Assembly (NCBI GenBank): GCA_023807065.1
Contig: JAJJLU010003461.1
Location: 1-64,000, forward strand
Origin: Isotricha intestinalis
Taxonomy: Eukaryota; Ciliophora; Litostomatea; Vestibuliferida; Isotrichidae
Direction of reading: 5' to 3'
DNA length: 64,000 bases
Part shown: one piece after another, positions 1 through 64,000 of the stretch
How positions within the stretch are numbered: the first letter of the stretch is position 1
Layout: each line of letters begins with the position of its first letter
Program-made: the position numbers and the translations under genes
Notes under the pieces: generated by a model
Told to the model about the DNA's origin: nothing
Database searches by the model: none
Seen by the model: the letters and a program-made list of their open reading frames with translations, nothing else

Positions 1-2430
1 CATTATTAATTATTTTTAATTTTTTTAATACATCTGTATTTCTATTTATATAAGTAAAATCTTAATCTTAAAAATTATTCTTTTACATTATTTTTAATTT
101 TTAACTCTTGTAAATTTTTAAGAAATACATGCCAATTTTCTGTTTTATGTTTGTGGATGAATTTCTTTAATCCAATAAAATCTCCTTTCTTTTTCATTTC
201 TTTTATTACTTTTATTATTCTTTTAATATTATTAGTTTTAAATTTAAATCTTCTATTTTTTGTTTCACTATTAAAAATTATTATATAATAATCTTAATAA
301 TTTAACTTCAGCTATTTCACTATTAAATACTTCTACTAATCTATTAATAATTTCTTCTAATAGTATATGGTTCATTAATTCTTTAACTCTATCTAATTTT
401 CTTAACATCTAAAAATTCAATACTTAATGCTTTATAATCTGTTATTACTAATTTATGTAATATTTGAAAATTACAATTATCAATTCCAAAAGTAATCATA
501 TAATCAAGATATGATTTTTTCATTATTCCTTTCACACTTTGTTTTCTTGTATATTTTTCTTTATTATTTTTATACCATACTTTAAATCCTAAAGGTTCTA
601 TTTCAATAGATAATTTATCTTTTACTTCTTCTCTACTCATATTAAAATCACTGAATAATACTAATGTTTAATTATTATATTTTCTTCTTAATAATTTTAA
701 TCTATCTCTAAATTCTTGTAATCTATAAGTATGTTCATTATTTGGAGGTATATAATTTGAATAAATCATAAAATTTCCTCCTTTTGTATTTACCATTCTT
801 ATTATATTATATTCATCTTCTATATCACTAAAACATTTATTTAAATAATAATATATATTTATATATTATTCCCACTTCTTCATTTTCTGATAATTCTAAT
901 TTATAACCTGACAAATTAAATTTAGCCTTTCCTATTCTACATTCATTTAATAATATAAAATCAGGTCTTTCTTCAAATAATATATTAGATATTATTTCTC
1001 TATTTCCTTCATTTAAAGTTAATTTTTTTCTCCATATATTTTAATCTTTAAATATCAGATTTAAAATAATTTTGTGGTCCATATTCTCCAATTATTTGAT
1101 TGGGTAATATATCATTTCTATCTACTTCTAACATATCATTACATTTCATAATATATCTAAATCTTTTTTTCTGTGGTTTCAATTTCAACATATTCATTAG
1201 GTAAAGCATAATTTATTTTACTTTTTTCCATTTATCCATTGTATCTATCTCTACTTTTATTTTTTAATTCATATAAACTTCTAAATATTTTATATAGAGG
1301 TTAATTTTTATTACTTAATCCTGAACAATAATAACATATATATCTCACAAATTCTTTACATAATTCATTGTTTAAATTTAAGTAGATTTTATATTTTTAG
1401 ATTCAACATTTATTTCTTTATTTTTTTCCTTAATTTTATCAATGATTATATTTTCATATTCAGATATAATATATTCAACACTTTTTTTCTTAAAATTATC
1501 TGCGTTAAAATGATGAATTATACTTCTTAATTTATTGCTTTCAATTAATTTATTATAATCGACTTTTTTATTATCTTTTAAAGTAATATTATATTATTTT
1601 TGACTTCTTTATAATAATCATATACTTTCACTTAATTCTTTTTAACATGAATATAAAGTGAATAAGTTCCATTCACTTCTTCCTTGTCTATTATCTAATG
1701 CTTTACCTTTTTTCCACTTATTACTTTTTTAATTTCAAAATCTTCAAAATTAACTTCTACTTTTGAATCTGGGTTAATATCACATATTATTTTTTTAATT
1801 CTTAATAATTCTTCATCAGTTACACTATTACCTTTCCTATATATTAAAGGACTAAAATGATTTATATTTTCATTTTTCTTATAATAATAATCAAGTAATA
1901 CACTAAAATTTCCTTTTCCATTTTTATTAAATATTTGAAAATTTATTTCATCTTTCTTAGTCTTATAACATTTACTACTATTAATTGTTCTTACAAAAAT
2001 TTAATCTGAATTCCACACATTATACTAAAAAATAAAATTTCATTCCAGTTTCATAAATGTTATCATTTCTCATTTCTGATATATACTGTTATTTATTTTG
2101 TATGAAATCTTCCAATTCACTTTTTTCTCTCATATAATCACAAATAGTTTGTCTAATTATTTAATAGAAATTTATTTTTCCAAATGTTAGATTACTTAGA
2201 AAATAAAATAAACAATTAAAATCTCCTATAACATTACCAATGAAATATTCTTTTTCTAATTTTTTAATATTAGTTATATTTTGTTTAACATCTAAATTTT
2301 TATTCTTACTTCCAATTTTACTTAAGTTAACTTCATTGTTAGGAGATAGTAAATTTATATTCTCTTCTTTATTTTCTTCTCCAACAATAATATTAACTTC
2401 ATTTTTATTATTGTTCTCTTCATCGATCAT
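1..2430 (-). mobile_element. Decayed non-LTR (LINE) retrotransposon, endonuclease part
   Basis: Read on the minus strand with several frame changes and stops, about 1080-390 gives an apurinic-endonuclease-like domain of the LINE type. Visible are a segment ending PDFILLNECRIGKAKF with a following SGYKLEL, a YIPPNNEHTYRLQEF segment, the catalytic-loop-like LFSDFN just before the frame at 640-389, then LDYMITF and ITDYKALSIEF, which match the family's (D)Y-I and SDH blocks with H replaced by Y. Upstream (about 2430-1100) are an acidic, Asn-rich linker and a KALDNRQGRSEWN segment. Downstream (389-1) the translation resembles the linker that precedes reverse transcriptase. No RT motif is visible, so RT would lie left of the window. 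Many TAA stops and frameshifts make this a dead copy. Boundaries are not defined and no target-site duplication was seen. Confidence 0.7.
389..640 (-). pseudogene. LINE endonuclease fragment, C-terminal half of the APE domain
   Basis: This is the longest uninterrupted frame of the retrotransposon remnant (83 codons). It follows directly on the SDFN block. It carries LDYMITF and ITDYKALSIEF, which correspond to the conserved Tyr/Ile and SDH motifs of LINE endonucleases; the essential His of SDH is Tyr here. The ATG is internal to the domain, so this is a fragment and not a gene start. It is listed separately because it is the part of the element whose frame can be followed without correction. 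Confidence 0.6.
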
Positions 2431-3199
2431 TTCATTATTATTATTATTCTCTTCATTGATTATTTCATTATTAATATTATTATTATTATTCTCAATTATC
2501 TCATTTAAATTTTCTTGTTTTTCTTTATCTTCTTTTATATCTGCCTTTTTATTTTCAATTTCATTCTTCTCATTATCTTCAATTATTTTTATTTCTTTTA
2601 TTTCCTCATTTTATTTACTATCACTTATTACAATTTCATCAAATATTGCTAAGTCCAAATTTTCATTGTTTCCATTTTTCTGATTTTCTTTGGTTTCTTC
2701 ATTAGTAATAATATTATTATTATTTAAAGATTTAATTATATTATTAATATTATTAATATTAGTAGTTTAGAATTATTTAATTAAACATAATCCTGTAATT
2801 AATTATAGAGCTAATAGTGCTAAAAAATCATCTTTTAATAATATTAGTGAAAGGAATTTATTTGAAAATAAAATTAAAAGACAACAAAGCACTAATTCTA
2901 ACATAATGTTATTTATGAAAAAGAAAAAAAAAATTTTCCAGCTTGTTTTGAAATAAATAAAAAATTTGTAAAACATAATATTACAAGTATAATAAGTAAA
3001 AGTTTGAAAAGTATATTTATGAATCAATCGAGGGGTTTAACATCGCCTTCTCTATGGGAGGAGACCTTATTTAAAAATTTTTATTATTTCTATTTCTTCT
3101 ATTATTCCTATAATTATTAATATTTGTTTAAATTTTCTCTTATTATTTCTGTTTCTATTTCCTTTGTTAAAAAAGTTTCTTCTCTTTTATAAGAAAAAT
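2431..3199. other. Low-complexity and unexplained DNA between LINE remnant and tRNA
   Basis: 2420-2520 is a run of ATT/CTCTTC-type simple repeats that would encode Asn/Glu on the minus strand. 2803-3060 contains a patch with clearly more G/C than its surroundings (about 3023-3062) and short open frames on both strands that match nothing I recognise. It could be the 5' end of the retroelement or part of an older insertion. No intact gene is visible. Confidence 0.4.
3194..3198 (-). terminator. Pol III oligo-T terminator of tRNA-Arg
   Basis: Five consecutive T on the minus strand begin two bases after the tRNA discriminator base. This is the usual RNA polymerase III stop signal. Confidence 0.7.
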
Positions 3200-3272
3200 C
3201 GTCCTCGAAGGGACTCGAACCCCCAACCTTCTGATCCGTAGTCAGATGCTCTATCCATTGAGCCACGAGAAC
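3200..3272 (-). tRNA. tRNA-Arg (anticodon ACG)
   Basis: On the minus strand a full cloverleaf folds. The 7-bp acceptor stem is GTTCTCG with CGAGGAC (one T-G pair) followed by discriminator G. The D arm contains TGGCTCAATGGATAGAGCA. The anticodon stem is TCTGA/TCAGA around loop CTACGGA, placing ACG at 34-36. The variable loop has five bases and the T loop is TTCGAGT. No intron is present. A run of five T lies just after the 3' end (plus-strand A at 3194-3198), a typical RNA polymerase III terminator. The anticodon ACG (inosine at 34) reads CGU/CGC/CGA arginine codons. Confidence 0.95.
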
Positions 3273-3388
3273 AATATAATTTATGTTTTTATATTTTAAA
3301 AATATATTTTTTTTTTCTTTTTTAATTAATATTTTTTACTTTTTAAATTGTTTAATTAATTACTTTAATTCTATTTTTAAAAAATTAT

Positions 3389-4828
3389 ATGGATACTAAT
3401 GGAGCTAATAATTTAAAAAATAATGATGATAAGAATGAAATTGAAAAAGATAATAAAAATAGAAATAAGAAATTTAAAACTATAATTTTTCAATATGAAG
3501 ATAAAGAAATTTTTGAATATCAAAAATATAATAAGTTTATTAAATTTAAAAAAATAAAAAATCAGTTTATTCATTCTCTTGCAATTAATAATTCATTTAA
3601 TGATATAAAAGATAATGAGTTTAAATTTTATAGAGATAATAGACTTCTTACAGATGATGATAAATTGGATATAATTGAGCCAAATGAAAATGAGGAAAAT
3701 ATTTATATTAATGTAAGAACAGGATTAAAAATTCCAAATAATGCAGAAAAATATATATCTGATAAATTACAATTATTTGGAATACCTATAATAGAAAGTG
3801 ATTTTAGAGTTTATGCTTTTGAAAATGAAAAAATTAAAGGTTTAGAAATAAATCTAAAAAAAATAACTTTTTCAAAAGAAATTCTTAAAAATTCAAATAT
3901 TTCAGATGACTATTATTATTGTAATGGCATTAATGCATTATATATTTATCATAATTCTTTTTGGATAATTGATTTAATAAATAGAACAATTAATAATATA
4001 AATAATGTACAACCAAGAACATTACATTCTTTAATTTATATTCCAAGTAAATATGTTTTTATAATTGGCGGTAAAGAAGAAAAAGAAATAATATATTATA
4101 ATATTGAAGAAAATAAATTTTATCATTATGAATATATTGATGATATTTTAATTGAACCTAGTTTAATTTTTGTGGATAATAAATATTTATTTGCAATAAC
4201 AAATGTAAAAAAATTAATTATTTATAAAACTAATTTAAGAGCAGAACCAAAAATTGAAAAATTAAAATTATCAATTCTAAATGAAATAACATTTGAACAA
4301 CAATTTTTTGGAGTTTGTAAATTAGATAAAAAAGAACAAAAAATACTTTTCATTGGAGGAGATAAAATGAAACAATTTATTGAATTTAATTATAAAGAAA
4401 ATACTATTTCTCTTTCAGAATTTAATATTTCTATTCCTAATTATTCAGTTTTTTCTTATCAATTCAAAGAAAAAACTTTTATTCCTTGTGATAAATTTAA
4501 TTATTGTCAAATTCCAATGATTAAAGATAGGGTTTTGAAAGTTATTTTTTTTGATCAAATTTCAAAAACATTTAAAGTTTATATCAAAAACAAAAAAAAT
4601 AATAATTTTACAAAAGAAAAAGAAGAAATTCAAATAAATAAATTTAATTTTAATCAAAGTAACATTCATAAAAGTCAAAACAATAATGCATTGAAGAACC
4701 AAAATCTTAAAAAGTCAGATAAAGTAGAAAATCATTTCGGAAATCCTGTTACAAATTCTGATGAGATAATAAAAGAAAGTTCTGATAATTTTGTTTCTTC
4801 AGATGATAATAATATTACCTCTAGTTAA
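3389..4828 (+). CDS. Ubiquitin-like N-terminus plus kelch-type beta-propeller protein
   Basis: 479 residues, starting at the first ATG of the frame and ending in TAA. Residues 1-27 are a polar Asn/Lys tail. About 29-112 has the alternating strands and the FKFYRDNRLLTDDDKL stretch typical of a ubiquitin-like fold (F-y-x-G-x-x-L-x-D-x-x-x-L in ubiquitin). From about 175 to 400 come kelch-like units with hydrophobic strands ending in Gly-Gly: VFIIGG near 222-227 and LFIGG near 320-324, each followed by a charged turn and an aromatic strand. The last 80 residues are disordered and rich in Asn, Ser and Gln. Kelch propellers usually act as protein-interaction platforms, often for ubiquitin ligases; the partner is not inferable here. 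It is transcribed away from the neighbouring tRNA gene. Confidence 0.55.
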   Translation: MDTNGANNLKNNDDKNEIEKDNKNRNKKFKTIIFQYEDKEIFEYQKYNKFIKFKKIKNQFIHSLAINNSFNDIKDNEFKFYRDNRLLTDDDKLDIIEPNENEENIYINVRTGLKIPNNAEKYISDKLQLFGIPIIESDFRVYAFENEKIKGLEINLKKITFSKEILKNSNISDDYYYCNGINALYIYHNSFWIIDLINRTINNINNVQPRTLHSLIYIPSKYVFIIGGKEEKEIIYYNIEENKFYHYEYIDDILIEPSLIFVDNKYLFAITNVKKLIIYKTNLRAEPKIEKLKLSILNEITFEQQFFGVCKLDKKEQKILFIGGDKMKQFIEFNYKENTISLSEFNISIPNYSVFSYQFKEKTFIPCDKFNYCQIPMIKDRVLKVIFFDQISKTFKVYIKNKKNNNFTKEKEEIQINKFNFNQSNIHKSQNNNALKNQNLKKSDKVENHFGNPVTNSDEIIKESSDNFVSSDDNNITSS

Positions 4829-5008
4829 ATAATATAAAATAACATAGTTGTATAAAGATTTTTTAAATAATAAAAATTTGCGATAATGATAAAAGAGTTG
4901 GAACAATTAATTAATATTTTTTTAATTATAAATCAAGTTCATATTTTAAAAAATTAATACTTAATTAAATTTTTGAGTATTATTTAATTTAAAAAAAAAT
5001 TTTAAATA

Positions 5009-7135
5009 ATGGAATATTTACACGATTGTATCACAGAATTACAAAAATCAACAAAAGAAAGAAATTCAGAAAAAATAATAAAATATATACAATCTTTATC
5101 ATCATTTATGTTATTAATAAAAGAAGAGCAAAATAGAAATAGAGATCATTTAGAAAACACAGTGAAAATATTACATTATATAAGAAAAGAAAAAAACAAT
5201 ATAATAGTAAGAGAAGGAGAAAAAGGAAATGAATTTTTTTTAATATTAAGAGGAAAAGTAGCAATATTAGTTTTTCAACCAGAATATTATAATATGACAG
5301 AAGAAGAATATGTTCTTCATTTATTAAAATTAAAAAGAAATAATGAAAATGAATGTATTAAACAAACAATAATAAATAATCAATTAATTTATCCAATGGA
5401 AGAAAATTTTGATATATTATTTAAAGGATTAATCCAAAGAAAAACAAAGGGAGGAGTTTATTTAGAAAATGAAAATATATTAAAAAAAGCAGATGAAGTA
5501 TATTCATATTTAAAATCAAAAAATTTTAAAGAAAATAGGAAAATATCACCTAATGATTATATAAAAATAAATAGAATAGATAATTCAATTTTAGAAAATA
5601 ATGGTTTAAATTATGATGATAAAGGAAATAAAAGAAATAAAGTTTTAATAATGAGTTATCATTTAGTTAATTATTTTGAAACAGGACAAACTTTTGGTGA
5701 AGTTGCTTTACAAAATATTTCTTCTAAAAGAATTGCTACTGTGATTTCTATTGAAGATTGTGATATTGTTTATATTGTTAGAAAAGAATATAATTTACTT
5801 ATTAAAAATTCAATTGAAAGAAATGTTAAAAATTTTTATTCTGTCATTTATTCTTTTAATTTATTCAAATTTATTTCTAGATATACTTTTAATAAATGTT
5901 ATTATAATTATTTTGTTTATAAAAAATTCAATAAAGGAAATTTCCTTATTGTTCAAGAAGAAAATTGTAATGATGTTTTTTTTATTTTTAAAGGAGAATT
6001 TGAAATTTTCACTGAAAGAAACATTTTAGAAGTTAATAATTTATTAATTATTTATAAAAAAAAGCTTTTAGAATTATTAAATCAAAATGAAAAAGAATAT
6101 AATAATAAAGAAGAAAAAGAAAATGATGATTTAATATTAAATAAAAAATTTAAAAGCATTGAAAGTAATAAAATATTATTTGAAAGAAGGAAAATAAATA
6201 TAGGAATATTTAAAGATAGAGAAATAATAGGATTTTCAGATTGTTGTTATTTATATGAAAAAAAATATTTAAAAGGAGGATTAATAGAAAATATAAGAAG
6301 AGGATGTATTACTTGTAAATGTATTTCTATTACTGGTGATGCTTATAATGTTTCTCAAAAATTTTTCGATAAAATGATTAATGATGAACATAGTATAATG
6401 AGATTAAAAGGTGAATTCGAAATTAAAAAATTAAAATTATTTATTGAAACTCTTGAAAATCATAAAAAAAGAATTTATGAAGAAATAAATAATAAAAATA
6501 ATGAAATATCAAAAGAATATTATTTTTTAGCTTTAAAAGAAAAAAATTTAACTCAAAAGAATAGATTATATAATTTTGAAAATAATGCTAAAATATTAAA
6601 AGAAGGTTTAAAAAATAAAATTAATAACGGAGAAAATGAAAAAAAAAATTTTCTTTTTAAAAAACATAATTATTTAAATAAATTATATCAATCAAAAAAT
6701 AGGAATTTATATAAAATTTCTTTAAATTTACCAAAAATTTCATTTCCTGAAAATCAAGAAATTATTGATAAAAACCCAAATTTTATTCATAAATTTAAAA
6801 GAAAATCTCCTTTAAATAAAGATAAATATAAACTTGATTTATTAAGTAGAAATTTATATGATGGTGTTTTTCATTCTTATTTAACTACAAATAATTTTAA
6901 TTCCAATATTATGAAAAATAAAAGTCAAAATAACTTAATCAGAAAAAAAAAAAATAATAAAAAAAATTTAACAATGTCAAGTGATGAAGAAATTAAAAAT
7001 CAAATTAATTTTAGTTCAAATAAAAACTATTCTTTTAAATCAAATAAAGAAATAGGAATTTATGATATGTTAATATTAGATAAATTTAATTCTTGTTTTA
7101 ATTTAGCGATGAAAACGTTTTCAAATGAAAAATAA
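5009..7135 (+). CDS. Protein with two cyclic-nucleotide-binding (cNMP) domains
   Basis: 708 residues. The first cNMP domain begins about residue 63 (VREGEKGNEFFLILRGKV, the usual G-x-x-G-x-x-x-Y/F-x-I-x-x-G strand pair), is interrupted by an insert of about 135 polar residues, and resumes at about 225 with FGEVALQNISSKRIATV. That block is the phosphate-binding cassette, with the Gly-Glu pair and the Arg that contacts the cyclic phosphate both kept. A second, weaker domain starts about 300 (FNKGNFLIVQEENCNDVFFI) and closes about 431; its cassette is poor (IIGFSDCCYL) and probably does not bind nucleotide normally. The C-terminal 230 residues are a Lys/Asn-rich tail with a possible coiled coil. 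There is no kinase, channel or GEF domain. It is probably a cAMP/cGMP-responsive scaffold; such stand-alone proteins are common in ciliated protists. Confidence 0.75.
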   Translation: MEYLHDCITELQKSTKERNSEKIIKYIQSLSSFMLLIKEEQNRNRDHLENTVKILHYIRKEKNNIIVREGEKGNEFFLILRGKVAILVFQPEYYNMTEEEYVLHLLKLKRNNENECIKQTIINNQLIYPMEENFDILFKGLIQRKTKGGVYLENENILKKADEVYSYLKSKNFKENRKISPNDYIKINRIDNSILENNGLNYDDKGNKRNKVLIMSYHLVNYFETGQTFGEVALQNISSKRIATVISIEDCDIVYIVRKEYNLLIKNSIERNVKNFYSVIYSFNLFKFISRYTFNKCYYNYFVYKKFNKGNFLIVQEENCNDVFFIFKGEFEIFTERNILEVNNLLIIYKKKLLELLNQNEKEYNNKEEKENDDLILNKKFKSIESNKILFERRKINIGIFKDREIIGFSDCCYLYEKKYLKGGLIENIRRGCITCKCISITGDAYNVSQKFFDKMINDEHSIMRLKGEFEIKKLKLFIETLENHKKRIYEEINNKNNEISKEYYFLALKEKNLTQKNRLYNFENNAKILKEGLKNKINNGENEKKNFLFKKHNYLNKLYQSKNRNLYKISLNLPKISFPENQEIIDKNPNFIHKFKRKSPLNKDKYKLDLLSRNLYDGVFHSYLTTNNFNSNIMKNKSQNNLIRKKKNNKKNLTMSSDEEIKNQINFSSNKNYSFKSNKEIGIYDMLILDKFNSCFNLAMKTFSNEK

Positions 7136-7215
7136 TTATTTATATATTATTTTTTAATTTTTTAATATTAAAAAAGAAAAATAAAATTTTATATATCATT
7201 TATTTTTTTTTCAAT

Positions 7216-8403
7216 TTATATATCTTTAATTTCTTCTTTTAGCATTTCCATTTCAAGAAAATCACTTAAACTCATTCCAAATATTTTACTAAAGTCTTCA
7301 GCTTTAGGTAAATTTTCAAATTTATATTTTAATTGATGTCTCTCGTTAAAATCATTATAATTAGTTAAATAAATATGTTCTTTCATAAAAATATTATTTT
7401 GTTTATATAAAAATTGTTTAGTATTAATAATATGTTTCTTCATTATATTTTCAACAGGATAAAACTCATTAATTAACATTGAATGAATTTCTTTAGAAAT
7501 TTTTTCTTTTTTTTTTCTTTCTTTAATTTCTCTTTTTCTTTTTAATTCTTTCATATGATTATAATTTTTTAATAAAATTTGTTCTATATCTTCTTTTTCA
7601 TCTATTAAATTTTTTAAAACAATAACAGAAGTTCTTTTCCTAATTAAACTAGTTCTTCTAAAATGTTTAGGTGATTTTATAGAAAATCTAACAGAAGATT
7701 TTTTATGGTTTTTAATAGAAGAAGAGTTTTTTTCATTATTATTATCATTAATATTATCATTATTATTATCATTAATATTATCATTTAATAATCTTCTAGG
7801 AGATCTTAAAGCAATATTAACTTTATTTAAATTATTATTATCATTATCATAATATTCTTTTTTTAAATGACCAATATAAAATCTTTTTTTTTTCTTATTT
7901 TTCTTTTCTAAAGTATCTTGTTCAGTTTCATTTTCTCTTTCAGTATTTTGACCAGAAGATAAATCATATCCTTTAGGAATTCTAATTTTAAATTTTCTTA
8001 TATCAGTACTTTTTTTTTTTGCTTTTATTTCATTATTATCTTTATGTTTCTTTATCACATCTAATATTGGAACGTGATAATTATTATATTTCTTATATCC
8101 TTTTTCTTTCTCTATTTTTAAAAAAGATTTTCTGTCTTTTAATTTTTTCTCTGTCTTAGATTTATATGATGGAATTGATGTTAATAAAAAATTATCTAAT
8201 GGCTTTCTCTTTGAACATATTTCATATTTTCTTTTTATACTTTCTGCTTTTTGTTTTATTGTCTTTGAGTTTAAATAAATTTCTGATACTTTTGAATCTG
8301 TTTTTGTATGGTAATTTGTCCGGAAAGAATTTCCATTTGTTAAATCTAAGGATTCAGTTTTTAAAGGGAAAAAGTCTTTTAGTTTTAAATTTCGACTTCT
8401 CAT
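7216..8403 (-). CDS. Lys/Arg/Asn-rich protein of unknown function
   Basis: 395 residues, very basic, no transmembrane segment or recognisable domain. It contains RKRTSVIV and KRFYIGHLKKEY-like basic patches. A short tandem repeat of alternating Asn/Asp/Ile (residues about 208-225) is encoded by an imperfect triplet-rich repeat at 7735-7790. A helical, probably coiled segment with KRKREIKERKKKEKISKE lies near residues 290-310. The last 80 residues are more ordered and acidic. It converges on the cyclic-nucleotide-binding gene with only 80 bases between stop codons. It may be cytoskeletal or nuclear, but nothing in the sequence decides this. Confidence 0.5.
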   Translation of the reverse strand: MRSRNLKLKDFFPLKTESLDLTNGNSFRTNYHTKTDSKVSEIYLNSKTIKQKAESIKRKYEICSKRKPLDNFLLTSIPSYKSKTEKKLKDRKSFLKIEKEKGYKKYNNYHVPILDVIKKHKDNNEIKAKKKSTDIRKFKIRIPKGYDLSSGQNTERENETEQDTLEKKNKKKKRFYIGHLKKEYYDNDNNNLNKVNIALRSPRRLLNDNINDNNNDNINDNNNEKNSSSIKNHKKSSVRFSIKSPKHFRRTSLIRKRTSVIVLKNLIDEKEDIEQILLKNYNHMKELKRKREIKERKKKEKISKEIHSMLINEFYPVENIMKKHIINTKQFLYKQNNIFMKEHIYLTNYNDFNERHQLKYKFENLPKAEDFSKIFGMSLSDFLEMEMLKEEIKDI

Positions 8404-8467
8404 TATTTTTTTTATAAATTAAACAATTTTTTTATTTTTAATATTATTTATATATATTAATTATTAT

Positions 8468-9940
8468 TTATTCTTCTAATTCTTTGCTAATTTTTTGGAT
8501 TATATCATTTAAAAGTAAAGAATTTAATAATTGATTTTTTATTTGATTATCTATTATATTCTTTATAATGAATAATATATATTCTAAATTTTTCTCTGTT
8601 TTTGCTTTTTTAAATTGTTTATTACTATGAATAATTTGAATAAAATTAGAGGATAAATCATTAATATTTATTTCTATATTTAAATCATAATAAATATTTG
8701 ATTTATTTTTAATAAAATCACTAAATTTTTGTTTATTATCATATTTTATTATTATATTGTTATTTCCATTATTGAATTCTAAATTAAAATAATTCTTAGA
8801 TATTTCAATTAATTTTTCACAAATTTCAAATAAATTTTCACAAGGAATATCTCTTTTGAAAATTCCTTTAATTAAAATAATATCTTTTTGAAAGAAATTA
8901 ATAAATATATTCTCATAATAAAAAAGATTTTCAATTTTAATTTTATTAACATAAAAATCTTTAAATAATTTAATTTTATTTTCAATAATATTATAAATAT
9001 TTTGTGTTAAAGCAATTCCAATACTATCTTCAATATTATTACTTTGAAAAGAAGAATTATTATTTTTTTTTTTAGTTAATTTAGTACTTAAACCAGAAAA
9101 ATAAAGACCAAAATTAGTTTCTATAAATAAAGGACTCCCTGAAATTAAAGATATTTTTTCATATATAAGTAAATTTTCATTTTTACTGATTCTTAATTTT
9201 TTTTTTATTTCACTAATAATATTATCATCTTTTTTAATATTATAAAAAGAATTTGAAAAATTAGGATTTTTATCAATAAATTTTTTATTACAAATTAAAA
9301 AAAATTTATTTTCCATTTCTTTATTTTTTGGATTTTCTTCATTATTTAAATTCATTAATGTTGATGATTCAATTGATAATAAATTTTTATCTGATTTTTT
9401 ATAATAGTATTGAATAGGATTTATATATGTTAATATTAATAATTTTTTTTCCCAAAAGCCATTCATTATCATATTTTTATTTTTTTCATTAAAATTACTA
9501 TGACTTTGAAAAAAAGAATATAATTCATTTTTAATTTGAAATTGCGGATAAGAATTTAATTTTAACATATCTACTATTTCTTTTCCTATTTTTCTTTCTA
9601 AAATTATTATTACAATAAAAATAGTTTCTGAATTTGTTTCTGAATCTATTAAAATGTTTATATGTTTAATTTCTTTTATTGGTTTATTGTATAATTTAAA
9701 TTGTCCTGTTGTAAAAGGAAGAAAAGAAAGAGTTTCTATATCATTATCTATATCTTGATTATTAGTTATTATTATATCTTCTCCAATTATAAATCCTATT
9801 GATTTTTTTTTAATATTATTTTTATTTTGAGAATATACTAAACCTAAAAAACAATATGGAAATTTATCCATTTGCTCTAAATGTATTATCTTAAATGAAT
9901 CTAAAGGAGAACTATAACTATTTCTTACATTTTTATCCAT
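8468..9940 (-). CDS. Trypsin/V8-like peptidase-fold protein, probably inactive
   Basis: 490 residues. The segment KKSIGFIIGEDIIITNNQD (about 46-64) has the pattern of the first half of a chymotrypsin-like fold, G-x-G-F-I-I-x-x-x-x-I-x-T-N-x-H, but the catalytic His position reads Gln. Near residues 270-290, LISGSPLFIETNFGLYFSGL matches the G-x-S-G-S-P block around the catalytic Ser of V8-type peptidases and is intact. The His substitution suggests a pseudo-protease or scaffold. The catalytic Asp cannot be placed. The region after about 320 is helical and Asn-rich. There is no signal peptide, so a cytosolic location is likely. The fold assignment rests on two short motifs and is tentative. Confidence 0.4.
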   Translation of the reverse strand: MDKNVRNSYSSPLDSFKIIHLEQMDKFPYCFLGLVYSQNKNNIKKKSIGFIIGEDIIITNNQDIDNDIETLSFLPFTTGQFKLYNKPIKEIKHINILIDSETNSETIFIVIIILERKIGKEIVDMLKLNSYPQFQIKNELYSFFQSHSNFNEKNKNMIMNGFWEKKLLILTYINPIQYYYKKSDKNLLSIESSTLMNLNNEENPKNKEMENKFFLICNKKFIDKNPNFSNSFYNIKKDDNIISEIKKKLRISKNENLLIYEKISLISGSPLFIETNFGLYFSGLSTKLTKKKNNNSSFQSNNIEDSIGIALTQNIYNIIENKIKLFKDFYVNKIKIENLFYYENIFINFFQKDIILIKGIFKRDIPCENLFEICEKLIEISKNYFNLEFNNGNNNIIIKYDNKQKFSDFIKNKSNIYYDLNIEININDLSSNFIQIIHSNKQFKKAKTEKNLEYILFIIKNIIDNQIKNQLLNSLLLNDIIQKISKELEE

Positions 9941-10721
9941 AAAACAAAAATTTAGTTATTTTACATTATATTAATTTAAGAATGAAAAATAAATAAATTC
10001 AATGAAAAATATAAAAAAATCAAAAGAATCTTTTTCATTAGGATAAAATTAATAGTAAGAAACAAATAATGAAATAATCTTATTTCATGAAAAAAGTACA
10101 TAAAAATTAATAGAAATTAAAGAATAGAAAATAATTAAACAAACATATAAAATATTTATTTATTATGTAAAATATTTTAATTAAGAAGAAGATTGTTGTA
10201 AAGAAATATATGATATACAAAACTTAAAATTGTTTAAAATATATAGAAAAAAATTTAATTGGAAAATTCTTATCTAGTTCAAAGAAAAAATGATTAAATA
10301 ATTTATAACATATCAATTAAATCTGCTTCCTAAAAAAATTTATTAAACCTTTAACTATTAATAAATTTAAATTATGTCTTAAAAAAAAAATATTTATTAT
10401 AGAAATTATAAGAGAATTAATATTAATTCGAAATTTAATAAATATAAAGTTTAAATTAAATTTTGAAAAATTGTGAACATTAGTTTCTTTTGTTAAGACA
10501 TTTACCTATTATAATACCTTATTTTTTATTCTTTATTATCATTTTATTTCATTTATTAAATTAAGATTTTTGTAAAACTAAAAAAAAATAAAAAAAAAAT
10601 TCTTTTTTAAAAGATAAAAAATTCACCCTAATAAGAACACAAATAATGAAAAAAAAAGCAAACCAAAATTAACCCCCCAAAAAAAATAAGAAAAAAATAA
10701 ACAATAAAAAAAAACCCCATT
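9941..10721. other. Intergenic DNA, no gene seen
   Basis: About 780 bases of nearly pure A/T between the start of the protease-like gene and the end of the first Rab gene. Stops are dense in all frames and no RNA gene, splice-supported exon or repeat array was found. The part near 9940 must hold the promoter of the leftward gene. Confidence 0.6.
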
Positions 10722-11336
10722 TTAATTTTTCCCACAGCAATTTCTTTTTTTATTACAATCGGTTAAATTAACTTTAACTTTAGAATTATTATCATCACTT
10801 ATTTTTTTCCCAAACATATCATAATATTTAGTAGTTAATTCAGTCATAAGTAAATCAATACTTTCAAGACTAAGAGCAGTAGTTTCTTTAAATATTGCAT
10901 TAATTTCATCAGCATATTTTTGTCCTTCTTCTTTAGAAACTTGTTCATTTTCATATAAATCACTTTTATTACCAGCAATACCAATTAAAGCATTATCACC
11001 AATATTATCTTGAACACATTTATACCAAAAATTTTTCATTTCTTCAAAAGATTCCCTCTTTGTTATATCATATACCATTATTACTATATTTGTTCCTTTT
11101 AAAAATATTGCATTCACTGAACGAAATCTTTCTTGACCTGCTGTATCCCATATGTTTAATTTTATTGTTTTTCCATTTTCTAATTGTATCTCTTTTATCA
11201 CTTGGTCTGCTCCTATTGTTGATAAATATATATCTGTAAATGTGTGTTTTATATATTGGTTTATTAATGATGTTTTCCCTACTGATGATTGACCTATGAA
11301 TGATATTTTTATTTCCATATCTGCTTTTGATGTCAT
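10722..11336 (-). CDS. Rab-family small GTPase
   Basis: 204 residues, the family's usual size. All nucleotide-binding motifs are present: P-loop GQSSVGKT (15-22), switch I Thr40 in STIGA, WDTAGQE (63-69), NKSD (123-126), and a G5 loop reading ETTA in place of ETSA. The C-terminus has a Cys-Cys pair followed by three residues (NCCGKN), acceptable for Rab geranylgeranylation. It should cycle between GTP and GDP on a membrane of the secretory or endocytic system. It is too divergent to assign to a numbered Rab. It is the first of four minus-strand Rab genes within 4.4 kb; its 5' neighbour, another Rab, lies 120 bases away. Confidence 0.92.
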   Translation of the reverse strand: MTSKADMEIKISFIGQSSVGKTSLINQYIKHTFTDIYLSTIGADQVIKEIQLENGKTIKLNIWDTAGQERFRSVNAIFLKGTNIVIMVYDITKRESFEEMKNFWYKCVQDNIGDNALIGIAGNKSDLYENEQVSKEEGQKYADEINAIFKETTALSLESIDLLMTELTTKYYDMFGKKISDDNNSKVKVNLTDCNKKRNCCGKN

Positions 11337-11456
11337 GTTTTTTTTTATTTTTTTTTTTAAGTTTTTTTTATTAGAATTTTGGAATATTTATTTTTTTTTT
11401 AATTTTAATTCAATTATCTTTATTTACATATTTTCTAATTATTATATATTATTTAA

Positions 11457-12086
11457 TTAACAAAAACAATTACTGGTTCTATTTTTTCCATTATTACTTA
11501 CTTTATAAGAAGTTGAAGATGAATTATCATCATTATATAAATTATTTGCATATTTTTCAATATATAATGTAGTTAATCCGATAAATAAATTTTGAGTAAG
11601 AGTTAAATTTTTAGAAGAAGTAGAATAAAAAAAAGCATTATTTTCTTCAGCAAATTTTCTTCCATTTTCTTCATCAACAATTTCTACATCATATAAATCA
11701 CTTTTATTAGCAGCAACTCCCAAAATAATATTATTAGTATTTTCTTTAACTAAAATAACCCAATAATTTCTTAATTCATCAAAAGATAATTGATTAGTAA
11801 TATCATAAACTAAAATAACTATATTTGAACCTTTTAAAAACATTGGAGATAAACTTCTAAATCTTTCTTGTCCTGCAGTGTCCCATAAATTTAATTTAAT
11901 TTTTAAATTATTTATTCTTTCTATTTTAGAAAATTTATCACATCCTATTGTTGCTATTGGATTATCTATATATGAATTATTTACAAATTGATTTATTAAT
12001 GCTGTTTTTCCTACTGCAGTATTTCCTATTAATGTTACTTTTAATGATATTATCTCTTTTTCTTCTTCTCCTGATGAATCTATCAT
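11457..12086 (-). CDS. Rab-family small GTPase
   Basis: 209 residues with P-loop GNTAVGKT (21-28), switch I Thr46 in ATIGC, WDTAGQE (68-74) and NKSD (127-130). The G5 loop is STSSK, close to the canonical (E)TSAK. It ends in Cys-Phe-Cys, a C-x-C prenylation signal. An acidic N-terminus (DSSGEEEKE) precedes the G domain. The start codon lies 71 bases from the ATG of the divergent cornichon gene, so the two probably share a promoter region. Subfamily unknown. Confidence 0.92.
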   Translation of the reverse strand: MIDSSGEEEKEIISLKVTLIGNTAVGKTALINQFVNNSYIDNPIATIGCDKFSKIERINNLKIKLNLWDTAGQERFRSLSPMFLKGSNIVILVYDITNQLSFDELRNYWVILVKENTNNIILGVAANKSDLYDVEIVDEENGRKFAEENNAFFYSTSSKNLTLTQNLFIGLTTLYIEKYANNLYNDDNSSSTSYKVSNNGKNRTSNCFC

Positions 12087-12157
12087 TTTATTTTTTATAA
12101 TTTTTATTTTTTCTTTTCTTTTTTTTTAAATTATTAATATTGTTTAATTTTTAGGAA
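12087..12157. promoter_or_regulatory. Putative shared promoter between a Rab gene and cornichon
   Basis: Only 71 A/T-rich bases separate the start codons of the minus-strand Rab and the plus-strand cornichon gene, so both 5' control regions must overlap here or extend into the coding parts. No specific element is recognisable. This is inferred from spacing only. Confidence 0.4.
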
Positions 12158-12687
12158 ATGGTTCTTTTTGCTATTGGACATTTTGTTGATAGTATTTTTT
12201 TAATTATTGTTTCTACACTTACAGTAAGATAAATTTTTATATTTTTTTATTTCAGTTTAATGAAATTGATTTATTATATACTAAAGAAGGAAATGTTGAA
12301 AAAATTAGTCAAGAAGTTAAAAAATATTTTATTATTGAATTAATATTATCAATTATTCTTTCTTTACTTTCTCTTCTTGTTCAATCTAAATTAGTTTTAA
12401 TTATCTCTTTACCTACAACAATGTATAATATTTATACTTATTATAAAAATAATTATATTTTATATTATGAAATTGATTCTCCTAAAAATAATCAAAAAAC
12501 TTATTCTCAAGAAAGTTTAAAGTATAAAATTAAATTTGTTATTTATGTTTTAATTTCTGGTATTGCTTTAATTATGTTAATAATAAGATTTATTTATTTT
12601 ATGATTGATTTCATATTTAGTGATAATGAAAGAATAAAAAAATTTCTAAGGTTTTTTGGAATTTATAATGATTTTAATTTAAATTGA
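12158..12687 (+). CDS. Cornichon-family ER cargo receptor, spliced (two exons)
   Basis: Exon 1 is 12158-12223 and exon 2 is 12256-12687. Removing 32 bases joins ACT-TAC-A style codons in frame and gives 165 residues ending in TGA. The family pattern is clear: a hydrophobic N-terminal segment ending at residue 22, then FNEIDLLY (cornichon FDELKTDY), a second hydrophobic segment (about 50-66), SLPTTMYNIYTYYKNN matching the conserved N-M-P-L-L-x-Y-x-I-x-x-Y block, and a C-terminal membrane segment (about 120-145). Cornichons load selected membrane cargo into COPII vesicles leaving the ER. The C-terminus is about 10-20 residues longer than usual. Without splicing only the last 88 residues appear, so the gene is easy to miss. 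Confidence 0.8.
12224..12255 (+). other. 32-nt intron in the cornichon gene
   Basis: Starts GTAAGA, ends TTTCAG, phase 0. Contains in-frame stops, so it must be removed for the 22-residue N-terminal segment to join the rest of the cornichon. Confidence 0.8.
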
Positions 12688-12958
12688 TTATTTTTTAATA
12701 GATAATATAATAAATAAATTTTTAAGAATAATAAAATAAAAGGTTTTTAGAATAAAAAAAATAAAGAAAAGATTAATTTAAAAAGGATTTAAATTGAAAA
12801 AAAAAATTAAAATAAATTAATATAAAAGTTATAAATCTTTATTAAACTATTAAAGAAATTATAATAAATATCATTTAATAAAAAAATTACTTTTATCAAT
12901 TAGGAAAAATCTATTATAAATAATTAAAAATATTAATTACAATTATTCCAAAAAAAAT

Positions 12959-13630
12959 ATGAAAGACCATATTTCAGTGGATAAAATAATAAATAAAAAT
13001 GAATTTAAAATATTAGGAGATAATACAATATGTTCAATATGTCAAGATGTTTTTTATGAGCCTATTCAATGTCAATCATGTCAAAATTGCTTTTGTAAAG
13101 AATGTATTTTTAATTGGATGAAAAAATCAAAAGCTTGTCCTTTTAAATGTGAAAAACCAGAATATAAAGAAAATAGATTTGTAAATAATATTTTATCAAT
13201 ATTAAAATTTAAATGTGATAATGGTTGTGATAAGGAAATTCCATATTCTGAAATAACAAAACATTATGAAGAAGATTGTGAAAAAATAAATTTTAAAGAA
13301 AAATATTTTGAAATTCTAAATTTAATGGCTCCTTTTTCTCATATTCACCGGTTGAATGTTATATTATATAAATCATCAAATTATACATGTGATTTATGTA
13401 TAAAAGTGCTTAAAAATCAATTTGGTCTTGGATGTAGAAATTGTAATTTTGATATTTGTAAAAAGTGTATTAATAAAATTAACAAAAAAAATATTCATCA
13501 ACATTCTCTTGAATTAGTTACTGATAATTTTAAATGTATAATTTGTGAAAAACAATATAAATCGAGAAAATCTTTTTCTTGTTCAAAATGTAAAAATTGC
13601 TTTATTTGCTTTGATTGTGCTATTAATTAA
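12959..13630 (+). CDS. RING / TRAF-type zinc-finger protein
   Basis: 223 residues. A RING finger occupies about 25-64: C25-x2-C28, then C38/C41, C46-x2-C49 and C60-x3-C64, with the Trp of FNWM in the position seen in E2-binding RINGs. A TRAF-like finger follows (C-x4-C ... H-x6-C near 91-112). The C-terminal 80 residues hold two more Cys-rich units (CDLC ... CRNC ... CKKC, and CIIC ... CSKC ... CFDC) resembling ZZ/DC1-type fingers. Proteins of this layout are usually ubiquitin ligases. It stops soon after the last finger, with no MATH domain. It is convergent with the next Rab gene. Confidence 0.75.
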   Translation: MKDHISVDKIINKNEFKILGDNTICSICQDVFYEPIQCQSCQNCFCKECIFNWMKKSKACPFKCEKPEYKENRFVNNILSILKFKCDNGCDKEIPYSEITKHYEEDCEKINFKEKYFEILNLMAPFSHIHRLNVILYKSSNYTCDLCIKVLKNQFGLGCRNCNFDICKKCINKINKKNIHQHSLELVTDNFKCIICEKQYKSRKSFSCSKCKNCFICFDCAIN

Positions 13631-13744
13631 AAATAAATATTTAAATTTTTATTTTAATTATTCTATTTTTCAATGATATTTTATATTTCTTTTAAAATCA
13701 TTTAATTTATTCAAATTATGAATAAAATTATTCAATCTAAATAT

Positions 13745-14365
13745 TTAACATAATTTATTTTTTTTTTTCTTTTCATTATTATCTTCTTGCAAAACGAAAT
13801 TTTCTTTATTTTCTGAATTAAAATAATCTTTATTAACTTCTAAAAACTTTTGAGCAAGTTCTTCAAATAATTCATTAATACATTCTTCATCTTTAGCAGA
13901 AGTTTCTTTAAAAATAGCATTAATACTATCAGCATAATTTTTAGCATCATTTAAATCAACTTCTTGTTTTTGATATAAATCACTTTTATTTCCAACAATT
14001 CCAATAATTAATTTATCAATATTATCTAATTGAGAAATAATATCTTTATACCAAAAATTACATATTTCATCAAAAGTTTTTTTTTCAGTAATATCATATA
14101 CTAATATTATTATCTTTGCATCTTTAATAAATATTTTATTTAATGTTCTAAATCGTTCTTGTCCTGCTGTGTCCCATATTTCTAATATTACTTTCCCATT
14201 TGAAAAATTAAATTCTTTATAATTTTTTTCTCCTCTTCCTATTGTTTGTATTGTCCCTTCGTCAAATTTTTTATCCATTAATTGATGAATTATACTTGTT
14301 TTTCCTACATGTGATTCTCCTACTATTATTAATTTTACTGGTTTTTGTTTCTTTGTTTCTGACAT
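13745..14365 (-). CDS. Rab-family small GTPase
   Basis: 206 residues. P-loop GESHVGKT (16-23), Thr41 in QTIGRG, WDTAGQE (64-70), NKSD (126-129) and a canonical ETSAK G5 loop. The C-terminus is polylysine ending in a single Cys (KKKKNKLC). That is unusual for Rab geranylgeranylation, which normally uses two Cys, so it may be mono-prenylated. It shares with its neighbours the motif D-S/E-I-N-A-I-F-K-E-T just before G5, which suggests a local duplication. Confidence 0.92.
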   Translation of the reverse strand: MSETKKQKPVKLIIVGESHVGKTSIIHQLMDKKFDEGTIQTIGRGEKNYKEFNFSNGKVILEIWDTAGQERFRTLNKIFIKDAKIIILVYDITEKKTFDEICNFWYKDIISQLDNIDKLIIGIVGNKSDLYQKQEVDLNDAKNYADSINAIFKETSAKDEECINELFEELAQKFLEVNKDYFNSENKENFVLQEDNNEKKKKNKLC

Positions 14366-14501
14366 TTTTTTTTCTTTAAGGTTATTATTTTTTTTATTTT
14401 TTTTTAACTTTGTTATTTTATTTCTAAATAATAAAAAAAAAATTTTAAAATAAAATTATAAAAAATATTATATAAAACAAAAAAAATCTAAAAAAAATGA
14501 A

Positions 14502-15077
14502 TCAACAACAATATTTCCATCTTTTAGAGCTAGTATTATTTAAAAGGATATTTCCCGTTTCGTTAATATTTTTTTTCTGAACAAACTTTCTAGATAATTC
14601 TTCAAACAATTCTTCAATAGCTTCATGTTGAGTAGCAGTTGTTTCTTTAAAAACAGCACCAATTTTTTCAGCATAATTAATTCCTTCTTGGGCATGAACT
14701 TTTTCATCTTCTAATAAATCACATTTATTAGCAGCAATTCCAATAATAATATCATTACCAATATTTTTAATAACATTATTATACCAATAATTTAATTGAT
14801 CAAAACTATTTTTATCTGTTATACTATATACTAATATTACTATATTTGAAGATTGCATAAATATTTTATTTATACTTCTAAATTTTTCTTGACCACATGT
14901 ATCCCATATTGTTAATTTTATTGACTTGTTTTCTATTGTTAATTCTTTATATACTTCTTGACCTGCTATTGTTGGTATTTCTTCTGGGTCAAATGAATTG
15001 TCTAAATATTGCTTTATTATACATGTTTTTCCAACTCCTGCTTCACCTACTAAGATTACTTTACATTTTGTTGACAT
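14502..15077 (-). CDS. Rab-family small GTPase with WDTCGQE switch II
   Basis: 191 residues. P-loop GEAGVGKT (11-18), Thr36 in PTIAGQ, switch II WDTCGQE (58-64) with Cys in place of the usual Ala, NKCD (117-120), ETTA G5 loop. The C-terminal Cys-Cys followed at once by TGA is the classical Rab double-prenylation end and is good evidence that TGA is a stop codon in this genome. The catalytic Gln is retained, so hydrolysis should be possible. Confidence 0.9.
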   Translation of the reverse strand: MSTKCKVILVGEAGVGKTCIIKQYLDNSFDPEEIPTIAGQEVYKELTIENKSIKLTIWDTCGQEKFRSINKIFMQSSNIVILVYSITDKNSFDQLNYWYNNVIKNIGNDIIIGIAANKCDLLEDEKVHAQEGINYAEKIGAVFKETTATQHEAIEELFEELSRKFVQKKNINETGNILLNNTSSKRWKYCC

Positions 15078-15369
15078 TTTTTTTTTATATTTTTTTTTTA
15101 TTTATTTTTTTAGGTTTCTCACATCTTTTTCCTTTTAAAGATTTGAAAGTATTTTTAATAATATTATTGTAATATTAATTAAGTAATTAATATATTTTCT
15201 TTTTTAAGAAAATCAATAATAATATAATGAATAATAAATGAAATTCCAAATGTTAAAAGAATTATTAAGATTTTTAAATTCAAAAAATATAATTAATATT
15301 TATATCTATTATTTAAATATATATATCACGTATAAAATTTATTTTTAGCATAAAAATCATATAAAAAAA

Positions 15370-16365
15370 ATGTCAAAAGAAAACGAAAATCTAATTAAGA
15401 TAATGTCAAGATATACATTTAATTATCCTTTTGAAATAATGTTACCTTTAATAAGAAATATACAAACTGTAGGAAACTTAATGAATTTTATTCAGAAAAA
15501 AATAATATCAGATCCAATAATTTTAAAAGGAGAAACATCCTTTGAAGAAAACACTTGGTTTTTCATAAGATATAAACAATTTATTGATATTTATATGAAA
15601 ATTGAAGAAGTAATTGAATCAGAATATTTCTTAAGAATTAATTATTATTTATATAAAACATCACCAAAAATTATTAAATTTCATTTAGTTTTTAATTTAC
15701 ATTTTTTAAATGAAAATCAAAGTCTTCTTATTATTGAAACTATATTACCAAAAATAAATATAAATCAAAATTTTATTGAATTAATTCAATCAGAAACTAA
15801 TTCTAATTGTAATATTTTATCTAAATCTATAAGTTTAGATAAAAGATATACATTTTATAATTCGGGAACTGTATTTGATGTTAAATATGATTTTTTAAAA
15901 AAATTATGTGTGCATTATAAACTTTTTAGATTATTATTTCCGGATATTAAATCTTTTGAAAAAATAAATAAAGATAATGAAGTATTTTATTATGATGAAG
16001 AGATTATTAAAGAAGATCAAAATTTTAAAATTAAAATAAAACATAAAGATAAATATAATTTACCTTCTGAAATTCTTTTAAAAATTTCAAAAAGTCAATT
16101 ATTAAAATCTCAAAGCTTAATTAATTTCACTTTTTCAAGTTATAATGATCAAGAAAATGAAATAAATAATAATTATAAAATGATTTTTTTTTTAAAGAGA
16201 ATTACTAAAAATAAAACTTTTTTCTTAATAAAATCAACTTGTAATAACCCTATTAAAGAAGAAAAATTTAACAAATATTCTTATTTTTGTGAAAAAATAT
16301 TAAATAATATAAAGAATATTTGTTTTGTTTATCATAATACTAATCATTTAGAAAGATCTTTATAA
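15370..16365 (+). CDS. Unknown protein, possibly START/SRPBCC-like
   Basis: 331 residues, single exon, ATG after a clean A/T-rich leader. The first 150 residues have a helix-strand pattern (PFEIMLPLIRNIQTVGNLMN, then alternating strands such as FFIRYKQFIDIYMKIEEVIE and LRINYYLYKTSP) that resembles a helix-grip lipid-binding fold. A second set of strands follows about residues 205-300. No catalytic motif, signal peptide or membrane segment is seen. The SRPBCC idea comes only from the secondary-structure pattern and needs a profile or structure search. It diverges from the Rab gene at 14502-15077, with 292 bases between start codons. Confidence 0.4.
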   Translation: MSKENENLIKIMSRYTFNYPFEIMLPLIRNIQTVGNLMNFIQKKIISDPIILKGETSFEENTWFFIRYKQFIDIYMKIEEVIESEYFLRINYYLYKTSPKIIKFHLVFNLHFLNENQSLLIIETILPKININQNFIELIQSETNSNCNILSKSISLDKRYTFYNSGTVFDVKYDFLKKLCVHYKLFRLLFPDIKSFEKINKDNEVFYYDEEIIKEDQNFKIKIKHKDKYNLPSEILLKISKSQLLKSQSLINFTFSSYNDQENEINNNYKMIFFLKRITKNKTFFLIKSTCNNPIKEEKFNKYSYFCEKILNNIKNICFVYHNTNHLERSL

Positions 16366-16849
16366 ATAATCAGAATGTAAATAATAATAATTTTATTGAA
16401 TATTAAAATATCAAAAAATGATAATATAATTAGTTAATAGAGAAATTGTAGTCATTAACTAATTTTATACTTTGTTTTAAATGAATTATTTTATAGGTTA
16501 TTGTTTGTAAATTGGATATTATTTTATGGATAAAAATAATGATAAAATGGGATTATTATTTAAAGTTTTATATAAATTAATAACATATTAACAAATATTT
16601 TAAATTAAAACAATTAATTTCTTTTTTAAATATAAAAATAAAATATATAATATTCATAAAGTTTAATTAAATTTAATCTTAAAGAATAATGGAAATAAAC
16701 AATAAAATAAATATATTTTAAAAGATAGAATAATATTATGAATATTAAGAGATTATATATTTATGTTTTGATAAAGAAAAAGTAAATTTATAAGCATTGA
16801 ATGATTTACTATAATTAATAAATTTATAAGATATATATAATTTTTTAAT
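16366..16849. other. Intergenic DNA with a small inverted repeat
   Basis: About 480 A/T-rich bases between two convergent genes. The only structure seen is an 11-bp inverted repeat (16428-16438 with 16454-16464). Otherwise nothing is visible in either strand. Confidence 0.5.
16428..16464. repeat. 11-bp inverted repeat, 15-nt loop
   Basis: AATTAGTTAAT at 16428-16438 is the exact reverse complement of ATTAACTAATT at 16454-16464. It sits between two convergent genes, where it could help end transcription. In DNA this A/T-rich such a hairpin may also arise by chance. Confidence 0.35.
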
Positions 16850-18382
16850 TTAAATATTTTTAAATTTATAATGATATTTTAATATTTTATTTTTAAATTC
16901 TTCTATATCAATTAATCCTTGATAAAATTCACATATTAATTTATATTGTTTTAATATATTTCCAATTTCTGATTCTTTATATTCAGTAGAAATAGTTTTT
17001 GTTATTAATTTTAAAGCATAATTATATTCTTTTAAATATATAAATTGTTTTGATATTTCACTAATTAAACAATATAAAGATTCTTTATTTTCAATATGAA
17101 AAGGATCTTTTATTTTTTGTAAAATTGATTCAATTTTCCAATAATAAATGAATAATTTAACTTTATTATTTCTTAAATATTTTATTTTCCATGTTAAAAT
17201 TTTAAAAATTTGTTTTTGAATATAAGGAATTTCTAAAATATAAAAAGCTCCAAATTTATTATAAAAAATAGTATTAAATTCATTAATAATTTTATCTGCT
17301 AATTCATTTCTTTTTTCAAATAATAAATCATCTTTAACTATTATATTACTTATTGCACCAAAATAAACAATTAAAGAATCAATTGGAAAAATTTGATATT
17401 CAATAAGTTTATATAATTTATCATATATATTAAATTCTTCTGTATCTTCTTTATAAAAAATTGTTCTTGAAATATAATCTATTGAAAAATAAAATTGATT
17501 TGGTATCATTAAATTTGATATTTTCTCTTTATAATATTTTAAAAATTTTTCTTCGTAAAATTTTAAAAATATATTTTTAAAATAATTAAATTTTATATTA
17601 TCATAAATAATATCTTTTTCTAAATAATATTTTCTCATATTATTGAATCTTTTTCTAATAATAAATTCTTCAGGTTCATTTTTTATTTGATTAAAATCAT
17701 ATATTATTAACTTATTAAGAAATTCATTTGAATATTTTAATTGTTGAATATATTTAATTATATAAGATATTCCTACATAATTTAATAAATCTTTTTGTGA
17801 TTCTTTTAATTTTTCAAAATTATCTTCTTTATTTTCAATATAAAAGTTATAAAAAATATTTAAAAAAAAAAATTTTCCAAAAGTAATACAATTTAATAAA
17901 TATTGTTTAATATAAAATAAAGGAAAATTTAAAATTTTTTCTGAAAATTCTATTCTTTGATAATTATAACTTCTATCTGAAATTATTTTTTCACCTACAA
18001 ATAAAGCAATTTGTAATATTGGAATATAAAAATAAATTTTATTAAAAGTTTCATCTTTTAAATCATCATTTTCAGTAATTTCTTCAATTTTTAAATATTT
18101 TATTTTTAACATTTGAGAATTCATCTCAAAATCAACATCTCCTTTTACAAAATGATTATAAAAAATAATTTCTAAACTATCTAAAAAATTTGGGTTATTA
18201 CTATAAGTTTTCATAATATTATATGTAAAAAAATTTTCTTGTTTTGATTTGTATTTTATATTCAAAAATAATTTCCCGTTTATATAATTTAAAAAATCTG
18301 GATTAATATTTATTTTTCTTTTTCTATAAGGTAATAATGAATCATTAATTCCTTTTGCAACATTGGAATAAATATCTGTCAT
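16850..18382 (-). CDS. Large helical protein of unknown function
   Basis: 510 residues, intronless, TAA stop. Predicted almost wholly helical, rich in Tyr, Phe and Ile (for example NFPLFYIKQYLLNCITFGKFFFLNIFYNFY near 150-180) but with too many charges for an integral membrane protein. No known motif was recognised and no Cys/His clusters are present. The spacing of helices from about 280 to 500 is compatible with an alpha-solenoid. Its N-terminus is about 100 bases from the stop of the UBX-domain gene on the same strand. Confidence 0.45.
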   Translation of the reverse strand: MTDIYSNVAKGINDSLLPYRKRKININPDFLNYINGKLFLNIKYKSKQENFFTYNIMKTYSNNPNFLDSLEIIFYNHFVKGDVDFEMNSQMLKIKYLKIEEITENDDLKDETFNKIYFYIPILQIALFVGEKIISDRSYNYQRIEFSEKILNFPLFYIKQYLLNCITFGKFFFLNIFYNFYIENKEDNFEKLKESQKDLLNYVGISYIIKYIQQLKYSNEFLNKLIIYDFNQIKNEPEEFIIRKRFNNMRKYYLEKDIIYDNIKFNYFKNIFLKFYEEKFLKYYKEKISNLMIPNQFYFSIDYISRTIFYKEDTEEFNIYDKLYKLIEYQIFPIDSLIVYFGAISNIIVKDDLLFEKRNELADKIINEFNTIFYNKFGAFYILEIPYIQKQIFKILTWKIKYLRNNKVKLFIYYWKIESILQKIKDPFHIENKESLYCLISEISKQFIYLKEYNYALKLITKTISTEYKESEIGNILKQYKLICEFYQGLIDIEEFKNKILKYHYKFKNI

Positions 18383-18482
18383 TAAATTTTCAAAATAAAA
18401 AGATAATTCAATTGTTTACAAATAAATAAATAAATTTATAAAAAAAGAAAAAAATTCTTTTTATAATAAATAATATTTTAAT

Positions 18483-19838
18483 TTAATCAAAATTCATAGT
18501 AATTTTAATTTTGTCAATTTTATCAGAATTTAATCCATTATATTGTTCATCAAAATTAACATACATTAAAACTTGAGGAAATAATTTATTAAATTTAATA
18601 GTTTCATTTATTTTAATATATCTTTTAGGAGGAGGAGTTGTACTAATAGTAAATTTATCATTAGGATTATTTAAATATTCTTTAATAAAATTATATAAAT
18701 CTTCAATTTTCTCATTTAAACTAAAAGAAGCTTCTAAAATATTAGAATCAGGAAATTTAAATCTAATATCACTTTTAACATAAATTGGAGTATTAATTAA
18801 CTTTTCATAATTTAATCTTGATTTTAAAGTAAATCTATTATTTTGATTTTCTTTAATTATATCCATTGCTTTTTTATAAATTAATTTATCGTCTTCTGAA
18901 TTAGAAATCATATCAAAATTATCAATTTCATTCATTTTAGCAATAATACTATTTAGATTATATTCAGAAGTAATTTCAAATGCTTTTGGATTTCTATTTA
19001 CTTTACTATTATTAATAATATTATTTCTCCTTTTTAATTCTTCATAATATAATTCTTCAAAATTTACTTCTTTTAAAGTAAATTCTTTTAATTTTTCATT
19101 ATTTCCTATTGAAGCTATTGAAACTTGATAAGGATTAAAATTAATTTCTGCTAATTTATTTATTGCAATAAAACTATTTAATTCAGGAATTATTTCATGT
19201 AAAAAATTTGCATTTCCTATTAAATACATATATTCATCAACTTCTTTAAAATGAAGATAATTTAAAAATATTTTAATTGAAGGATAATTATATTTATTTA
19301 ATATTTTCTTAATATTTATTCTACGATATTTTTCATCAGAAGGATTTTGAGAAATATTAATAATAATTTGATAAATAAATTGAAAAACATCTCTTGAAAT
19401 ATCTATATTATCTATATCAGTGAAAATTTGTGCTAAATGCATATGAATTATTTCTGAATCAAATTCTTCTTTTTCTAATGATATATTTGTTTTTATTTCC
19501 TTTTGAAATTCATTACTTTGATAAGGTTGAAATTGTTGTTTTTGATTTATTTGTTGTTGATATTTTATTTGTTCAATATTTATATTTGGATTTTCACTTT
19601 TTATTTTTTCCTTTTGTAAATTTTCGTTTAAAGCTGTTTGATATAATTCATTTAAAATATAATATAAATTTAATAGTAAATCAAATTTTGTCCATGTTTC
19701 TTCTGATAGATTTTTAATATCTTTTAATTTGAAATAAAATTCCTTATTTACCTTTTTTATTATTGGTTCAATTACTTCATCATCCAAATCATATTCCTTT
19801 TGAATATCTTTTAAAATGTTTTTAAGTGGAACTTCCAT
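18483..19838 (-). CDS. PUB and UBX domain protein, UBXN6-like p97/Cdc48 adaptor
   Basis: 451 residues from ATG 19838. The frame stays open 21 codons further up, but those are hydrophobic and run almost into the next gene's stop, so the downstream ATG is preferred. An N-terminal helical domain (about 1-60) includes IKNLSEETWTKFDLL. About 145-230 matches a PUB domain, with ISQNPSDEKYRRINIKKI close to the N-P-x-x-x-K-x-R-x-I core that binds p97 tails. About 350-445 is a UBX-like ubiquitin fold (SDIRFKFPDSNILEASFSLN, then a Pro-containing S3-S4 loop with TPPPKRY). PUB plus UBX in this order is the UBXN6/UBXD1 layout, a Cdc48/p97 cofactor in membrane-protein degradation and endolysosomal sorting. 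The canonical FPR loop is not obvious. Confidence 0.65.
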   Translation of the reverse strand: MEVPLKNILKDIQKEYDLDDEVIEPIIKKVNKEFYFKLKDIKNLSEETWTKFDLLLNLYYILNELYQTALNENLQKEKIKSENPNINIEQIKYQQQINQKQQFQPYQSNEFQKEIKTNISLEKEEFDSEIIHMHLAQIFTDIDNIDISRDVFQFIYQIIINISQNPSDEKYRRINIKKILNKYNYPSIKIFLNYLHFKEVDEYMYLIGNANFLHEIIPELNSFIAINKLAEINFNPYQVSIASIGNNEKLKEFTLKEVNFEELYYEELKRRNNIINNSKVNRNPKAFEITSEYNLNSIIAKMNEIDNFDMISNSEDDKLIYKKAMDIIKENQNNRFTLKSRLNYEKLINTPIYVKSDIRFKFPDSNILEASFSLNEKIEDLYNFIKEYLNNPNDKFTISTTPPPKRYIKINETIKFNKLFPQVLMYVNFDEQYNGLNSDKIDKIKITMNFD

Positions 19839-19897
19839 TAAATTTTGAAAAATATTTAAAACAAGAAAAAAAAATATATATATATAAAAGAAAAAAA

Positions 19898-20845
19898 TCA
19901 CTGAAAATATTTTTCCATTTCAGCGTTCATAGCTTCTTTAATTTTTTTTCTATTTTCAGGATTAGAAACTAATCTATCACTATCTTCAAAAATATTAAAG
20001 AACTTATTAAGCATTTCATCAACTTCCATAATACTAGCATAATTACCGAATCTTCCGCAATAATTAGGCGCACTCCAAACAGTGATTATTTTTCCATCAA
20101 AAAGAATATTATATCCTTCAAGACAGACTTGATGAGCTCTAACAATAGTTTCTAACTTATTAACATATAAGAATTTATCAACAACATTTTCTCCAAATAA
20201 ATACCCTGCTCCTCTAACAGAAACACCAAATCCTAAAATACTAGGATCAGGATCACTCCATAATAAATCTGCAAATCCTCCTTCATTAGGTAAATCCCTA
20301 AATCTATCTAAATTTTTTATATCATCTATATTTTGAATTAAAGGACTTAATCCTCCATGAATACAAAATAATTTATTTTCTATTACTGCTGCTATTGGTA
20401 AATAATTAAACATTTCTGAAAAATATAACCAAACATTATTTCCATTTTGATTATATTTTACTAAACATTCTACTTGAAAACCATATTCTTGATTTGGTCT
20501 TTTTGATTCATGATTTCCTCTTAATAAATGTATTTTATCTGGGTATTTTATTTTCATTAATATTAAAAGAATCATTACTTCAATTGAACGAGGTCCTCGA
20601 TCTACGTAGTCTCCTAAGAAAAGGTAATTTGTGTTTGGAATTGAACCTCCTGTTTCAAATAATTCTTTTAAATCCATAAATTGACCATGGATGTCTCCTA
20701 CTATTGTTATTGATGATGATAAATATAATACGTTTGGCTCTCTTGATAATATTTCTATAGCTTTTTGCATTATGTATTTTATCTCTTGTTGACTTAATAA
20801 TGTACCTTGTAATGCTAAGGAATATAGTTCATCTATTGTTTTCAT
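19898..20845 (-). CDS. PP2A/PP4/PP6-type serine/threonine phosphatase catalytic subunit
   Basis: 315 residues, full PPP-family length. Metal and catalytic motifs are complete: GDIHGQ (50-55), GDYVDRG (78-84), LRGNHE (108-113), HGG (163-165), LLWSDPD (194-200), SAPNYC (258-263). RGAGYLFG (211-218) and the layout around DLLWSDPD resemble PP2A and its relatives more than PP1 or calcineurin. The C-terminus ends EKYFQ where PP2A ends in YFL, so the Leu that is carboxymethylated in PP2A is absent. It dephosphorylates Ser/Thr on proteins, normally as part of a complex with scaffold and regulatory subunits. The UBX gene starts 59 bases downstream on the same strand. Confidence 0.92.
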   Translation of the reverse strand: MKTIDELYSLALQGTLLSQQEIKYIMQKAIEILSREPNVLYLSSSITIVGDIHGQFMDLKELFETGGSIPNTNYLFLGDYVDRGPRSIEVMILLILMKIKYPDKIHLLRGNHESKRPNQEYGFQVECLVKYNQNGNNVWLYFSEMFNYLPIAAVIENKLFCIHGGLSPLIQNIDDIKNLDRFRDLPNEGGFADLLWSDPDPSILGFGVSVRGAGYLFGENVVDKFLYVNKLETIVRAHQVCLEGYNILFDGKIITVWSAPNYCGRFGNYASIMEVDEMLNKFFNIFEDSDRLVSNPENRKKIKEAMNAEMEKYFQ

Positions 20846-21206
20846 TTTTTTTAAATTTAATATATTTATTTTTTATTTAATATTCATTTATTTTTTGACT
20901 TTTAAATATTATTTTTCTATTTTATTTTTTTTTGAGTGTTTATTATTGAATTAGTTAGATTTAAATATAAATTTAAAATCTTCTTTATCAATAACAGTTT
21001 TTTTTATTTGGAAATATTAAAAAAAATTATTATAATTTACTTTATAATAAACTTCTATTTATAAAGAAAAAAAGAATAAAAACAAAAAAATATTGTTTCT
21101 AAATATTTTTTTAAGCCATTACATCATTCCATTAAATTCAAAAAAAAGAAAAAAAAAATGAATTAATCATATAAAATAAAAAATAAAACATATTATTGAG
21201 AAAAAA

Positions 21207-22871
21207 ATGTTTTCAATTTTTTCCCGAAAAAAACAGGAACCGAAATTAATAAACTTAGTAATTCCAAAAGAAAAAAAAAGAAAAATCCCCAAATTAATAA
21301 TCCCAAAAATTAAAAATAAAAAAAAAATAAAATTAATTCCCCCACATATACTAAAATCGAATAAAGAAAAAAAAAAAGAAGAAGAAAAACAGAATTCCCA
21401 AATAATAACATCAAATATACTATTAAAAGAAGAAATAAAAAATAATGAAATCTTGGAAAAAAAAAGTACATTAAAATCAAACAATATAAATAAAACAGAA
21501 GAAGAAAAAAATATAGAAATTGAAAATGAATTAGAAGAAAAAAAAATAAATATAAAAGAAGAAGAAACAATAATTACAAAAGAAGAAAAAGAAATGAATT
21601 CAAAAGAAGAAAAAGAAATAAACAATAATATATTAGAAGAAGAAAAAAAAAATACAAAAGAAGAAGAAAAAGAATTTCTAATGTTAGAAGGAGAAATAGA
21701 TAAAATATTAGGAATAAAAATAAGTCACATTCCAATTTCTTTACATGATAAAAATCCTGAAAAACTAAGTTTAAAATTAGAAGATTTATCTCCATTAAAA
21801 CTTTATCCTAAATTTTATGAGAAATACATAAAAAATTTTAAATTTCCAGAAAGAAAATTAGACAATTACAGACCATCATATGCAAACAATAAAAACGGAG
21901 GAATGGATTTTCCATATGAAAAAACAATAAGTGTGTTAAGAGGAATGGGATGGGATATAATAAAAGAAATAGGTAGGAAAATATTATCAGGAAATTTTAA
22001 TTTAACACAAGTAACAATGCCAATAAAAGTAATGATTCCAATAAGTATATTACAAAATATATGTTACGGACATTTTAATTTCCCATTATATTTAAATTTA
22101 GCATCTTTAACAAATGATAAAATAGAAAAAATGAAATTTACAATAACAGCAACCTTATCATGTTGGTATAGAAGTACAGTAATTTTAAAACCTTTAAATC
22201 CTATATTAGGAGAAACTTATGAAATGATTTGGGAAGATGGAAGTCATGAATATATTGAACAAACAAGTCATCATCCTCCTTGTTCTAATTTTATTTTATT
22301 TGGTCCTAATAATCTTTACATTTATTCTGGATATTTAAATTATACTACTCATGCTTATTTAAATTCATTAAAATTAACTAATGTTGGAAAAAGATATGTT
22401 AAATTTAATGATGGTACTCAAATTCATTTTAATTATTCTATTGATAATTATAGTAATACTTTCTTTGGAATTTTTAGACATGAAAGTCTTGGTCAAATGG
22501 AATTTATTGATATTGAAAATGGAATTGAAAGTAAATTTACTTTAGGTAATGATCCTAATAATAAATTAAGTGATTGTTTTATTGGAGAAATTAAAGATAA
22601 AAATGGAAATATTTTATCTACATTTAATGGGTCTTATTTAAGTCATATTGATTTTGATGGTGTTAGATATTGGGATATTAGAAATAATATTGATATTGAA
22701 GGTTTTCCTGTTAAAAATCAAATTCCTTCTAGTTCTATTTATAGAAAAGATATGATGTATTTATATGAAAGAAAAATTGAAGAAGCTCAAGAAGAAAAAA
22801 TTAAATTAGAAGAATTACAAAGATATGATAGAAAGTTAAGAGAAAAGTTTAAGAAAGAAAATGATAATTAA
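21207..22871 (+). CDS. Oxysterol-binding protein-related lipid transfer protein
   Basis: 554 residues. The N-terminal 160 are a Lys/Glu-rich, low-complexity tail. The ORD lipid-binding domain covers about 230-550 and carries the family signature as EQTSHHPP (about 351-358; usual EQVSHHPP), preceded by NPILGETYE, another conserved block. The two His bind the phosphate of PI4P or PI(4)P-like lipids, and the barrel carries sterol or phosphatidylserine between membranes. There is no PH, ankyrin or FFAT motif that I can see, so it belongs with the short ORPs. The last 40 residues form a charged helix typical of the family's end. Confidence 0.92.
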   Translation: MFSIFSRKKQEPKLINLVIPKEKKRKIPKLIIPKIKNKKKIKLIPPHILKSNKEKKKEEEKQNSQIITSNILLKEEIKNNEILEKKSTLKSNNINKTEEEKNIEIENELEEKKINIKEEETIITKEEKEMNSKEEKEINNNILEEEKKNTKEEEKEFLMLEGEIDKILGIKISHIPISLHDKNPEKLSLKLEDLSPLKLYPKFYEKYIKNFKFPERKLDNYRPSYANNKNGGMDFPYEKTISVLRGMGWDIIKEIGRKILSGNFNLTQVTMPIKVMIPISILQNICYGHFNFPLYLNLASLTNDKIEKMKFTITATLSCWYRSTVILKPLNPILGETYEMIWEDGSHEYIEQTSHHPPCSNFILFGPNNLYIYSGYLNYTTHAYLNSLKLTNVGKRYVKFNDGTQIHFNYSIDNYSNTFFGIFRHESLGQMEFIDIENGIESKFTLGNDPNNKLSDCFIGEIKDKNGNILSTFNGSYLSHIDFDGVRYWDIRNNIDIEGFPVKNQIPSSSIYRKDMMYLYERKIEEAQEEKIKLEELQRYDRKLREKFKKENDN

Positions 22872-23026
22872 TTGTTATTTTTTTGTTTGTTTTTTTGTGA
22901 AGGTTTTTTAAAATTAATTAAATAATTTTATATATAATTTACTATGAAAATATTTTCTTTTTTCCTTTTTTTTTATTTATATATATTTAAAATTAAATAA
23001 TTCTATTAATATTTATAAAATATAAT

Positions 23027-23719
23027 TTATATATTAGAATTTTCAATAGAAGTTTGAAAAATTTCTTTTCCAATTTTAAATAATAATGTCTTATTTAATT
23101 CTATTGTATCATTTGAATAAACCCAAATTTCATCATTTTGCTCTCTTATAATCCAATAATTAAAAAATTTATCATAAAGTAATAAAGATAATTTTTTCTT
23201 TCCTGGAATTTTTAATTTACCTTTTTCTCCTATAGTAATAGTTGATTCTTTTTGATTATAAATTAAAATAGTTTCATAGATTTTTTCCAAAAATTTTCTC
23301 ATTAATATTATTTCAATTAAATTATCTTTTAATTGAATATATATATAATAATTAATAGAACAATCAAATTGAATAATCATATTATTTTGAATATGAATTT
23401 CATTTTTTTGAATATGGAAAACAATTAAATTAAAATTAATATTTTCTCTTGTAAATTGATTAATATTTTTGAAATAAAATTTCACTAAAAATTTTTCGTA
23501 AAAAATGGTAAAAACAATATTAGAAAAAATTTTATTATCATCAATAATATTATCTCCTTTAATATTTAAAACAAAATCATTAATTTTTTTATTATTAAAA
23601 TAAGCCAATCTACCAAAAAAGACAAAAAAATCATTATTATTTCTAAAACTATTTTTTAATCCTTTACAATCAATAAATTACTTTTTATTAAAAAGTAAAT
23701 CACCTTCAATATCAATCAT
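23027..23719 (-). CDS. FHA-like domain protein, 33-nt intron or nonsense-broken
   Basis: The uninterrupted frame 23027-23608 encodes a beta-rich protein. Near its C-terminus is STITIGEKGKLKIPGKKKLS, then a W-I-I-R-E segment and a final strand, which together look like an FHA (phosphothreonine-binding) fold, though the Arg/Ser/His signature is weak. Reading further upstream in the same frame extends the protein to about 23854 but meets TAA at 23678-23680. Either a phase-2 intron of 33 nt (23649-23681, GTAATT...AATAG) removes it, giving 219 residues from ATG 23719, or the gene is broken: the skipped bases would encode FIDCKGLKNS, which itself looks protein-like. Further upstream more stops and a likely frameshift appear. 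Confidence 0.4.
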
Positions 23720-24167
23720 ACTAATAATAAAATTATTAATAATATTTCCTTTAGTTAAAATATTATAATAATCATCATTATTTTCTATTAAATTTTGATA
23801 AAAATGATTATCATTTAAAGAAAGATTTTCATTGAATATGATATTAAAGTGAGTTTATAATGAATTGTTTTTTTTTTTTATTAATAATGATGATGGACTT
23901 TTTTTTCTATTGAATTATTATTATTATTATTTTTTTCTTTATTTAATTTTTATCATTATTCTTTAAATTTTCTTGTTTACAACAACATAAACTCTATAAA
24001 TGTTATATTTTATTTATTTTTTACAATGAAAAATGACATTATTTTAAATTTTTTTATTATTAATATTTCCAATTTTAAAATAATTTATTGTATTTATTAA
24101 CTAATTATTTATAAACAATTATATATTCAAAAACCAATTTTATTATTTTAAATATTTATATTATTAT
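23720..24167 (-). pseudogene. Decayed 5' extension of the FHA-like gene
   Basis: On the minus strand, coding-like peptide continues upstream of the FHA-like frame (for example NDNHFYQNLIENNDDYYNIL, then farther up an NNNNNS-type and SPSSLL-type segment). It is cut by TAA codons and an apparent frameshift in an A run near 23870. It may be the eroded N-terminal part of that gene. Beyond about 23990 nothing is visible apart from A/T-rich sequence. Confidence 0.3.
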
Positions 24168-25100
24168 TTAAGAACTATCATCATATAATAAAGTTAATCT
24201 TGTATTTTCACTTCTTGAAGTTAAAGAACTTTTTTCTTTTTCATTACCATCATTTCCTTTTTCATTTTTATTTTCTTCATTTAATTTTAAAATTTTAGCT
24301 AAATCTAATTTTTGTTTTAAAAATATACTTTTTCTTTTATTTTTATTATTATGATTATTTTCATGATTATGACTTAATTTATTATTAATAACATTAGATA
24401 ATATTTGAGAAGAAAAAGTGTTTTTTTTTCTTTTACTTTTTTTTTCATTACTATTATTTAATTTAATATGACGAGAAGGACCTCTATGACTCATACTTAT
24501 TAATTTAATTTTAAAATCAGAATCAGAATCAGAACCTTTGTTAAAAGTAAATGAATTTATTTTACAATGTGTTGTAGTTTGATTTTTACTTTTTTTAATT
24601 CTTAATATTTTATTATTATTTGTTATTTTAGTTGAATGAATTGAACGTGTTTTATTTATTAAATTATGTATTATTTTTTTTAATGTTATAAAAGCTTCTT
24701 TTAGTTTTTTCTTTTCGTTTATTAATTTAATTTCTGATTTTTTTGGGTTTAATTGTTTAATAATGTTTAATTTTTTTTCTGATATTAATTTTTTTCCTTG
24801 AAATAAATTTTCTATTTCATTTAAATCAGTGAAATGTTCATAAAGTTCAAGAGGATTTATTAAATTATTATTATTAAATGTTTGTGAATTTTTAATAAAT
24901 TTATCTTTATTATATGTATTTCCTATTGTTAGTTTATGAATAATGCATACTTCAAAAGTTATACAATTTAATTTATATAATTCTTCTACCTTTTTCCCAT
25001 TTATTCTCATTAAATTCTTTGTTTTTAAAATTGCTATTATTTCATTATTAATTTTATTTAATAGTAAACTTCTTATTATATTTGCTTTTTTCTTTTTCAT
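24168..25100 (-). CDS. Basic low-complexity protein of unknown function
   Basis: 310 residues, Lys/Asn/Ser-rich. The first 70 are more hydrophobic and helical (NIIRSLLLNKINNEIIAIL, then LYKLNCITFEVCIIHKL) and could be a small folded domain. The rest is disordered, with a DSDSD acidic patch near residue 190 and an N-H-E-N-N-H-N-N-K-N-K run near 250. There is no Cys/His motif or transmembrane helix. Function unknown. Confidence 0.45.
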   Translation of the reverse strand: MKKKKANIIRSLLLNKINNEIIAILKTKNLMRINGKKVEELYKLNCITFEVCIIHKLTIGNTYNKDKFIKNSQTFNNNNLINPLELYEHFTDLNEIENLFQGKKLISEKKLNIIKQLNPKKSEIKLINEKKKLKEAFITLKKIIHNLINKTRSIHSTKITNNNKILRIKKSKNQTTTHCKINSFTFNKGSDSDSDFKIKLISMSHRGPSRHIKLNNSNEKKSKRKKNTFSSQILSNVINNKLSHNHENNHNNKNKRKSIFLKQKLDLAKILKLNEENKNEKGNDGNEKEKSSLTSRSENTRLTLLYDDSS

Positions 25101-25631
25101 AATTTATTCTTTAAATTATATTTAATTGTTTATTTATTTAAAAATAAAAAGTACAATTTTTAATATTATGATCTTGTTTAATTTTAAAAAAGAATTAAAT
25201 TTATATATAGAAAACCCAAAAATACAGCTATATAAAATTATTTAAATATATAACTTTTATTGATTTATAATTCCTTGAATTTTAGTAATTTTATTTATTT
25301 TTTTTCAATTGTTATTTTCTTATAAATATAATTAATATATTATATTTTTATATTATATTAAAAATTATATAATTAATTTGCTTTTTTTAAATTTTTTCTT
25401 TAAAAGTTTTTATTAAAATTTCTATTATATTTAGATATGGATTATCATTATCTAATTAGTTTGATTAAATTGATTTTATTTAAAATTAATTATTTTATAT
25501 ACAATTTAGTTTTTTAATCTTTCTTTTATTTTTAAAAACAATTATTATCAATGAAACATTAATTAAAAGATATATTATTAATTTAAATAAAATTAATCAA
25601 AATAAAAGTATAAAATTTTTTGGTTCAAAAA
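25101..25631. other. Divergent intergenic region
   Basis: About 530 A/T-rich bases between the start codons of two divergent genes, so it should contain both promoters. I see no gene, tRNA, repeat array or recognisable element. Confidence 0.5.
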
Positions 25632-26504
25632 ATGGAGAAAAATCAAAAAATAAATAAAATAAGGACAAAATTATTAATACAAGTATCATCAGAAATTCCT
25701 CGATTTATAAATTCCCCAATATTGATAAATTCAGTATCATCAAATAAAATATATGAAAAATATAGTAATATAGAAATAAAAATACAAAATCCATATGAAT
25801 TTTCAACTGTTTCAAGTAAAGACATTCAAAATAAATTTTTAAATATTCTTTCACCAAAATCAGAAACTTTATTAGAATTTCCAATAAAGGAAAAATATAG
25901 AAGAATAAGTAAAATGATGATATCAGAAAAGAAAAATCAGACTTTTTTTGATAAATTAGATTTAAATGAAATAAATAAAAATTCACAAGATACTTCAGAT
26001 ACAACAATTTCAGGAAATTATGATAAAAGAAATATAGAAATAATAAAAGAAAATGATAATGAAGAAATAATAAATAATTCAATTAAATTTTTAAGAAAAA
26101 AAGCAAATAAATTTATAAATAGAATAAAAAGAGTTAAAAAAAAACCAAATTCCTTTTATCAAAATATTCAATTTAAATCACAAGCAAATTTAAGAATAGT
26201 TCATAGAAAAAATGAAAGTTTTAATCCGTTAATTGCTAATACTGTTAAAATATTTGAAGAAACAATTATTCAAAATAGTCCAATTTTATATACTTCAGGT
26301 AATGAAAATATTAATAGTGGAATTAGTTTTTTTAACAATGATTCTTCTAAAACTCCGAGAAATATTTCTGGAAATAAAAATTCTAAAATTTCTTATAATT
26401 TTTCTTTTTTTAATCACAAGAGAGATAATACTTTTTTAGAACAAATTAATCCTTTTGTTAGTACCACAAATGTAATTAAAGTTAATCCTAATAAAAATTC
26501 ATAA
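25632..26504 (+). CDS. Ser/Asn/Lys-rich protein of unknown function
   Basis: 290 residues from ATG 25632; the four codons before it in the open frame start with TTG and are not used. It is polar and mostly disordered, with basic helical stretches (about 150-175, KFLRKKANKFINRIKRVKKK) and Ser/Thr-rich segments such as SKTPRNISGNKNS that could be phosphorylation sites. No domain was recognised. It points away from the basic unknown at 24168-25100 and toward the giant armadillo gene, which it meets tail to tail. Confidence 0.45.
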   Translation: MEKNQKINKIRTKLLIQVSSEIPRFINSPILINSVSSNKIYEKYSNIEIKIQNPYEFSTVSSKDIQNKFLNILSPKSETLLEFPIKEKYRRISKMMISEKKNQTFFDKLDLNEINKNSQDTSDTTISGNYDKRNIEIIKENDNEEIINNSIKFLRKKANKFINRIKRVKKKPNSFYQNIQFKSQANLRIVHRKNESFNPLIANTVKIFEETIIQNSPILYTSGNENINSGISFFNNDSSKTPRNISGNKNSKISYNFSFFNHKRDNTFLEQINPFVSTTNVIKVNPNKNS

Positions 26505-26803
26505 ATAAAATTAAAACAAAATTATTTAGTTTCAAGTAACATAACTTTTTTAAAGTTATTATTATATTGATTATAAATATAAATTAAGAATGATTAAAAT
26601 AGAATTCTTTTATTCATTATTATAATATAATATATTTATTATTAATTCCGTTTTTAGAGTATATATAAATAAAATTAAAAATAAAATAAGACTTCAAAAT
26701 TATGTATTTTAAATATTAATCATTAAAATTAATAAGTTCTTTAATAAATAAATTTTTGTTAAATAAAAAAGCCCAAAAAAAAGCCAAAAATAAACAAAAA
26801 ATA
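26505..26803. other. Convergent intergenic region, no gene seen
   Basis: About 300 A/T-rich bases between two stop codons facing each other. Nothing is recognisable apart from A/T runs. Confidence 0.5.
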
Positions 26804-29800
26804 TTATTTATTAACAACGGTTAACTGACTCATTAAAAGAGGTAAACTTCCTTTTTCTTCATTATTCCCTTCAAAAATCCAATTAATATCATCAAATTTA
26901 AAATCACTTTTAATTCCAACATTTCTTTTTACATAATCAGTAACTAATTGACAATAAGTTAACAATTTATCGCATTCTTGTTCTTTATTTAATACTAAAT
27001 TTATACTTTTAGTACCATCTTTTTCATTAGAACCAATTAAACTCATACATAATTCTGGATTAGGAGGCTTTGAAAATAAACCTTTTTTCTTAGCAAAAAC
27101 ATCAGTTCCATGTCCTTTAACAATTTTACTTATCATTGGAACTTCTAAAGTATATTTTGCCTTTGGAGGAATATTATAATTATCTGAATTTAAAGGTTTA
27201 TTACATTGAACTTTCATTAAATCTAAAGAAAATTTCATTATTTTATCTTTCACTTTTCCTTTTGGATTCACTACTCCTACTTTAATTCCTTTTGTTAATA
27301 AATCTTTTAATATATATTTCACTATTTTATCTCTTGTTAATTCTTGATCATTCGGTGGAATATAATTTTTATCACTTCTTTTTCCTTTCTCATAATTTAT
27401 ATCTGCTATTACTATTTTTCCTTCAAATTTAATTATTTTATCTTCTGGTTTTGAATTATTCATTGTTTCTTTTATTGTTTCTTCATATTTCATTTCTTTT
27501 AATTTATTTCTATTTTCATCTGAACTAAATGATACTGCTTTAATTATATTAAAACAATTCATTATTAATTGTTTATGTTCTGAATGTCTTTTTAAAACAT
27601 TTTTAATTATTTCTAATCCATTAAATTGAATAAAAGGTTCTACACAAGAATAATGATTACAAAGTGAACCTAATAATTTACTTATTCCATCCATATCTTC
27701 TGAATATTCTTCATTATCTAATTCTTTTAATAGATCACCCATTAATTCATATGATATTTTCTTTGATGTTGCTTCATCATAAGCTAAATAATTTAATAAG
27801 TGTAAAACACTATTTCTTATTTTTAATCTTTTTTCTGGATCACTATTAAAATCATTATTATTTAAAGTATCTCTTATTAATTCCATAATATCACTATTAA
27901 CAATTAAAAAGGCAATATTATGTGATTCTGCAAAAATAGATAAAACATCATAGCATAATCCTTGAATTTCTGCATTATTATTATATAATCTTAATATATT
28001 AAATAATGATTGTTTAGAAGGATCAAAAACATCATTTCTAATATCTTCATGTTGTTTTAAAGAATCTCTCATTATTTCTAAAGTTAATTTAACTAAATTT
28101 TCATTCCAATCTTGACAATTTAAACCATCAATAACTAATAAATAATATTTCTGAGTATATAATTTAGAATCAAATCCTTTTAAAATATATCCAGCAATAT
28201 AATTAATATTAGTTAATACTTCACTATTAGAATAATATTGTTTTTGTAAAGTTTTTAATATTTCATATAATTGTTCTATTTCATAATGTTTCCAATAATC
28301 TCTTGTATCTTTATAGAAATAATTTCCTAAACAATGAAGTGATAATTTAATTATTGAAATATCTGTTGATGGTTTTCCAATTGTATCCATTACTGTTGCC
28401 ATAAATTTATTCTTTGTTATATATTCTACACTTCCTTCATCTAACGTAAGTAAATCTAATGTTGAAAGTAAATTTAATAATATTCTATTTTCTATTGTTT
28501 CTTCATCATAGGTTAATTCATCTACTTTTTCTTCTTCATCAATTTGAATTCCTGGTGCTTGAACTATAATTGAACTTACTGTTTGTAATTTTTTAGGTTG
28601 AATTTTTTTAGAATATTTATCAATGAAATATATAATATTATTAAATATTTCTTCTTTACACATTTTTTTTCTATTATCTTCATTATTTTCAACAAGAGAT
28701 TTATATAATATAGATAAATTTTCAACAGTATCATTATTTTGTTCTGAAATCATAACTTCTTCAATTATTTTTTCGAGTAATTTAGTATCAATAACTTCAT
28801 CAGAATATTTTTTACAATCTTTAGAAACAGTTCCTAAACAATAAATACTATTATTTAAAAATTCAGGATCATCTTTATATACATCTCCCTCTTTATTTAT
28901 TTTTTGAACAAGATCTAAATTATTAATTTTCTCTTTAGTTTTATCATCATAAACTAATCCGATTAATTTTAAAGTTTTAGAATTTAAATTTTCATTTTTA
29001 TCAGGTAAATTTAATGATCTTTCACAAATGGTAACGATATCATTCCTTTGATTTTCTTTTAAAGGTTTATCAGGATTATTTAAATAACTAATTATCATTT
29101 CTAAAATAGCAGAAAGAAAATCAACATTACCAGTTTTTAATCCTAAACTAATTAATTTATCAAGTCCAATTTTTTTAAAAATAGCTTCATAACCTTTTTG
29201 ACTTTTACAAACATTAGAAAAATTAATATTATCATATAAAAAGCAAGTTCTTAATTCATCATTTTCAATCATTTCATCAGGTTTTTCATACAAACTTAAA
29301 ACTTCTTCAATTAAATTATCTAATAAAGGAGAATCAACTAAAAGTAAAACAGCGCTTTCACTCCAAGTACAATTTTTTAATATATCTAAAGCAGCAATAT
29401 ATATTAAAAAGTCATTTTCTTTTTCAGTAGATAATCTTTCCATAAAATTTAAAAGACCTAATTCTAAAATTGATTTATGATTATCAGGACAAATTGAAAG
29501 CATTTTTAATAATTTTAATCCTTCTAATAATAAATGTTGTCTTTGTTTTTTAATACTATTATCTTCTGTTGTTTTATTTGTATTATATAATAATCTAATT
29601 AAAGCTAAAAGAGAATCTAAAGCTGTTGCTAAATCATTTTTATTTTTTATTGATATTGGGCTTGATATTTCATTATTATTTGGATCATAAAATAAATGTC
29701 TTGAAACTATACTTAATCTTCTTTTTTTTATTGAAGATGTATTTTCTACTACATTTTTTTTTGGTGCTTGAGTCATTTTCCTTATTATATTTAAATCCCT

Positions 29801-32800
29801 TTGAGTTCCTTCTTTTCCTTCTTCTTTTATATCATTATTAAAGTTTGGATTTAATTTATCTACTTCATTAATATGCTCATCGAATGCACTTTCGATTCTC
29901 TTTTTTAAATTTTGTAATATTGCAGCATCAATTTTATAATTTTCTTCTTCTTTTTTATTGCTTTTACTAGAATCAACTACTTTTTGAATTGATTTTAATT
30001 TATCTGAAATAGCAGGATGAACATCTTTATAATTATCAATAGCTTTTTCTAAATCTTGTTGAGAAATTAAATTTTTTGAAGTGACTTGTTTATAATTATT
30101 TGCATCTCCAACAATATCAGCAATAGTACCAACTTCATTAACTGGAATATCAATATTTTTTTCATCTTTAATAATATTATTTGGTAATGTTACTTTCTTT
30201 GCTATTATTTTTAAAGTTTCTGGTTCATTTGATATTAAATTATCTACATAATATGTATTTTTACATATATTTGAATATATTGTTGACAAATCTCTTCTTT
30301 GTTCTATTGGTAAATCATCTTTTGAATACATGTCTTTTAATTTATTTGATAATTCTTTATCATTTAATATATATTTAACTGCTGTTGAATATTTAGATAA
30401 ATTTGCTAAGGTACTTAAATTTTTATCTACTTCTTTTGGGGGATCTTGTTTAAAATCTTCAGATATCATTTTAATTGTTTTTTCAAATACTTCAGCATCA
30501 TTTTCTACTTTATTACTTATTGAATGAATTAAACCTTCTAATATTCCATTTTCACCTTTATATCCTTTTTCTTTTGCTAAATCAATACTTTCAAATATTT
30601 TATGATATAAATTTTCATTATTATCTAATAATTCTTTATTATCACTATGATCAATAATTGCTTTTATATTTCTGAATAAGTTATTCATTTTATTATTATA
30701 ATTTTCAGGAGATATATTCTCTATTCTTGATAAATCATTTGCAACATCAATATCTAAATTAATTAATTCCTTTGGATTTGTAATTTTAATTTTTTCTCCA
30801 TCTATATTTTCACAAAAATCATTTAAATCATTTAAAGCAAAATCAACTAAATTATCTTGAACTTTTTTAATATTATTATAATCATGAATATCTTGAAGAG
30901 CTTTATGTTGATTAGTTAATATATCTCTACTTTTTTGGTTAATTAAACTTAAATATACTAAATAATAAGGAGTTAAATTATGATTATCATCAAATTTTCC
31001 TAATTTTTCTAAAATTGAATCAAATTTCTTATGGAATTCAACAGAAAATTCTTTTTGTCCTGAACCATTATAAAAATTACTTCCTAAGAAAATGAAGCTT
31101 TGAACTATTTCGTTTGCTGGAAGAGCTTTTTCTTTTTTATGTTTTAAAATATAGTCATTTAATTGTAACAATGATATTATTACTCCTTTATCAATATCAT
31201 CTTTTCCTTTCGTTTTATCTGAATATTTTCTTGTCATTTCATTTGTATATTTTGATAAATCATCTATCATACTTAAATATGATTTCTCATAATTTTCATT
31301 TTGAGAAACATATTGACCAAGATATGTTGTTTGTAAATTATCATTTGGATTTTCTTTCATTGAATTTTTTACATTTGGAATATAAGTTTCTTTTTCATTT
31401 AATTTATCTAATAATTTATTATTTAATAAATTATCTACTGTATCATTAAATTCTTTATCTTTTCTATGTTTACCTTTTAAACTTAATGAACTTTTTAATA
31501 TATTTGATAAATCTTTTTCTTCTTTTGGTAAATTAATATCATCTCTTAAGTAAATTTCAGTTAATTCTTTAAATAAGTTTTCATCAGGATATTTAGCATT
31601 AGATATTTTTAATATATTTTTTAATTGTTTTTCATCGGCAAATTCTTTATGTCCTTTATCAAGAGCATTTTTAATTATTCTTAAACAATGAATAAAATAT
31701 GAATCATTAAAATCATTTTCTTCTTCTTCATCTTGTTTTTTCTTTTCAATATAATCTAAAGTTTCTCTTGTTTTATATAAATCATTTTCATCTTCTTTAT
31801 AATCTTTATATAATTCTAATTCATTTTTAATAATATTATTAATTAAATCAAGTCCATTTGCTTTTATAAATAAATTCATTCCATTTTCATCTTTACATAA
31901 TGAATCTAACATTTTTAAAGCATTTAATTTTAATTGTTGACTATTTTTATCATTGGAATTTACATTTGATTTTAATTCTTCTAAAACATTTACTAAACCT
32001 CCTTTTTGTTTTATATAATCTGCAAATTTTTCATTTCTTAAACATAAATAGCATAAAATATTATTGAGTTCTTTTGATACTTTTTCATCATCTAAATAAT
32101 TTTCACTTATATCAAATATAGTATCAATAAATTCATTATCTACTTTATCTGCAATGTATTTATTATACATTTCTTCATCTTTTAAATAATTTGAAAAAGT
32201 TTGAGATGATTCTAATAAAAGATCTCTATAATTATTTTTAGTTTTAATAATATTCATTAATTTACTTACAACCATATTATGATCAAAATTTTCATTAGAA
32301 TTCATTTTTTGTAAAATTTCCAATTCATTATTTAATAATTTTTCATTAATGTTATTAACTTCATTATCATTTAAAGTTTTATCAAGAACACTTTCAAAAT
32401 TTTTAGGAAAATCACCTTTTAAAAGAGTTTCAACTTGTTTTTGTCCTGCACTAAAAGTATTAATAACTTCTAAATTGTTGACTAATTTATTTTTAGTATC
32501 ATCTTTCTTATAATCACCTTTTGAATTTTCATTAAACTCTCCAATAGCTTCTTTTAATATTTCTTCAGCATATTGTTCTTGTCCAGGTAATTTTAATATT
32601 TCATTAGCAATTAAATCACAATTTTCACTTATTTTTTGATTTCCAGAATATTTAGCTCTTAATTCAAAAAATTTTAAAAGAACATTTTGATTAGCAACCA
32701 TATTTAAATTTTCTTTATTTGATAATGTTATTATTTTTAATAATTCAAGAGCTAATTCTGCATTTTCTACATTTGGTGTTGTTTCCATTATTTGTAAAAG

Positions 32801-35422
32801 TAATCTTGGAATTCCTCCTTTAACCATTATATTACATAATGAACTTTTTTGTTCTCCATAATTAATTAATGTTTTTATTATATCTCCTATTATTTCATCA
32901 TTTTCTATTAATTTCCTTAATAATGCTATATTCACATTTACTACTTTTTCACTTATATTTTCTTTACTTTCTAATAATATTCTATTTTCACATTCTATTA
33001 TAAATTTACTATCATTATTAAATGTTTTTAAAACTCTTTTTATATTTTCTGTGTCACTTGATTTTGATAAAAACATTAATAAAATATCAAATGATTTACT
33101 TGATAAAGAATATCTTTCTTTTGAAATTGATAGTTCATTTATTTTTTGACATAAAGCTAATTCAAAAGCTAATCTTTGAGAAGATGAATCAATAACATCT
33201 TTATAATTTGGATTTTTTTGATTTTGTTTATCTCTTTTATAAAATTCTATAAATTTAACTTCTCTTTCTATTAATTCTCCTAATGATGTTAAAATTTCTT
33301 CAGCACTTAAATCATAATATTCTTTTATATTTAATACAGAATAAATTGTTCTTAATGAATCTTCTAAATTTTTTTGGTTATCTTTTGTTGAAATATGAGG
33401 ATCAAATTTATCTGAATTGTCTCTAAATTTTTTCAATATATTTTTAAATTCTAAAGCATCAATTAATCTCTTTAATAAAACAGAACCTAAATCATTTATT
33501 TCATTTTCAATTTGAACATTTTTAGAATTATCTTTTAAATTAATTTGTTCACTCATAACATTAACAATACAATTAACATAATTAATTGAATGAGTAGGAT
33601 ATTTATTTGGATCATTATTTTTAATATAATTAGTAACATAATCAGGAGTTAAATACATATCTAATAATTTCATACTAATTAAACAAGGATATCTAAATTC
33701 TTTTTTCTTAACCATAAAATCACATATTTTAGGAATTAAATTTTCAATATATTTTTTTTTAAAAGATTCTTCTCTAGATAATAAATCATATATAACTTCA
33801 AGAGAATTAGATAAAGTTCCATTATGTTCACTATTAAAGAATAAATTTTCTAAATAAGGAAAAGCATTTTCAATAGCTTTAATTAAATCATTTGCTTGGG
33901 GAATTTTATCAGGATGATTAGATAATATAGAAGCATTTTTTAATAATCTACTAGCAATAAAATTGGGTGTTTCTTCCTTACCAAAATATTTATCTCCATT
34001 AACAATTATATTATTAATTATATATAATAATATATCAACATAATCTTTATCAACTTCAGAATAATCTTCTATAGATTGATATCTTTGTTCTAATATTTCA
34101 TTATATGAACAAAAATAAGAATCAAATATATTTAAAGCATCAGATTTTTCATCAGCAGCAATTAAAGTTTTTACATTTTCAAAGTTTTTTCTAACAGAAT
34201 TTTCAATTTCTTTAATCAAAGGTTCTTTTTCTTTTCCAAACTCAGTTTTTTTATCATAAATTTCAGGTTTCATTTCAAATAACCTATAAAAAATAATCAT
34301 AAAGTACTTGTTCATTAATAAATAAACATTAATAAAATCCTTATCTTTTCCATTTAAAGGAATTTTAGAAATTTCCATGAATAAATTTTCCATTAATTCA
34401 AAATTATCTTTTTCCAAAAGCATTTTTCCAATTTCATCTACTAACATAAAATTAGATACTAAAACTAAGCATTTATTAACATCTCCATATTTAACAGAAT
34501 CAATTCCTTTAGTTTTAATATCTTCATAATGTTGTTTAAGTAAATCTAATTGTTTTTTCATATCATCAGTAGTAGCAATTTTACTATAAATTTTAGAACA
34601 CATTTTTAATATATAATCATCACTTTCAAAATGATCTAATACATTACTTAAGCAATCTAATCCTCCTGCAGATTTAATAGCTTCTTTTCCACTATCATTT
34701 CTACATAAATTATCTAAAACTGCTAAACCACATAAAACAGCATTAGCATTTTTTTTTTCAGTACATTTATTTATATTTTGAATAATACTTTCAACTAATC
34801 TTTTAGTAATTATAAAATCCCTACCTGATTTTTGATTAGATATTTTTTTCAAAGTATCAAAGTTTAAATTTATCATTTCTAAATCATCAGGAAACATTTC
34901 ATCAGTTTTTTTCACTGTATCAGCTAAACCATCATCTAATAATTTTTGTACTAATTGAGGAATTTGAACTAATCCATTTAATATTCTAATATATGGAATA
35001 GTACTTTCTCCTTCTTTTTTAGCAACTAAAATTTCAATAACTGCTTTATGACCATCTTTATCAGCAAATAATTTAGCTAATTCTTGATCAATTGTATCAT
35101 AAATTGAAATTAATTTCCATATAATATCTCCTGCTTTTAAAACTATTTCATCATTATTTATATTTTTTAATGATATTGTATGAAGAATTCCTACTCCTTC
35201 TAATCTTATTATTATTGATGCATTTATTCTTATTTCTCTATTTGGTGGGGACACAAATCCTTCTAAACTATTTAATGTGTAGATTAAGAGTTTCACAAAT
35301 TTTGGATTGTCTTTTGCCGTTGTTAATACTGTTGATATTGTTTCTTCTTTTTGACGCATTGCTTTTAAACGTTGCTCTTTTATTGATGATAAGGGCTTTG
35401 CATTTGACTTTTTTGAACTCAT
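26804..35422 (-). CDS. Giant armadillo-repeat protein (2872 residues)
   Basis: A single uninterrupted frame of 8.6 kb, the largest gene here. It is an alpha-solenoid of many degenerate armadillo repeats from about residue 90 to 2640. Units carry the usual small-residue turn then hydrophobic helices, for example AVLCGLAVLDNLCRNDSGKEAI followed by GGLDCLSNVL, and KQKGGLVNVLEEL, and IMVKGGIPRLLLQIME. Several long coiled or charged spacers interrupt the solenoid. The last 200 residues are different: a basic, beta-containing segment with KIVIADINYEKGK and a final domain around LGSLPLL-like hydrophobics that I cannot name. No catalytic motif is seen. Proteins of this kind act as scaffolds; giant ARM proteins occur in ciliates and other flagellated protists, often linked to cilia. 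Despite its size no intron is needed. Confidence 0.75.
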   Translation of the reverse strand: MSSKKSNAKPLSSIKEQRLKAMRQKEETISTVLTTAKDNPKFVKLLIYTLNSLEGFVSPPNREIRINASIIIRLEGVGILHTISLKNINNDEIVLKAGDIIWKLISIYDTIDQELAKLFADKDGHKAVIEILVAKKEGESTIPYIRILNGLVQIPQLVQKLLDDGLADTVKKTDEMFPDDLEMINLNFDTLKKISNQKSGRDFIITKRLVESIIQNINKCTEKKNANAVLCGLAVLDNLCRNDSGKEAIKSAGGLDCLSNVLDHFESDDYILKMCSKIYSKIATTDDMKKQLDLLKQHYEDIKTKGIDSVKYGDVNKCLVLVSNFMLVDEIGKMLLEKDNFELMENLFMEISKIPLNGKDKDFINVYLLMNKYFMIIFYRLFEMKPEIYDKKTEFGKEKEPLIKEIENSVRKNFENVKTLIAADEKSDALNIFDSYFCSYNEILEQRYQSIEDYSEVDKDYVDILLYIINNIIVNGDKYFGKEETPNFIASRLLKNASILSNHPDKIPQANDLIKAIENAFPYLENLFFNSEHNGTLSNSLEVIYDLLSREESFKKKYIENLIPKICDFMVKKKEFRYPCLISMKLLDMYLTPDYVTNYIKNNDPNKYPTHSINYVNCIVNVMSEQINLKDNSKNVQIENEINDLGSVLLKRLIDALEFKNILKKFRDNSDKFDPHISTKDNQKNLEDSLRTIYSVLNIKEYYDLSAEEILTSLGELIEREVKFIEFYKRDKQNQKNPNYKDVIDSSSQRLAFELALCQKINELSISKERYSLSSKSFDILLMFLSKSSDTENIKRVLKTFNNDSKFIIECENRILLESKENISEKVVNVNIALLRKLIENDEIIGDIIKTLINYGEQKSSLCNIMVKGGIPRLLLQIMETTPNVENAELALELLKIITLSNKENLNMVANQNVLLKFFELRAKYSGNQKISENCDLIANEILKLPGQEQYAEEILKEAIGEFNENSKGDYKKDDTKNKLVNNLEVINTFSAGQKQVETLLKGDFPKNFESVLDKTLNDNEVNNINEKLLNNELEILQKMNSNENFDHNMVVSKLMNIIKTKNNYRDLLLESSQTFSNYLKDEEMYNKYIADKVDNEFIDTIFDISENYLDDEKVSKELNNILCYLCLRNEKFADYIKQKGGLVNVLEELKSNVNSNDKNSQQLKLNALKMLDSLCKDENGMNLFIKANGLDLINNIIKNELELYKDYKEDENDLYKTRETLDYIEKKKQDEEEENDFNDSYFIHCLRIIKNALDKGHKEFADEKQLKNILKISNAKYPDENLFKELTEIYLRDDINLPKEEKDLSNILKSSLSLKGKHRKDKEFNDTVDNLLNNKLLDKLNEKETYIPNVKNSMKENPNDNLQTTYLGQYVSQNENYEKSYLSMIDDLSKYTNEMTRKYSDKTKGKDDIDKGVIISLLQLNDYILKHKKEKALPANEIVQSFIFLGSNFYNGSGQKEFSVEFHKKFDSILEKLGKFDDNHNLTPYYLVYLSLINQKSRDILTNQHKALQDIHDYNNIKKVQDNLVDFALNDLNDFCENIDGEKIKITNPKELINLDIDVANDLSRIENISPENYNNKMNNLFRNIKAIIDHSDNKELLDNNENLYHKIFESIDLAKEKGYKGENGILEGLIHSISNKVENDAEVFEKTIKMISEDFKQDPPKEVDKNLSTLANLSKYSTAVKYILNDKELSNKLKDMYSKDDLPIEQRRDLSTIYSNICKNTYYVDNLISNEPETLKIIAKKVTLPNNIIKDEKNIDIPVNEVGTIADIVGDANNYKQVTSKNLISQQDLEKAIDNYKDVHPAISDKLKSIQKVVDSSKSNKKEEENYKIDAAILQNLKKRIESAFDEHINEVDKLNPNFNNDIKEEGKEGTQRDLNIIRKMTQAPKKNVVENTSSIKKRRLSIVSRHLFYDPNNNEISSPISIKNKNDLATALDSLLALIRLLYNTNKTTEDNSIKKQRQHLLLEGLKLLKMLSICPDNHKSILELGLLNFMERLSTEKENDFLIYIAALDILKNCTWSESAVLLLVDSPLLDNLIEEVLSLYEKPDEMIENDELRTCFLYDNINFSNVCKSQKGYEAIFKKIGLDKLISLGLKTGNVDFLSAILEMIISYLNNPDKPLKENQRNDIVTICERSLNLPDKNENLNSKTLKLIGLVYDDKTKEKINNLDLVQKINKEGDVYKDDPEFLNNSIYCLGTVSKDCKKYSDEVIDTKLLEKIIEEVMISEQNNDTVENLSILYKSLVENNEDNRKKMCKEEIFNNIIYFIDKYSKKIQPKKLQTVSSIIVQAPGIQIDEEEKVDELTYDEETIENRILLNLLSTLDLLTLDEGSVEYITKNKFMATVMDTIGKPSTDISIIKLSLHCLGNYFYKDTRDYWKHYEIEQLYEILKTLQKQYYSNSEVLTNINYIAGYILKGFDSKLYTQKYYLLVIDGLNCQDWNENLVKLTLEIMRDSLKQHEDIRNDVFDPSKQSLFNILRLYNNNAEIQGLCYDVLSIFAESHNIAFLIVNSDIMELIRDTLNNNDFNSDPEKRLKIRNSVLHLLNYLAYDEATSKKISYELMGDLLKELDNEEYSEDMDGISKLLGSLCNHYSCVEPFIQFNGLEIIKNVLKRHSEHKQLIMNCFNIIKAVSFSSDENRNKLKEMKYEETIKETMNNSKPEDKIIKFEGKIVIADINYEKGKRSDKNYIPPNDQELTRDKIVKYILKDLLTKGIKVGVVNPKGKVKDKIMKFSLDLMKVQCNKPLNSDNYNIPPKAKYTLEVPMISKIVKGHGTDVFAKKKGLFSKPPNPELCMSLIGSNEKDGTKSINLVLNKEQECDKLLTYCQLVTDYVKRNVGIKSDFKFDDINWIFEGNNEEKGSLPLLMSQLTVVNK

Positions 35423-35582
35423 TTTTTTTATATATATTAATCATTTTTTTATTTGGATTTTTATATTTTTTTCTCAGAGGATGTTGGAATTTTTAGATAT
35501 TATTTTTATATATTATTTTTTAAATTTTTTTTTATTTTTTTCTATTTATTTAATTAGTTTTTTTGTGTATATTTTTTATATG

Positions 35583-36050
35583 TTATACTATTGTAAATAT
35601 AAAAACATTTTTGTTTGATTCATCTATTTCTTTCTTTGATGTACCATAAAAAGAATAAAAATCTCTTGATTCATCTCTTGCTAAACATAAATAATAACCG
35701 TATAAAGCATCTTTAATATAGAATTGTTTATTATGAAGTTCTTCGATTTTCCATAAAGATTTTTTATTTTTTGATAAAATTACTTTTTTATTTAAATCAT
35801 AATATAAATACCATCCTTGCATTGAATAATCATTTGTTTCATAACTAATAGAATATAATCCTTTATATTCTTGAACAATATTCCATTTTTGTCCTTCTTT
35901 TAATTCTTTATGAAACATTACTTTATTATTATTTCCATCTATCATTTCTGTTTGAAATACTCTATGACTTGATAAATGATAATTTTTATTATTAAATTTT
36001 ACTGCTAATCTAATTGCAGGATTAAATTTTCTTGTTGAATAATTTTTCAT
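35583..36050 (-). CDS. Small beta-trefoil-like protein
   Basis: 155 residues from ATG 36050. The frame is open for 43 more codons, but those overlap the start of the divergent GTPase gene, and the first ATG after the gap gives a clean protein. Repeated strand patterns such as WNIVQEYKGLYSISYE, SMQGWYLYYD, LWKIEELHNKQFYIKDAL and YGYYLCLARD follow the W-x-I/x-G-x-Y-x-I/x-x-Y-L rhythm of ricin-type or fascin-type beta-trefoils, about one module per 40 residues. A lipid-, actin- or sugar-binding role is possible; the Q-x-W lectin motif is not evident. No signal peptide, so probably cytosolic. Confidence 0.45.
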   Translation of the reverse strand: MKNYSTRKFNPAIRLAVKFNNKNYHLSSHRVFQTEMIDGNNNKVMFHKELKEGQKWNIVQEYKGLYSISYETNDYSMQGWYLYYDLNKKVILSKNKKSLWKIEELHNKQFYIKDALYGYYLCLARDESRDFYSFYGTSKKEIDESNKNVFIFTIV

Positions 36051-36087
36051 TTTTTTATTAAAAAAATAATATTCATTTATTTTCAAA
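36051..36087. promoter_or_regulatory. Very short divergent promoter region
   Basis: Start codons of the trefoil-like gene (36050, minus) and the atypical GTPase (36088, or 36112) are only 37-61 bases apart. Whatever drives both must sit here or inside the coding sequence. This is inferred from spacing. Confidence 0.35.
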
Positions 36088-36837
36088 ATGAAAATAATTT
36101 TTATAATTTTTATGAATAAAATTATAAGAAATTCATTAAAAAGTAATAAGAAAACAATCCTTTCTAAATACATAAACAATAAAGATAATGAAGAAAAAAA
36201 TGATGTTAATGAAGAAAAAAAATATATAAATTTTTTTATGAAATTATTAATATTAGGTGATTCATTAGTAGGAAAAACAACATTAATATCAAGATTTGTA
36301 AAGTCTTATATTTCAAATAATCAAGAAAATAATTTTGGTAAATGTAAATTATCTTTTGAAAATAATACAAAAACAATTATTATAAATAATATAATATGTG
36401 AAATGCAAATATGGGAACCAAGTGTAAAAGAATATAATTCAATAACTAAACAATTTTACAGAGATTGTAATGGATGTATTTTATTATATGATATTACTAA
36501 TAAAGAATCTTTTTTAAATATAGAAAAAATATGGTTAAATGAAATAAAAGATAATTATAATAGTGATTTTCCTATTATTATTGTTGGGAATAAAAAAGAT
36601 TTAGAAAATAAAAGAGAAGTATCTTTTAATGAATTAGTTTCTTTTTGTCATAAAAATTATTTAGATTATTCTGAAGTTTCTTCTTTTATGAATTCTCAAG
36701 TTGATGAAATTTTTAATTTAATTGCACAAAAAATTATTGAAAATAATAATTTTATTGAAAAAGGAAATAAAGGAATTTCTTTAGATATAACATCATTTTA
36801 TAAAACAAATTATCGGAAATATAATTGTAATTGTTAA
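36088..36837 (+). CDS. Atypical Rab-like GTPase lacking the switch II DTAGQE
   Basis: 249 residues from ATG 36088 (ATG 36112 and an ATG at 36238, just before the G domain, are alternatives). P-loop GDSLVGKT (57-64) and NKKD (168-171) are intact, so guanine nucleotide binding is likely. The DTAGQE block is replaced by WEPSVK (109-114): the Mg-contacting Asp and catalytic Gln are gone. Switch I lacks the conserved Thr (NNFGKCKLSF). The G5 loop is weak (YSEVSSF). It ends in C-x-C (NCNC), a prenylation signal, and has a 50-residue N-terminal extension. It probably binds nucleotide without normal GTP hydrolysis, acting as a constitutive or scaffold GTPase. Confidence 0.75.
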   Translation: MKIIFIIFMNKIIRNSLKSNKKTILSKYINNKDNEEKNDVNEEKKYINFFMKLLILGDSLVGKTTLISRFVKSYISNNQENNFGKCKLSFENNTKTIIINNIICEMQIWEPSVKEYNSITKQFYRDCNGCILLYDITNKESFLNIEKIWLNEIKDNYNSDFPIIIVGNKKDLENKREVSFNELVSFCHKNYLDYSEVSSFMNSQVDEIFNLIAQKIIENNNFIEKGNKGISLDITSFYKTNYRKYNCNC

Positions 36838-37137
36838 CAAAAATTAATATCATTAAATTAATAATAAAGACAATTAATTTACATTATTTCAATTGTAATT
36901 TGAAGAAAATTTCGAAATCATATATTCGGAATTTTTAATTCTATTAGTTTAAGTAATGAAAAAAAATTTTAAATAAGCATTACTATAATCAATTAATAAT
37001 AACATTATTACATATTGAACAAGTAAAATATTATTTTTCTAATTATAAAATCTATTATAATAAATTTCATTTATTAATTAAAATATTTGATAATATTTAA
37101 AAATAATTGTGTTGAAGGATTTTTTAAAATAATATTA
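36838..37137. other. Convergent intergenic region, no gene seen
   Basis: 300 A/T-rich bases between two facing stop codons. No structure beyond homopolymer-like runs. Confidence 0.5.
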
Positions 37138-38238
37138 TTATAGGGGAAATCCGTTGTTGGAATCTTTGGATTTTTGACTTTCAGAATTTTTTTTTATGGA
37201 AGAGTCATTTGGACGAAAAAATTGAGTGGAATTAGAATTGAAATTTGAAAAATTAGGAGCTGCATTATTATCACCATTTTTTCTAGATAAATTATTTTCT
37301 AATTGATTTTTATCATTTGTAATTTCACCATTACAATAAGGACATTTTAAATTATTATTCAATTTTGGTGTCAAACATTGTTTATGAGTTGTAATTAATT
37401 CATTATTTGGAAATAATTCTTTTTGACAAATAAGACATTTTTTTCTAATTTTTTCAGAAGTAATTTCATGGTTTGAGAGTGTGATGTTATTTTTTTCATC
37501 CTCGTTATTTGTGTTATCGTTGTTATTATTTTTTTTTCTTTTTTTCAAATAAATATAAAATAAATAGAAAATACCAACTAAAGCAATTAAAACAAAAAGA
37601 ATAATAATAATAATTCTTAAAACACTATTTGTTTTTTTTCTTCCTTTATCATAATCTAATGTAATTTCAATTGGATTTGAAGTGTAATTTATAAAAGAAA
37701 ATAAATGAACATCAATATTATCAGCATTTGATATTTTATAATTTTCAAAAATATTTGTTCCAATTTCATAAATATGATGATAAACAAATTCATTTTCATA
37801 TAAATAAGTTATTCCCACTAAAGGAGTATTATTTCCTAATAATTTCCCCATTTTTATCTTTAATATTATATATTGATTTTCTTCTCTATTCCAATCTATA
37901 TGATATTTACAATATAAATTATCTTTTCCAAAACTTAAATTTACTTCAGGATATTCAACAACAATTTTTTTTTTCTTATTTTGAGGCTTTCCACAATATT
38001 TATTTTGCAATTCAATAGATTCATCATTAAAACATAAATTAAATTTATTCCACCATTCTTTGGAATATCGAATGTTAATATTAATTGATTCACACTTATT
38101 ATTATTCCATAAACAATTACATTCACTTAATGTAATATCACCACATGTTGAACAAGTAAAACAATTATCATATATTGAACAATCATTTAACGTATTTATT
38201 ATTTTTATAATTAAAAATAGGATTGAAACAAATTTCAT
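37138..38238 (-). CDS. Type I membrane protein: Cys-rich lumenal domain, TM, cytosolic zinc-binding tail
   Basis: 366 residues. A signal peptide (1-17, FVSILFLIIKIINTL) is followed by a Cys-rich module with about nine Cys in 40 residues (C-x5-C-x2-C-x2-C ... CNCLWNNNKC), similar to a PSI domain, then an N-glycosylation-rich beta region (NYTSN near 180). One transmembrane helix lies at about 207-230, with a Lys/Arg stop-transfer stretch. The cytosolic tail has CLICQKE ... HKQC ... CPYCNG, a four-ligand-pair zinc-binding unit like a minimal RING or zinc ribbon, then a Ser/Asn tail. It could be a receptor or a membrane ubiquitin ligase; ligand and substrate are unknown. Confidence 0.7.
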   Translation of the reverse strand: MKFVSILFLIIKIINTLNDCSIYDNCFTCSTCGDITLSECNCLWNNNKCESININIRYSKEWWNKFNLCFNDESIELQNKYCGKPQNKKKKIVVEYPEVNLSFGKDNLYCKYHIDWNREENQYIILKIKMGKLLGNNTPLVGITYLYENEFVYHHIYEIGTNIFENYKISNADNIDVHLFSFINYTSNPIEITLDYDKGRKKTNSVLRIIIIILFVLIALVGIFYLFYIYLKKRKKNNNNDNTNNEDEKNNITLSNHEITSEKIRKKCLICQKELFPNNELITTHKQCLTPKLNNNLKCPYCNGEITNDKNQLENNLSRKNGDNNAAPNFSNFNSNSTQFFRPNDSSIKKNSESQKSKDSNNGFPL

Positions 38239-38338
38239 TTCTTATTTTTAAATTAATAATGATTTAATAAAATATTAAAAAAAAGGAATTTATATTTTTT
38301 AAAAAAAAATTATTTTTTTTTTGTTTTTTTATCGTTTA

Positions 38339-39751
38339 ATGGATGATTTTGACTTGTTGAAAGGAGTTAAAAGAAGAGTTTTTACTCAGTTTCAAAAAGA
38401 TAGAAAGGAACTTGAAGATAAATATTGTTTATTAAAGGAAAAATTTTTATTGTTGGAAAATGAATTTAAAATTTATAAAAATATTGAAAATGAGTCTAAA
38501 ATTAGATTAGAAGAAATTTTAATTCATTATCAAGAAAGTAAATTGGAAAAAATAAATATTGAAAATAAATATACTGAAATTAAAAAAGAATATGATAATA
38601 TAATTAAAAATAAAATAAATTATGATGAAAGAATTAATGAGCTTATAGAATCAAATGAAAAATTGATTAATGAAAATAATAAATTAAAAGAAGAAAATGA
38701 AAATTTAAAAAATAAATTAAATTCTTTAGAAGAAAATAATATAATTAATTTAGAAAAAATAAAAAATTTAATTCAAAAAGAAAAAGAAGTTAAAGAAGAA
38801 AATGAAAAATTAAAAATTAACAATGAAGAATTAAAATTAAGTTTAAAAACATTAATAAATAATTATGAAAAAGGAATAAAATATAAAAATAATAATAATA
38901 ACATAAATAATAATTTTATAATTGCTTCATATAAAATAAATCAAGAAGATATAAATAAAGAAATCCAGATTTTAAATTATTGTTCATTAAATAAAGAAGA
39001 AATAGAAGAATCTTGTGAAATATATTTAAATAATAAAAAATTAAAATTTAATTTTAAATATAAATTTGTTAAAAAAGGAGAATATACTTTTAAATTTCTT
39101 TTCTCTAAATTATTAACAAATACAAGTTTTATGTTTTGTTCATGTTCTAAATTAACTTTTTTAGATTTATGTAATTTTAACACAAATAATGTTAAAGATA
39201 TGAATAATATGTTTTGTAATTGTTCTTCTTTATCTTCATTAAATTTATCAAATTTAATCACAGATAATGTAATAAATTTAAAAAGAATGTTTTTTAAATG
39301 TTCATCATTGTCATATTTAGATTTATCAAATTTAAATACAATTAATGTTAAAAATATGGAAGAATTATTTTCTTTTTGTTCTTCATTAACTTATATAAAT
39401 TTATCTAATTTAAATACTATGAATGTTATAAATATGGAAGATATGTTTTCTTATTGTTCTTCTTTAAATGAATTAGATTTATCTAATTTTTATACTAATA
39501 ATGTTACAAATATGAAAGGTATGTTTGCTAATTGTTATTCTTTGGAAAAATTAGATTTAAGTAATTTTATTACTTATAATGTTAAAAATATGTCTGCAAT
39601 GTTTTTTAATTGTTCTAATTTACAGTTTTTAGATATATCAAATTTTAATGTAAATAAAAATACTAATGTTAATTTATGTTTTAATGGGTTAAATATGTAT
39701 TTTAATATTATTACAAATGATAGAATTTTATTGAATTTACTTGAAAAGTAA
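38339..39751 (+). CDS. Coiled coil plus DUF285/BspA-type leucine-rich-repeat protein
   Basis: 470 residues from ATG 38339; the frame opens six codons earlier with TTG only. Residues about 5-195 are a long charged coiled coil. About 205-265 is a cap module: a CEIYLNNKKLKFNF segment, then YKFVKKGEYTFKFLFSKLL. From about 265 to 445 run about seven copies of a 24-residue repeat with MF-x2-C-S-S-L-x3-(D/N)-L-S-(N)-x4-(N)-V-x(N)M, the DUF285/BspA pattern first known from bacterial surface proteins. There is no signal peptide or membrane segment, so the protein appears cytosolic. The cap and repeats closely match those of the gene at 51986-54037, which carries a different N-terminus. Confidence 0.8.
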   Translation: MDDFDLLKGVKRRVFTQFQKDRKELEDKYCLLKEKFLLLENEFKIYKNIENESKIRLEEILIHYQESKLEKINIENKYTEIKKEYDNIIKNKINYDERINELIESNEKLINENNKLKEENENLKNKLNSLEENNIINLEKIKNLIQKEKEVKEENEKLKINNEELKLSLKTLINNYEKGIKYKNNNNNINNNFIIASYKINQEDINKEIQILNYCSLNKEEIEESCEIYLNNKKLKFNFKYKFVKKGEYTFKFLFSKLLTNTSFMFCSCSKLTFLDLCNFNTNNVKDMNNMFCNCSSLSSLNLSNLITDNVINLKRMFFKCSSLSYLDLSNLNTINVKNMEELFSFCSSLTYINLSNLNTMNVINMEDMFSYCSSLNELDLSNFYTNNVTNMKGMFANCYSLEKLDLSNFITYNVKNMSAMFFNCSNLQFLDISNFNVNKNTNVNLCFNGLNMYFNIITNDRILLNLLEK

Positions 39752-39938
39752 AAAATTATGTTTTTTTTATTAAATAGTTATTTTTGAATAATGATATATT
39801 ATTTATTAATTTATCTTTTAAAATAAATAAATTATTTTTTAAGTTTTGAATGATATAATCAAAAAAATAATTAATATTTAATTGTGTTTATTTAAAATAA
39901 TAATATTAAATAATAATCATAAATTTAAAATAGTAATT

Positions 39939-41294
39939 TTAAAATCCATTTTTTTTTTTTAAAAACTGAATCAAATTATAATCTATATTATTATTATAAT
40001 GCTCTTGATTATAATAAATTCTTTGAATATCATTAAAATTATTATAATTGAATCCCAAATTAAAATTAAAGTTATTCAAATTATTCATAATAGGAAAATA
40101 ATTATGATGATTAAAATTATGATTAAAAGAATGATTAAAATTTGGAAAATGATTATAGAAATTTCCATTATTTGAAAAATTATTAGTAAAAGTATTAAAG
40201 TTATTAAAAATATTATCTATGTTATTATTAATAATTATATTATTATTTTTTGTGAATTTTGAAAAAATAAAAAATAAACCATTTTCCTGATTTATATACT
40301 TCATAAAACAAAATTTACAAATCGTAATTGAATTTGGGTAATTTTGAAAATTAAAATTAAATTGATTGAAAATTAAAGCATTTTTTTTAAAGTTTTTTTC
40401 ATTATAAACAATAATATCATTATAACCAGAAAAACAATTTTTCAAACACTTTTGAAATTGATTATAATTTAAGAAAAATAATAAATCTTTATAATTATTA
40501 TAATAATTTTTATTACAAACAAAACAATTAAAATGAAAATTAAAAGGATAATTAAAATTTTGATAATTATCATCAAGATTAGTAAAATACATAATTTCTT
40601 TATTTTCTTTTTGAGGAATGTCTTTAATAAAAGAAAGATTATCTTTTAAATTATTTTGATTCTTAATAATTTCAAAATCTTTTTCATGAACAAAAGTATT
40701 GTTTTTATTGTATCTTATTTTCCCACATTCGGAACATTTACATTTATCATTACATATATAACATTGCCATCTATAATAATTATATATTTTTTTTTACCCT
40801 TTTTCACTAAACTTTTTTTTTAAATTTTCAAAATTGTTTCCCTATAAAAATTAAAAATAAATTTATATTATTATTTTTATAACTTACATATGATCTAATG
40901 CATCTTTCACAAAAGCTTTTTAAACAAAAATAATTTTTACATGTTAGCATATTTTTCTCATAATCTATTTTATTACATTGATGACAATTAATGCATTTTT
41001 CATTTAAGATATTTTTTATTTTTTCTAAATAAATAATTAAAATAATAAAAATATACTATTTTCTTTTTTTCTACTTTTATTATTTTGTTTTTTTTTTCCA
41101 TTTTCTTTTTTACTTTGTCTACTTCTTTTTTTATTTGAATTATTATTATTATTTGTTTCATTTGAAAAATTAAAACTTCTTAAAGAAGGAGGAGGAGAAA
41201 TTTCTTTTCTAAATTTATCCATATCTAATAATGATGGATCAAATTCTTCATCTTCTTCTTTTATATTAATTATCATTTTTCTATTGCCCTGCAT
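39939..41294 (-). CDS. CDCA7-type zinc-finger protein (zf-4CXXC_R1), four exons
   Basis: Exons, 5' to 3' on the minus strand: 41294-41057, 41024-40888, 40841-40798 and 40770-39939, giving 416 residues. Exon 1 is basic and disordered (KKRSRQSKKENGKKK, with an acidic EEDEEFDPS start). Exons 2-4 rebuild the CDCA7 finger: CHQC, then C-x4-FC-x2-C with SYG matching the family's R-Y-G, and WQC-x2-C-x3-C-x-CSEC like the W-x-C-P-x-C-x-G-x-C-N-C-S-x-C end. This domain in CDCA7 contacts hemimethylated DNA or nucleosomes and works with the HELLS remodeller. The rest of exon 4 is Asn/Phe-rich with two more CxxC pairs (CFVC, CKFC). Without splicing only two unrelated-looking fragments appear. Confidence 0.75.
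40771..40797 (-). other. Intron 3 (27 nt) of the CDCA7-like gene
   Basis: Begins GTAAAA and ends TATAG, phase 2. Removal puts Gly before the conserved WQC of the finger. It is the shortest supported intron in the window. Confidence 0.7.
40842..40887 (-). other. Intron 2 (46 nt) of the CDCA7-like gene
   Basis: Begins GTAAGT and ends TATAG, phase 0, directly after the RSY of the zinc finger. Removal joins RSY to GNN, restoring the family's Arg-Tyr-Gly step. Confidence 0.75.
41025..41056 (-). other. Intron 1 (32 nt) of the CDCA7-like gene
   Basis: Begins GTATAT and ends TTTAG; splits a Lys codon after its first base (phase 1). Contains a TAA in frame. Confidence 0.7.
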
Positions 41295-41951
41295 TATATA
41301 TTAATATTTATAAATAATAATAAATATTTTTTTGGATTTTATAAATTATATAAAATAATATCATTTATGGAATTAATATTTTTTATGAATAAAAAGAGTT
41401 TTTTTTAATTTTAGATTATTAAATTTTTTTATAAGAAATTCAATTGGTTTATAATCTATTATTTTTTATAGAATTATTTTTTGATTTATATTCATTTATA
41501 ATTTGTGTATTTATGCTGTATAATAATTAATAATTCTTTATTCAAATGATGTTATAATCTTGTTATTCATGTATATTTTTTAATTTATTAATTATTTTAT
41601 TATGTTCATCATATATTAAATCATTTAATTATAAATAAATTTTGTAATATCTTAATAACTCTTAATTTTATGGATTAATCAAAATTTTAAATATTATATT
41701 AAAAAAAGATTTTTTTATGTATTAAAGTAAAATAGCAATTCTTTTTTAATTCACCAAAAAGAATTAGTTGATTTAAATTTTATTAATTGAAAGGTTTAAT
41801 AACTCATCTATTAAAATAATTCAATGAATTATACTAATTATATTATTTGTGCTTTATTTATGGTTTTCTTTTGTCAAGATATTACCACATTTTAAAAATT
41901 AAAAATTAAAAAAAAATAATTTAAATAAATAAAGATTTAAAAAAAAAATAA
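41295..41951. other. Intergenic DNA, no gene seen
   Basis: About 650 A/T-rich bases between divergent genes. Stops are frequent in all frames. No tRNA, repeat array or conserved-looking peptide was found. Confidence 0.55.
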
Positions 41952-43061
41952 ATGAAAAAAAAGGCACAAATGACTTTAGATTTATTTTTAAATTTAAAAT
42001 GCAAAAAAAAACAATTTTTTTATATTGATTGGAATGAAGAAAATCCTTATGCAAAATGGTTATATAAAAAACCAAAAGAAGCAAATTGGTCAAATATAGT
42101 AAAATGGAATTTAATAGGAGATGTTATTATATGTTGTAAAGAAAAAGAAAAAATGGAAATTGATAATTCAATATATATTAAAATTATAAATCAAATAAAC
42201 TCAAATTCAATCGAATCTAATTCGAAAATTATTTCCTTTTTAAAAAGCCATCTTCAAAAAAGTATAAGAAGACAAAAACAAATACAAAGTATTCAAAGTG
42301 CTTTTATTTTACTTAAATTAAATAAAAATGAATTATTAAGAAGAATATCAATCATAATGTTTGAAGATACAAAAATGAAAAAATATTATTTAAATATTTT
42401 TTGGTTAACAGTTGCTGTATCTAAAGATTATATCTTAAAAGATTACCAAATAAATTTAATATTAAAATACATAAGTGATTTATCATTATATGATAAATTT
42501 GATGAATATGAAATTATAAAAAATGAAAAGGATAATTTTAATCCTTCTAAATTTATAGAAGAAATAGAATCAAATCAAATCGAAGATATTGAAAAGGATC
42601 TTTTATATTGTATTGCTTTTAGAATTTCTTATGGAGGAATGTTATTTGATAAATTTATGTTAATTAATTATGCTTATACTTGGTTTAATAGATTTAAATC
42701 AAAAACAAATAATTTAATTGATGATTTAGATATTGAAAAAAATAAAGATATTAACATTGAATTTGTAATGGATTATAAATTTAAAAATATTAATGATTTT
42801 ATTCTAGAAAGTGTTGATTTCCATTGTTTTCCTTATATTATTAAAATTATAAATAATTATTGTAATAATGAATATAGTGAAGAACAAATTAAAAAGTGTA
42901 TTTGGGAATATAATTCAAAAATAAATACTAGGAAAGATAATAGTATAGATATAGAAGAATTTGGTAATTTAGAATTAATATGGAATAATATAAAATATAT
43001 ATTAAAAAAAGAACAAGAAAAAATTCTATTTAATCTAATTGAAACAATAAATTCATATTAA
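41952..43061 (+). CDS. Uncharacterised protein, possibly of a family shared by protists and large DNA viruses
   Basis: 369 residues, intronless. The segment SHLQKSIRRQKQIQSIQSAF followed by LLRRISIIMFED (about 96-138) has the look of a conserved motif: a short basic helix, then L-L-R-R-x-x-I-I-M-x-E-D. I have a faint impression of similar motifs in large-DNA-virus and protist proteins, but cannot name the family. The N-terminus is basic, with a W-x-E-x-NPYAKWLYKKP segment (about 28-42). The C-terminal half is helical. There is no signal peptide. A profile search would settle it. Confidence 0.45.
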   Translation: MKKKAQMTLDLFLNLKCKKKQFFYIDWNEENPYAKWLYKKPKEANWSNIVKWNLIGDVIICCKEKEKMEIDNSIYIKIINQINSNSIESNSKIISFLKSHLQKSIRRQKQIQSIQSAFILLKLNKNELLRRISIIMFEDTKMKKYYLNIFWLTVAVSKDYILKDYQINLILKYISDLSLYDKFDEYEIIKNEKDNFNPSKFIEEIESNQIEDIEKDLLYCIAFRISYGGMLFDKFMLINYAYTWFNRFKSKTNNLIDDLDIEKNKDINIEFVMDYKFKNINDFILESVDFHCFPYIIKIINNYCNNEYSEEQIKKCIWEYNSKINTRKDNSIDIEEFGNLELIWNNIKYILKKEQEKILFNLIETINSY

Positions 43062-43101
43062 ATTATAAAATATTTAAATAATATAAATTATAAATTAAAA
43101 T

Positions 43102-43686
43102 TTAATAAATTAAACATTGATTTTGACAACAAGCTTCTTCTCTCATAATATTATCTTCATTTTCTCCTTTATAATATTCAATATATTTTCTAATTAAATC
43201 ATCAATTAATTCAGTAATTTTTTCATTATTTTTTGAAGTAGTTTCTTTAAAAACAGCATTAATAGAATGTGAAAATTCTTCTCCTTCTTTATAAGAAACT
43301 TCTCTTTTTTTTTCTAAATCTAATTTATTTCCTGCGACTCCTATTAAAATATTATTTCCTAAAGCTTTCCTAGTTTGAGGATAATAATATTCTTTCATTA
43401 AATTAAAGGAATCTTTATCAGTTATATCATATATTAAAATAACAATATTTGTTCCAGGAATAAATAACTTATGAAAACTATCAAATTTATTTTCTTCTTT
43501 ATTTAAATATATATGTAATTGAATTGTATCAATTCCAATTTCTATATTTTTATCTTTTGGTTCATATAATTTTGTTATTCCTTCATTTGGTTCTTTATGT
43601 TCTAAATATTGGTAAATTAATGATGTTTTTCCTACACTTGGACCAAATAATGATATATTACATTTTATTATTTCATCATAGAACAT
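43102..43686 (-). CDS. Degenerate Rab-like GTPase (short P-loop, no switch II motif)
   Basis: 194 residues, recognisable as a Rab by overall alignment (PGTNIVILIYDITDKDSF, NKLD at 120-123, ETTSK near G5). The P-loop reads GPSVGKT (15-21), one residue shorter than G-x4-G-K-T. The WDTAGQE block is absent and replaced by IYLNKEENKFD (59-69). Loss of the Mg-binding Asp and catalytic Gln makes GTPase activity unlikely. The C-terminus has CC ... CLIY, where CLIY could be a CAAX box rather than a Rab double Cys. The gene starts 95 bases from the divergent GAP/VPS9 gene. It has a full-length open frame, so it is probably expressed and not a dead copy. Confidence 0.75.
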   Translation of the reverse strand: MFYDEIIKCNISLFGPSVGKTSLIYQYLEHKEPNEGITKLYEPKDKNIEIGIDTIQLHIYLNKEENKFDSFHKLFIPGTNIVILIYDITDKDSFNLMKEYYYPQTRKALGNNILIGVAGNKLDLEKKREVSYKEGEEFSHSINAVFKETTSKNNEKITELIDDLIRKYIEYYKGENEDNIMREEACCQNQCLIY

Positions 43687-43781
43687 TGTTTAATTTTTTA
43701 TTTTTTCATTTAAGAAAAAATTCAATTAAAATATTAAAAATATTATATTAATGTTGTTTAAATATTTTTATTTTTATTCAA
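43687..43781. promoter_or_regulatory. Shared upstream region of a Rab-like gene and a Rab-GEF gene
   Basis: 95 bases separate the start codons of the degenerate Rab (minus) and the RasGAP/VPS9 gene (plus). No element is recognisable. A shared promoter is inferred from position. Confidence 0.4.
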
Positions 43782-46700
43782 ATGGAAAATATAAATCATT
43801 TAGAAATATTTAAAACTCTTCAAAATTTAATTACCAAAGATTCATCTAAGCGTTTTTTATGTAAAAAAAATAAATAATAAATTTAAAATAGTTTTCAATT
43901 CATTAAAGCAAATTAAAAATATTAAAAATTTTTCTAAAGAAATATATAAATTAAAAATAGATTATATAACAAATCATTTAGCTTTAAATGAAAGATTAGG
44001 AAAAACAAAAATGGAATTAATAGAAGATCCAAAAAAGCTTTTAAATACACATTATAAATCTTGTAAAAATATTTTAACTTTTATAAGACAAGATCCAGAA
44101 TTAATATTTAAAATATATGATAATGCAAAAATAGATTTAATTCCAGATATTTTTTCTAATTTTTTTATGGATAATTTTTTTGAAGATATTTTAAATGTAA
44201 ATATAGTAGAAGATGAATTATTAACATTAATTTGGAGAGCTTTAAATCAAGAATTTAATTCAATAAATTCTTTAAAAGATTATGATCTTTTTCTAAGAAA
44301 TACAAAATGTTTTCATTTATTAAAAGGAGTTAATAATAAATATGAAATAAGAAAATTTTTTCATGATATTATTCAAATAATTATTAATGAATTTGCAATG
44401 AGAAGAAATGAAATTTGGGAATTTAAAATAAAATCAATTAAAGCTTATATAACTTATATTGATGATAGTATAAAAGAAACTTTATATTATCAAGAAAAAG
44501 AAAAACAAAAAAAAAAAGATAGAGAAAATTTTGTTAAAGAATATTGTTATGATTTAAATAAAGAAAGATTAGAAAAATTTAGAAATGAATGTGGAAATAC
44601 ATTTATGGAAGAATATTGTAATAAACAATTAAATATAAAAGATAAAAATAAACAAAATATTTCACCTATTTCATTAATAGATGAAATATATAAATATGAA
44701 CCTTCAGAAGATATTTTACATTTTTATATTCAAAGTTTTATGTCTGTTAAAACAATATTAATTGTGTTATTTAAAAATTTTTTAGATAAAGCTCCTATAT
44801 TCCCTTATAGTATAAGATGTGTTTGTAAAATGATAAAAATATTAATTAAAAAAAAATTTCCTTATATTTCTCTTTTAGACACTTATTATTTTGTTGCTAA
44901 ATACTTTTTTTCAATAATATTTTTTCCTTTTTTAAAAGCATATGATAATGAAGTTTATATTGATTTAATTGTTGATGAGGAAATATCATCTAAAATTAAA
45001 TTTTTTATTAAATTTTTAGAAGATGTTCAAAAGGGAGAATTATATAATGAAGAAGAAACAATTTGTTTTACAAGTTTTAATTTATTCCTTTTAAAAGAAT
45101 TTATCCCTTTATATTATAATTTTTTTGAAGCTTTAACTAATTTTAAATTTTCTAATTACATTGAAAAATTAACTTCGGGAGAAATTGAATTAAATAATTA
45201 TGAATATGATTATTTTAAAGAATATCCTGATAAACAATTTAGATTTTTTACTTTTTGTTTAACGGTTGATGATTATATTCAAATAATTGAAATTTTAAAA
45301 AAAGTATTAATCAAAGATAAAGATAGTTTCACCCCTAAAAATTTAAATATTTCTGATAAAGAATATATTGACAATAGACAAAAGTTTTTATTTTTTTTTT
45401 TAAACGAATATATTTTTAATCAAAATCAATTAGATAGATTATATGAGATAAAAAATCAACCAAATCATAAAACTTATTTTTTAATCACACATAGTATATA
45501 CAAACATAATATGAAAAAATTAAAAGAAGAAATAGAATTAAATAAAAATTGTATTCTTTTTACAAAAACAACAGAAATAATAAAAGAAAATAATGTACTA
45601 TCTCAATTAATAATAAAATTTGAAAATTTATTCATAAATCTTTTAATTAAAGATAAACATATTCAAAAAATAAATTCAGAAAAAAATGATATAATAAATA
45701 GATTAAATGAATCAATGAATTATTTAAAAACAGAAATTTCATCTTCTTCAGATAATATTCAATCATTTTGGTATGCACAAAGTTTAATTCCTTTAATTCA
45801 AAAATTTGAAGATAATAATATTAAATTAAAGGATATTTATAATGAAATGAAAAATAAATTAAATAAATCAATTACTTTATATGATGAAGTAAATACAATA
45901 TGTAGTAATATAATAAATAAAATGAAAAATTTAAAAAAAATAAAATTCTCTTTACAAAATATAATTAATCTTATTTCTGAAATACAAATTAATCATGAAA
46001 TTGTTCCAATTTCTTTAGATTCTTTTAATATTAATATTTTTATAGAATTTAAACCAAAAGAAGATTTCTTTAAAATAAAAATCAATAAAAATTTAAATAT
46101 TCATTTTTCAACTGATCTTTCTTATTTTTTATCAGATTTTCCTAACTTGAATATGATTCTTCTTGAAAATAAAAAGGATAATATAATAGAAACTCAAAAA
46201 AAATTAAAAATTAACACTGAGTTAAAAAAAATAGAAAAAATACTCTTTAAAAAAATTAAAAAATTACATCCTGATATTCCTCCACTTGATAATATTATAT
46301 GTGATTTACTCTATAGTAATTATAATATAAAATCAAATGAATTAGGTTATATAGATAACTTAAATAAAGATTTTCAAACTTTAAGTGAAAAAAACAACAA
46401 AAAGAGTTTTGAAAATATTCTAAAAAATATAAAAAAAATAACAGAAGAATTAAATATAATAATATTAAGAAAGAAAAAAATAGAAGAACAAAACAATCAT
46501 TTAAAAAAGTTAAGAATGAAAATAATAAATAAATTAGAAGATACAATTTTTGAGAAATTATATGATAAATTATTTCCAATAAGACAAAGTGAAGAAGATA
46601 AAAAATTATATAAACAATGTATTAAATTATCTTGGATAGAACCAAATCATTTATTTGAAAAGAAAAAATATTTAATTCACAAAGATTTTTTTACAGATAT

Positions 46701-47064
46701 AATACATTTAATGAGACAAACAGACATAGAAAGAGCACCAAAAAAAAAGATAAAAGCTTTAAATCAATTAGTTTTATATGTTAAAAACATAATTGCTCTT
46801 AATGAAGGAAATTATGAATATGGAACTGAAGAATTAACTCCTTTTTTATTATATGCAATTATTAAAGCAAAACCTATTAAAATGTATTCTAATCTTGAAT
46901 ATATTAAACTTTATGTTGAAAATATTTATCTATTTCCTAATTTTTTATTAATTAATGGTATTGTTGATCAATTATTAAAAGATAAATATAAAATTTATAA
47001 TATTAGTCATTATGATATTATAAAAAAAAGTAATGAAGCTTTACAAAATTATATTGATGTTTAA
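43782..47064 (+). CDS. RasGAP-like plus VPS9-domain protein (Gapex-5/GAPVD1-like), two exons
   Basis: Exon 1 is 43782-43860 and exon 2 is 43892-47064, giving 1083 residues. The N-terminal third is helical, with an LLTLIWRALNQEF and FLRNTKCFHLLKG arrangement reminiscent of a RasGAP fold; no clear arginine finger is seen. A long middle coiled region follows. Near residues 975-1060 is a VPS9 domain: AP-x-KK near its start, then ELTPFLLYAIIKAKPIKMYS and a following NLEYIKLY, which match the D-x-x-L-P-x-L-I-Y-x-I-I-K-A-x-P-x-x-x-x-S-N core; the family's Asp is Glu-Glu-Leu-Thr here. VPS9 domains activate Rab5-type GTPases at endosomes. RasGAP plus VPS9 in one chain is the Gapex-5 layout. Confidence 0.6.
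43861..43891 (+). other. 31-nt intron in the GAP/VPS9 gene
   Basis: Begins GTAAAA and ends AATAG, phase 1, restoring a Phe codon. Joins a 26-codon first exon to a long open frame that otherwise would start at an internal Met. Confidence 0.7.
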
Positions 47065-47173
47065 AAATTTTTTTTTTTAGAAATTTTTATTTTAATATAT
47101 TTATTAAATATATAAAATTAATTGATATCTATTATAAATATAATTATTATATAATGATATACAATAATTAAAA

Positions 47174-49192
47174 ATGTCAGGAAACTTAATTTCAAGTACA
47201 TATTTAGAAAATGTAAATTTAATTTCACAAACAATGAATGGAAATTATAGTAATTATCAATCAAATAATTTTAATCAATCAAATAATTTTAATCAATCAA
47301 ACAATTTTTATCAATCAAATAATTTTTATCAATCAAATAATTATAATCAAATTAATTCTAATAGAAGTTTTCAACTACAAAATAATAATACTAATTATAA
47401 TAATAATTATAATAATAATAATTATTATAGTTCAACTTATCGTTCAAATAAATATTATCCTAATCAAAGTTTTGAATGGAATGAAATTTTAAAAGTAAAT
47501 CCCGAAGAAAATAAATCAATAGAACCTTTAATGGGAAATTTATTATATTCAAATTTAAATAAAAAAGATGTTCAAAATTTACCACAAAATAATTTATTAA
47601 AATTAATAAATGTATTACAAAGCGTTGCAAGAAATTCTTTTATTAATCAAGAAAATTTAGAAAAACAAAATAATCAATTAAATTACCAATTAAATTTAAT
47701 GTCATCCGGGCAATATAATAATAATACAAATAATAATGATTCTCAAAGAATAAAAAATTTACAAAGAAAAAATCAACAACAAGAAAAATTAATTCAATCA
47801 TATAGAAAAATGTTAGACGGAAACGAAGACTTAATAGATGATACTCAAAGTGAAAAATCAACAAAATCAAAACAAAGATTTTATTGTCATTTATGTGCTA
47901 ATAAAAAATTTTATTCTGAATATTATTTGGAAGAACATATGAGAAGACGACATTTACATTATATTCAAAATATACATTTAAATAATAGACATCATAATAA
48001 AAAAAAAGATTATAGTAATAAATTGGAAGATATGAAAAATTATTTAATGGAACTTTATAATAAAAATCAATTAAAAAATGAATGTGAACAATTAAATGAT
48101 AGATTAAATGATATTGAAAATAAAATTCAATCTCAATCTCAACATTATAATTTTCCAATTAATCAAAAAACAAAAATAATATATAAAACAAAAAATAAAA
48201 ATATAAACGATGAAAGTGAAGAAGAAGAAGATTCAAAAATAAATGAAAATGAAAAAAAAAAAAAAATGGAATTAGATAAAAAAAATAGGAAATTAAAAAA
48301 TAAAATTAATGATTATAAAGATAAAATTACAGATGTAGAAAATAAATATACAAAAAATATTTCTATTCAGGAACAAATTAAAATTCAAAATCAAAATAAA
48401 GCAATAAAAAGCCAACTTTTAAAATCTGTAAACACAGAAAATTTTATTTCTCCTTTAAAAAGAAGTGTTCTATTAAGAAAATCACAAATGAAAAATAGTC
48501 TAATAAATTCTCAATTCCAAAATAATGTTAATAATAATAGTATACAAAAAACTCAATTACAAGATTCAATTAATATCGATAATAATAATAATAATAATAA
48601 TAATATTAATAATGATAATGATAAAAGCATTGAGCAAATAATTGGTTCCAAATTAGTTCAATCGACTTTAATTGAAAATAATTCAGAAAATAATTCAAAC
48701 ATTATTAGTAGTTTAAGAGGAATAAATAATAATTATGTTTCAGATATTGAAGATCAAGAAAACATAATACGTGATTTAGAACAATTTTATAAAAAATTTG
48801 TAATAAGAGATTACAAAGGAAATGGATTTGAAAGATATAGAATAGAAATTTTACCAAAGGATAATGAAAAAGAAGAACAATATAAAATTAATATTTTAGA
48901 TAAAATAAATAATAAATTGAATATTTTTGGATTCTCAAATATAGAGGAAGAAAAAGATACAATAGAACATTCTCTTAATGATTTAAATCAATATATTCAT
49001 GAGTATGAAAATAAATGTAAATCAGATATAAAAAATTATTCTAATATTTACAAAGAAGATTTATATGAAGTAATTAATACAGATGTTAAAGATTCTGAAG
49101 AAATTGTTACAAAAATTAAAAATTTTAATAAAGAAATTGATAAACTTATAAATAATGAAAGTGATTATGAATCTTCTAATTCTGAAATTTAA
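47174..49192 (+). CDS. DZIP1/Iguana-like C2H2 zinc-finger coiled-coil protein
   Basis: 672 residues. The N-terminus has five copies of a QSNNFN-type hexapeptide. Then FEWNEILKVNPEE (about 100-112) and a helix with LLKLINVLQSVARNSFINQ (about 141-159) resemble the Dzip-like N-terminal domain. A single C2H2 finger lies at about 238-261 (C-x2-C ... EEHMRRRH), in the position and with the R-R-R/K-H end typical of DZIP1, followed by long coiled coils. DZIP1 sits at the basal body and transition zone and is needed for cilium formation. The assignment rests on the order of these features; overall sequence is divergent. If correct it indicates a ciliated or flagellated cell. Confidence 0.6.
   Translation: MSGNLISSTYLENVNLISQTMNGNYSNYQSNNFNQSNNFNQSNNFYQSNNFYQSNNYNQINSNRSFQLQNNNTNYNNNYNNNNYYSSTYRSNKYYPNQSFEWNEILKVNPEENKSIEPLMGNLLYSNLNKKDVQNLPQNNLLKLINVLQSVARNSFINQENLEKQNNQLNYQLNLMSSGQYNNNTNNNDSQRIKNLQRKNQQQEKLIQSYRKMLDGNEDLIDDTQSEKSTKSKQRFYCHLCANKKFYSEYYLEEHMRRRHLHYIQNIHLNNRHHNKKKDYSNKLEDMKNYLMELYNKNQLKNECEQLNDRLNDIENKIQSQSQHYNFPINQKTKIIYKTKNKNINDESEEEEDSKINENEKKKKMELDKKNRKLKNKINDYKDKITDVENKYTKNISIQEQIKIQNQNKAIKSQLLKSVNTENFISPLKRSVLLRKSQMKNSLINSQFQNNVNNNSIQKTQLQDSINIDNNNNNNNNINNDNDKSIEQIIGSKLVQSTLIENNSENNSNIISSLRGINNNYVSDIEDQENIIRDLEQFYKKFVIRDYKGNGFERYRIEILPKDNEKEEQYKINILDKINNKLNIFGFSNIEEEKDTIEHSLNDLNQYIHEYENKCKSDIKNYSNIYKEDLYEVINTDVKDSEEIVTKIKNFNKEIDKLINNESDYESSNSEI
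47258..47347 (+). repeat. Five tandem 18-bp units in coding sequence
   Basis: Five in-frame copies of an 18-base unit (consensus CAATCAAATAATTTTAAT, coding QSNNFN/Y) within the DZIP1-like gene. Units differ at one to three bases. The number probably varies between strains. Confidence 0.8.
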
Positions 49193-49585
49193 TAAAAATA
49201 AATTTTTGATATTTAAAATTAAAAAATAATATAATTTTTAAATATTTTTTAACTGAAAGACAGTATTTTATTTTTCAATTTAACTTTGTAATTCATTTAG
49301 TTTTTAAAATGATTTAAAATATTTAATACAAATAATAAGTATTTTTATTCTAATTAAGAATATTTTATATTTATCAAAGGAAAAAAATATTTATAATTAA
49401 TTATTGTAATTCTTTTCTTTATATAAAAAAAAATGAATGATTTAAAAAAATAATCCCATATTTTTATTAAATGTGAATAAAAATATATAATATTATATTT
49501 CTTAAAATGCTTAAAAATATATCTACAAATAACATAAGATTTAATGTGAAGAATATATCATTAAATATTATTTATATTTTCATCA
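49193..49585. other. Convergent intergenic region, no gene seen
   Basis: About 390 A/T-rich bases between facing stop codons. Nothing recognisable. Confidence 0.5.
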
Positions 49586-50044
49586 TTAATTCAAATCTAT
49601 ATTAAATATTTTTGGAGATAATAATTTATAATTTGAAATAATATCTTCTAAAGAGAAAATCTTTTTATTAAGAAATTCAATTTCCTTTTTTAAATCTTCA
49701 TTTTGTTTTAAAAGAAAATTAAATTCCTCTTTTTTTTTCATTCTAAATTTTTTAGCACTTATTGCATTTTTTTTTCTTTGAATTTTTTTTTCTTCTTCAG
49801 ATTTAGCCAAAAATTTTTCTTTCCTTCTTTTATTTCTTTCCTTTTCTTTAATACTATTATAAGTTCGTTTATTTTTTTTTTTCTTTTCTCCTAAATTTCT
49901 TTTTTTATCTTCTTTATCATTATTTGTTTCAAATAATGATATGTTTAATTCTTCTTTTAAAATACTTCTATCTCCTGTACTAAAATAATCTTCTTCTTGA
50001 AAAAAATCAATAGATTTTTCGATATCATATAAAAAGCCTTCCAT
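49586..50044 (-). CDS. bZIP transcription factor
   Basis: 152 residues. The basic region is KKNAISAKKFRMKKKEEF (about 91-108), with the invariant Asn93 and Arg101 of the N-x7-R rule and the Ala at the expected place. A leucine zipper follows with Leu at 111, 118, 125 and 132, exactly seven residues apart. The N-terminus is acidic (DIEKSIDFFQEEDYF), a plausible activation segment, and residues 54-90 are strongly basic. It would dimerise and bind palindromic ACGT- or AP1-like DNA. It diverges from the GRD-motif gene with 138 bases between starts. Confidence 0.88.
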   Translation of the reverse strand: MEGFLYDIEKSIDFFQEEDYFSTGDRSILKEELNISLFETNNDKEDKKRNLGEKKKKNKRTYNSIKEKERNKRRKEKFLAKSEEEKKIQRKKNAISAKKFRMKKKEEFNFLLKQNEDLKKEIEFLNKKIFSLEDIISNYKLLSPKIFNIDLN

Positions 50045-50182
50045 TTTTAAATAATAAAAAATGTATTGGTTTCAAAATTAAATAAATAAATAAAAAAAAT
50101 AAAAAAATTTAAAAGACCAAAATTTAATTTATTTAGTAAATAAACTATTAAAAAATAAAAAATTAAAAAAAATAAAAAAAAA

Positions 50183-50947
50183 ATGAACCGTAAAATCCCA
50201 ATAAACCGTACAGATCATCCATTCTGGACTCGTTATGACCCAGATGGTAGAGGAAGAGACTCATATATAAGTCAAAACAATGGAGGATTTTGGAAAGACG
50301 CAGTGCCTCCAAAATACAAACCATCATACCCATATTACAAGAATACAAACTACCATTCTTTAAGTCATATGGCAGCTCCCTTCCGTTACATCCAAGATGG
50401 TTCAGGTCGTGATTTATATGTCATAGTAGATCCTGGTTTACGTCATGATTTCCGTCCATTAGGCACTTACTCTTTGCAGGGGTTCCTTCGTGGAGGACAA
50501 GATAATGTATCTGTGAACCTGAAACCGCACTATATGGGAGTAAAGGAAAAGATAAAGAATAATCAAATTAAGAAATTAGAAAAAAGATTAGCTGAAAGAT
50601 TATATGAACCTGGGAAAGAAAAAATCAGAAGAATTAGAGCTTTAACTGAAGAAAAAGAAAAAAAAATTGGAAAAGGAATCGAAGAAGAGAAAATTTCTGT
50701 AAGAAGAATTCAAACTAATTATGCTAAAGAAGGAACTGAAATGTCTACTGCTGCTTTAGCTGAAGGAGGACCTATTCCTTTTTTAAGGGAATATCCTAAT
50801 GAAGGTAATTTAGTTGTTAATGATAATCCTAGATTAAAAACTAGTATTAATTTCTATAGAGGAGATAATCCTTTACCTATTCTACCTAAACCTAGGTTTT
50901 ATAAAAAGTTAATGAGATTGGAAATTAAGGATATTGAAGGATGTTAA
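50183..50947 (+). CDS. GRD-motif protein, candidate cilium/microtubule-associated
   Basis: 254 residues. A motif repeats: GRGRDSYISQNNGGF (about 23-37) and again GSGRDLYVIVD (about 73-83), each followed by a Pro/Tyr/His-rich, sheet-poor stretch (KYKPSYPYYKNTNYHS). Then comes a LGTYSLQGFLRGGQ segment. The second half is a charged helix followed by a Pro-rich end. Proteins of this look, short with repeated G-R-D-x-Y-I, occur in ciliated protists; some resemble microtubule inner or surface proteins. Codon use differs from all neighbours: the first 350 bases are rich in CGT, GAC, CCA and GGT and visibly more G/C, which suggests high expression or strong constraint. Function is not established by the sequence. 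Confidence 0.5.
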   Translation: MNRKIPINRTDHPFWTRYDPDGRGRDSYISQNNGGFWKDAVPPKYKPSYPYYKNTNYHSLSHMAAPFRYIQDGSGRDLYVIVDPGLRHDFRPLGTYSLQGFLRGGQDNVSVNLKPHYMGVKEKIKNNQIKKLEKRLAERLYEPGKEKIRRIRALTEEKEKKIGKGIEEEKISVRRIQTNYAKEGTEMSTAALAEGGPIPFLREYPNEGNLVVNDNPRLKTSINFYRGDNPLPILPKPRFYKKLMRLEIKDIEGC

Positions 50948-51339
50948 AAAATTATTTTTTAAAATTCTTTTTTTTTTTTTGATTTTTTTATTATAATTTA
51001 AGAGATTTTTCTTACTTTTTATTTACAAAGAAAGGGAAAAGATAATTTTATATTATAACAAAAATAATAATTCTAATTAAAAATCACAATTTTTTTTTGA
51101 TTAAAGAAGAAAATATAATAATTATATTAAAAGAGAAATTAATTCAAGAATCTTTTAAAAACTTATATAAAAGATTAATAATGTATTAATTTATTTAAAT
51201 TATAATTTTAAAATTTCTAATTAATAAATTAATTTGAATATTTGTAACAATTAATTTCATAAAAGATAAATTTCAATTTCTAGATTGAAAAAATAATATT
51301 TCAAAAAAAATAAATTCAACTTTTTACTTACAATTCTTG
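50948..51339. other. Intergenic DNA, no gene seen
   Basis: About 390 A/T-rich bases after the GRD-motif gene. No feature recognised. Confidence 0.5.
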
Positions 51340-51960
51340 ATTTAATCGTATTTTCTTTTTTATAATTTTTTCTTCAACACTATTAACTTTTTATTTTCAT
51401 TATTAAATAATAATTTAAATTTAGAAAAATTTATCATGAACCTTAACAATAGTATTAACATGTTTATCTAAAAAATTTTAAATATATTTTCATTTATTAT
51501 TGCTTTATTTGATATTCTTATTAATAATTGTTTTCCCTTTACTTTATTTTTATTATTTGTTTATTTTTTTACTATTTAATGAGGAATTACTTTATAATTT
51601 GTTTTATCATCTAATTCATTATAATTTTTAAAAAATGTATTATCTAAAATATTATCATTTAAATAGTTATTTTGCTTATTTAAATTAATTTAATTATTAT
51701 TTGTTTGTTAAAGGAGAAGACTCTTTTATTGTTTTATTTAATTTTATTTATATTATTTAAATTATTTATTGTCCTTTGAATAACTATATTTATTAATTTA
51801 TTTGATTTCATCATATAATTCTTATTCTTTTATATTGTTTGAAGATTTCCTTCATTTTTATATTATATTTTAACAATTTTGATTCAGTTTTTTTGGTTTA
51901 ATTAATTTTTTTTTTTAAATATTATTTTCTTAAAAAGAAATATAAAATAAAGTTTTTTTA
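51340..51960 (-). pseudogene. Possible decayed coding region
   Basis: Translated on the minus strand, this stretch gives coding-like peptide in shifting frames, for example DNTFFKNYNELDDKTNYKV, KGKQLLIRISNKAIINEN and DKHVNTIVKVHDKFF. It is broken by TAA codons at places where Gln (CAA) would fit. No family is recognisable. It lies just downstream of the pseudokinase gene and may be an old relic of another gene. Confidence 0.3.
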
Positions 51961-51985
51961 ATTTTTTTAATTAACTGAATTATCT

Positions 51986-54037
51986 TTATCCTTTAATATA
52001 TTCATTCCATTTATTATTTAAAAATGAATCTGTTATCTCAATTAAACAATTTTTGTTTGTTCCTTTAAAAATAGATTCAGTTATTTCATTAGTATTATCA
52101 AAATGAGTAGTATTAAAATTGGAAATATTAAGATAATTTAATTGAGTACAATTCTCGAAAATAGAATTTAGTACAACATTTTTTTTTAAAAGGAAACTTG
52201 ATAAATCTAAAGAAGGTAAAGAAGTCTGAGAAAACATATATGACATATTGATAACTTTTTGAGTTGTGAAATTTGAAACATCTAAATTTACTAAAGAATC
52301 ACAGCCATTAAACATATATGCCATTGCTTCTACATTATTAGTATTAAATTTAAATAAATCTAAATTTTTTAAAGATTTACAATTTTTAAACATTCCATTT
52401 AAATATTTTGCATTTGATATATCTAAATCAACCGGAAAAATTATTTCTTTTAAATTAATACATTCAGAAAGCATAAAGTCTAAATTTTCAGTGTTGGAAA
52501 AATTAAAACTTGATAAATTAATTGTCTTTAATGATTTACATGAATAAAATAATAAACTCATATTTGAAACAAGTTTAGTATCAAAATTTGATAAATTTAT
52601 TTTTTTTAATGAAAAACAATTACAAAACATCCATTTCATTGAAATAATTTCACTTGAATCAAATTTTGATAAATCTATTGTTTCTAAATGCTGACAATCA
52701 AGAAATAAATCATCAAGTGATGTTAATTTTTGAGAAAATTTATATTTTATATTATATGTCCCAGGAATATTGAATTTATAATTACAATTAAAACCTATAT
52801 TTTTATCATTTATATATATTTCACAACAATTTTTTATGTCTTTATTCTCATTTATTAATTTTATTAATTGATTAAAATCTTCATTTATTGTTAATGTTGC
52901 TTCAATATAATTATTATCTTTACTCTCTTTTATTGGCTTTTCATCATTTTGTTTAAAATAAATTATTTCATCAAGAAAATTTGTGTTTACTTTAACTAAA
53001 GAATATAATTTTTCCAAGTTATATAATTTAAAATTAGAATTTATATTATTTTCATAAACAGATTTATTAATATTAATGCTTTTAACATTTTCATAATAAT
53101 TAACCATATTTTTTTTACATTTCTGCAGTTTTATAATATTATCTTCAAATTCATCAATAATATTTTTTATTTCATTTAATTCAAAATCAGTATATCCAAT
53201 ATCTTTAAAATTTATTAATTCATGACTTAAATGATTCTCTCTGCAAAATTTACAAATATTTTTATTACAATTCTTACAAAATTCATTTGGAGTAATAGAA
53301 TGTTCCTTACATAAATCAAATTTATTTGGTTCAAAAAATGGGTGATTGAAATATTGATTCAAATTTTTAATTGTATTTTCAAATATACTCCAATCAAGTA
53401 ACTTTTTTAAATCATCATTTGTAATTGTATTAAGATTGTCTTTAAATATTTTCTTTTCTTCATCTGTTTTTTCATCATTTTCAAATGGTTTCTTCAGGAA
53501 TAACATTAAATAAATGATTTCTCCAAATTTATATATTTCTTTAGCTTGTTTTATCCCAATTTCTTCATTTTCATTTCTATTTTTCAAACCAGTAATTTTT
53601 ATTTCAGTATATTCATCATCAAATAAAAGTAATAAATTTGAAATATTAAAACCATTATAAAGTGTTGTTTTATTGTCTAGTAGATATTTATATTTTGAAT
53701 TCAATTTTAACATTATTTTTTTTATTTCTTTTTCTGTGAAAGGAATTCCTCTAATTTTTAATAAAGTTTCTAATTTATATTCACAATATTTATAGATAAC
53801 AAAATAGTAATCATTTGAATTTATTGTTTCAATTACATATTTTTTTATTTCATTCTCTTTTAAAAATTCTAATGAAAAATCCTTTTGATACAAATTTTTA
53901 TATTCTAATTTATTAATTTGTTGAATGATAACATTAATATTATTTTCTTTAATAATTCCTTTATAAAATTTTAAATAAGAATTCTTTAACAATAACCTTT
54001 TTTGAAGGTATATCTCCCAAATATTAACTGTAGACAT
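51986..54037 (-). CDS. Pseudokinase, B-box and DUF285 leucine-rich-repeat fusion
   Basis: 683 residues. Residues about 1-235 follow a protein-kinase C-lobe: YKYCEYKLETLL (hinge and helix D), then the catalytic-loop place LYNGFNISNLLLL where HRDLKPxN is expected, ITGLKN for DFG, KEIYKFGEIIYLMLF for the D-V-Y-S-F-G helix F, and HPFF at the end. The HRD Asp and DFG Asp are missing and no Gly-rich loop is seen, so it cannot phosphorylate. About 243-272 is a B-box: C-x2-H, C-x2-C, C-x2-C, H-x2-H. A short coiled coil, then the same cap module as the gene at 38339-39751 (CEIYINDKNIGFNC, YKFNIPGTYNIKYKFSQKL), and about eight DUF285 repeats (MF-x2-C-x-S-L-x3-(N)LS-x-F). Probably a scaffold or receptor-like regulator. 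Confidence 0.75.
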   Translation of the reverse strand: MSTVNIWEIYLQKRLLLKNSYLKFYKGIIKENNINVIIQQINKLEYKNLYQKDFSLEFLKENEIKKYVIETINSNDYYFVIYKYCEYKLETLLKIRGIPFTEKEIKKIMLKLNSKYKYLLDNKTTLYNGFNISNLLLLFDDEYTEIKITGLKNRNENEEIGIKQAKEIYKFGEIIYLMLFLKKPFENDEKTDEEKKIFKDNLNTITNDDLKKLLDWSIFENTIKNLNQYFNHPFFEPNKFDLCKEHSITPNEFCKNCNKNICKFCRENHLSHELINFKDIGYTDFELNEIKNIIDEFEDNIIKLQKCKKNMVNYYENVKSININKSVYENNINSNFKLYNLEKLYSLVKVNTNFLDEIIYFKQNDEKPIKESKDNNYIEATLTINEDFNQLIKLINENKDIKNCCEIYINDKNIGFNCNYKFNIPGTYNIKYKFSQKLTSLDDLFLDCQHLETIDLSKFDSSEIISMKWMFCNCFSLKKINLSNFDTKLVSNMSLLFYSCKSLKTINLSSFNFSNTENLDFMLSECINLKEIIFPVDLDISNAKYLNGMFKNCKSLKNLDLFKFNTNNVEAMAYMFNGCDSLVNLDVSNFTTQKVINMSYMFSQTSLPSLDLSSFLLKKNVVLNSIFENCTQLNYLNISNFNTTHFDNTNEITESIFKGTNKNCLIEITDSFLNNKWNEYIKG

Positions 54038-54495
54038 TAAACTATTTTTATAATAAATTATTAATTCTTTATGATATTCATAATAAAAAAAAATAAATTT
54101 TAAATCTTTTTAAATTTCAATTGTTATTCAAATTATCATTATCACAAATCCAAATTTTCTTTAAAGATTTTTTTTATTTAATATTTTATTATTATTTGCG
54201 AATTCTCTTTTTAGTTTCTTATTGGAATTTTCTTCTTTTTTCTTTAAATATAATCTAATCTACTTATTATTCTTAAAAAATTATTATAATTGATATTTTT
54301 GATTTAAACAATCATAATCTTTTTCAATTATATTTATTTCAAATATATAATCTTTTAATTGATTGATGAAGATACAAAATGATTTTCTTTTTTTATATTA
54401 CTTTATATTTTTGTTTAATTTTCATCAATTAATGAATACTTCAAATATATCTTAAAAATAAATAAAAAAAATTAAAAAAAATAGCAATAAAAAAA
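54038..54495. other. Divergent intergenic region
   Basis: About 460 A/T-rich bases between the start of the pseudokinase gene and MOB1; both promoters should lie here. No gene recognised. Confidence 0.5.
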
Positions 54496-55143
54496 ATGAC
54501 AGAGCAAGAACCAGTAGGACAACATAGTAAAAAGATAACAAAAACATCACGTGGATATGGTTTAAAGCAGATAGCACAGATGACCTTAGGAAGTGGAAAC
54601 ATAGATTTAGCAGTAGAATTACCAAAAGGAGAAGATTTAAATGAATGGTTAGCAGTAAACACAATAGAATTTTACAACGATATAAATTTACTATATGGAA
54701 TGTTAGAAGAATTTTGTACAAAAAAGAGTTGTCCAGTAATGTCAGCAGGTCCTAAATATGAATATTTATGGGCCGATGAAAATAAAAAATCACCTTTAAA
54801 AGTAAGTGCTTCTGAATATATTGAATTTTTAATGACATGGGTTGAAAATCAATTAAATAATGAAACTATTTTCCCTTCTGCTATTGGAGTGCCTTTTCCT
54901 AAACATTTTGTTTCTGTTGTTAAAGTCATATTCAAAAGATTATTTAGAGTCTATGCTCATATTTATTATACACATTTCCCACAAATAGTCATGTTAGGTT
55001 GCCAGTATCATTTAAATACTTGTTTTAAACATTTTATTTTCTTCATTGAAAAATTCAATTTAGTTAATTCTAAGGAATTAGCACCATTAGCTGAATTAAT
55101 TAATAAATTTAAAGAAAGAAGAAATGAAGAAACAAAAAAGTAA
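54496..55143 (+). CDS. MOB1-family kinase activator
   Basis: 215 residues, the normal MOB1 length. Zinc ligands are intact: C74 and C79 (EEFCTKKSCPVM) and H155 and H160 (YAHIYYTHF). Other family blocks are present: ELPKGEDLNEWLAVNTIEFYND near the N-terminus, SAGPKYEYLWAD (83-94), and HLNTCFKHFIFFIEKFNLV. MOB1 binds and activates NDR/LATS kinases, controlling mitotic exit and cell shape. It is strongly conserved, with codon use less A/T-extreme than its neighbours. Confidence 0.95.
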   Translation: MTEQEPVGQHSKKITKTSRGYGLKQIAQMTLGSGNIDLAVELPKGEDLNEWLAVNTIEFYNDINLLYGMLEEFCTKKSCPVMSAGPKYEYLWADENKKSPLKVSASEYIEFLMTWVENQLNNETIFPSAIGVPFPKHFVSVVKVIFKRLFRVYAHIYYTHFPQIVMLGCQYHLNTCFKHFIFFIEKFNLVNSKELAPLAELINKFKERRNEETKK

Positions 55144-55357
55144 TTTATTTGGTTAAAAAAATTTTAAATATGATATTTTTTCGTTTTTTTTTTTTATTGT
55201 ATTTTATTTATTTTTTTTTGATTTTTTATTTTTACATTTTTATATTTTTTTCTTTTTTAACAACTTAAATAATTTTTAAATATAAATAATAAATTGTTTT
55301 ATGTATTTAAAAATAAAAAAACAGAAAAACAATAATTACCTTTATTTAACTTGTGTT

Positions 55358-55900
55358 TTATTTATTAAAATGGAAATTATAAAGATTTCTCAATTGAGTG
55401 TCTTCATTTTTTTTCAATTCATACATTTGCATTAATTCATCATATTCTTGTTTAGCTTGTAATAATTCATTATTTAATCTTTCTTTATCAGCAGTTAATT
55501 GATTATAAGTTTCTTGTAAAGAATTTAAATTAGATTCTACTAATTTTTTCTTTTCTTTAATTGATTCTAAATTATATTTAGCAGCTAAATTTTCTTGAAT
55601 TGCTCTATTTAATTCTTTTTGTAAATTTTTTTTCATATCTCTTAACATTGTTAATTCATTATGATCTTTCCTATTTTTCATTATTTCTTCTTCAGCCATT
55701 TGTTTTATTTTTAAATTTTCTTCTTTCATTTCTTGTTCTTTTAATTTTGAATTTTGTAAATTTTGAGTTATTTCTTTAAATTCTTTCTTTAAATTAGATT
55801 CTTTTTCTTGAAGTGATTGAATTTGTTTATTTAATTTATCAAGTTGATATTTCTCTCTATTTAAACTTTTCGCAGTTTTAATAACCATTCTTTCATTCAT
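55358..55900 (-). CDS. Short coiled-coil protein
   Basis: 180 residues forming one continuous charged coiled coil from about residue 5 to 170 (heptads such as LDKLNKQIQSLQEKESNLKK, and AKYNLESIKEKKKLVESNL). No other domain, no Cys/His cluster, no membrane segment. Gln-rich compared with its neighbours. Probably structural; the family is not recognisable. Confidence 0.55.
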   Translation of the reverse strand: MNERMVIKTAKSLNREKYQLDKLNKQIQSLQEKESNLKKEFKEITQNLQNSKLKEQEMKEENLKIKQMAEEEIMKNRKDHNELTMLRDMKKNLQKELNRAIQENLAAKYNLESIKEKKKLVESNLNSLQETYNQLTADKERLNNELLQAKQEYDELMQMYELKKNEDTQLRNLYNFHFNK

Positions 55901-56192
55901 TTTCTTAATTAAATATAATTAAAGTAAAAACAATAAAAAATATTTAAAAAAAATATATAATAAAATAAATCAAATGATAAATTAAACTGTATTTTAAAAT
56001 ATATAAATGCATTTTTTTTAATTGTTATTTTTTAATTATTTTTATATTTAAAAATAAATTAAATAATTTATTAATCTAATAAAGATAATTAAAAAAAAGA
56101 AGATTAAATACTATGAATAATTATTTTATTTAATTTTTTTTAAACATGAAAGATTTTCAAAAAAAGTAGATAATAATTATTTTATTTTTTAC

Positions 56193-58193
56193 TCATTCTA
56201 GACTTTCTATAACAATTAATTTAGTATTATTACTTTCTTCATTTTCTTCTTTTAGATTTTTTTTATATTTTAATAATTTTTTGAGATGTAAAACTTTTGA
56301 ATTTATATTTACTTGACTATTACTTTTTTGTAATTTTTTAATTTTAATTGTTTTTTCATTTTTTTGGGAATTATAATCTTTATTTATTATATTTTTAAAA
56401 AAATCAAGATATTCTTTATAAGCATTATCTTTATTATCTTTTTTAACTTTTTGTCCAACAACTTCATAATTAAATTCAAAAGTATTTTCTTGTGAATTTT
56501 TTAAGTTTTGTTTTAACTTTTCTACAATTTCCTTTTCTAAAATACTTTCTTTTGTTTTTTTTTTTTCTAAAATTTTTTCTTCTAATTGTTTTTCATATAA
56601 TTTTCTTTCAGCTTCATGAATTTCTATTTTTTCATTGAAATCAATTAATTTTTTTTCTAAATTTTTTTTATTAAAAAAACTTCTATTTAATATTTGATTA
56701 AATAATTCAATTCTTTTATTTACAATACCATCTCTTTTAGAATATGAATCAATATATAATTGAGGTTTTCTTTGAAGACTTTGAATTTCATTTATATAAT
56801 TTTGTGTTTTGATTAAATGATTTTTTTCTTTGTTTTTTTCTAATTTTATTTTTTTATCTTCAATTTCCCATTTTTTCTTTTTTTCTTCATAAACTTTATT
56901 AAATTCTTCAAAAAGATTATTTTGTTCTTTTTCATTTGAGAAATTTAAAATATTATTTTCTTCATTTTCTTCTTTTTTATTATTAATATTTGGTTTTAAA
57001 TGAGATTGATTTAAATAAGGTAAATAAAAATGATTAAATAATAATTCCATATTATCCCATTTTTTATCAAAATTTTCTCCTATATGTTTGACATTTTCTG
57101 CTTCATTTTTAACAATATTTTTAGTATTTTTATAATAACTAATTGAAGAATTTAAATTTTTATTAATTAATTGATTATTATTATCTAAATTTAAATTTGT
57201 TATTATTGAAGAAGAAGTTTCATTTAATTTTTTATCTGAATTTAAATTTGATTTTAATATTTTATTTGAATTAAATATTTTACTTCTTTTTGAATTGTTA
57301 TTTTTAATATTATTTATTGTTCTATTTATATTATTAATTGTAATTTTATATAATTTAGATGCTTCTTTTCCTCTTTTTGTTAATTTTAATAATTTTTTTA
57401 AATCAATTTTAGACTCTTCTTTTTTTTGTTTTTCTGAATTATATAAATTATTATTTTTTAAATCTTTATATGATAATAAATTCATATTTTCTTTTGAAAA
57501 AGAAAAATATTCTTTTGGAAAATCTTTATTATTTGTATTAATATTTCCTATATATTTTTTATATTTATCCATATTATCATTAAATTGTTTTGCTTCTTCA
57601 TCCATTATATTATTTAATATATCTTTTTGAGACAATTTTAAATTTTCACTTAAATTATTTTTATTAATTTCTTCACCAACAGATTTAATTATTGGTCTAT
57701 AAATTTTTGATTGTACTGTAGCATTTAATTCTTTATTTTGTTTATCTTCTCTTTTTCTTTGAATTATATTTTGTAATTTATCTCTATATTTTTTATCTTT
57801 TTTACCAAATTCTTTAATTTTAGATATAATTTGTTTTCTTATTTTTATGATTTCTTTTATATTTTTTTTATTTATTTTTTTCTTCAATTTTTGAATTTCT
57901 TCATCAACTTCATTACTTTGAAAATAATTATCATTTAATATATTATTTGATAATTGATAATATTTTGGCTTTTGCTTTATTAATAAAGATTCTAAACTAT
58001 TTCCAATTTTAACACTTTTATATCTTAATTGGCTTAATTTTATAAAATTATTAAAATTTTTTCTTGAATTTTCATTGAATTCAGAAAAAATAGAGTCTAT
58101 CTTAATTCTATCTTTAAATCTATCAGTATAAGAAGAAAATTTATCAAATAAATTTAAAATTAACTCATTAGGACTTGGTTCTTTAATATTCAT
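56193..58193 (-). CDS. Long coiled-coil protein of unknown function
   Basis: 666 residues, Lys/Asn/Glu-rich. Coiled-coil segments lie at about 100-165 and 440-640, joined by a disordered Asn/Ser-rich middle. Notable conserved-looking pieces are SPNELILNLFDKFSSYTDR at the N-terminus, FNHFYLPYLNQSHLKPN-like aromatic text near 395, and PQLYIDSYSKRDGIVNKR near 490. There is no known motif. The layout (short helical head, disordered centre, long coiled tail) is common for cilium and cytoskeletal proteins of protists. Its start is close to the divergent ankyrin-DHHC gene (118 bases). Confidence 0.45.
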   Translation of the reverse strand: MNIKEPSPNELILNLFDKFSSYTDRFKDRIKIDSIFSEFNENSRKNFNNFIKLSQLRYKSVKIGNSLESLLIKQKPKYYQLSNNILNDNYFQSNEVDEEIQKLKKKINKKNIKEIIKIRKQIISKIKEFGKKDKKYRDKLQNIIQRKREDKQNKELNATVQSKIYRPIIKSVGEEINKNNLSENLKLSQKDILNNIMDEEAKQFNDNMDKYKKYIGNINTNNKDFPKEYFSFSKENMNLLSYKDLKNNNLYNSEKQKKEESKIDLKKLLKLTKRGKEASKLYKITINNINRTINNIKNNNSKRSKIFNSNKILKSNLNSDKKLNETSSSIITNLNLDNNNQLINKNLNSSISYYKNTKNIVKNEAENVKHIGENFDKKWDNMELLFNHFYLPYLNQSHLKPNINNKKEENEENNILNFSNEKEQNNLFEEFNKVYEEKKKKWEIEDKKIKLEKNKEKNHLIKTQNYINEIQSLQRKPQLYIDSYSKRDGIVNKRIELFNQILNRSFFNKKNLEKKLIDFNEKIEIHEAERKLYEKQLEEKILEKKKTKESILEKEIVEKLKQNLKNSQENTFEFNYEVVGQKVKKDNKDNAYKEYLDFFKNIINKDYNSQKNEKTIKIKKLQKSNSQVNINSKVLHLKKLLKYKKNLKEENEESNNTKLIVIESLE

Positions 58194-58311
58194 TATAATT
58201 AATTATTACTATTTAAAAATTAATACATTTAAAAATGAATTAATTATAAACAAAAATAAAGTTTATTAAAAATAAAAACAATAAGAAAATTTAAAAAAAA
58301 TTTATTAAAAA

Positions 58312-59787
58312 ATGAATGAAGATTCCTCAAACACAGAAAACGAAATAAACACATCAAAAAATGAAATAATAATAATGAAATATATAGAAAATAACAAAAC
58401 TGAAGATTTAGTAAATTTAATAAAAACCAAATTAACAAAATATGAAATAGCAGAAATGCGTTTTGGACAAAATTCAGAGACAATATTACATAGATTAATA
58501 ATAATGGATATTCAAACATTATTTTCAAATGCATTTGCATCATTAAAGGAAAAATTTTTAAAAGAAGAATTTATTCAATTTATAAATTTACAAGATATCC
58601 AAGGTAATACTGCATTATTATATGCAGTATTTAAGGGAAATTACGACATAGTAAAAACATTAATAGAAAATGGTTCAGATTATAAAATGAGAAATTTTAT
58701 GGGTTTAAGTGTAATGCATATGTGTGCTCAAGGGGATAAACCTTCATTATTAATTTATTTTAAAGATAAATATAATTTAGATATTTATGATAGAGATTTT
58801 AATGGGAATACTCCTTTACATTGGGCTGTTAATTCTGCTTCGGAAAATTCTATTAATTTCCTCATTTCTTGGATGAAAAATATTAATTTTGTTGATAAAA
58901 AAGGGCAAACTCCTTTACATATTGCTATTCATACTTTAAGACCTAAATTAATTAAGAAATTATTATATAAAGGTGCTGATTTATATATTAAAAATAAAAA
59001 TGGAGAAAGTGTTTATGATATTATTTCTGAAAATAATGATAATAAAGAATTTGAAAATGTTTTTAGAGTTGTAACTGAAAGTAAACCAATGAAATATTGT
59101 ATTTATAGTGAAAATAAAGAAAATGAATCAAAATGTTGTAATATAAAAAATAGGAAATTAAATTTATTTAATTCAATAATGTTTCTATCATTACATATAT
59201 TAAGTGAAATATTAATATATTTTATTCTTCTTCCTTTTGAAGAAACATTACTAAATAAAATATTATTTTTCTCAATAATAATATTATTATTTCTTTCATT
59301 TATTTTAGTTCAAAAAAGTGATCCAGGAATAATAAAATGTACAATAGATTTATCATGGTTAGAAATGGTAGAAAATAAATATTATATTAATAATTATTGT
59401 CCTTACTGTAAATGTCAAAAAACAATAAAAGTAAAGCATTGTCATATATGTAAAAAATGTATTGATGGATTTGATCATCATTGTAATTGGATTGATAATT
59501 GTATAGGAGAAAAAAATATAGGAAGATTTATATTTTTTATTCTAATAGTTATTACTAATTTAATTTTTAGTTATTATATTGCTTTTAAAGCTTTTTTATC
59601 TAAAGAAAAAATTAAATCTAATGATGATAATACTACTTTCTTTGTTTTCTCTTGGATCTATATTTTAAATACTAAAGATATGATTGCTATTTTTATTATG
59701 AGTATTGCTATTTTTTTCTTTTTTCCTGTTTGCTTTGTTTTATGGGTTCAAATTAAAAATCGAGTTTTTAAAACCAGAAAAAATTAA
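58312..59787 (+). CDS. Ankyrin-repeat DHHC protein S-acyltransferase
   Basis: 491 residues. About 95-235 holds ankyrin repeats (QDIQGNTALLYAVFKGNYDI, DRDFNGNTPLHWAV, KKGQTPLHIAIHT). About 285-335 contains two membrane helices. The Cys-rich DHHC domain follows: CPYCKCQKTIKVKHCHICKKC, then DHHC at 388-391 and CNWIDNCIG after it, with the catalytic Cys391 present. Two more helices (about 408-428 and 455-480) complete the four-pass topology. Ankyrin plus DHHC is the Akr1/ZDHHC17 layout: palmitoylation of Cys on membrane proteins at the Golgi or endosomes. There are fewer ankyrin repeats than in ZDHHC17 and only four membrane helices where that enzyme has six. Confidence 0.9.
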   Translation: MNEDSSNTENEINTSKNEIIIMKYIENNKTEDLVNLIKTKLTKYEIAEMRFGQNSETILHRLIIMDIQTLFSNAFASLKEKFLKEEFIQFINLQDIQGNTALLYAVFKGNYDIVKTLIENGSDYKMRNFMGLSVMHMCAQGDKPSLLIYFKDKYNLDIYDRDFNGNTPLHWAVNSASENSINFLISWMKNINFVDKKGQTPLHIAIHTLRPKLIKKLLYKGADLYIKNKNGESVYDIISENNDNKEFENVFRVVTESKPMKYCIYSENKENESKCCNIKNRKLNLFNSIMFLSLHILSEILIYFILLPFEETLLNKILFFSIIILLFLSFILVQKSDPGIIKCTIDLSWLEMVENKYYINNYCPYCKCQKTIKVKHCHICKKCIDGFDHHCNWIDNCIGEKNIGRFIFFILIVITNLIFSYYIAFKAFLSKEKIKSNDDNTTFFVFSWIYILNTKDMIAIFIMSIAIFFFFPVCFVLWVQIKNRVFKTRKN

Positions 59788-59850
59788 TTTTTTAAAATAT
59801 TTAATACTTTTAATCTTTTTCATTTAAAATTTATTTTAATTTTTTTTGAA

Positions 59851-60930
59851 ATGTTACAAATAAGTGATGTAATAATATGTCATAAATGCAATGGATTTTT
59901 AGAAAAGGCGTTAGAATGCTGTAAATGTCATGAACTATATTGTACAAAATGTATAGGTCAATGTATTGAATGTGATTATGATCAATTTAGAGTAAATAAT
60001 GCAGTGGAAAAATTAATTTCTAAAATCAATATTTGTCTTAATTGTGGAAAGAAATTTTCTCATCAAGAAGATTTAATAAAACATAAAAAAGAGCATAAAA
60101 CTCAATGTCAATGTATAATATGTGATCAACAATTTAATAATTCATATGAATTTATCAAACATATTAATTCAATTCATCTTCATGCAATTGAAAATATATT
60201 TAATAAATTAAGTTTTTTCAATATAACAAATGAAAATTTATTATTTGACCTTTTAAATCAACCTGAAATTGATTTTGAAAATGATAATCAATCCAAAAAT
60301 CAAAATAATATTAATAATTATAATTTGGAAGATAAAAGTGTTTCAATATTAAACAATATAAAATTAATTGAAAAAAAAGATCCAATACAATTAAATAATA
60401 ATAATAATGATAATTCTTCAATTTCATATTCATTAATAATAGATGGAGGAAATCATAATATAAAACAATTTAATGAAGAAAATAATTTAATAGATGTTAA
60501 TAATAATATAGAAAAAACTTCAAAAATCATTAAGGATAGTTTAATTTATGAAGATTCAAATAATTTAAAAGAAAGTGCTATTCAAATATATGATTTAATT
60601 CATTGTGGAAAAAAAGTGTTAAAGTGTAATTGTTGTGATGATAAAATATGTAGAAAAGGAAATTGCTTTTGTATTAATTGTATGAAAAAGAATATTCAAA
60701 ATTTAACTAAAGAACAATCAGGAATTGTAACAATAGATAAAACAAAATTATTTAATAAAGAAGGGAGAATTGCAACATTAAATAAAGGAAAATATTATTG
60801 TAATATAACTTTTATATGTGGAGAATATTCATCTTATCAAAATTTTGTTAAATTTCAATGTAAATTCCCAAGGAATTGTAAAGCTTGTGAAGATCTAAAT
60901 AAAAATTTATTCATATATAATGAATTTTAA
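59851..60930 (+). CDS. RING-like and C2H2 zinc-finger protein
   Basis: 359 residues. A TRAF/RING-like finger occupies about 10-41 (C10-x2-C13 ... C23/C26 ... C31-x2-C34 ... C38-x2-C41). Two C2H2 fingers follow at about 62-82 (CLNCGKK with H-x3-H) and 88-109 (CIICDQQF with H-x4-H). The middle is Asn-rich and disordered. A C-terminal Cys-rich block (about 250-275, CNCCDDKICRKGNCFCINC) and a CGEY ... CKFP-x-NCKAC segment end the protein. It may act as an E3 ligase or TRAF-type adaptor. It is 63 bases downstream of the DHHC gene on the same strand. Confidence 0.65.
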   Translation: MLQISDVIICHKCNGFLEKALECCKCHELYCTKCIGQCIECDYDQFRVNNAVEKLISKINICLNCGKKFSHQEDLIKHKKEHKTQCQCIICDQQFNNSYEFIKHINSIHLHAIENIFNKLSFFNITNENLLFDLLNQPEIDFENDNQSKNQNNINNYNLEDKSVSILNNIKLIEKKDPIQLNNNNNDNSSISYSLIIDGGNHNIKQFNEENNLIDVNNNIEKTSKIIKDSLIYEDSNNLKESAIQIYDLIHCGKKVLKCNCCDDKICRKGNCFCINCMKKNIQNLTKEQSGIVTIDKTKLFNKEGRIATLNKGKYYCNITFICGEYSSYQNFVKFQCKFPRNCKACEDLNKNLFIYNEF

Positions 60931-61219
60931 ATATTTTCATGTTTTGTTTTATTTATAATATTTTTATTTTATATATAAAAAGATTGATTTGGTAATTTTA
61001 ATTTTGAAAATATATTTGATATTTATGTAAATAGTAAGAAATAAATTATTAAAATTTACCAAATAGAAATAGTAATTTAAACATAATCTAAATAATTTAA
61101 TAAATAATAAGAAATTCAATTTATTAATTTTAAAGCATTATAATATTACACTACTTTTGAAATAAAAAAAATAAATTATATAATTAATTGGCAAAAATAA
61201 ATGAAAAAAAAAAATTAAA

Positions 61220-62350
61220 ATGGATTTAAATATAATAGGAAAAAAATTTGACAAAATTAAACAAATAGAAGAACAAATAAATTATTTTTATGAACCAAGA
61301 TATAAAAAAAAAGATAATTTTTGGAAAAGGCATTTTTTCTATGATGAATTAAGAAAAGATTTTTCAGATGAAATAACTTCTTTTGGTTTTTCTCCTTTTA
61401 TTCAAAAACCTTTTTTTGAACAAAGAAAAGATAAAAATATAATGAAATATAAAAAAGAACATTTTGAATTTGGACTTATTAATTATATTCAAAGAATATA
61501 TAAAGATAATAATAATAATAATAAAGATATTGAAAATAAAATAAGTAAATCATTATCATTAAACAATCATAATCATAATAATTTAGATAATAATAAAAAT
61601 ATTTCTACAAATAATTCTGATTATAATCTTTTTTTGGGAAAAGCTTTTCATAAAATTGATGAAAATAAAAATATTCAAATTAAAAGAAGAAATATTATTA
61701 ATAATAAAAAATTAAGTAAAAATGATTCTCAAAATTATGGTAATACTACTAATATTAATTTTTATGAATTAAAATCAAAAATAAATGATAAAAAAGAAAT
61801 AAAAACAATTTTTAATTATCAAAATATTCTAAAAAAAAAAAGTCATTCAAATAAAAAATCAGAAAAAAATATTTCAACAATTTTAAAAAATAATATTTTT
61901 AATTTATCCAATAAAAAAAAAGAAAAAGAAAATAAAGAAGAAGATAAAGATAAAAATCAAAAAGAAATAAATGAAAAAATAGAGGAAACAATGATAAATA
62001 GATATAAATCATTAAAAAAAAATAATTATAAAAGAAACATTCAATTAATAAAACCAAAAAAAAAAGATGAAGATTCAATATTAGAAATTTTTAAAAAATC
62101 AAATAGTTCAATGAATATTCATTTAAAATCTTTTGATTTAAATTTAACTAATAGAAATAATATTTCAAATATAAAAACTCCAAATTCAAAAAAAAGTACA
62201 TTTTTAGAATCTCTAGAAAAAAATAAAAGAAGTATTTTTAAAAAAGCAATTCTAAGAAAAATTAAAAATCAATTTGATAAAGATTATTATATTCAAGAAG
62301 CAAAAAATTTTAAAAAATATGATATAAAAATTAATAATTATAATATATAA
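61220..62350 (+). CDS. Lys/Asn-rich protein of unknown function
   Basis: 376 residues. Only the first 100 look ordered: NIIGKKFDKIKQIEEQINYF, then FWKRHFFYDELRKDF and SFGFSPFIQKPFFEQR, aromatic and basic. The rest is a disordered Lys/Asn/Ser chain with a Lys/Glu run near 235-255 and a positively charged helical end. No motif was recognised. The ATG at 61220 is the first in the open frame. Confidence 0.4.
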   Translation: MDLNIIGKKFDKIKQIEEQINYFYEPRYKKKDNFWKRHFFYDELRKDFSDEITSFGFSPFIQKPFFEQRKDKNIMKYKKEHFEFGLINYIQRIYKDNNNNNKDIENKISKSLSLNNHNHNNLDNNKNISTNNSDYNLFLGKAFHKIDENKNIQIKRRNIINNKKLSKNDSQNYGNTTNINFYELKSKINDKKEIKTIFNYQNILKKKSHSNKKSEKNISTILKNNIFNLSNKKKEKENKEEDKDKNQKEINEKIEETMINRYKSLKKNNYKRNIQLIKPKKKDEDSILEIFKKSNSSMNIHLKSFDLNLTNRNNISNIKTPNSKKSTFLESLEKNKRSIFKKAILRKIKNQFDKDYYIQEAKNFKKYDIKINNYNI

Positions 62351-62448
62351 TATTATTAATTGTATAAAAAAATATATTTGTTAATAATAATACCTATATA
62401 CTATTAATATATATTTAAATAATTAATATAAAAAATTGATTTTTTATA

Positions 62449-63432
62449 TTACTTATTTTTTATTGAATAATTTTTTACTAATTGTCCAATAATATTAGAA
62501 ACAAATTTTTTATCATTATTTGAAGTATCATTATGTTTTTCAGGAGATAAAATAAATCTTCTAATTCTATGAAATTTTTTAAAATATATAGTTCTTAAAT
62601 CATTTCTTTTTTCTTCAAAAATTTTCATTTTTTTATTAAAATTTGTTTCAGTCATATTCATTTTTTTTTCAGTTTTAGAAAGTTTATCTAAATAATTTAA
62701 AGTTTTAATATTTAAATTATCATTTTGATTTAATAAAACTTTTCTTTTTTTATGTAATTTATTAGTTAAAAAAGTAGTAATAAATTTATTATTTATTGAA
62801 TTTTCTTTTAAATTGTCATCAATAGAAATAAATTTATTATCATTTAATTTCATACTTTGAAAACCAGGTAAATTAATATTTCTTTTTTTTTTTAAATTAT
62901 TATATTTTTTTTTAAAAAATTTTTTTTCTTCTTCTTCTTCTTTTTCTTTATCTTCTAAATTAATCATTTCTGCTAATTTCTTAGGAGAAAATTCTTTAAT
63001 TTCTTTTAAAATTGAATTTTCATGAGTTTGAAAAAATCTAGGATGATTTTGAATAGTTTTAATTTCACTTTTAGAAAATTTTTTAGATATAATTTCCATC
63101 GGTTCAAAATAATCATCTTCAAATTTATCTGGAGATTTTATTTTTTTAATTAATTCTGGACTTTTATTTGTCATTATATCAGGAAATTTTTTTGTTTGTT
63201 TTTTTGGACATTTATATACTTGTAAAGAATTATGTTCTTTTATTTCTTCTACTAATTCTTTTGACATTATTATATTTGAATTTATTGCTTTATATAAACG
63301 ACCTTTTAAAAGATGATTTGATATTTCTGTGAAATCAACACTTTTTAATTTTATTTTTTTTTTTCTTAAATTTGGAAATTTTAAATTTGTTATTTCTATT
63401 GTTTCATTTTTTTTTCCTAATTTTTCTTCCAT
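62449..63432 (-). CDS. Basic protein of unknown function
   Basis: 327 residues, Lys-rich. A short ordered segment near the start (FPNLRKKKIKLKSVDFTEISNHLLKGRLYKAI, about 24-55), several S/T-P sites (KSPELIKKIKSPDKF, FSPKKLAEM), a Glu/Lys run near residue 165 encoded by an A/G-rich stretch, and a basic end with RRFILSPEKHND. It is convergent with the preceding Lys/Asn-rich gene (98 bases between stops). Function unknown. Confidence 0.4.
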   Translation of the reverse strand: MEEKLGKKNETIEITNLKFPNLRKKKIKLKSVDFTEISNHLLKGRLYKAINSNIIMSKELVEEIKEHNSLQVYKCPKKQTKKFPDIMTNKSPELIKKIKSPDKFEDDYFEPMEIISKKFSKSEIKTIQNHPRFFQTHENSILKEIKEFSPKKLAEMINLEDKEKEEEEEKKFFKKKYNNLKKKRNINLPGFQSMKLNDNKFISIDDNLKENSINNKFITTFLTNKLHKKRKVLLNQNDNLNIKTLNYLDKLSKTEKKMNMTETNFNKKMKIFEEKRNDLRTIYFKKFHRIRRFILSPEKHNDTSNNDKKFVSNIIGQLVKNYSIKNK

Positions 63433-63641
63433 TATTAATATTTTATATTTATTTTATTATATGATTTTAATATATTATTTTTATTTATAGATAATTTATT
63501 TTTAAGTATTCTTCTAAACCTTTTATCCTATAATAATATATATTATTATTTTCAATACTTTACTCCAAACATTTTTATTCTCTATTTTATAATTCATTTA
63601 TAGTTCAAGATTTTATTCTAATATAATATTTATTTATATTA

Positions 63642-64000
63642 TTATTTTTCTTTGTTTCTTATATGTTTTAAAAGCTCATATTCGATTTCATCTAATTGTT
63701 TATATTCGTCTTCTTTAAAATTATTATAATATTCATTTTCATCAAAATTTATTTCTTCTCCTTGAATATTACTACATATAGAAGAATTAAATGAATCATT
63801 TGATTCAAGTTCAAAAAAAGAAACATTTTCTAATTTCTCATTTTCAAATTTGTTTTCATAATTATAATTATATTTTGTGTTTTTCATATAATTTGAAAAA
63901 TCATTAAATTTATTTAAATTCTTTTTTGAGTTTTGTAAATCTAGTTTTTTCGATATAGGACCTTGTTTTTTTTTGTTGAACAATTCATTTTTTAATGAAT
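63642..64000 (-). CDS. Partial gene, 5' end beyond the window
   Basis: The frame is open from the right edge of the window to TAA at 63642. No ATG lies at a convincing start in this frame: the first possible initiator is a TTG at 63983, so the true start is outside. The visible part is polar: a basic start with GPISKKLDLQNSKKN, then Asn/Tyr/Glu-rich sequence and an acidic end (GEEINFDENEYYNNFKEDEY). No motif was recognised. Confidence 0.45.
   Translation of the reverse strand, partial: SLKNELFNKKKQGPISKKLDLQNSKKNLNKFNDFSNYMKNTKYNYNYENKFENEKLENVSFFELESNDSFNSSICSNIQGEEINFDENEYYNNFKEDEYKQLDEIEYELLKHIRNKEK

What the first reader, a model, noticed from the sequence alone, without database searches (positions are those of the whole stretch)
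38339..54037. A modular family: shared cap plus DUF285 repeats with exchangeable N-terminal domains
The proteins at 38339-39751 and 51986-54037 share a cap module (C-E-I-Y-(L/I)-N-(N/D)-K, then YKF-x3-G-x-Y-x2-K(F/Y)-x-FS) followed by 24-residue DUF285/BspA repeats. One has a long coiled coil in front; the other has a dead kinase and a B-box. Neither has a signal peptide. This looks like an intracellular sensor or scaffold family in which a fixed recognition unit is joined to different signalling heads, comparable in logic to NLR- or TRIM-type proteins. DUF285 repeats are best known from bacterial surface proteins, so their use inside a protist is notable.
Basis: partly seen in the sequence, partly recalled or inferred. 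Interest (0 to 1): 0.75.

Follow-up and report, generated by a model that had tools for sequence, protein, structure and literature searches.

The report
Ciliate repeat proteins with swapped heads
A ciliate, probably of the gut-dwelling kind, carries well over a hundred gene loci that join one fixed recognition-like unit, built on a repeat known from bacterial surface proteins, to many different enzyme or scaffold heads, apparently inside the cell, which looks like a build-your-own set of internal receptors.

Summary
The two window proteins share an N-terminal cap (43% identical; profile probability 98.7, E 1.8e-16) followed by DUF285/PARCEL repeats of 26, not 24, residues. Cap-only searches of the window's genome give 136 loci on 124 contigs. 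Of 77 held cap frames, 67 heads could be sorted, partly by reading: kinase plus B-box 21, kinase 7, ADP-ribosyltransferase-like 8, trypsin-like 6, coiled coil 6, beta head plus coil 5, short acylation-type 4, B-box/coil 2, E2-like, MORN and HSP70-fused 1 each, headless 5. Caps 62% identical can carry unrelated heads. Twelve of 24 scorable kinase heads keep Lys/Asp/Asp; the window's has lost all three. A hydropathy scan gives no convincing signal peptide. Telomeres are CCCCAAT, as in litostome ciliates. Short-pattern scans found no cap in prokaryote or viral contigs. So: a modular, probably cytosolic, receptor-like family with exchangeable heads, a new use of a repeat known from surface proteins. 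Sensing of microbes is untested. No structure was obtained.

The parts
38339..39751 (+). Gene 1: coiled-coil head + N-cap + DUF285/PARCEL repeats + C-cap (470 aa)
38339..38905 (+). Long coiled-coil head of gene 1 (read from sequence)
38906..39145 (+). N-terminal cap of gene 1 (80 aa; query)
39146..39676 (+). 26-residue DUF285/PARCEL repeats of gene 1 (approximate limits)
39680..39748 (+). C-terminal cap of gene 1 (FNGLNMYFNIITNDRILLNL)
51986..54037 (-). Gene 2: pseudokinase + B-box + helical linker + N-cap + repeats + C-cap (683 aa)
53333..54010 (-). Pseudokinase region (approximate limits; no Pfam match; Lys, HRD-Asp and DFG-Asp all replaced in the family alignment)
53210..53323 (-). B-box zinc finger, 22.3 bits (cut-off 24.1)
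52919..53209 (-). Linker between B-box and cap, helical by reading
52694..52918 (-). N-terminal cap of gene 2
52073..52693 (-). DUF285/PARCEL repeats of gene 2, more degenerate than in gene 1 (approximate limits)
51989..52072 (-). C-terminal end of gene 2, in the place of the C-cap

Best explanation
The two genes belong to a large ciliate family of probably cytosolic 'head - N-cap - PARCEL repeats - C-cap' proteins. SHOWN by sequence: the shared cap and repeats, more than 130 cap loci, many unrelated heads in front of the same cap, kinase heads with and without the catalytic residues side by side, no convincing secretion signal by hydropathy, some N-termini of the acylation type (MGxC). INFERRED: the repeats form a leucine-rich-repeat-like solenoid closed at both ends that binds a protein; the cap is the fixed joint that carries or couples the head; the head (kinase, ADP-ribosyltransferase-like, protease-like, ubiquitin-pathway-like, or a scaffold such as B-box, coiled coil or MORN) acts on, or signals the presence of, what the repeats hold. 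New members arise by attaching a new head to a duplicated cap-repeat unit. In the window, gene 1 would be a coiled-coil assembly or adaptor member and gene 2 a non-catalytic kinase/B-box member (decoy, allosteric partner or adaptor). Whether the ligand is the cell's own or foreign is open.
For: 136 cap loci from cap-only queries. By a loose motif count, 52 of 56 first-batch rows (55 genes, since L034 and L035 are one sequence) have at least 3 repeats after the cap. Heads over a Pfam cut-off: kinase in 8 of the 10 proteins; B-box in L025, L027, L037, L060, L062, L066, L087; UQ_con 96.1 bits in L007; MORN 265.9 bits in L063; Trypsin_2 in L077, L079, L082; HSP70 248.6 bits in L075. ART-like heads: their profile matches a solved NAD:arginine ADP-ribosyltransferase at E 7e-4; 32 matches in the genome, 15 of them at 14 cap loci, 13 of those loci with the same frame length (one search held). 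Head exchange: kinase-B-box L062 and HSP70-fused L075 have caps 62% identical over 100 aa and heads without similarity; kinase L048 and L061 (protease-like by reading) 59%; median cap identity of aligned pairs 43.5% within and 39.1% between head classes. On a weakly resolved cap tree (5 of 64 inner branches well supported) head class changes at least 32 times among 67 rows, against a mean of 43 (lowest 36) for shuffled labels: class follows ancestry in part and has changed often. MGxC N-termini in seven rows, six genes (L019, L026, L034/L035, L038, L043, L082). Of 24 kinase heads with all three sites held, 12 keep them. The catalytic His, Asp and Ser of the protease class are readable in L077, L079, L082 (motif recalled).
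Against: No expression, localisation, ligand or activity data. No structure, so the solenoid and the role of the cap are inferred. Location rests on a crude hydropathy scan: 7 of 77 rows pass its 19-residue threshold (L029, L036, L043, L046, L050, L076, L083), one row its signal-peptide threshold (L030, inside a kinase fold by reading); I read them as buried segments, or for L076 as a wrong start, but did not test that; only 67 rows have an N-terminus. Many head classes rest on reading: Pfam scanned 8 of the 21 kinase-B-box rows and finds no kinase in three of them (L065, L066, gene 2); L061 and L034 have no protease match and L085 is under the cut-off; the ART domain reaches only 17.7 of 22.3 bits in L036 and has no Pfam match in L043, L071, L076, L083, P0045 or P0275. 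L027 has a cap but no DUF285 match. Four of five close paralogue pairs show mainly purifying selection, which gives no support to a diversifying recognition surface. 5 of 67 sorted members have no head, and 8 of 134 cap rows contain stops. The E2-like gene's cap is weak (22.7 bits) and not among the 136.
Confidence: 0.62

Rival explanations
1. Endogenous targeting scaffolds: the repeats recognise fixed partners of the cell's own (cortex, membranes, prey-processing machinery) and the head is simply a localised enzyme or linker, with no sensing of anything foreign.
For: Mainly purifying selection in four of five close pairs. Head domains also occur away from the cap: 7 of 24 Trypsin_2 matches (6 with the same frame length), 15 of 32 ART matches and about 15 of the 150 listed B-box matches lie at cap loci by contig and position. 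MORN, coiled-coil and acylation-type heads would fit membrane or cortex placement.
Against: More than 130 loci with so many heads is more than a few fixed partners would need; repeat number differs widely between members (0 to 16 in a loose count, some frames cut).
Confidence: 0.3
2. Intracellular immune receptors analogous to NLRs: the repeats detect foreign or disturbed proteins and the heads execute a response.
For: Size of the family, fixed unit with swapped heads, pseudoenzymes beside enzymes; a bacteria-recognition-like role was proposed in print for some of Tetrahymena's expanded LRR genes (PMC6564038, passages). One ART-headed pair, L042/L043, has pN/pS 2.0, Fisher p 0.006 uncorrected.
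Against: No nucleotide-binding switch domain among the Pfam matches; the raised pN/pS is one of seven pairs computed, the other two ART pairs give 1.1, and AT bias weakens the method; no ligand.
Confidence: 0.25
3. Selfish or neutral spread: PARCEL-type repeats recombine easily and land behind many genes without function.
For: Roske et al. describe PARCELs as likely mobile and shuffled within genomes (PMC2996958, abstract and passages). Some members are broken (8 of 134 rows).
Against: The cap, not only the repeat, is shared and in the frames read sits between head and repeats; a recurring C-terminal end closes many arrays; dN/dS about 0.2 on cap and repeats in L037/L064.
Confidence: 0.1
4. 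Surface or secreted adhesins, as in bacteria and as inferred for Trichomonas.
For: The repeat is known from surface proteins (PMC2843621 for the related BspA-like family and PMC2996958, passages; TIGR02167 is named a surface-protein repeat). A few members have hydrophobic stretches.
Against: Neither window protein has a hydrophobic N-terminus or span in the scan; kinase, B-box, E2-like, HSP70 and MORN heads are cytosolic kinds by general knowledge; the secreted-type cap was not clearly found here.
Confidence: 0.05

Closest known systems
PARCEL / DUF285 (TIGR02167, PF03382) repeat proteins, Roske et al. 2010, PMC2996958
   Same: The same tandem repeat (137.6 and 110.7 bits in the two window proteins, cut-off 30). 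That paper noted 'untargeted' ORFs and said it is not known whether they are pseudogenes, cytoplasmic proteins or annotation artefacts (passage).
   Different: There: bacteria, prasinophytes and diatoms, functions unassigned, many with membrane-targeting sequences (abstract and passages). Here: an N-cap and C-cap and enzyme or scaffold heads, no convincing targeting signal, in a ciliate.
Trichomonas vaginalis BspA-like family (911 sequences, PMC2843621, passages)
   Same: Huge protist family built on a related leucine-rich repeat of bacterial type.
   Different: 193 of those have membrane spans with the repeat inferred to face outside; the word kinase has 0 occurrences in its main text. Here enzyme heads and no convincing anchors.
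Tetrahymena 90-bp-exon LRR genes (PMC6564038, passages)
   Same: Ciliate, very large LRR family, protein kinases among the other expanded domains, immunity analogy proposed by the authors.
   Different: Different repeat coding (90-bp exons; here 78-bp units in uninterrupted frames); DUF285 and BspA have 0 occurrences in its main text; no such cap in the passages seen.
NLRs (features recalled)
   Same: Logic: swapped effector head, C-terminal repeat as the supposed recognition unit.
   Different: No NACHT/NB-ARC match in the members scanned, other repeat type, no known ligand.
TRIM proteins (RING-B-box-coiled coil; features recalled)
   Same: B-box and coil in front of a C-terminal unit (gene 2, L060, L087).
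   Different: A pseudokinase, a coil or another zinc-finger-like stretch in place of the RING; no RING match in the window protein.

Membership tests
DUF285 / PARCEL repeat proteins | Tandem ~25-26-residue repeat scoring over the curated cut-off | tested here: met
   PF03382 103.2 and 89.5 bits (cut-off 25); TIGR02167 137.6 and 110.7 (cut-off 30); period 26
DUF285 / PARCEL repeat proteins | Palindromic (dyad) repeat DNA | tested here: inconclusive
   Folding z-scores of 12 repeat units of the two genes lie between -1.9 and +0.6, 7 of 12 below zero; a rough test by RNA folding
Bacterial/Trichomonas-type BspA surface proteins | Signal peptide, lipoprotein signal or membrane anchor | tested here: not met
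   Neither window protein passes either threshold of a hydropathy scan; of 77 family rows 7 pass the span threshold and 1 the signal-peptide threshold. No trained predictor was available
NLR | NACHT or NB-ARC nucleotide-binding module | tested here: not met
   No such Pfam match in the family members scanned (2, 10 each, some of them partial frames)
NLR | Ligand-dependent activation | not testable with these tools
   needs an experiment
TRIM | RING in front of B-box and coiled coil | tested here: not met
   Window gene 2 has no RING match (E up to 0.01)
TRIM | B-box zinc finger | tested here: inconclusive
   22.3 bits against 24.1 in gene 2; relatives such as L025, L060, L066 pass
Receptor-like kinases with LRR | Extracellular LRR, one membrane span, kinase | tested here: not met
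   No span in window gene 2 by hydropathy, kinase-like part N-terminal
Active protein kinases | VAIK Lys, HRD Asp, DFG Asp | tested here: not met
   All three replaced in window gene 2; 12 of 24 heads with all three sites held keep them, gene 2 being one of the 24 (my count)
NAD:arginine ADP-ribosyltransferases (a head class) | Profile match and R / S / ExE residues (motif recalled) | tested here: inconclusive
   PDB profile match E 7e-4; Pfam ART 17.7 bits in L036, cut-off 22.3, and none in L043, L071, L076, L083, P0045, P0275; in A5 the Arg is replaced in 2 of 12 rows, L076 and P0220, and in L071 too
Tetrahymena 90-bp-exon LRR genes | LRR encoded by 90-bp exons with introns | tested here: not met
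   78-bp units in uninterrupted frames of up to 1368 aa

The most novel reading that the evidence does not exclude
Litostome gut ciliates have built, from a repeat otherwise known on the surfaces of bacteria, a cytosolic receptor system of their own: one capped recognition solenoid, more than a hundred copies, plugged onto interchangeable modification enzymes (kinase, ADP-ribosyltransferase, protease, ubiquitin-pathway) and their dead versions, working as an innate-immunity-like repertoire in single cells that live among dense bacteria and archaea.
Probability: 0.25. Interest if true: 0.9.

Novelty: new variant of a known kind. Interest (0 to 1): 0.72.

Why it matters
DUF285/PARCEL repeats are known mainly as surface material of unassigned function, and the paper that named them left open whether the untargeted versions are cytoplasmic (PMC2996958, passage). 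Here the companions are kinase, E2-like, MORN and HSP70 domains, which points inside the cell and gives the repeat a plausible job: presenting a target to an enzyme or scaffold. It also makes an open question testable, namely whether ciliates evolved recognition-plus-effector repertoires independently of NLRs and plant receptors, with a repeat unlike the Tetrahymena one.

Tried and rejected
Subtelomeric placement: of 76 cap positions with known contig length, 35 lie within 5 kb of a contig end, 30.4 expected; KS p 0.11. Rejected.

Diversifying selection: five close pairs by region; most regions under 1 (the L046/L053 cap is 1.06), only L042/L043 clearly above (pN/pS 2.0, p 0.006 uncorrected); the pairs with L047 give 1.1 and 1.1, not significant. 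Not used as support for the main reading.

A solved relative of the cap: none (one match up to E 1, at 0.16). A PARP-like reading of the stretch behind the HSP70 part of L075 came from recall; neither Pfam nor PDB sequences supported it. Dropped. Ubiquitin-like N-termini of L003, P0030 and P0050 look so by eye but have no Pfam match in P0030 and P0050 (L003 was not scanned). An XRCC4/SAS-6-like reading of the beta-head-plus-coil class was recalled and not tested.

Organism by ribosomal protein uL2: no hit with an organism's name above 71% identity among the 120 listed of 2742; the top PDB chain matched in two overlapping parts and was no true nearest relative. The telomere search answered better.

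Papers: six were opened, all by passages only (PMC2996958 also abstract and outline). The ten full-text searches of the open-licence library listed no paper that I could see to be on DUF285 with enzyme heads in ciliates, but apart from the six opened only listings were seen, some lists were cut, and most subscription papers are not held.
Full report
What is there. The window holds two intact reading frames at the stated places. Protein 1 (470 aa) is a long coiled coil by reading, then an 80-residue cap, then DUF285 repeats. Protein 2 (683 aa) has a kinase-like region, a B-box, a linker, the cap and more degenerate repeats. The two align at 41% over 260 aa. The caps alone, compared as profiles built from different sets (5 and 3 sequences), match with probability 98.7 and E 1.8e-16, while a control profile gives 0.1. 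The repeat is TIGR02167/PARCEL (137.6 and 110.7 bits) and PF03382, with a period of 26 residues, not 24.

Where it comes from. The genome has 57.3 Mb in 2153 contigs; the window's 2-kb blocks range from 13 to 22% G+C and the loci held average 17.3%. A triple CCCCAAT unit occurs 840 times forward and 746 times reverse (overlaps counted; control 0); among the roughly hundred places listed, forward ones lie within the first 71 bases of a contig and reverse ones at high coordinates, for C12 at 60342-60362 of 60363. C79 begins and C533 ends with this repeat. The same telomere is reported for the litostome ciliates Entodinium caudatum (PMC6211341, passage), Muniziella cunhai (PMC11316547, passages) and Balantidium ctenopharyngodoni (PMC10978948, passages). 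So this is a ciliate macronuclear assembly, most likely of a litostome; the species is not known, and gut life is inferred from those relatives.

Size of the family. The 80-residue cap of gene 1 finds 134 matches at E 0.01 or better, a second cap 83; merged, 136 loci more than 600 bases apart on 124 contigs. The tool calls such counts lower bounds; on the other side, contigs can repeat each other (L034 and L035 are identical genes on two contigs). Eight of the 134 rows contain stop codons. The secreted-type cap of some metagenome relatives finds one weak match here, inside an ART-headed member, and another cap type one gene (C1459). In public proteins, 61 of the 212 examined (96 and 116 new ones among the best 120 of 2694) carry the cap at 30 bits or more; none of 10 hits checked, mostly named as bacterial or surface proteins, does. 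Short patterns from two cap alignments found no relative in prokaryote contigs (204 and 256 stretches) or viral contigs (509 stretches); this is a limited test.

Heads. I held 77 cap reading frames, including one identical pair and several cut at contig or locus ends. Sixty-seven were sorted (list): kinase with B-box 21, kinase 7, ART-like 8, trypsin-like 6, coiled coil 6, beta head with coil 5, short acylation-type 4, B-box/coil 2, headless 5, and one each of E2-like (L007), MORN (L063) and HSP70-fused (L075). The other ten are nine short or unclear heads and the duplicate L035. Sorting was largely by reading. Pfam scanned 8 of the 21 kinase-B-box rows and 3 of the 7 kinase rows; it finds a kinase in 8 of the 10 proteins, not in L065, L066 or gene 2. 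B-box passes the cut-off in L025, L027, L037, L060, L062, L066, L087 and stays under it in L022, L065 and gene 2. UQ_con, MORN and HSP70 are clear. Trypsin_2 passes in L077, L079, L082, stays under in L085, and is absent in L061 and L034. The ART class rests on a profile match to a solved NAD:arginine ADP-ribosyltransferase (E 7e-4), a sub-cut-off match in L036 (17.7 of 22.3 bits) and the alignments; L043, L071, L076, L083, P0045 and P0275 have no Pfam match there. The E2-like head reads GSIFVDFL where active enzymes have a cysteine (position recalled), and its cap is weak (22.7 bits). L027 has a cap and kinase-B-box head but no DUF285 match. Metagenome relatives show kinase, B-box and Trypsin_2 heads too (precomputed domains).

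Live and dead enzymes. Of 27 kinase heads aligned, 24 hold all three sites; 12 keep the Lys and both Asp, 12 have lost at least one (my count; three lack the N-terminus). Window gene 2, one of the 24, has lost all three. The protease residues His, Asp and Ser are readable in L077, L079 and L082; L085 has lost the His and L034 more.

Exchange. L043 (ART) and L051 (kinase-B-box) are 65.6% identical over 337 aa of cap and repeats. On a cap tree of 67 rows (only 5 of 64 inner branches well supported) head class changes at least 32 times; shuffled labels give a mean of 43, lowest 36. So head class partly follows ancestry and has often changed, with the caution that poor resolution inflates the count and that the classes kinase, kinase-B-box and B-box share related heads. 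The head domains also exist away from the cap: 15 of 32 ART matches (14 loci), 7 of 24 Trypsin_2 matches and about 15 of the 150 listed B-box matches lie at cap loci (held).

Inside or outside. In a hydropathy scan of the 77 frames (67 with an N-terminus) neither window protein passes a threshold. Seven rows pass the span threshold (L029, L036, L043, L046, L050, L076, L083) and one the signal-peptide threshold (L030). I read these as buried parts of repeats, of the ART class's N-terminal domain or of a kinase, and L076's as lying before a second Met that fits its relatives better; this was not tested. MGxC-type N-termini in seven rows suggest acylation at an inner membrane (consensus recalled).

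How it may work. The shared unit would be a capped leucine-rich-repeat-like solenoid that binds a protein, and the head acts on it or reports it. The recurring theme is post-translational modification (kinase, ADP-ribosylation, proteolysis, ubiquitin pathway) plus scaffolds. I hold the architecture as shown, the cytosolic place as likely, the binding role as inferred, and immunity as one open option. The most variable repeat positions are 2, 12, 15, 19, 22 and 23 of 26, but four of five paralogue pairs show mainly purifying selection. No structure was obtained.

What is known. PARCEL repeats were described from bacteria, prasinophytes and diatoms, many with membrane-targeting sequences, with an unexplained untargeted group (PMC2996958, abstract and passages). 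The Trichomonas BspA-like family is taken as largely extracellular by inference (PMC2843621, passages). Tetrahymena has its own expanded LRR genes of another kind, for some of which a bacteria-recognition-like role was proposed (PMC6564038, passages); that proposal lowers the novelty of the general idea. The DUF285-based, capped, head-swapping, cytosolic-looking form was not seen in the listings of the ten literature searches made. I rate it a new variant of a known kind.

Noticed in passing
window 10722-11336, 11457-12086, 13745-14365, 14502-15077, 36088-36837, 43102-43686: Six Ras/Rab-like small GTPase genes in one 64-kb window (two confirmed by Pfam, four read from sequence), with a VPS9-domain protein at 44011-47064 next to the last one.
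   Followed up: partly
window 26804-35422 (-): A single uninterrupted reading frame of 2872 residues, not identified.
   Followed up: no
L003 (G000:C1459): A protein with a ubiquitin-like-looking N-terminus, B-box-like fingers and a coil (by reading) joined to DUF285 repeats through a different cap (RIFGKNF...); the only match to that cap type in this genome with the query used.
   Followed up: partly
G000:C1849:5212-5667 and 8510-8965; C1885:1080-1487 and 9633-10040: ART-like domains also occur away from cap loci, twice each on two contigs; the head domains are families in their own right.
   Followed up: no
L034 and L035 (G000:C894, C924): The same gene on two contigs, identical in head and match figures: redundant assembly or alternative macronuclear chromosomes.
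   Followed up: no
L042, L043, L047: Young ART-headed paralogues; one of three pairs has more amino-acid than silent change (pN/pS 2.0, p 0.006 uncorrected); the C915 member has an in-frame stop in its cap match.
   Followed up: partly
own genome, PF00643: At least 150 B-box matches (only 150 of 495 first-look candidates were scored), about 15 of the 150 at cap loci: B-box genes look strongly expanded in this ciliate.
   Followed up: no
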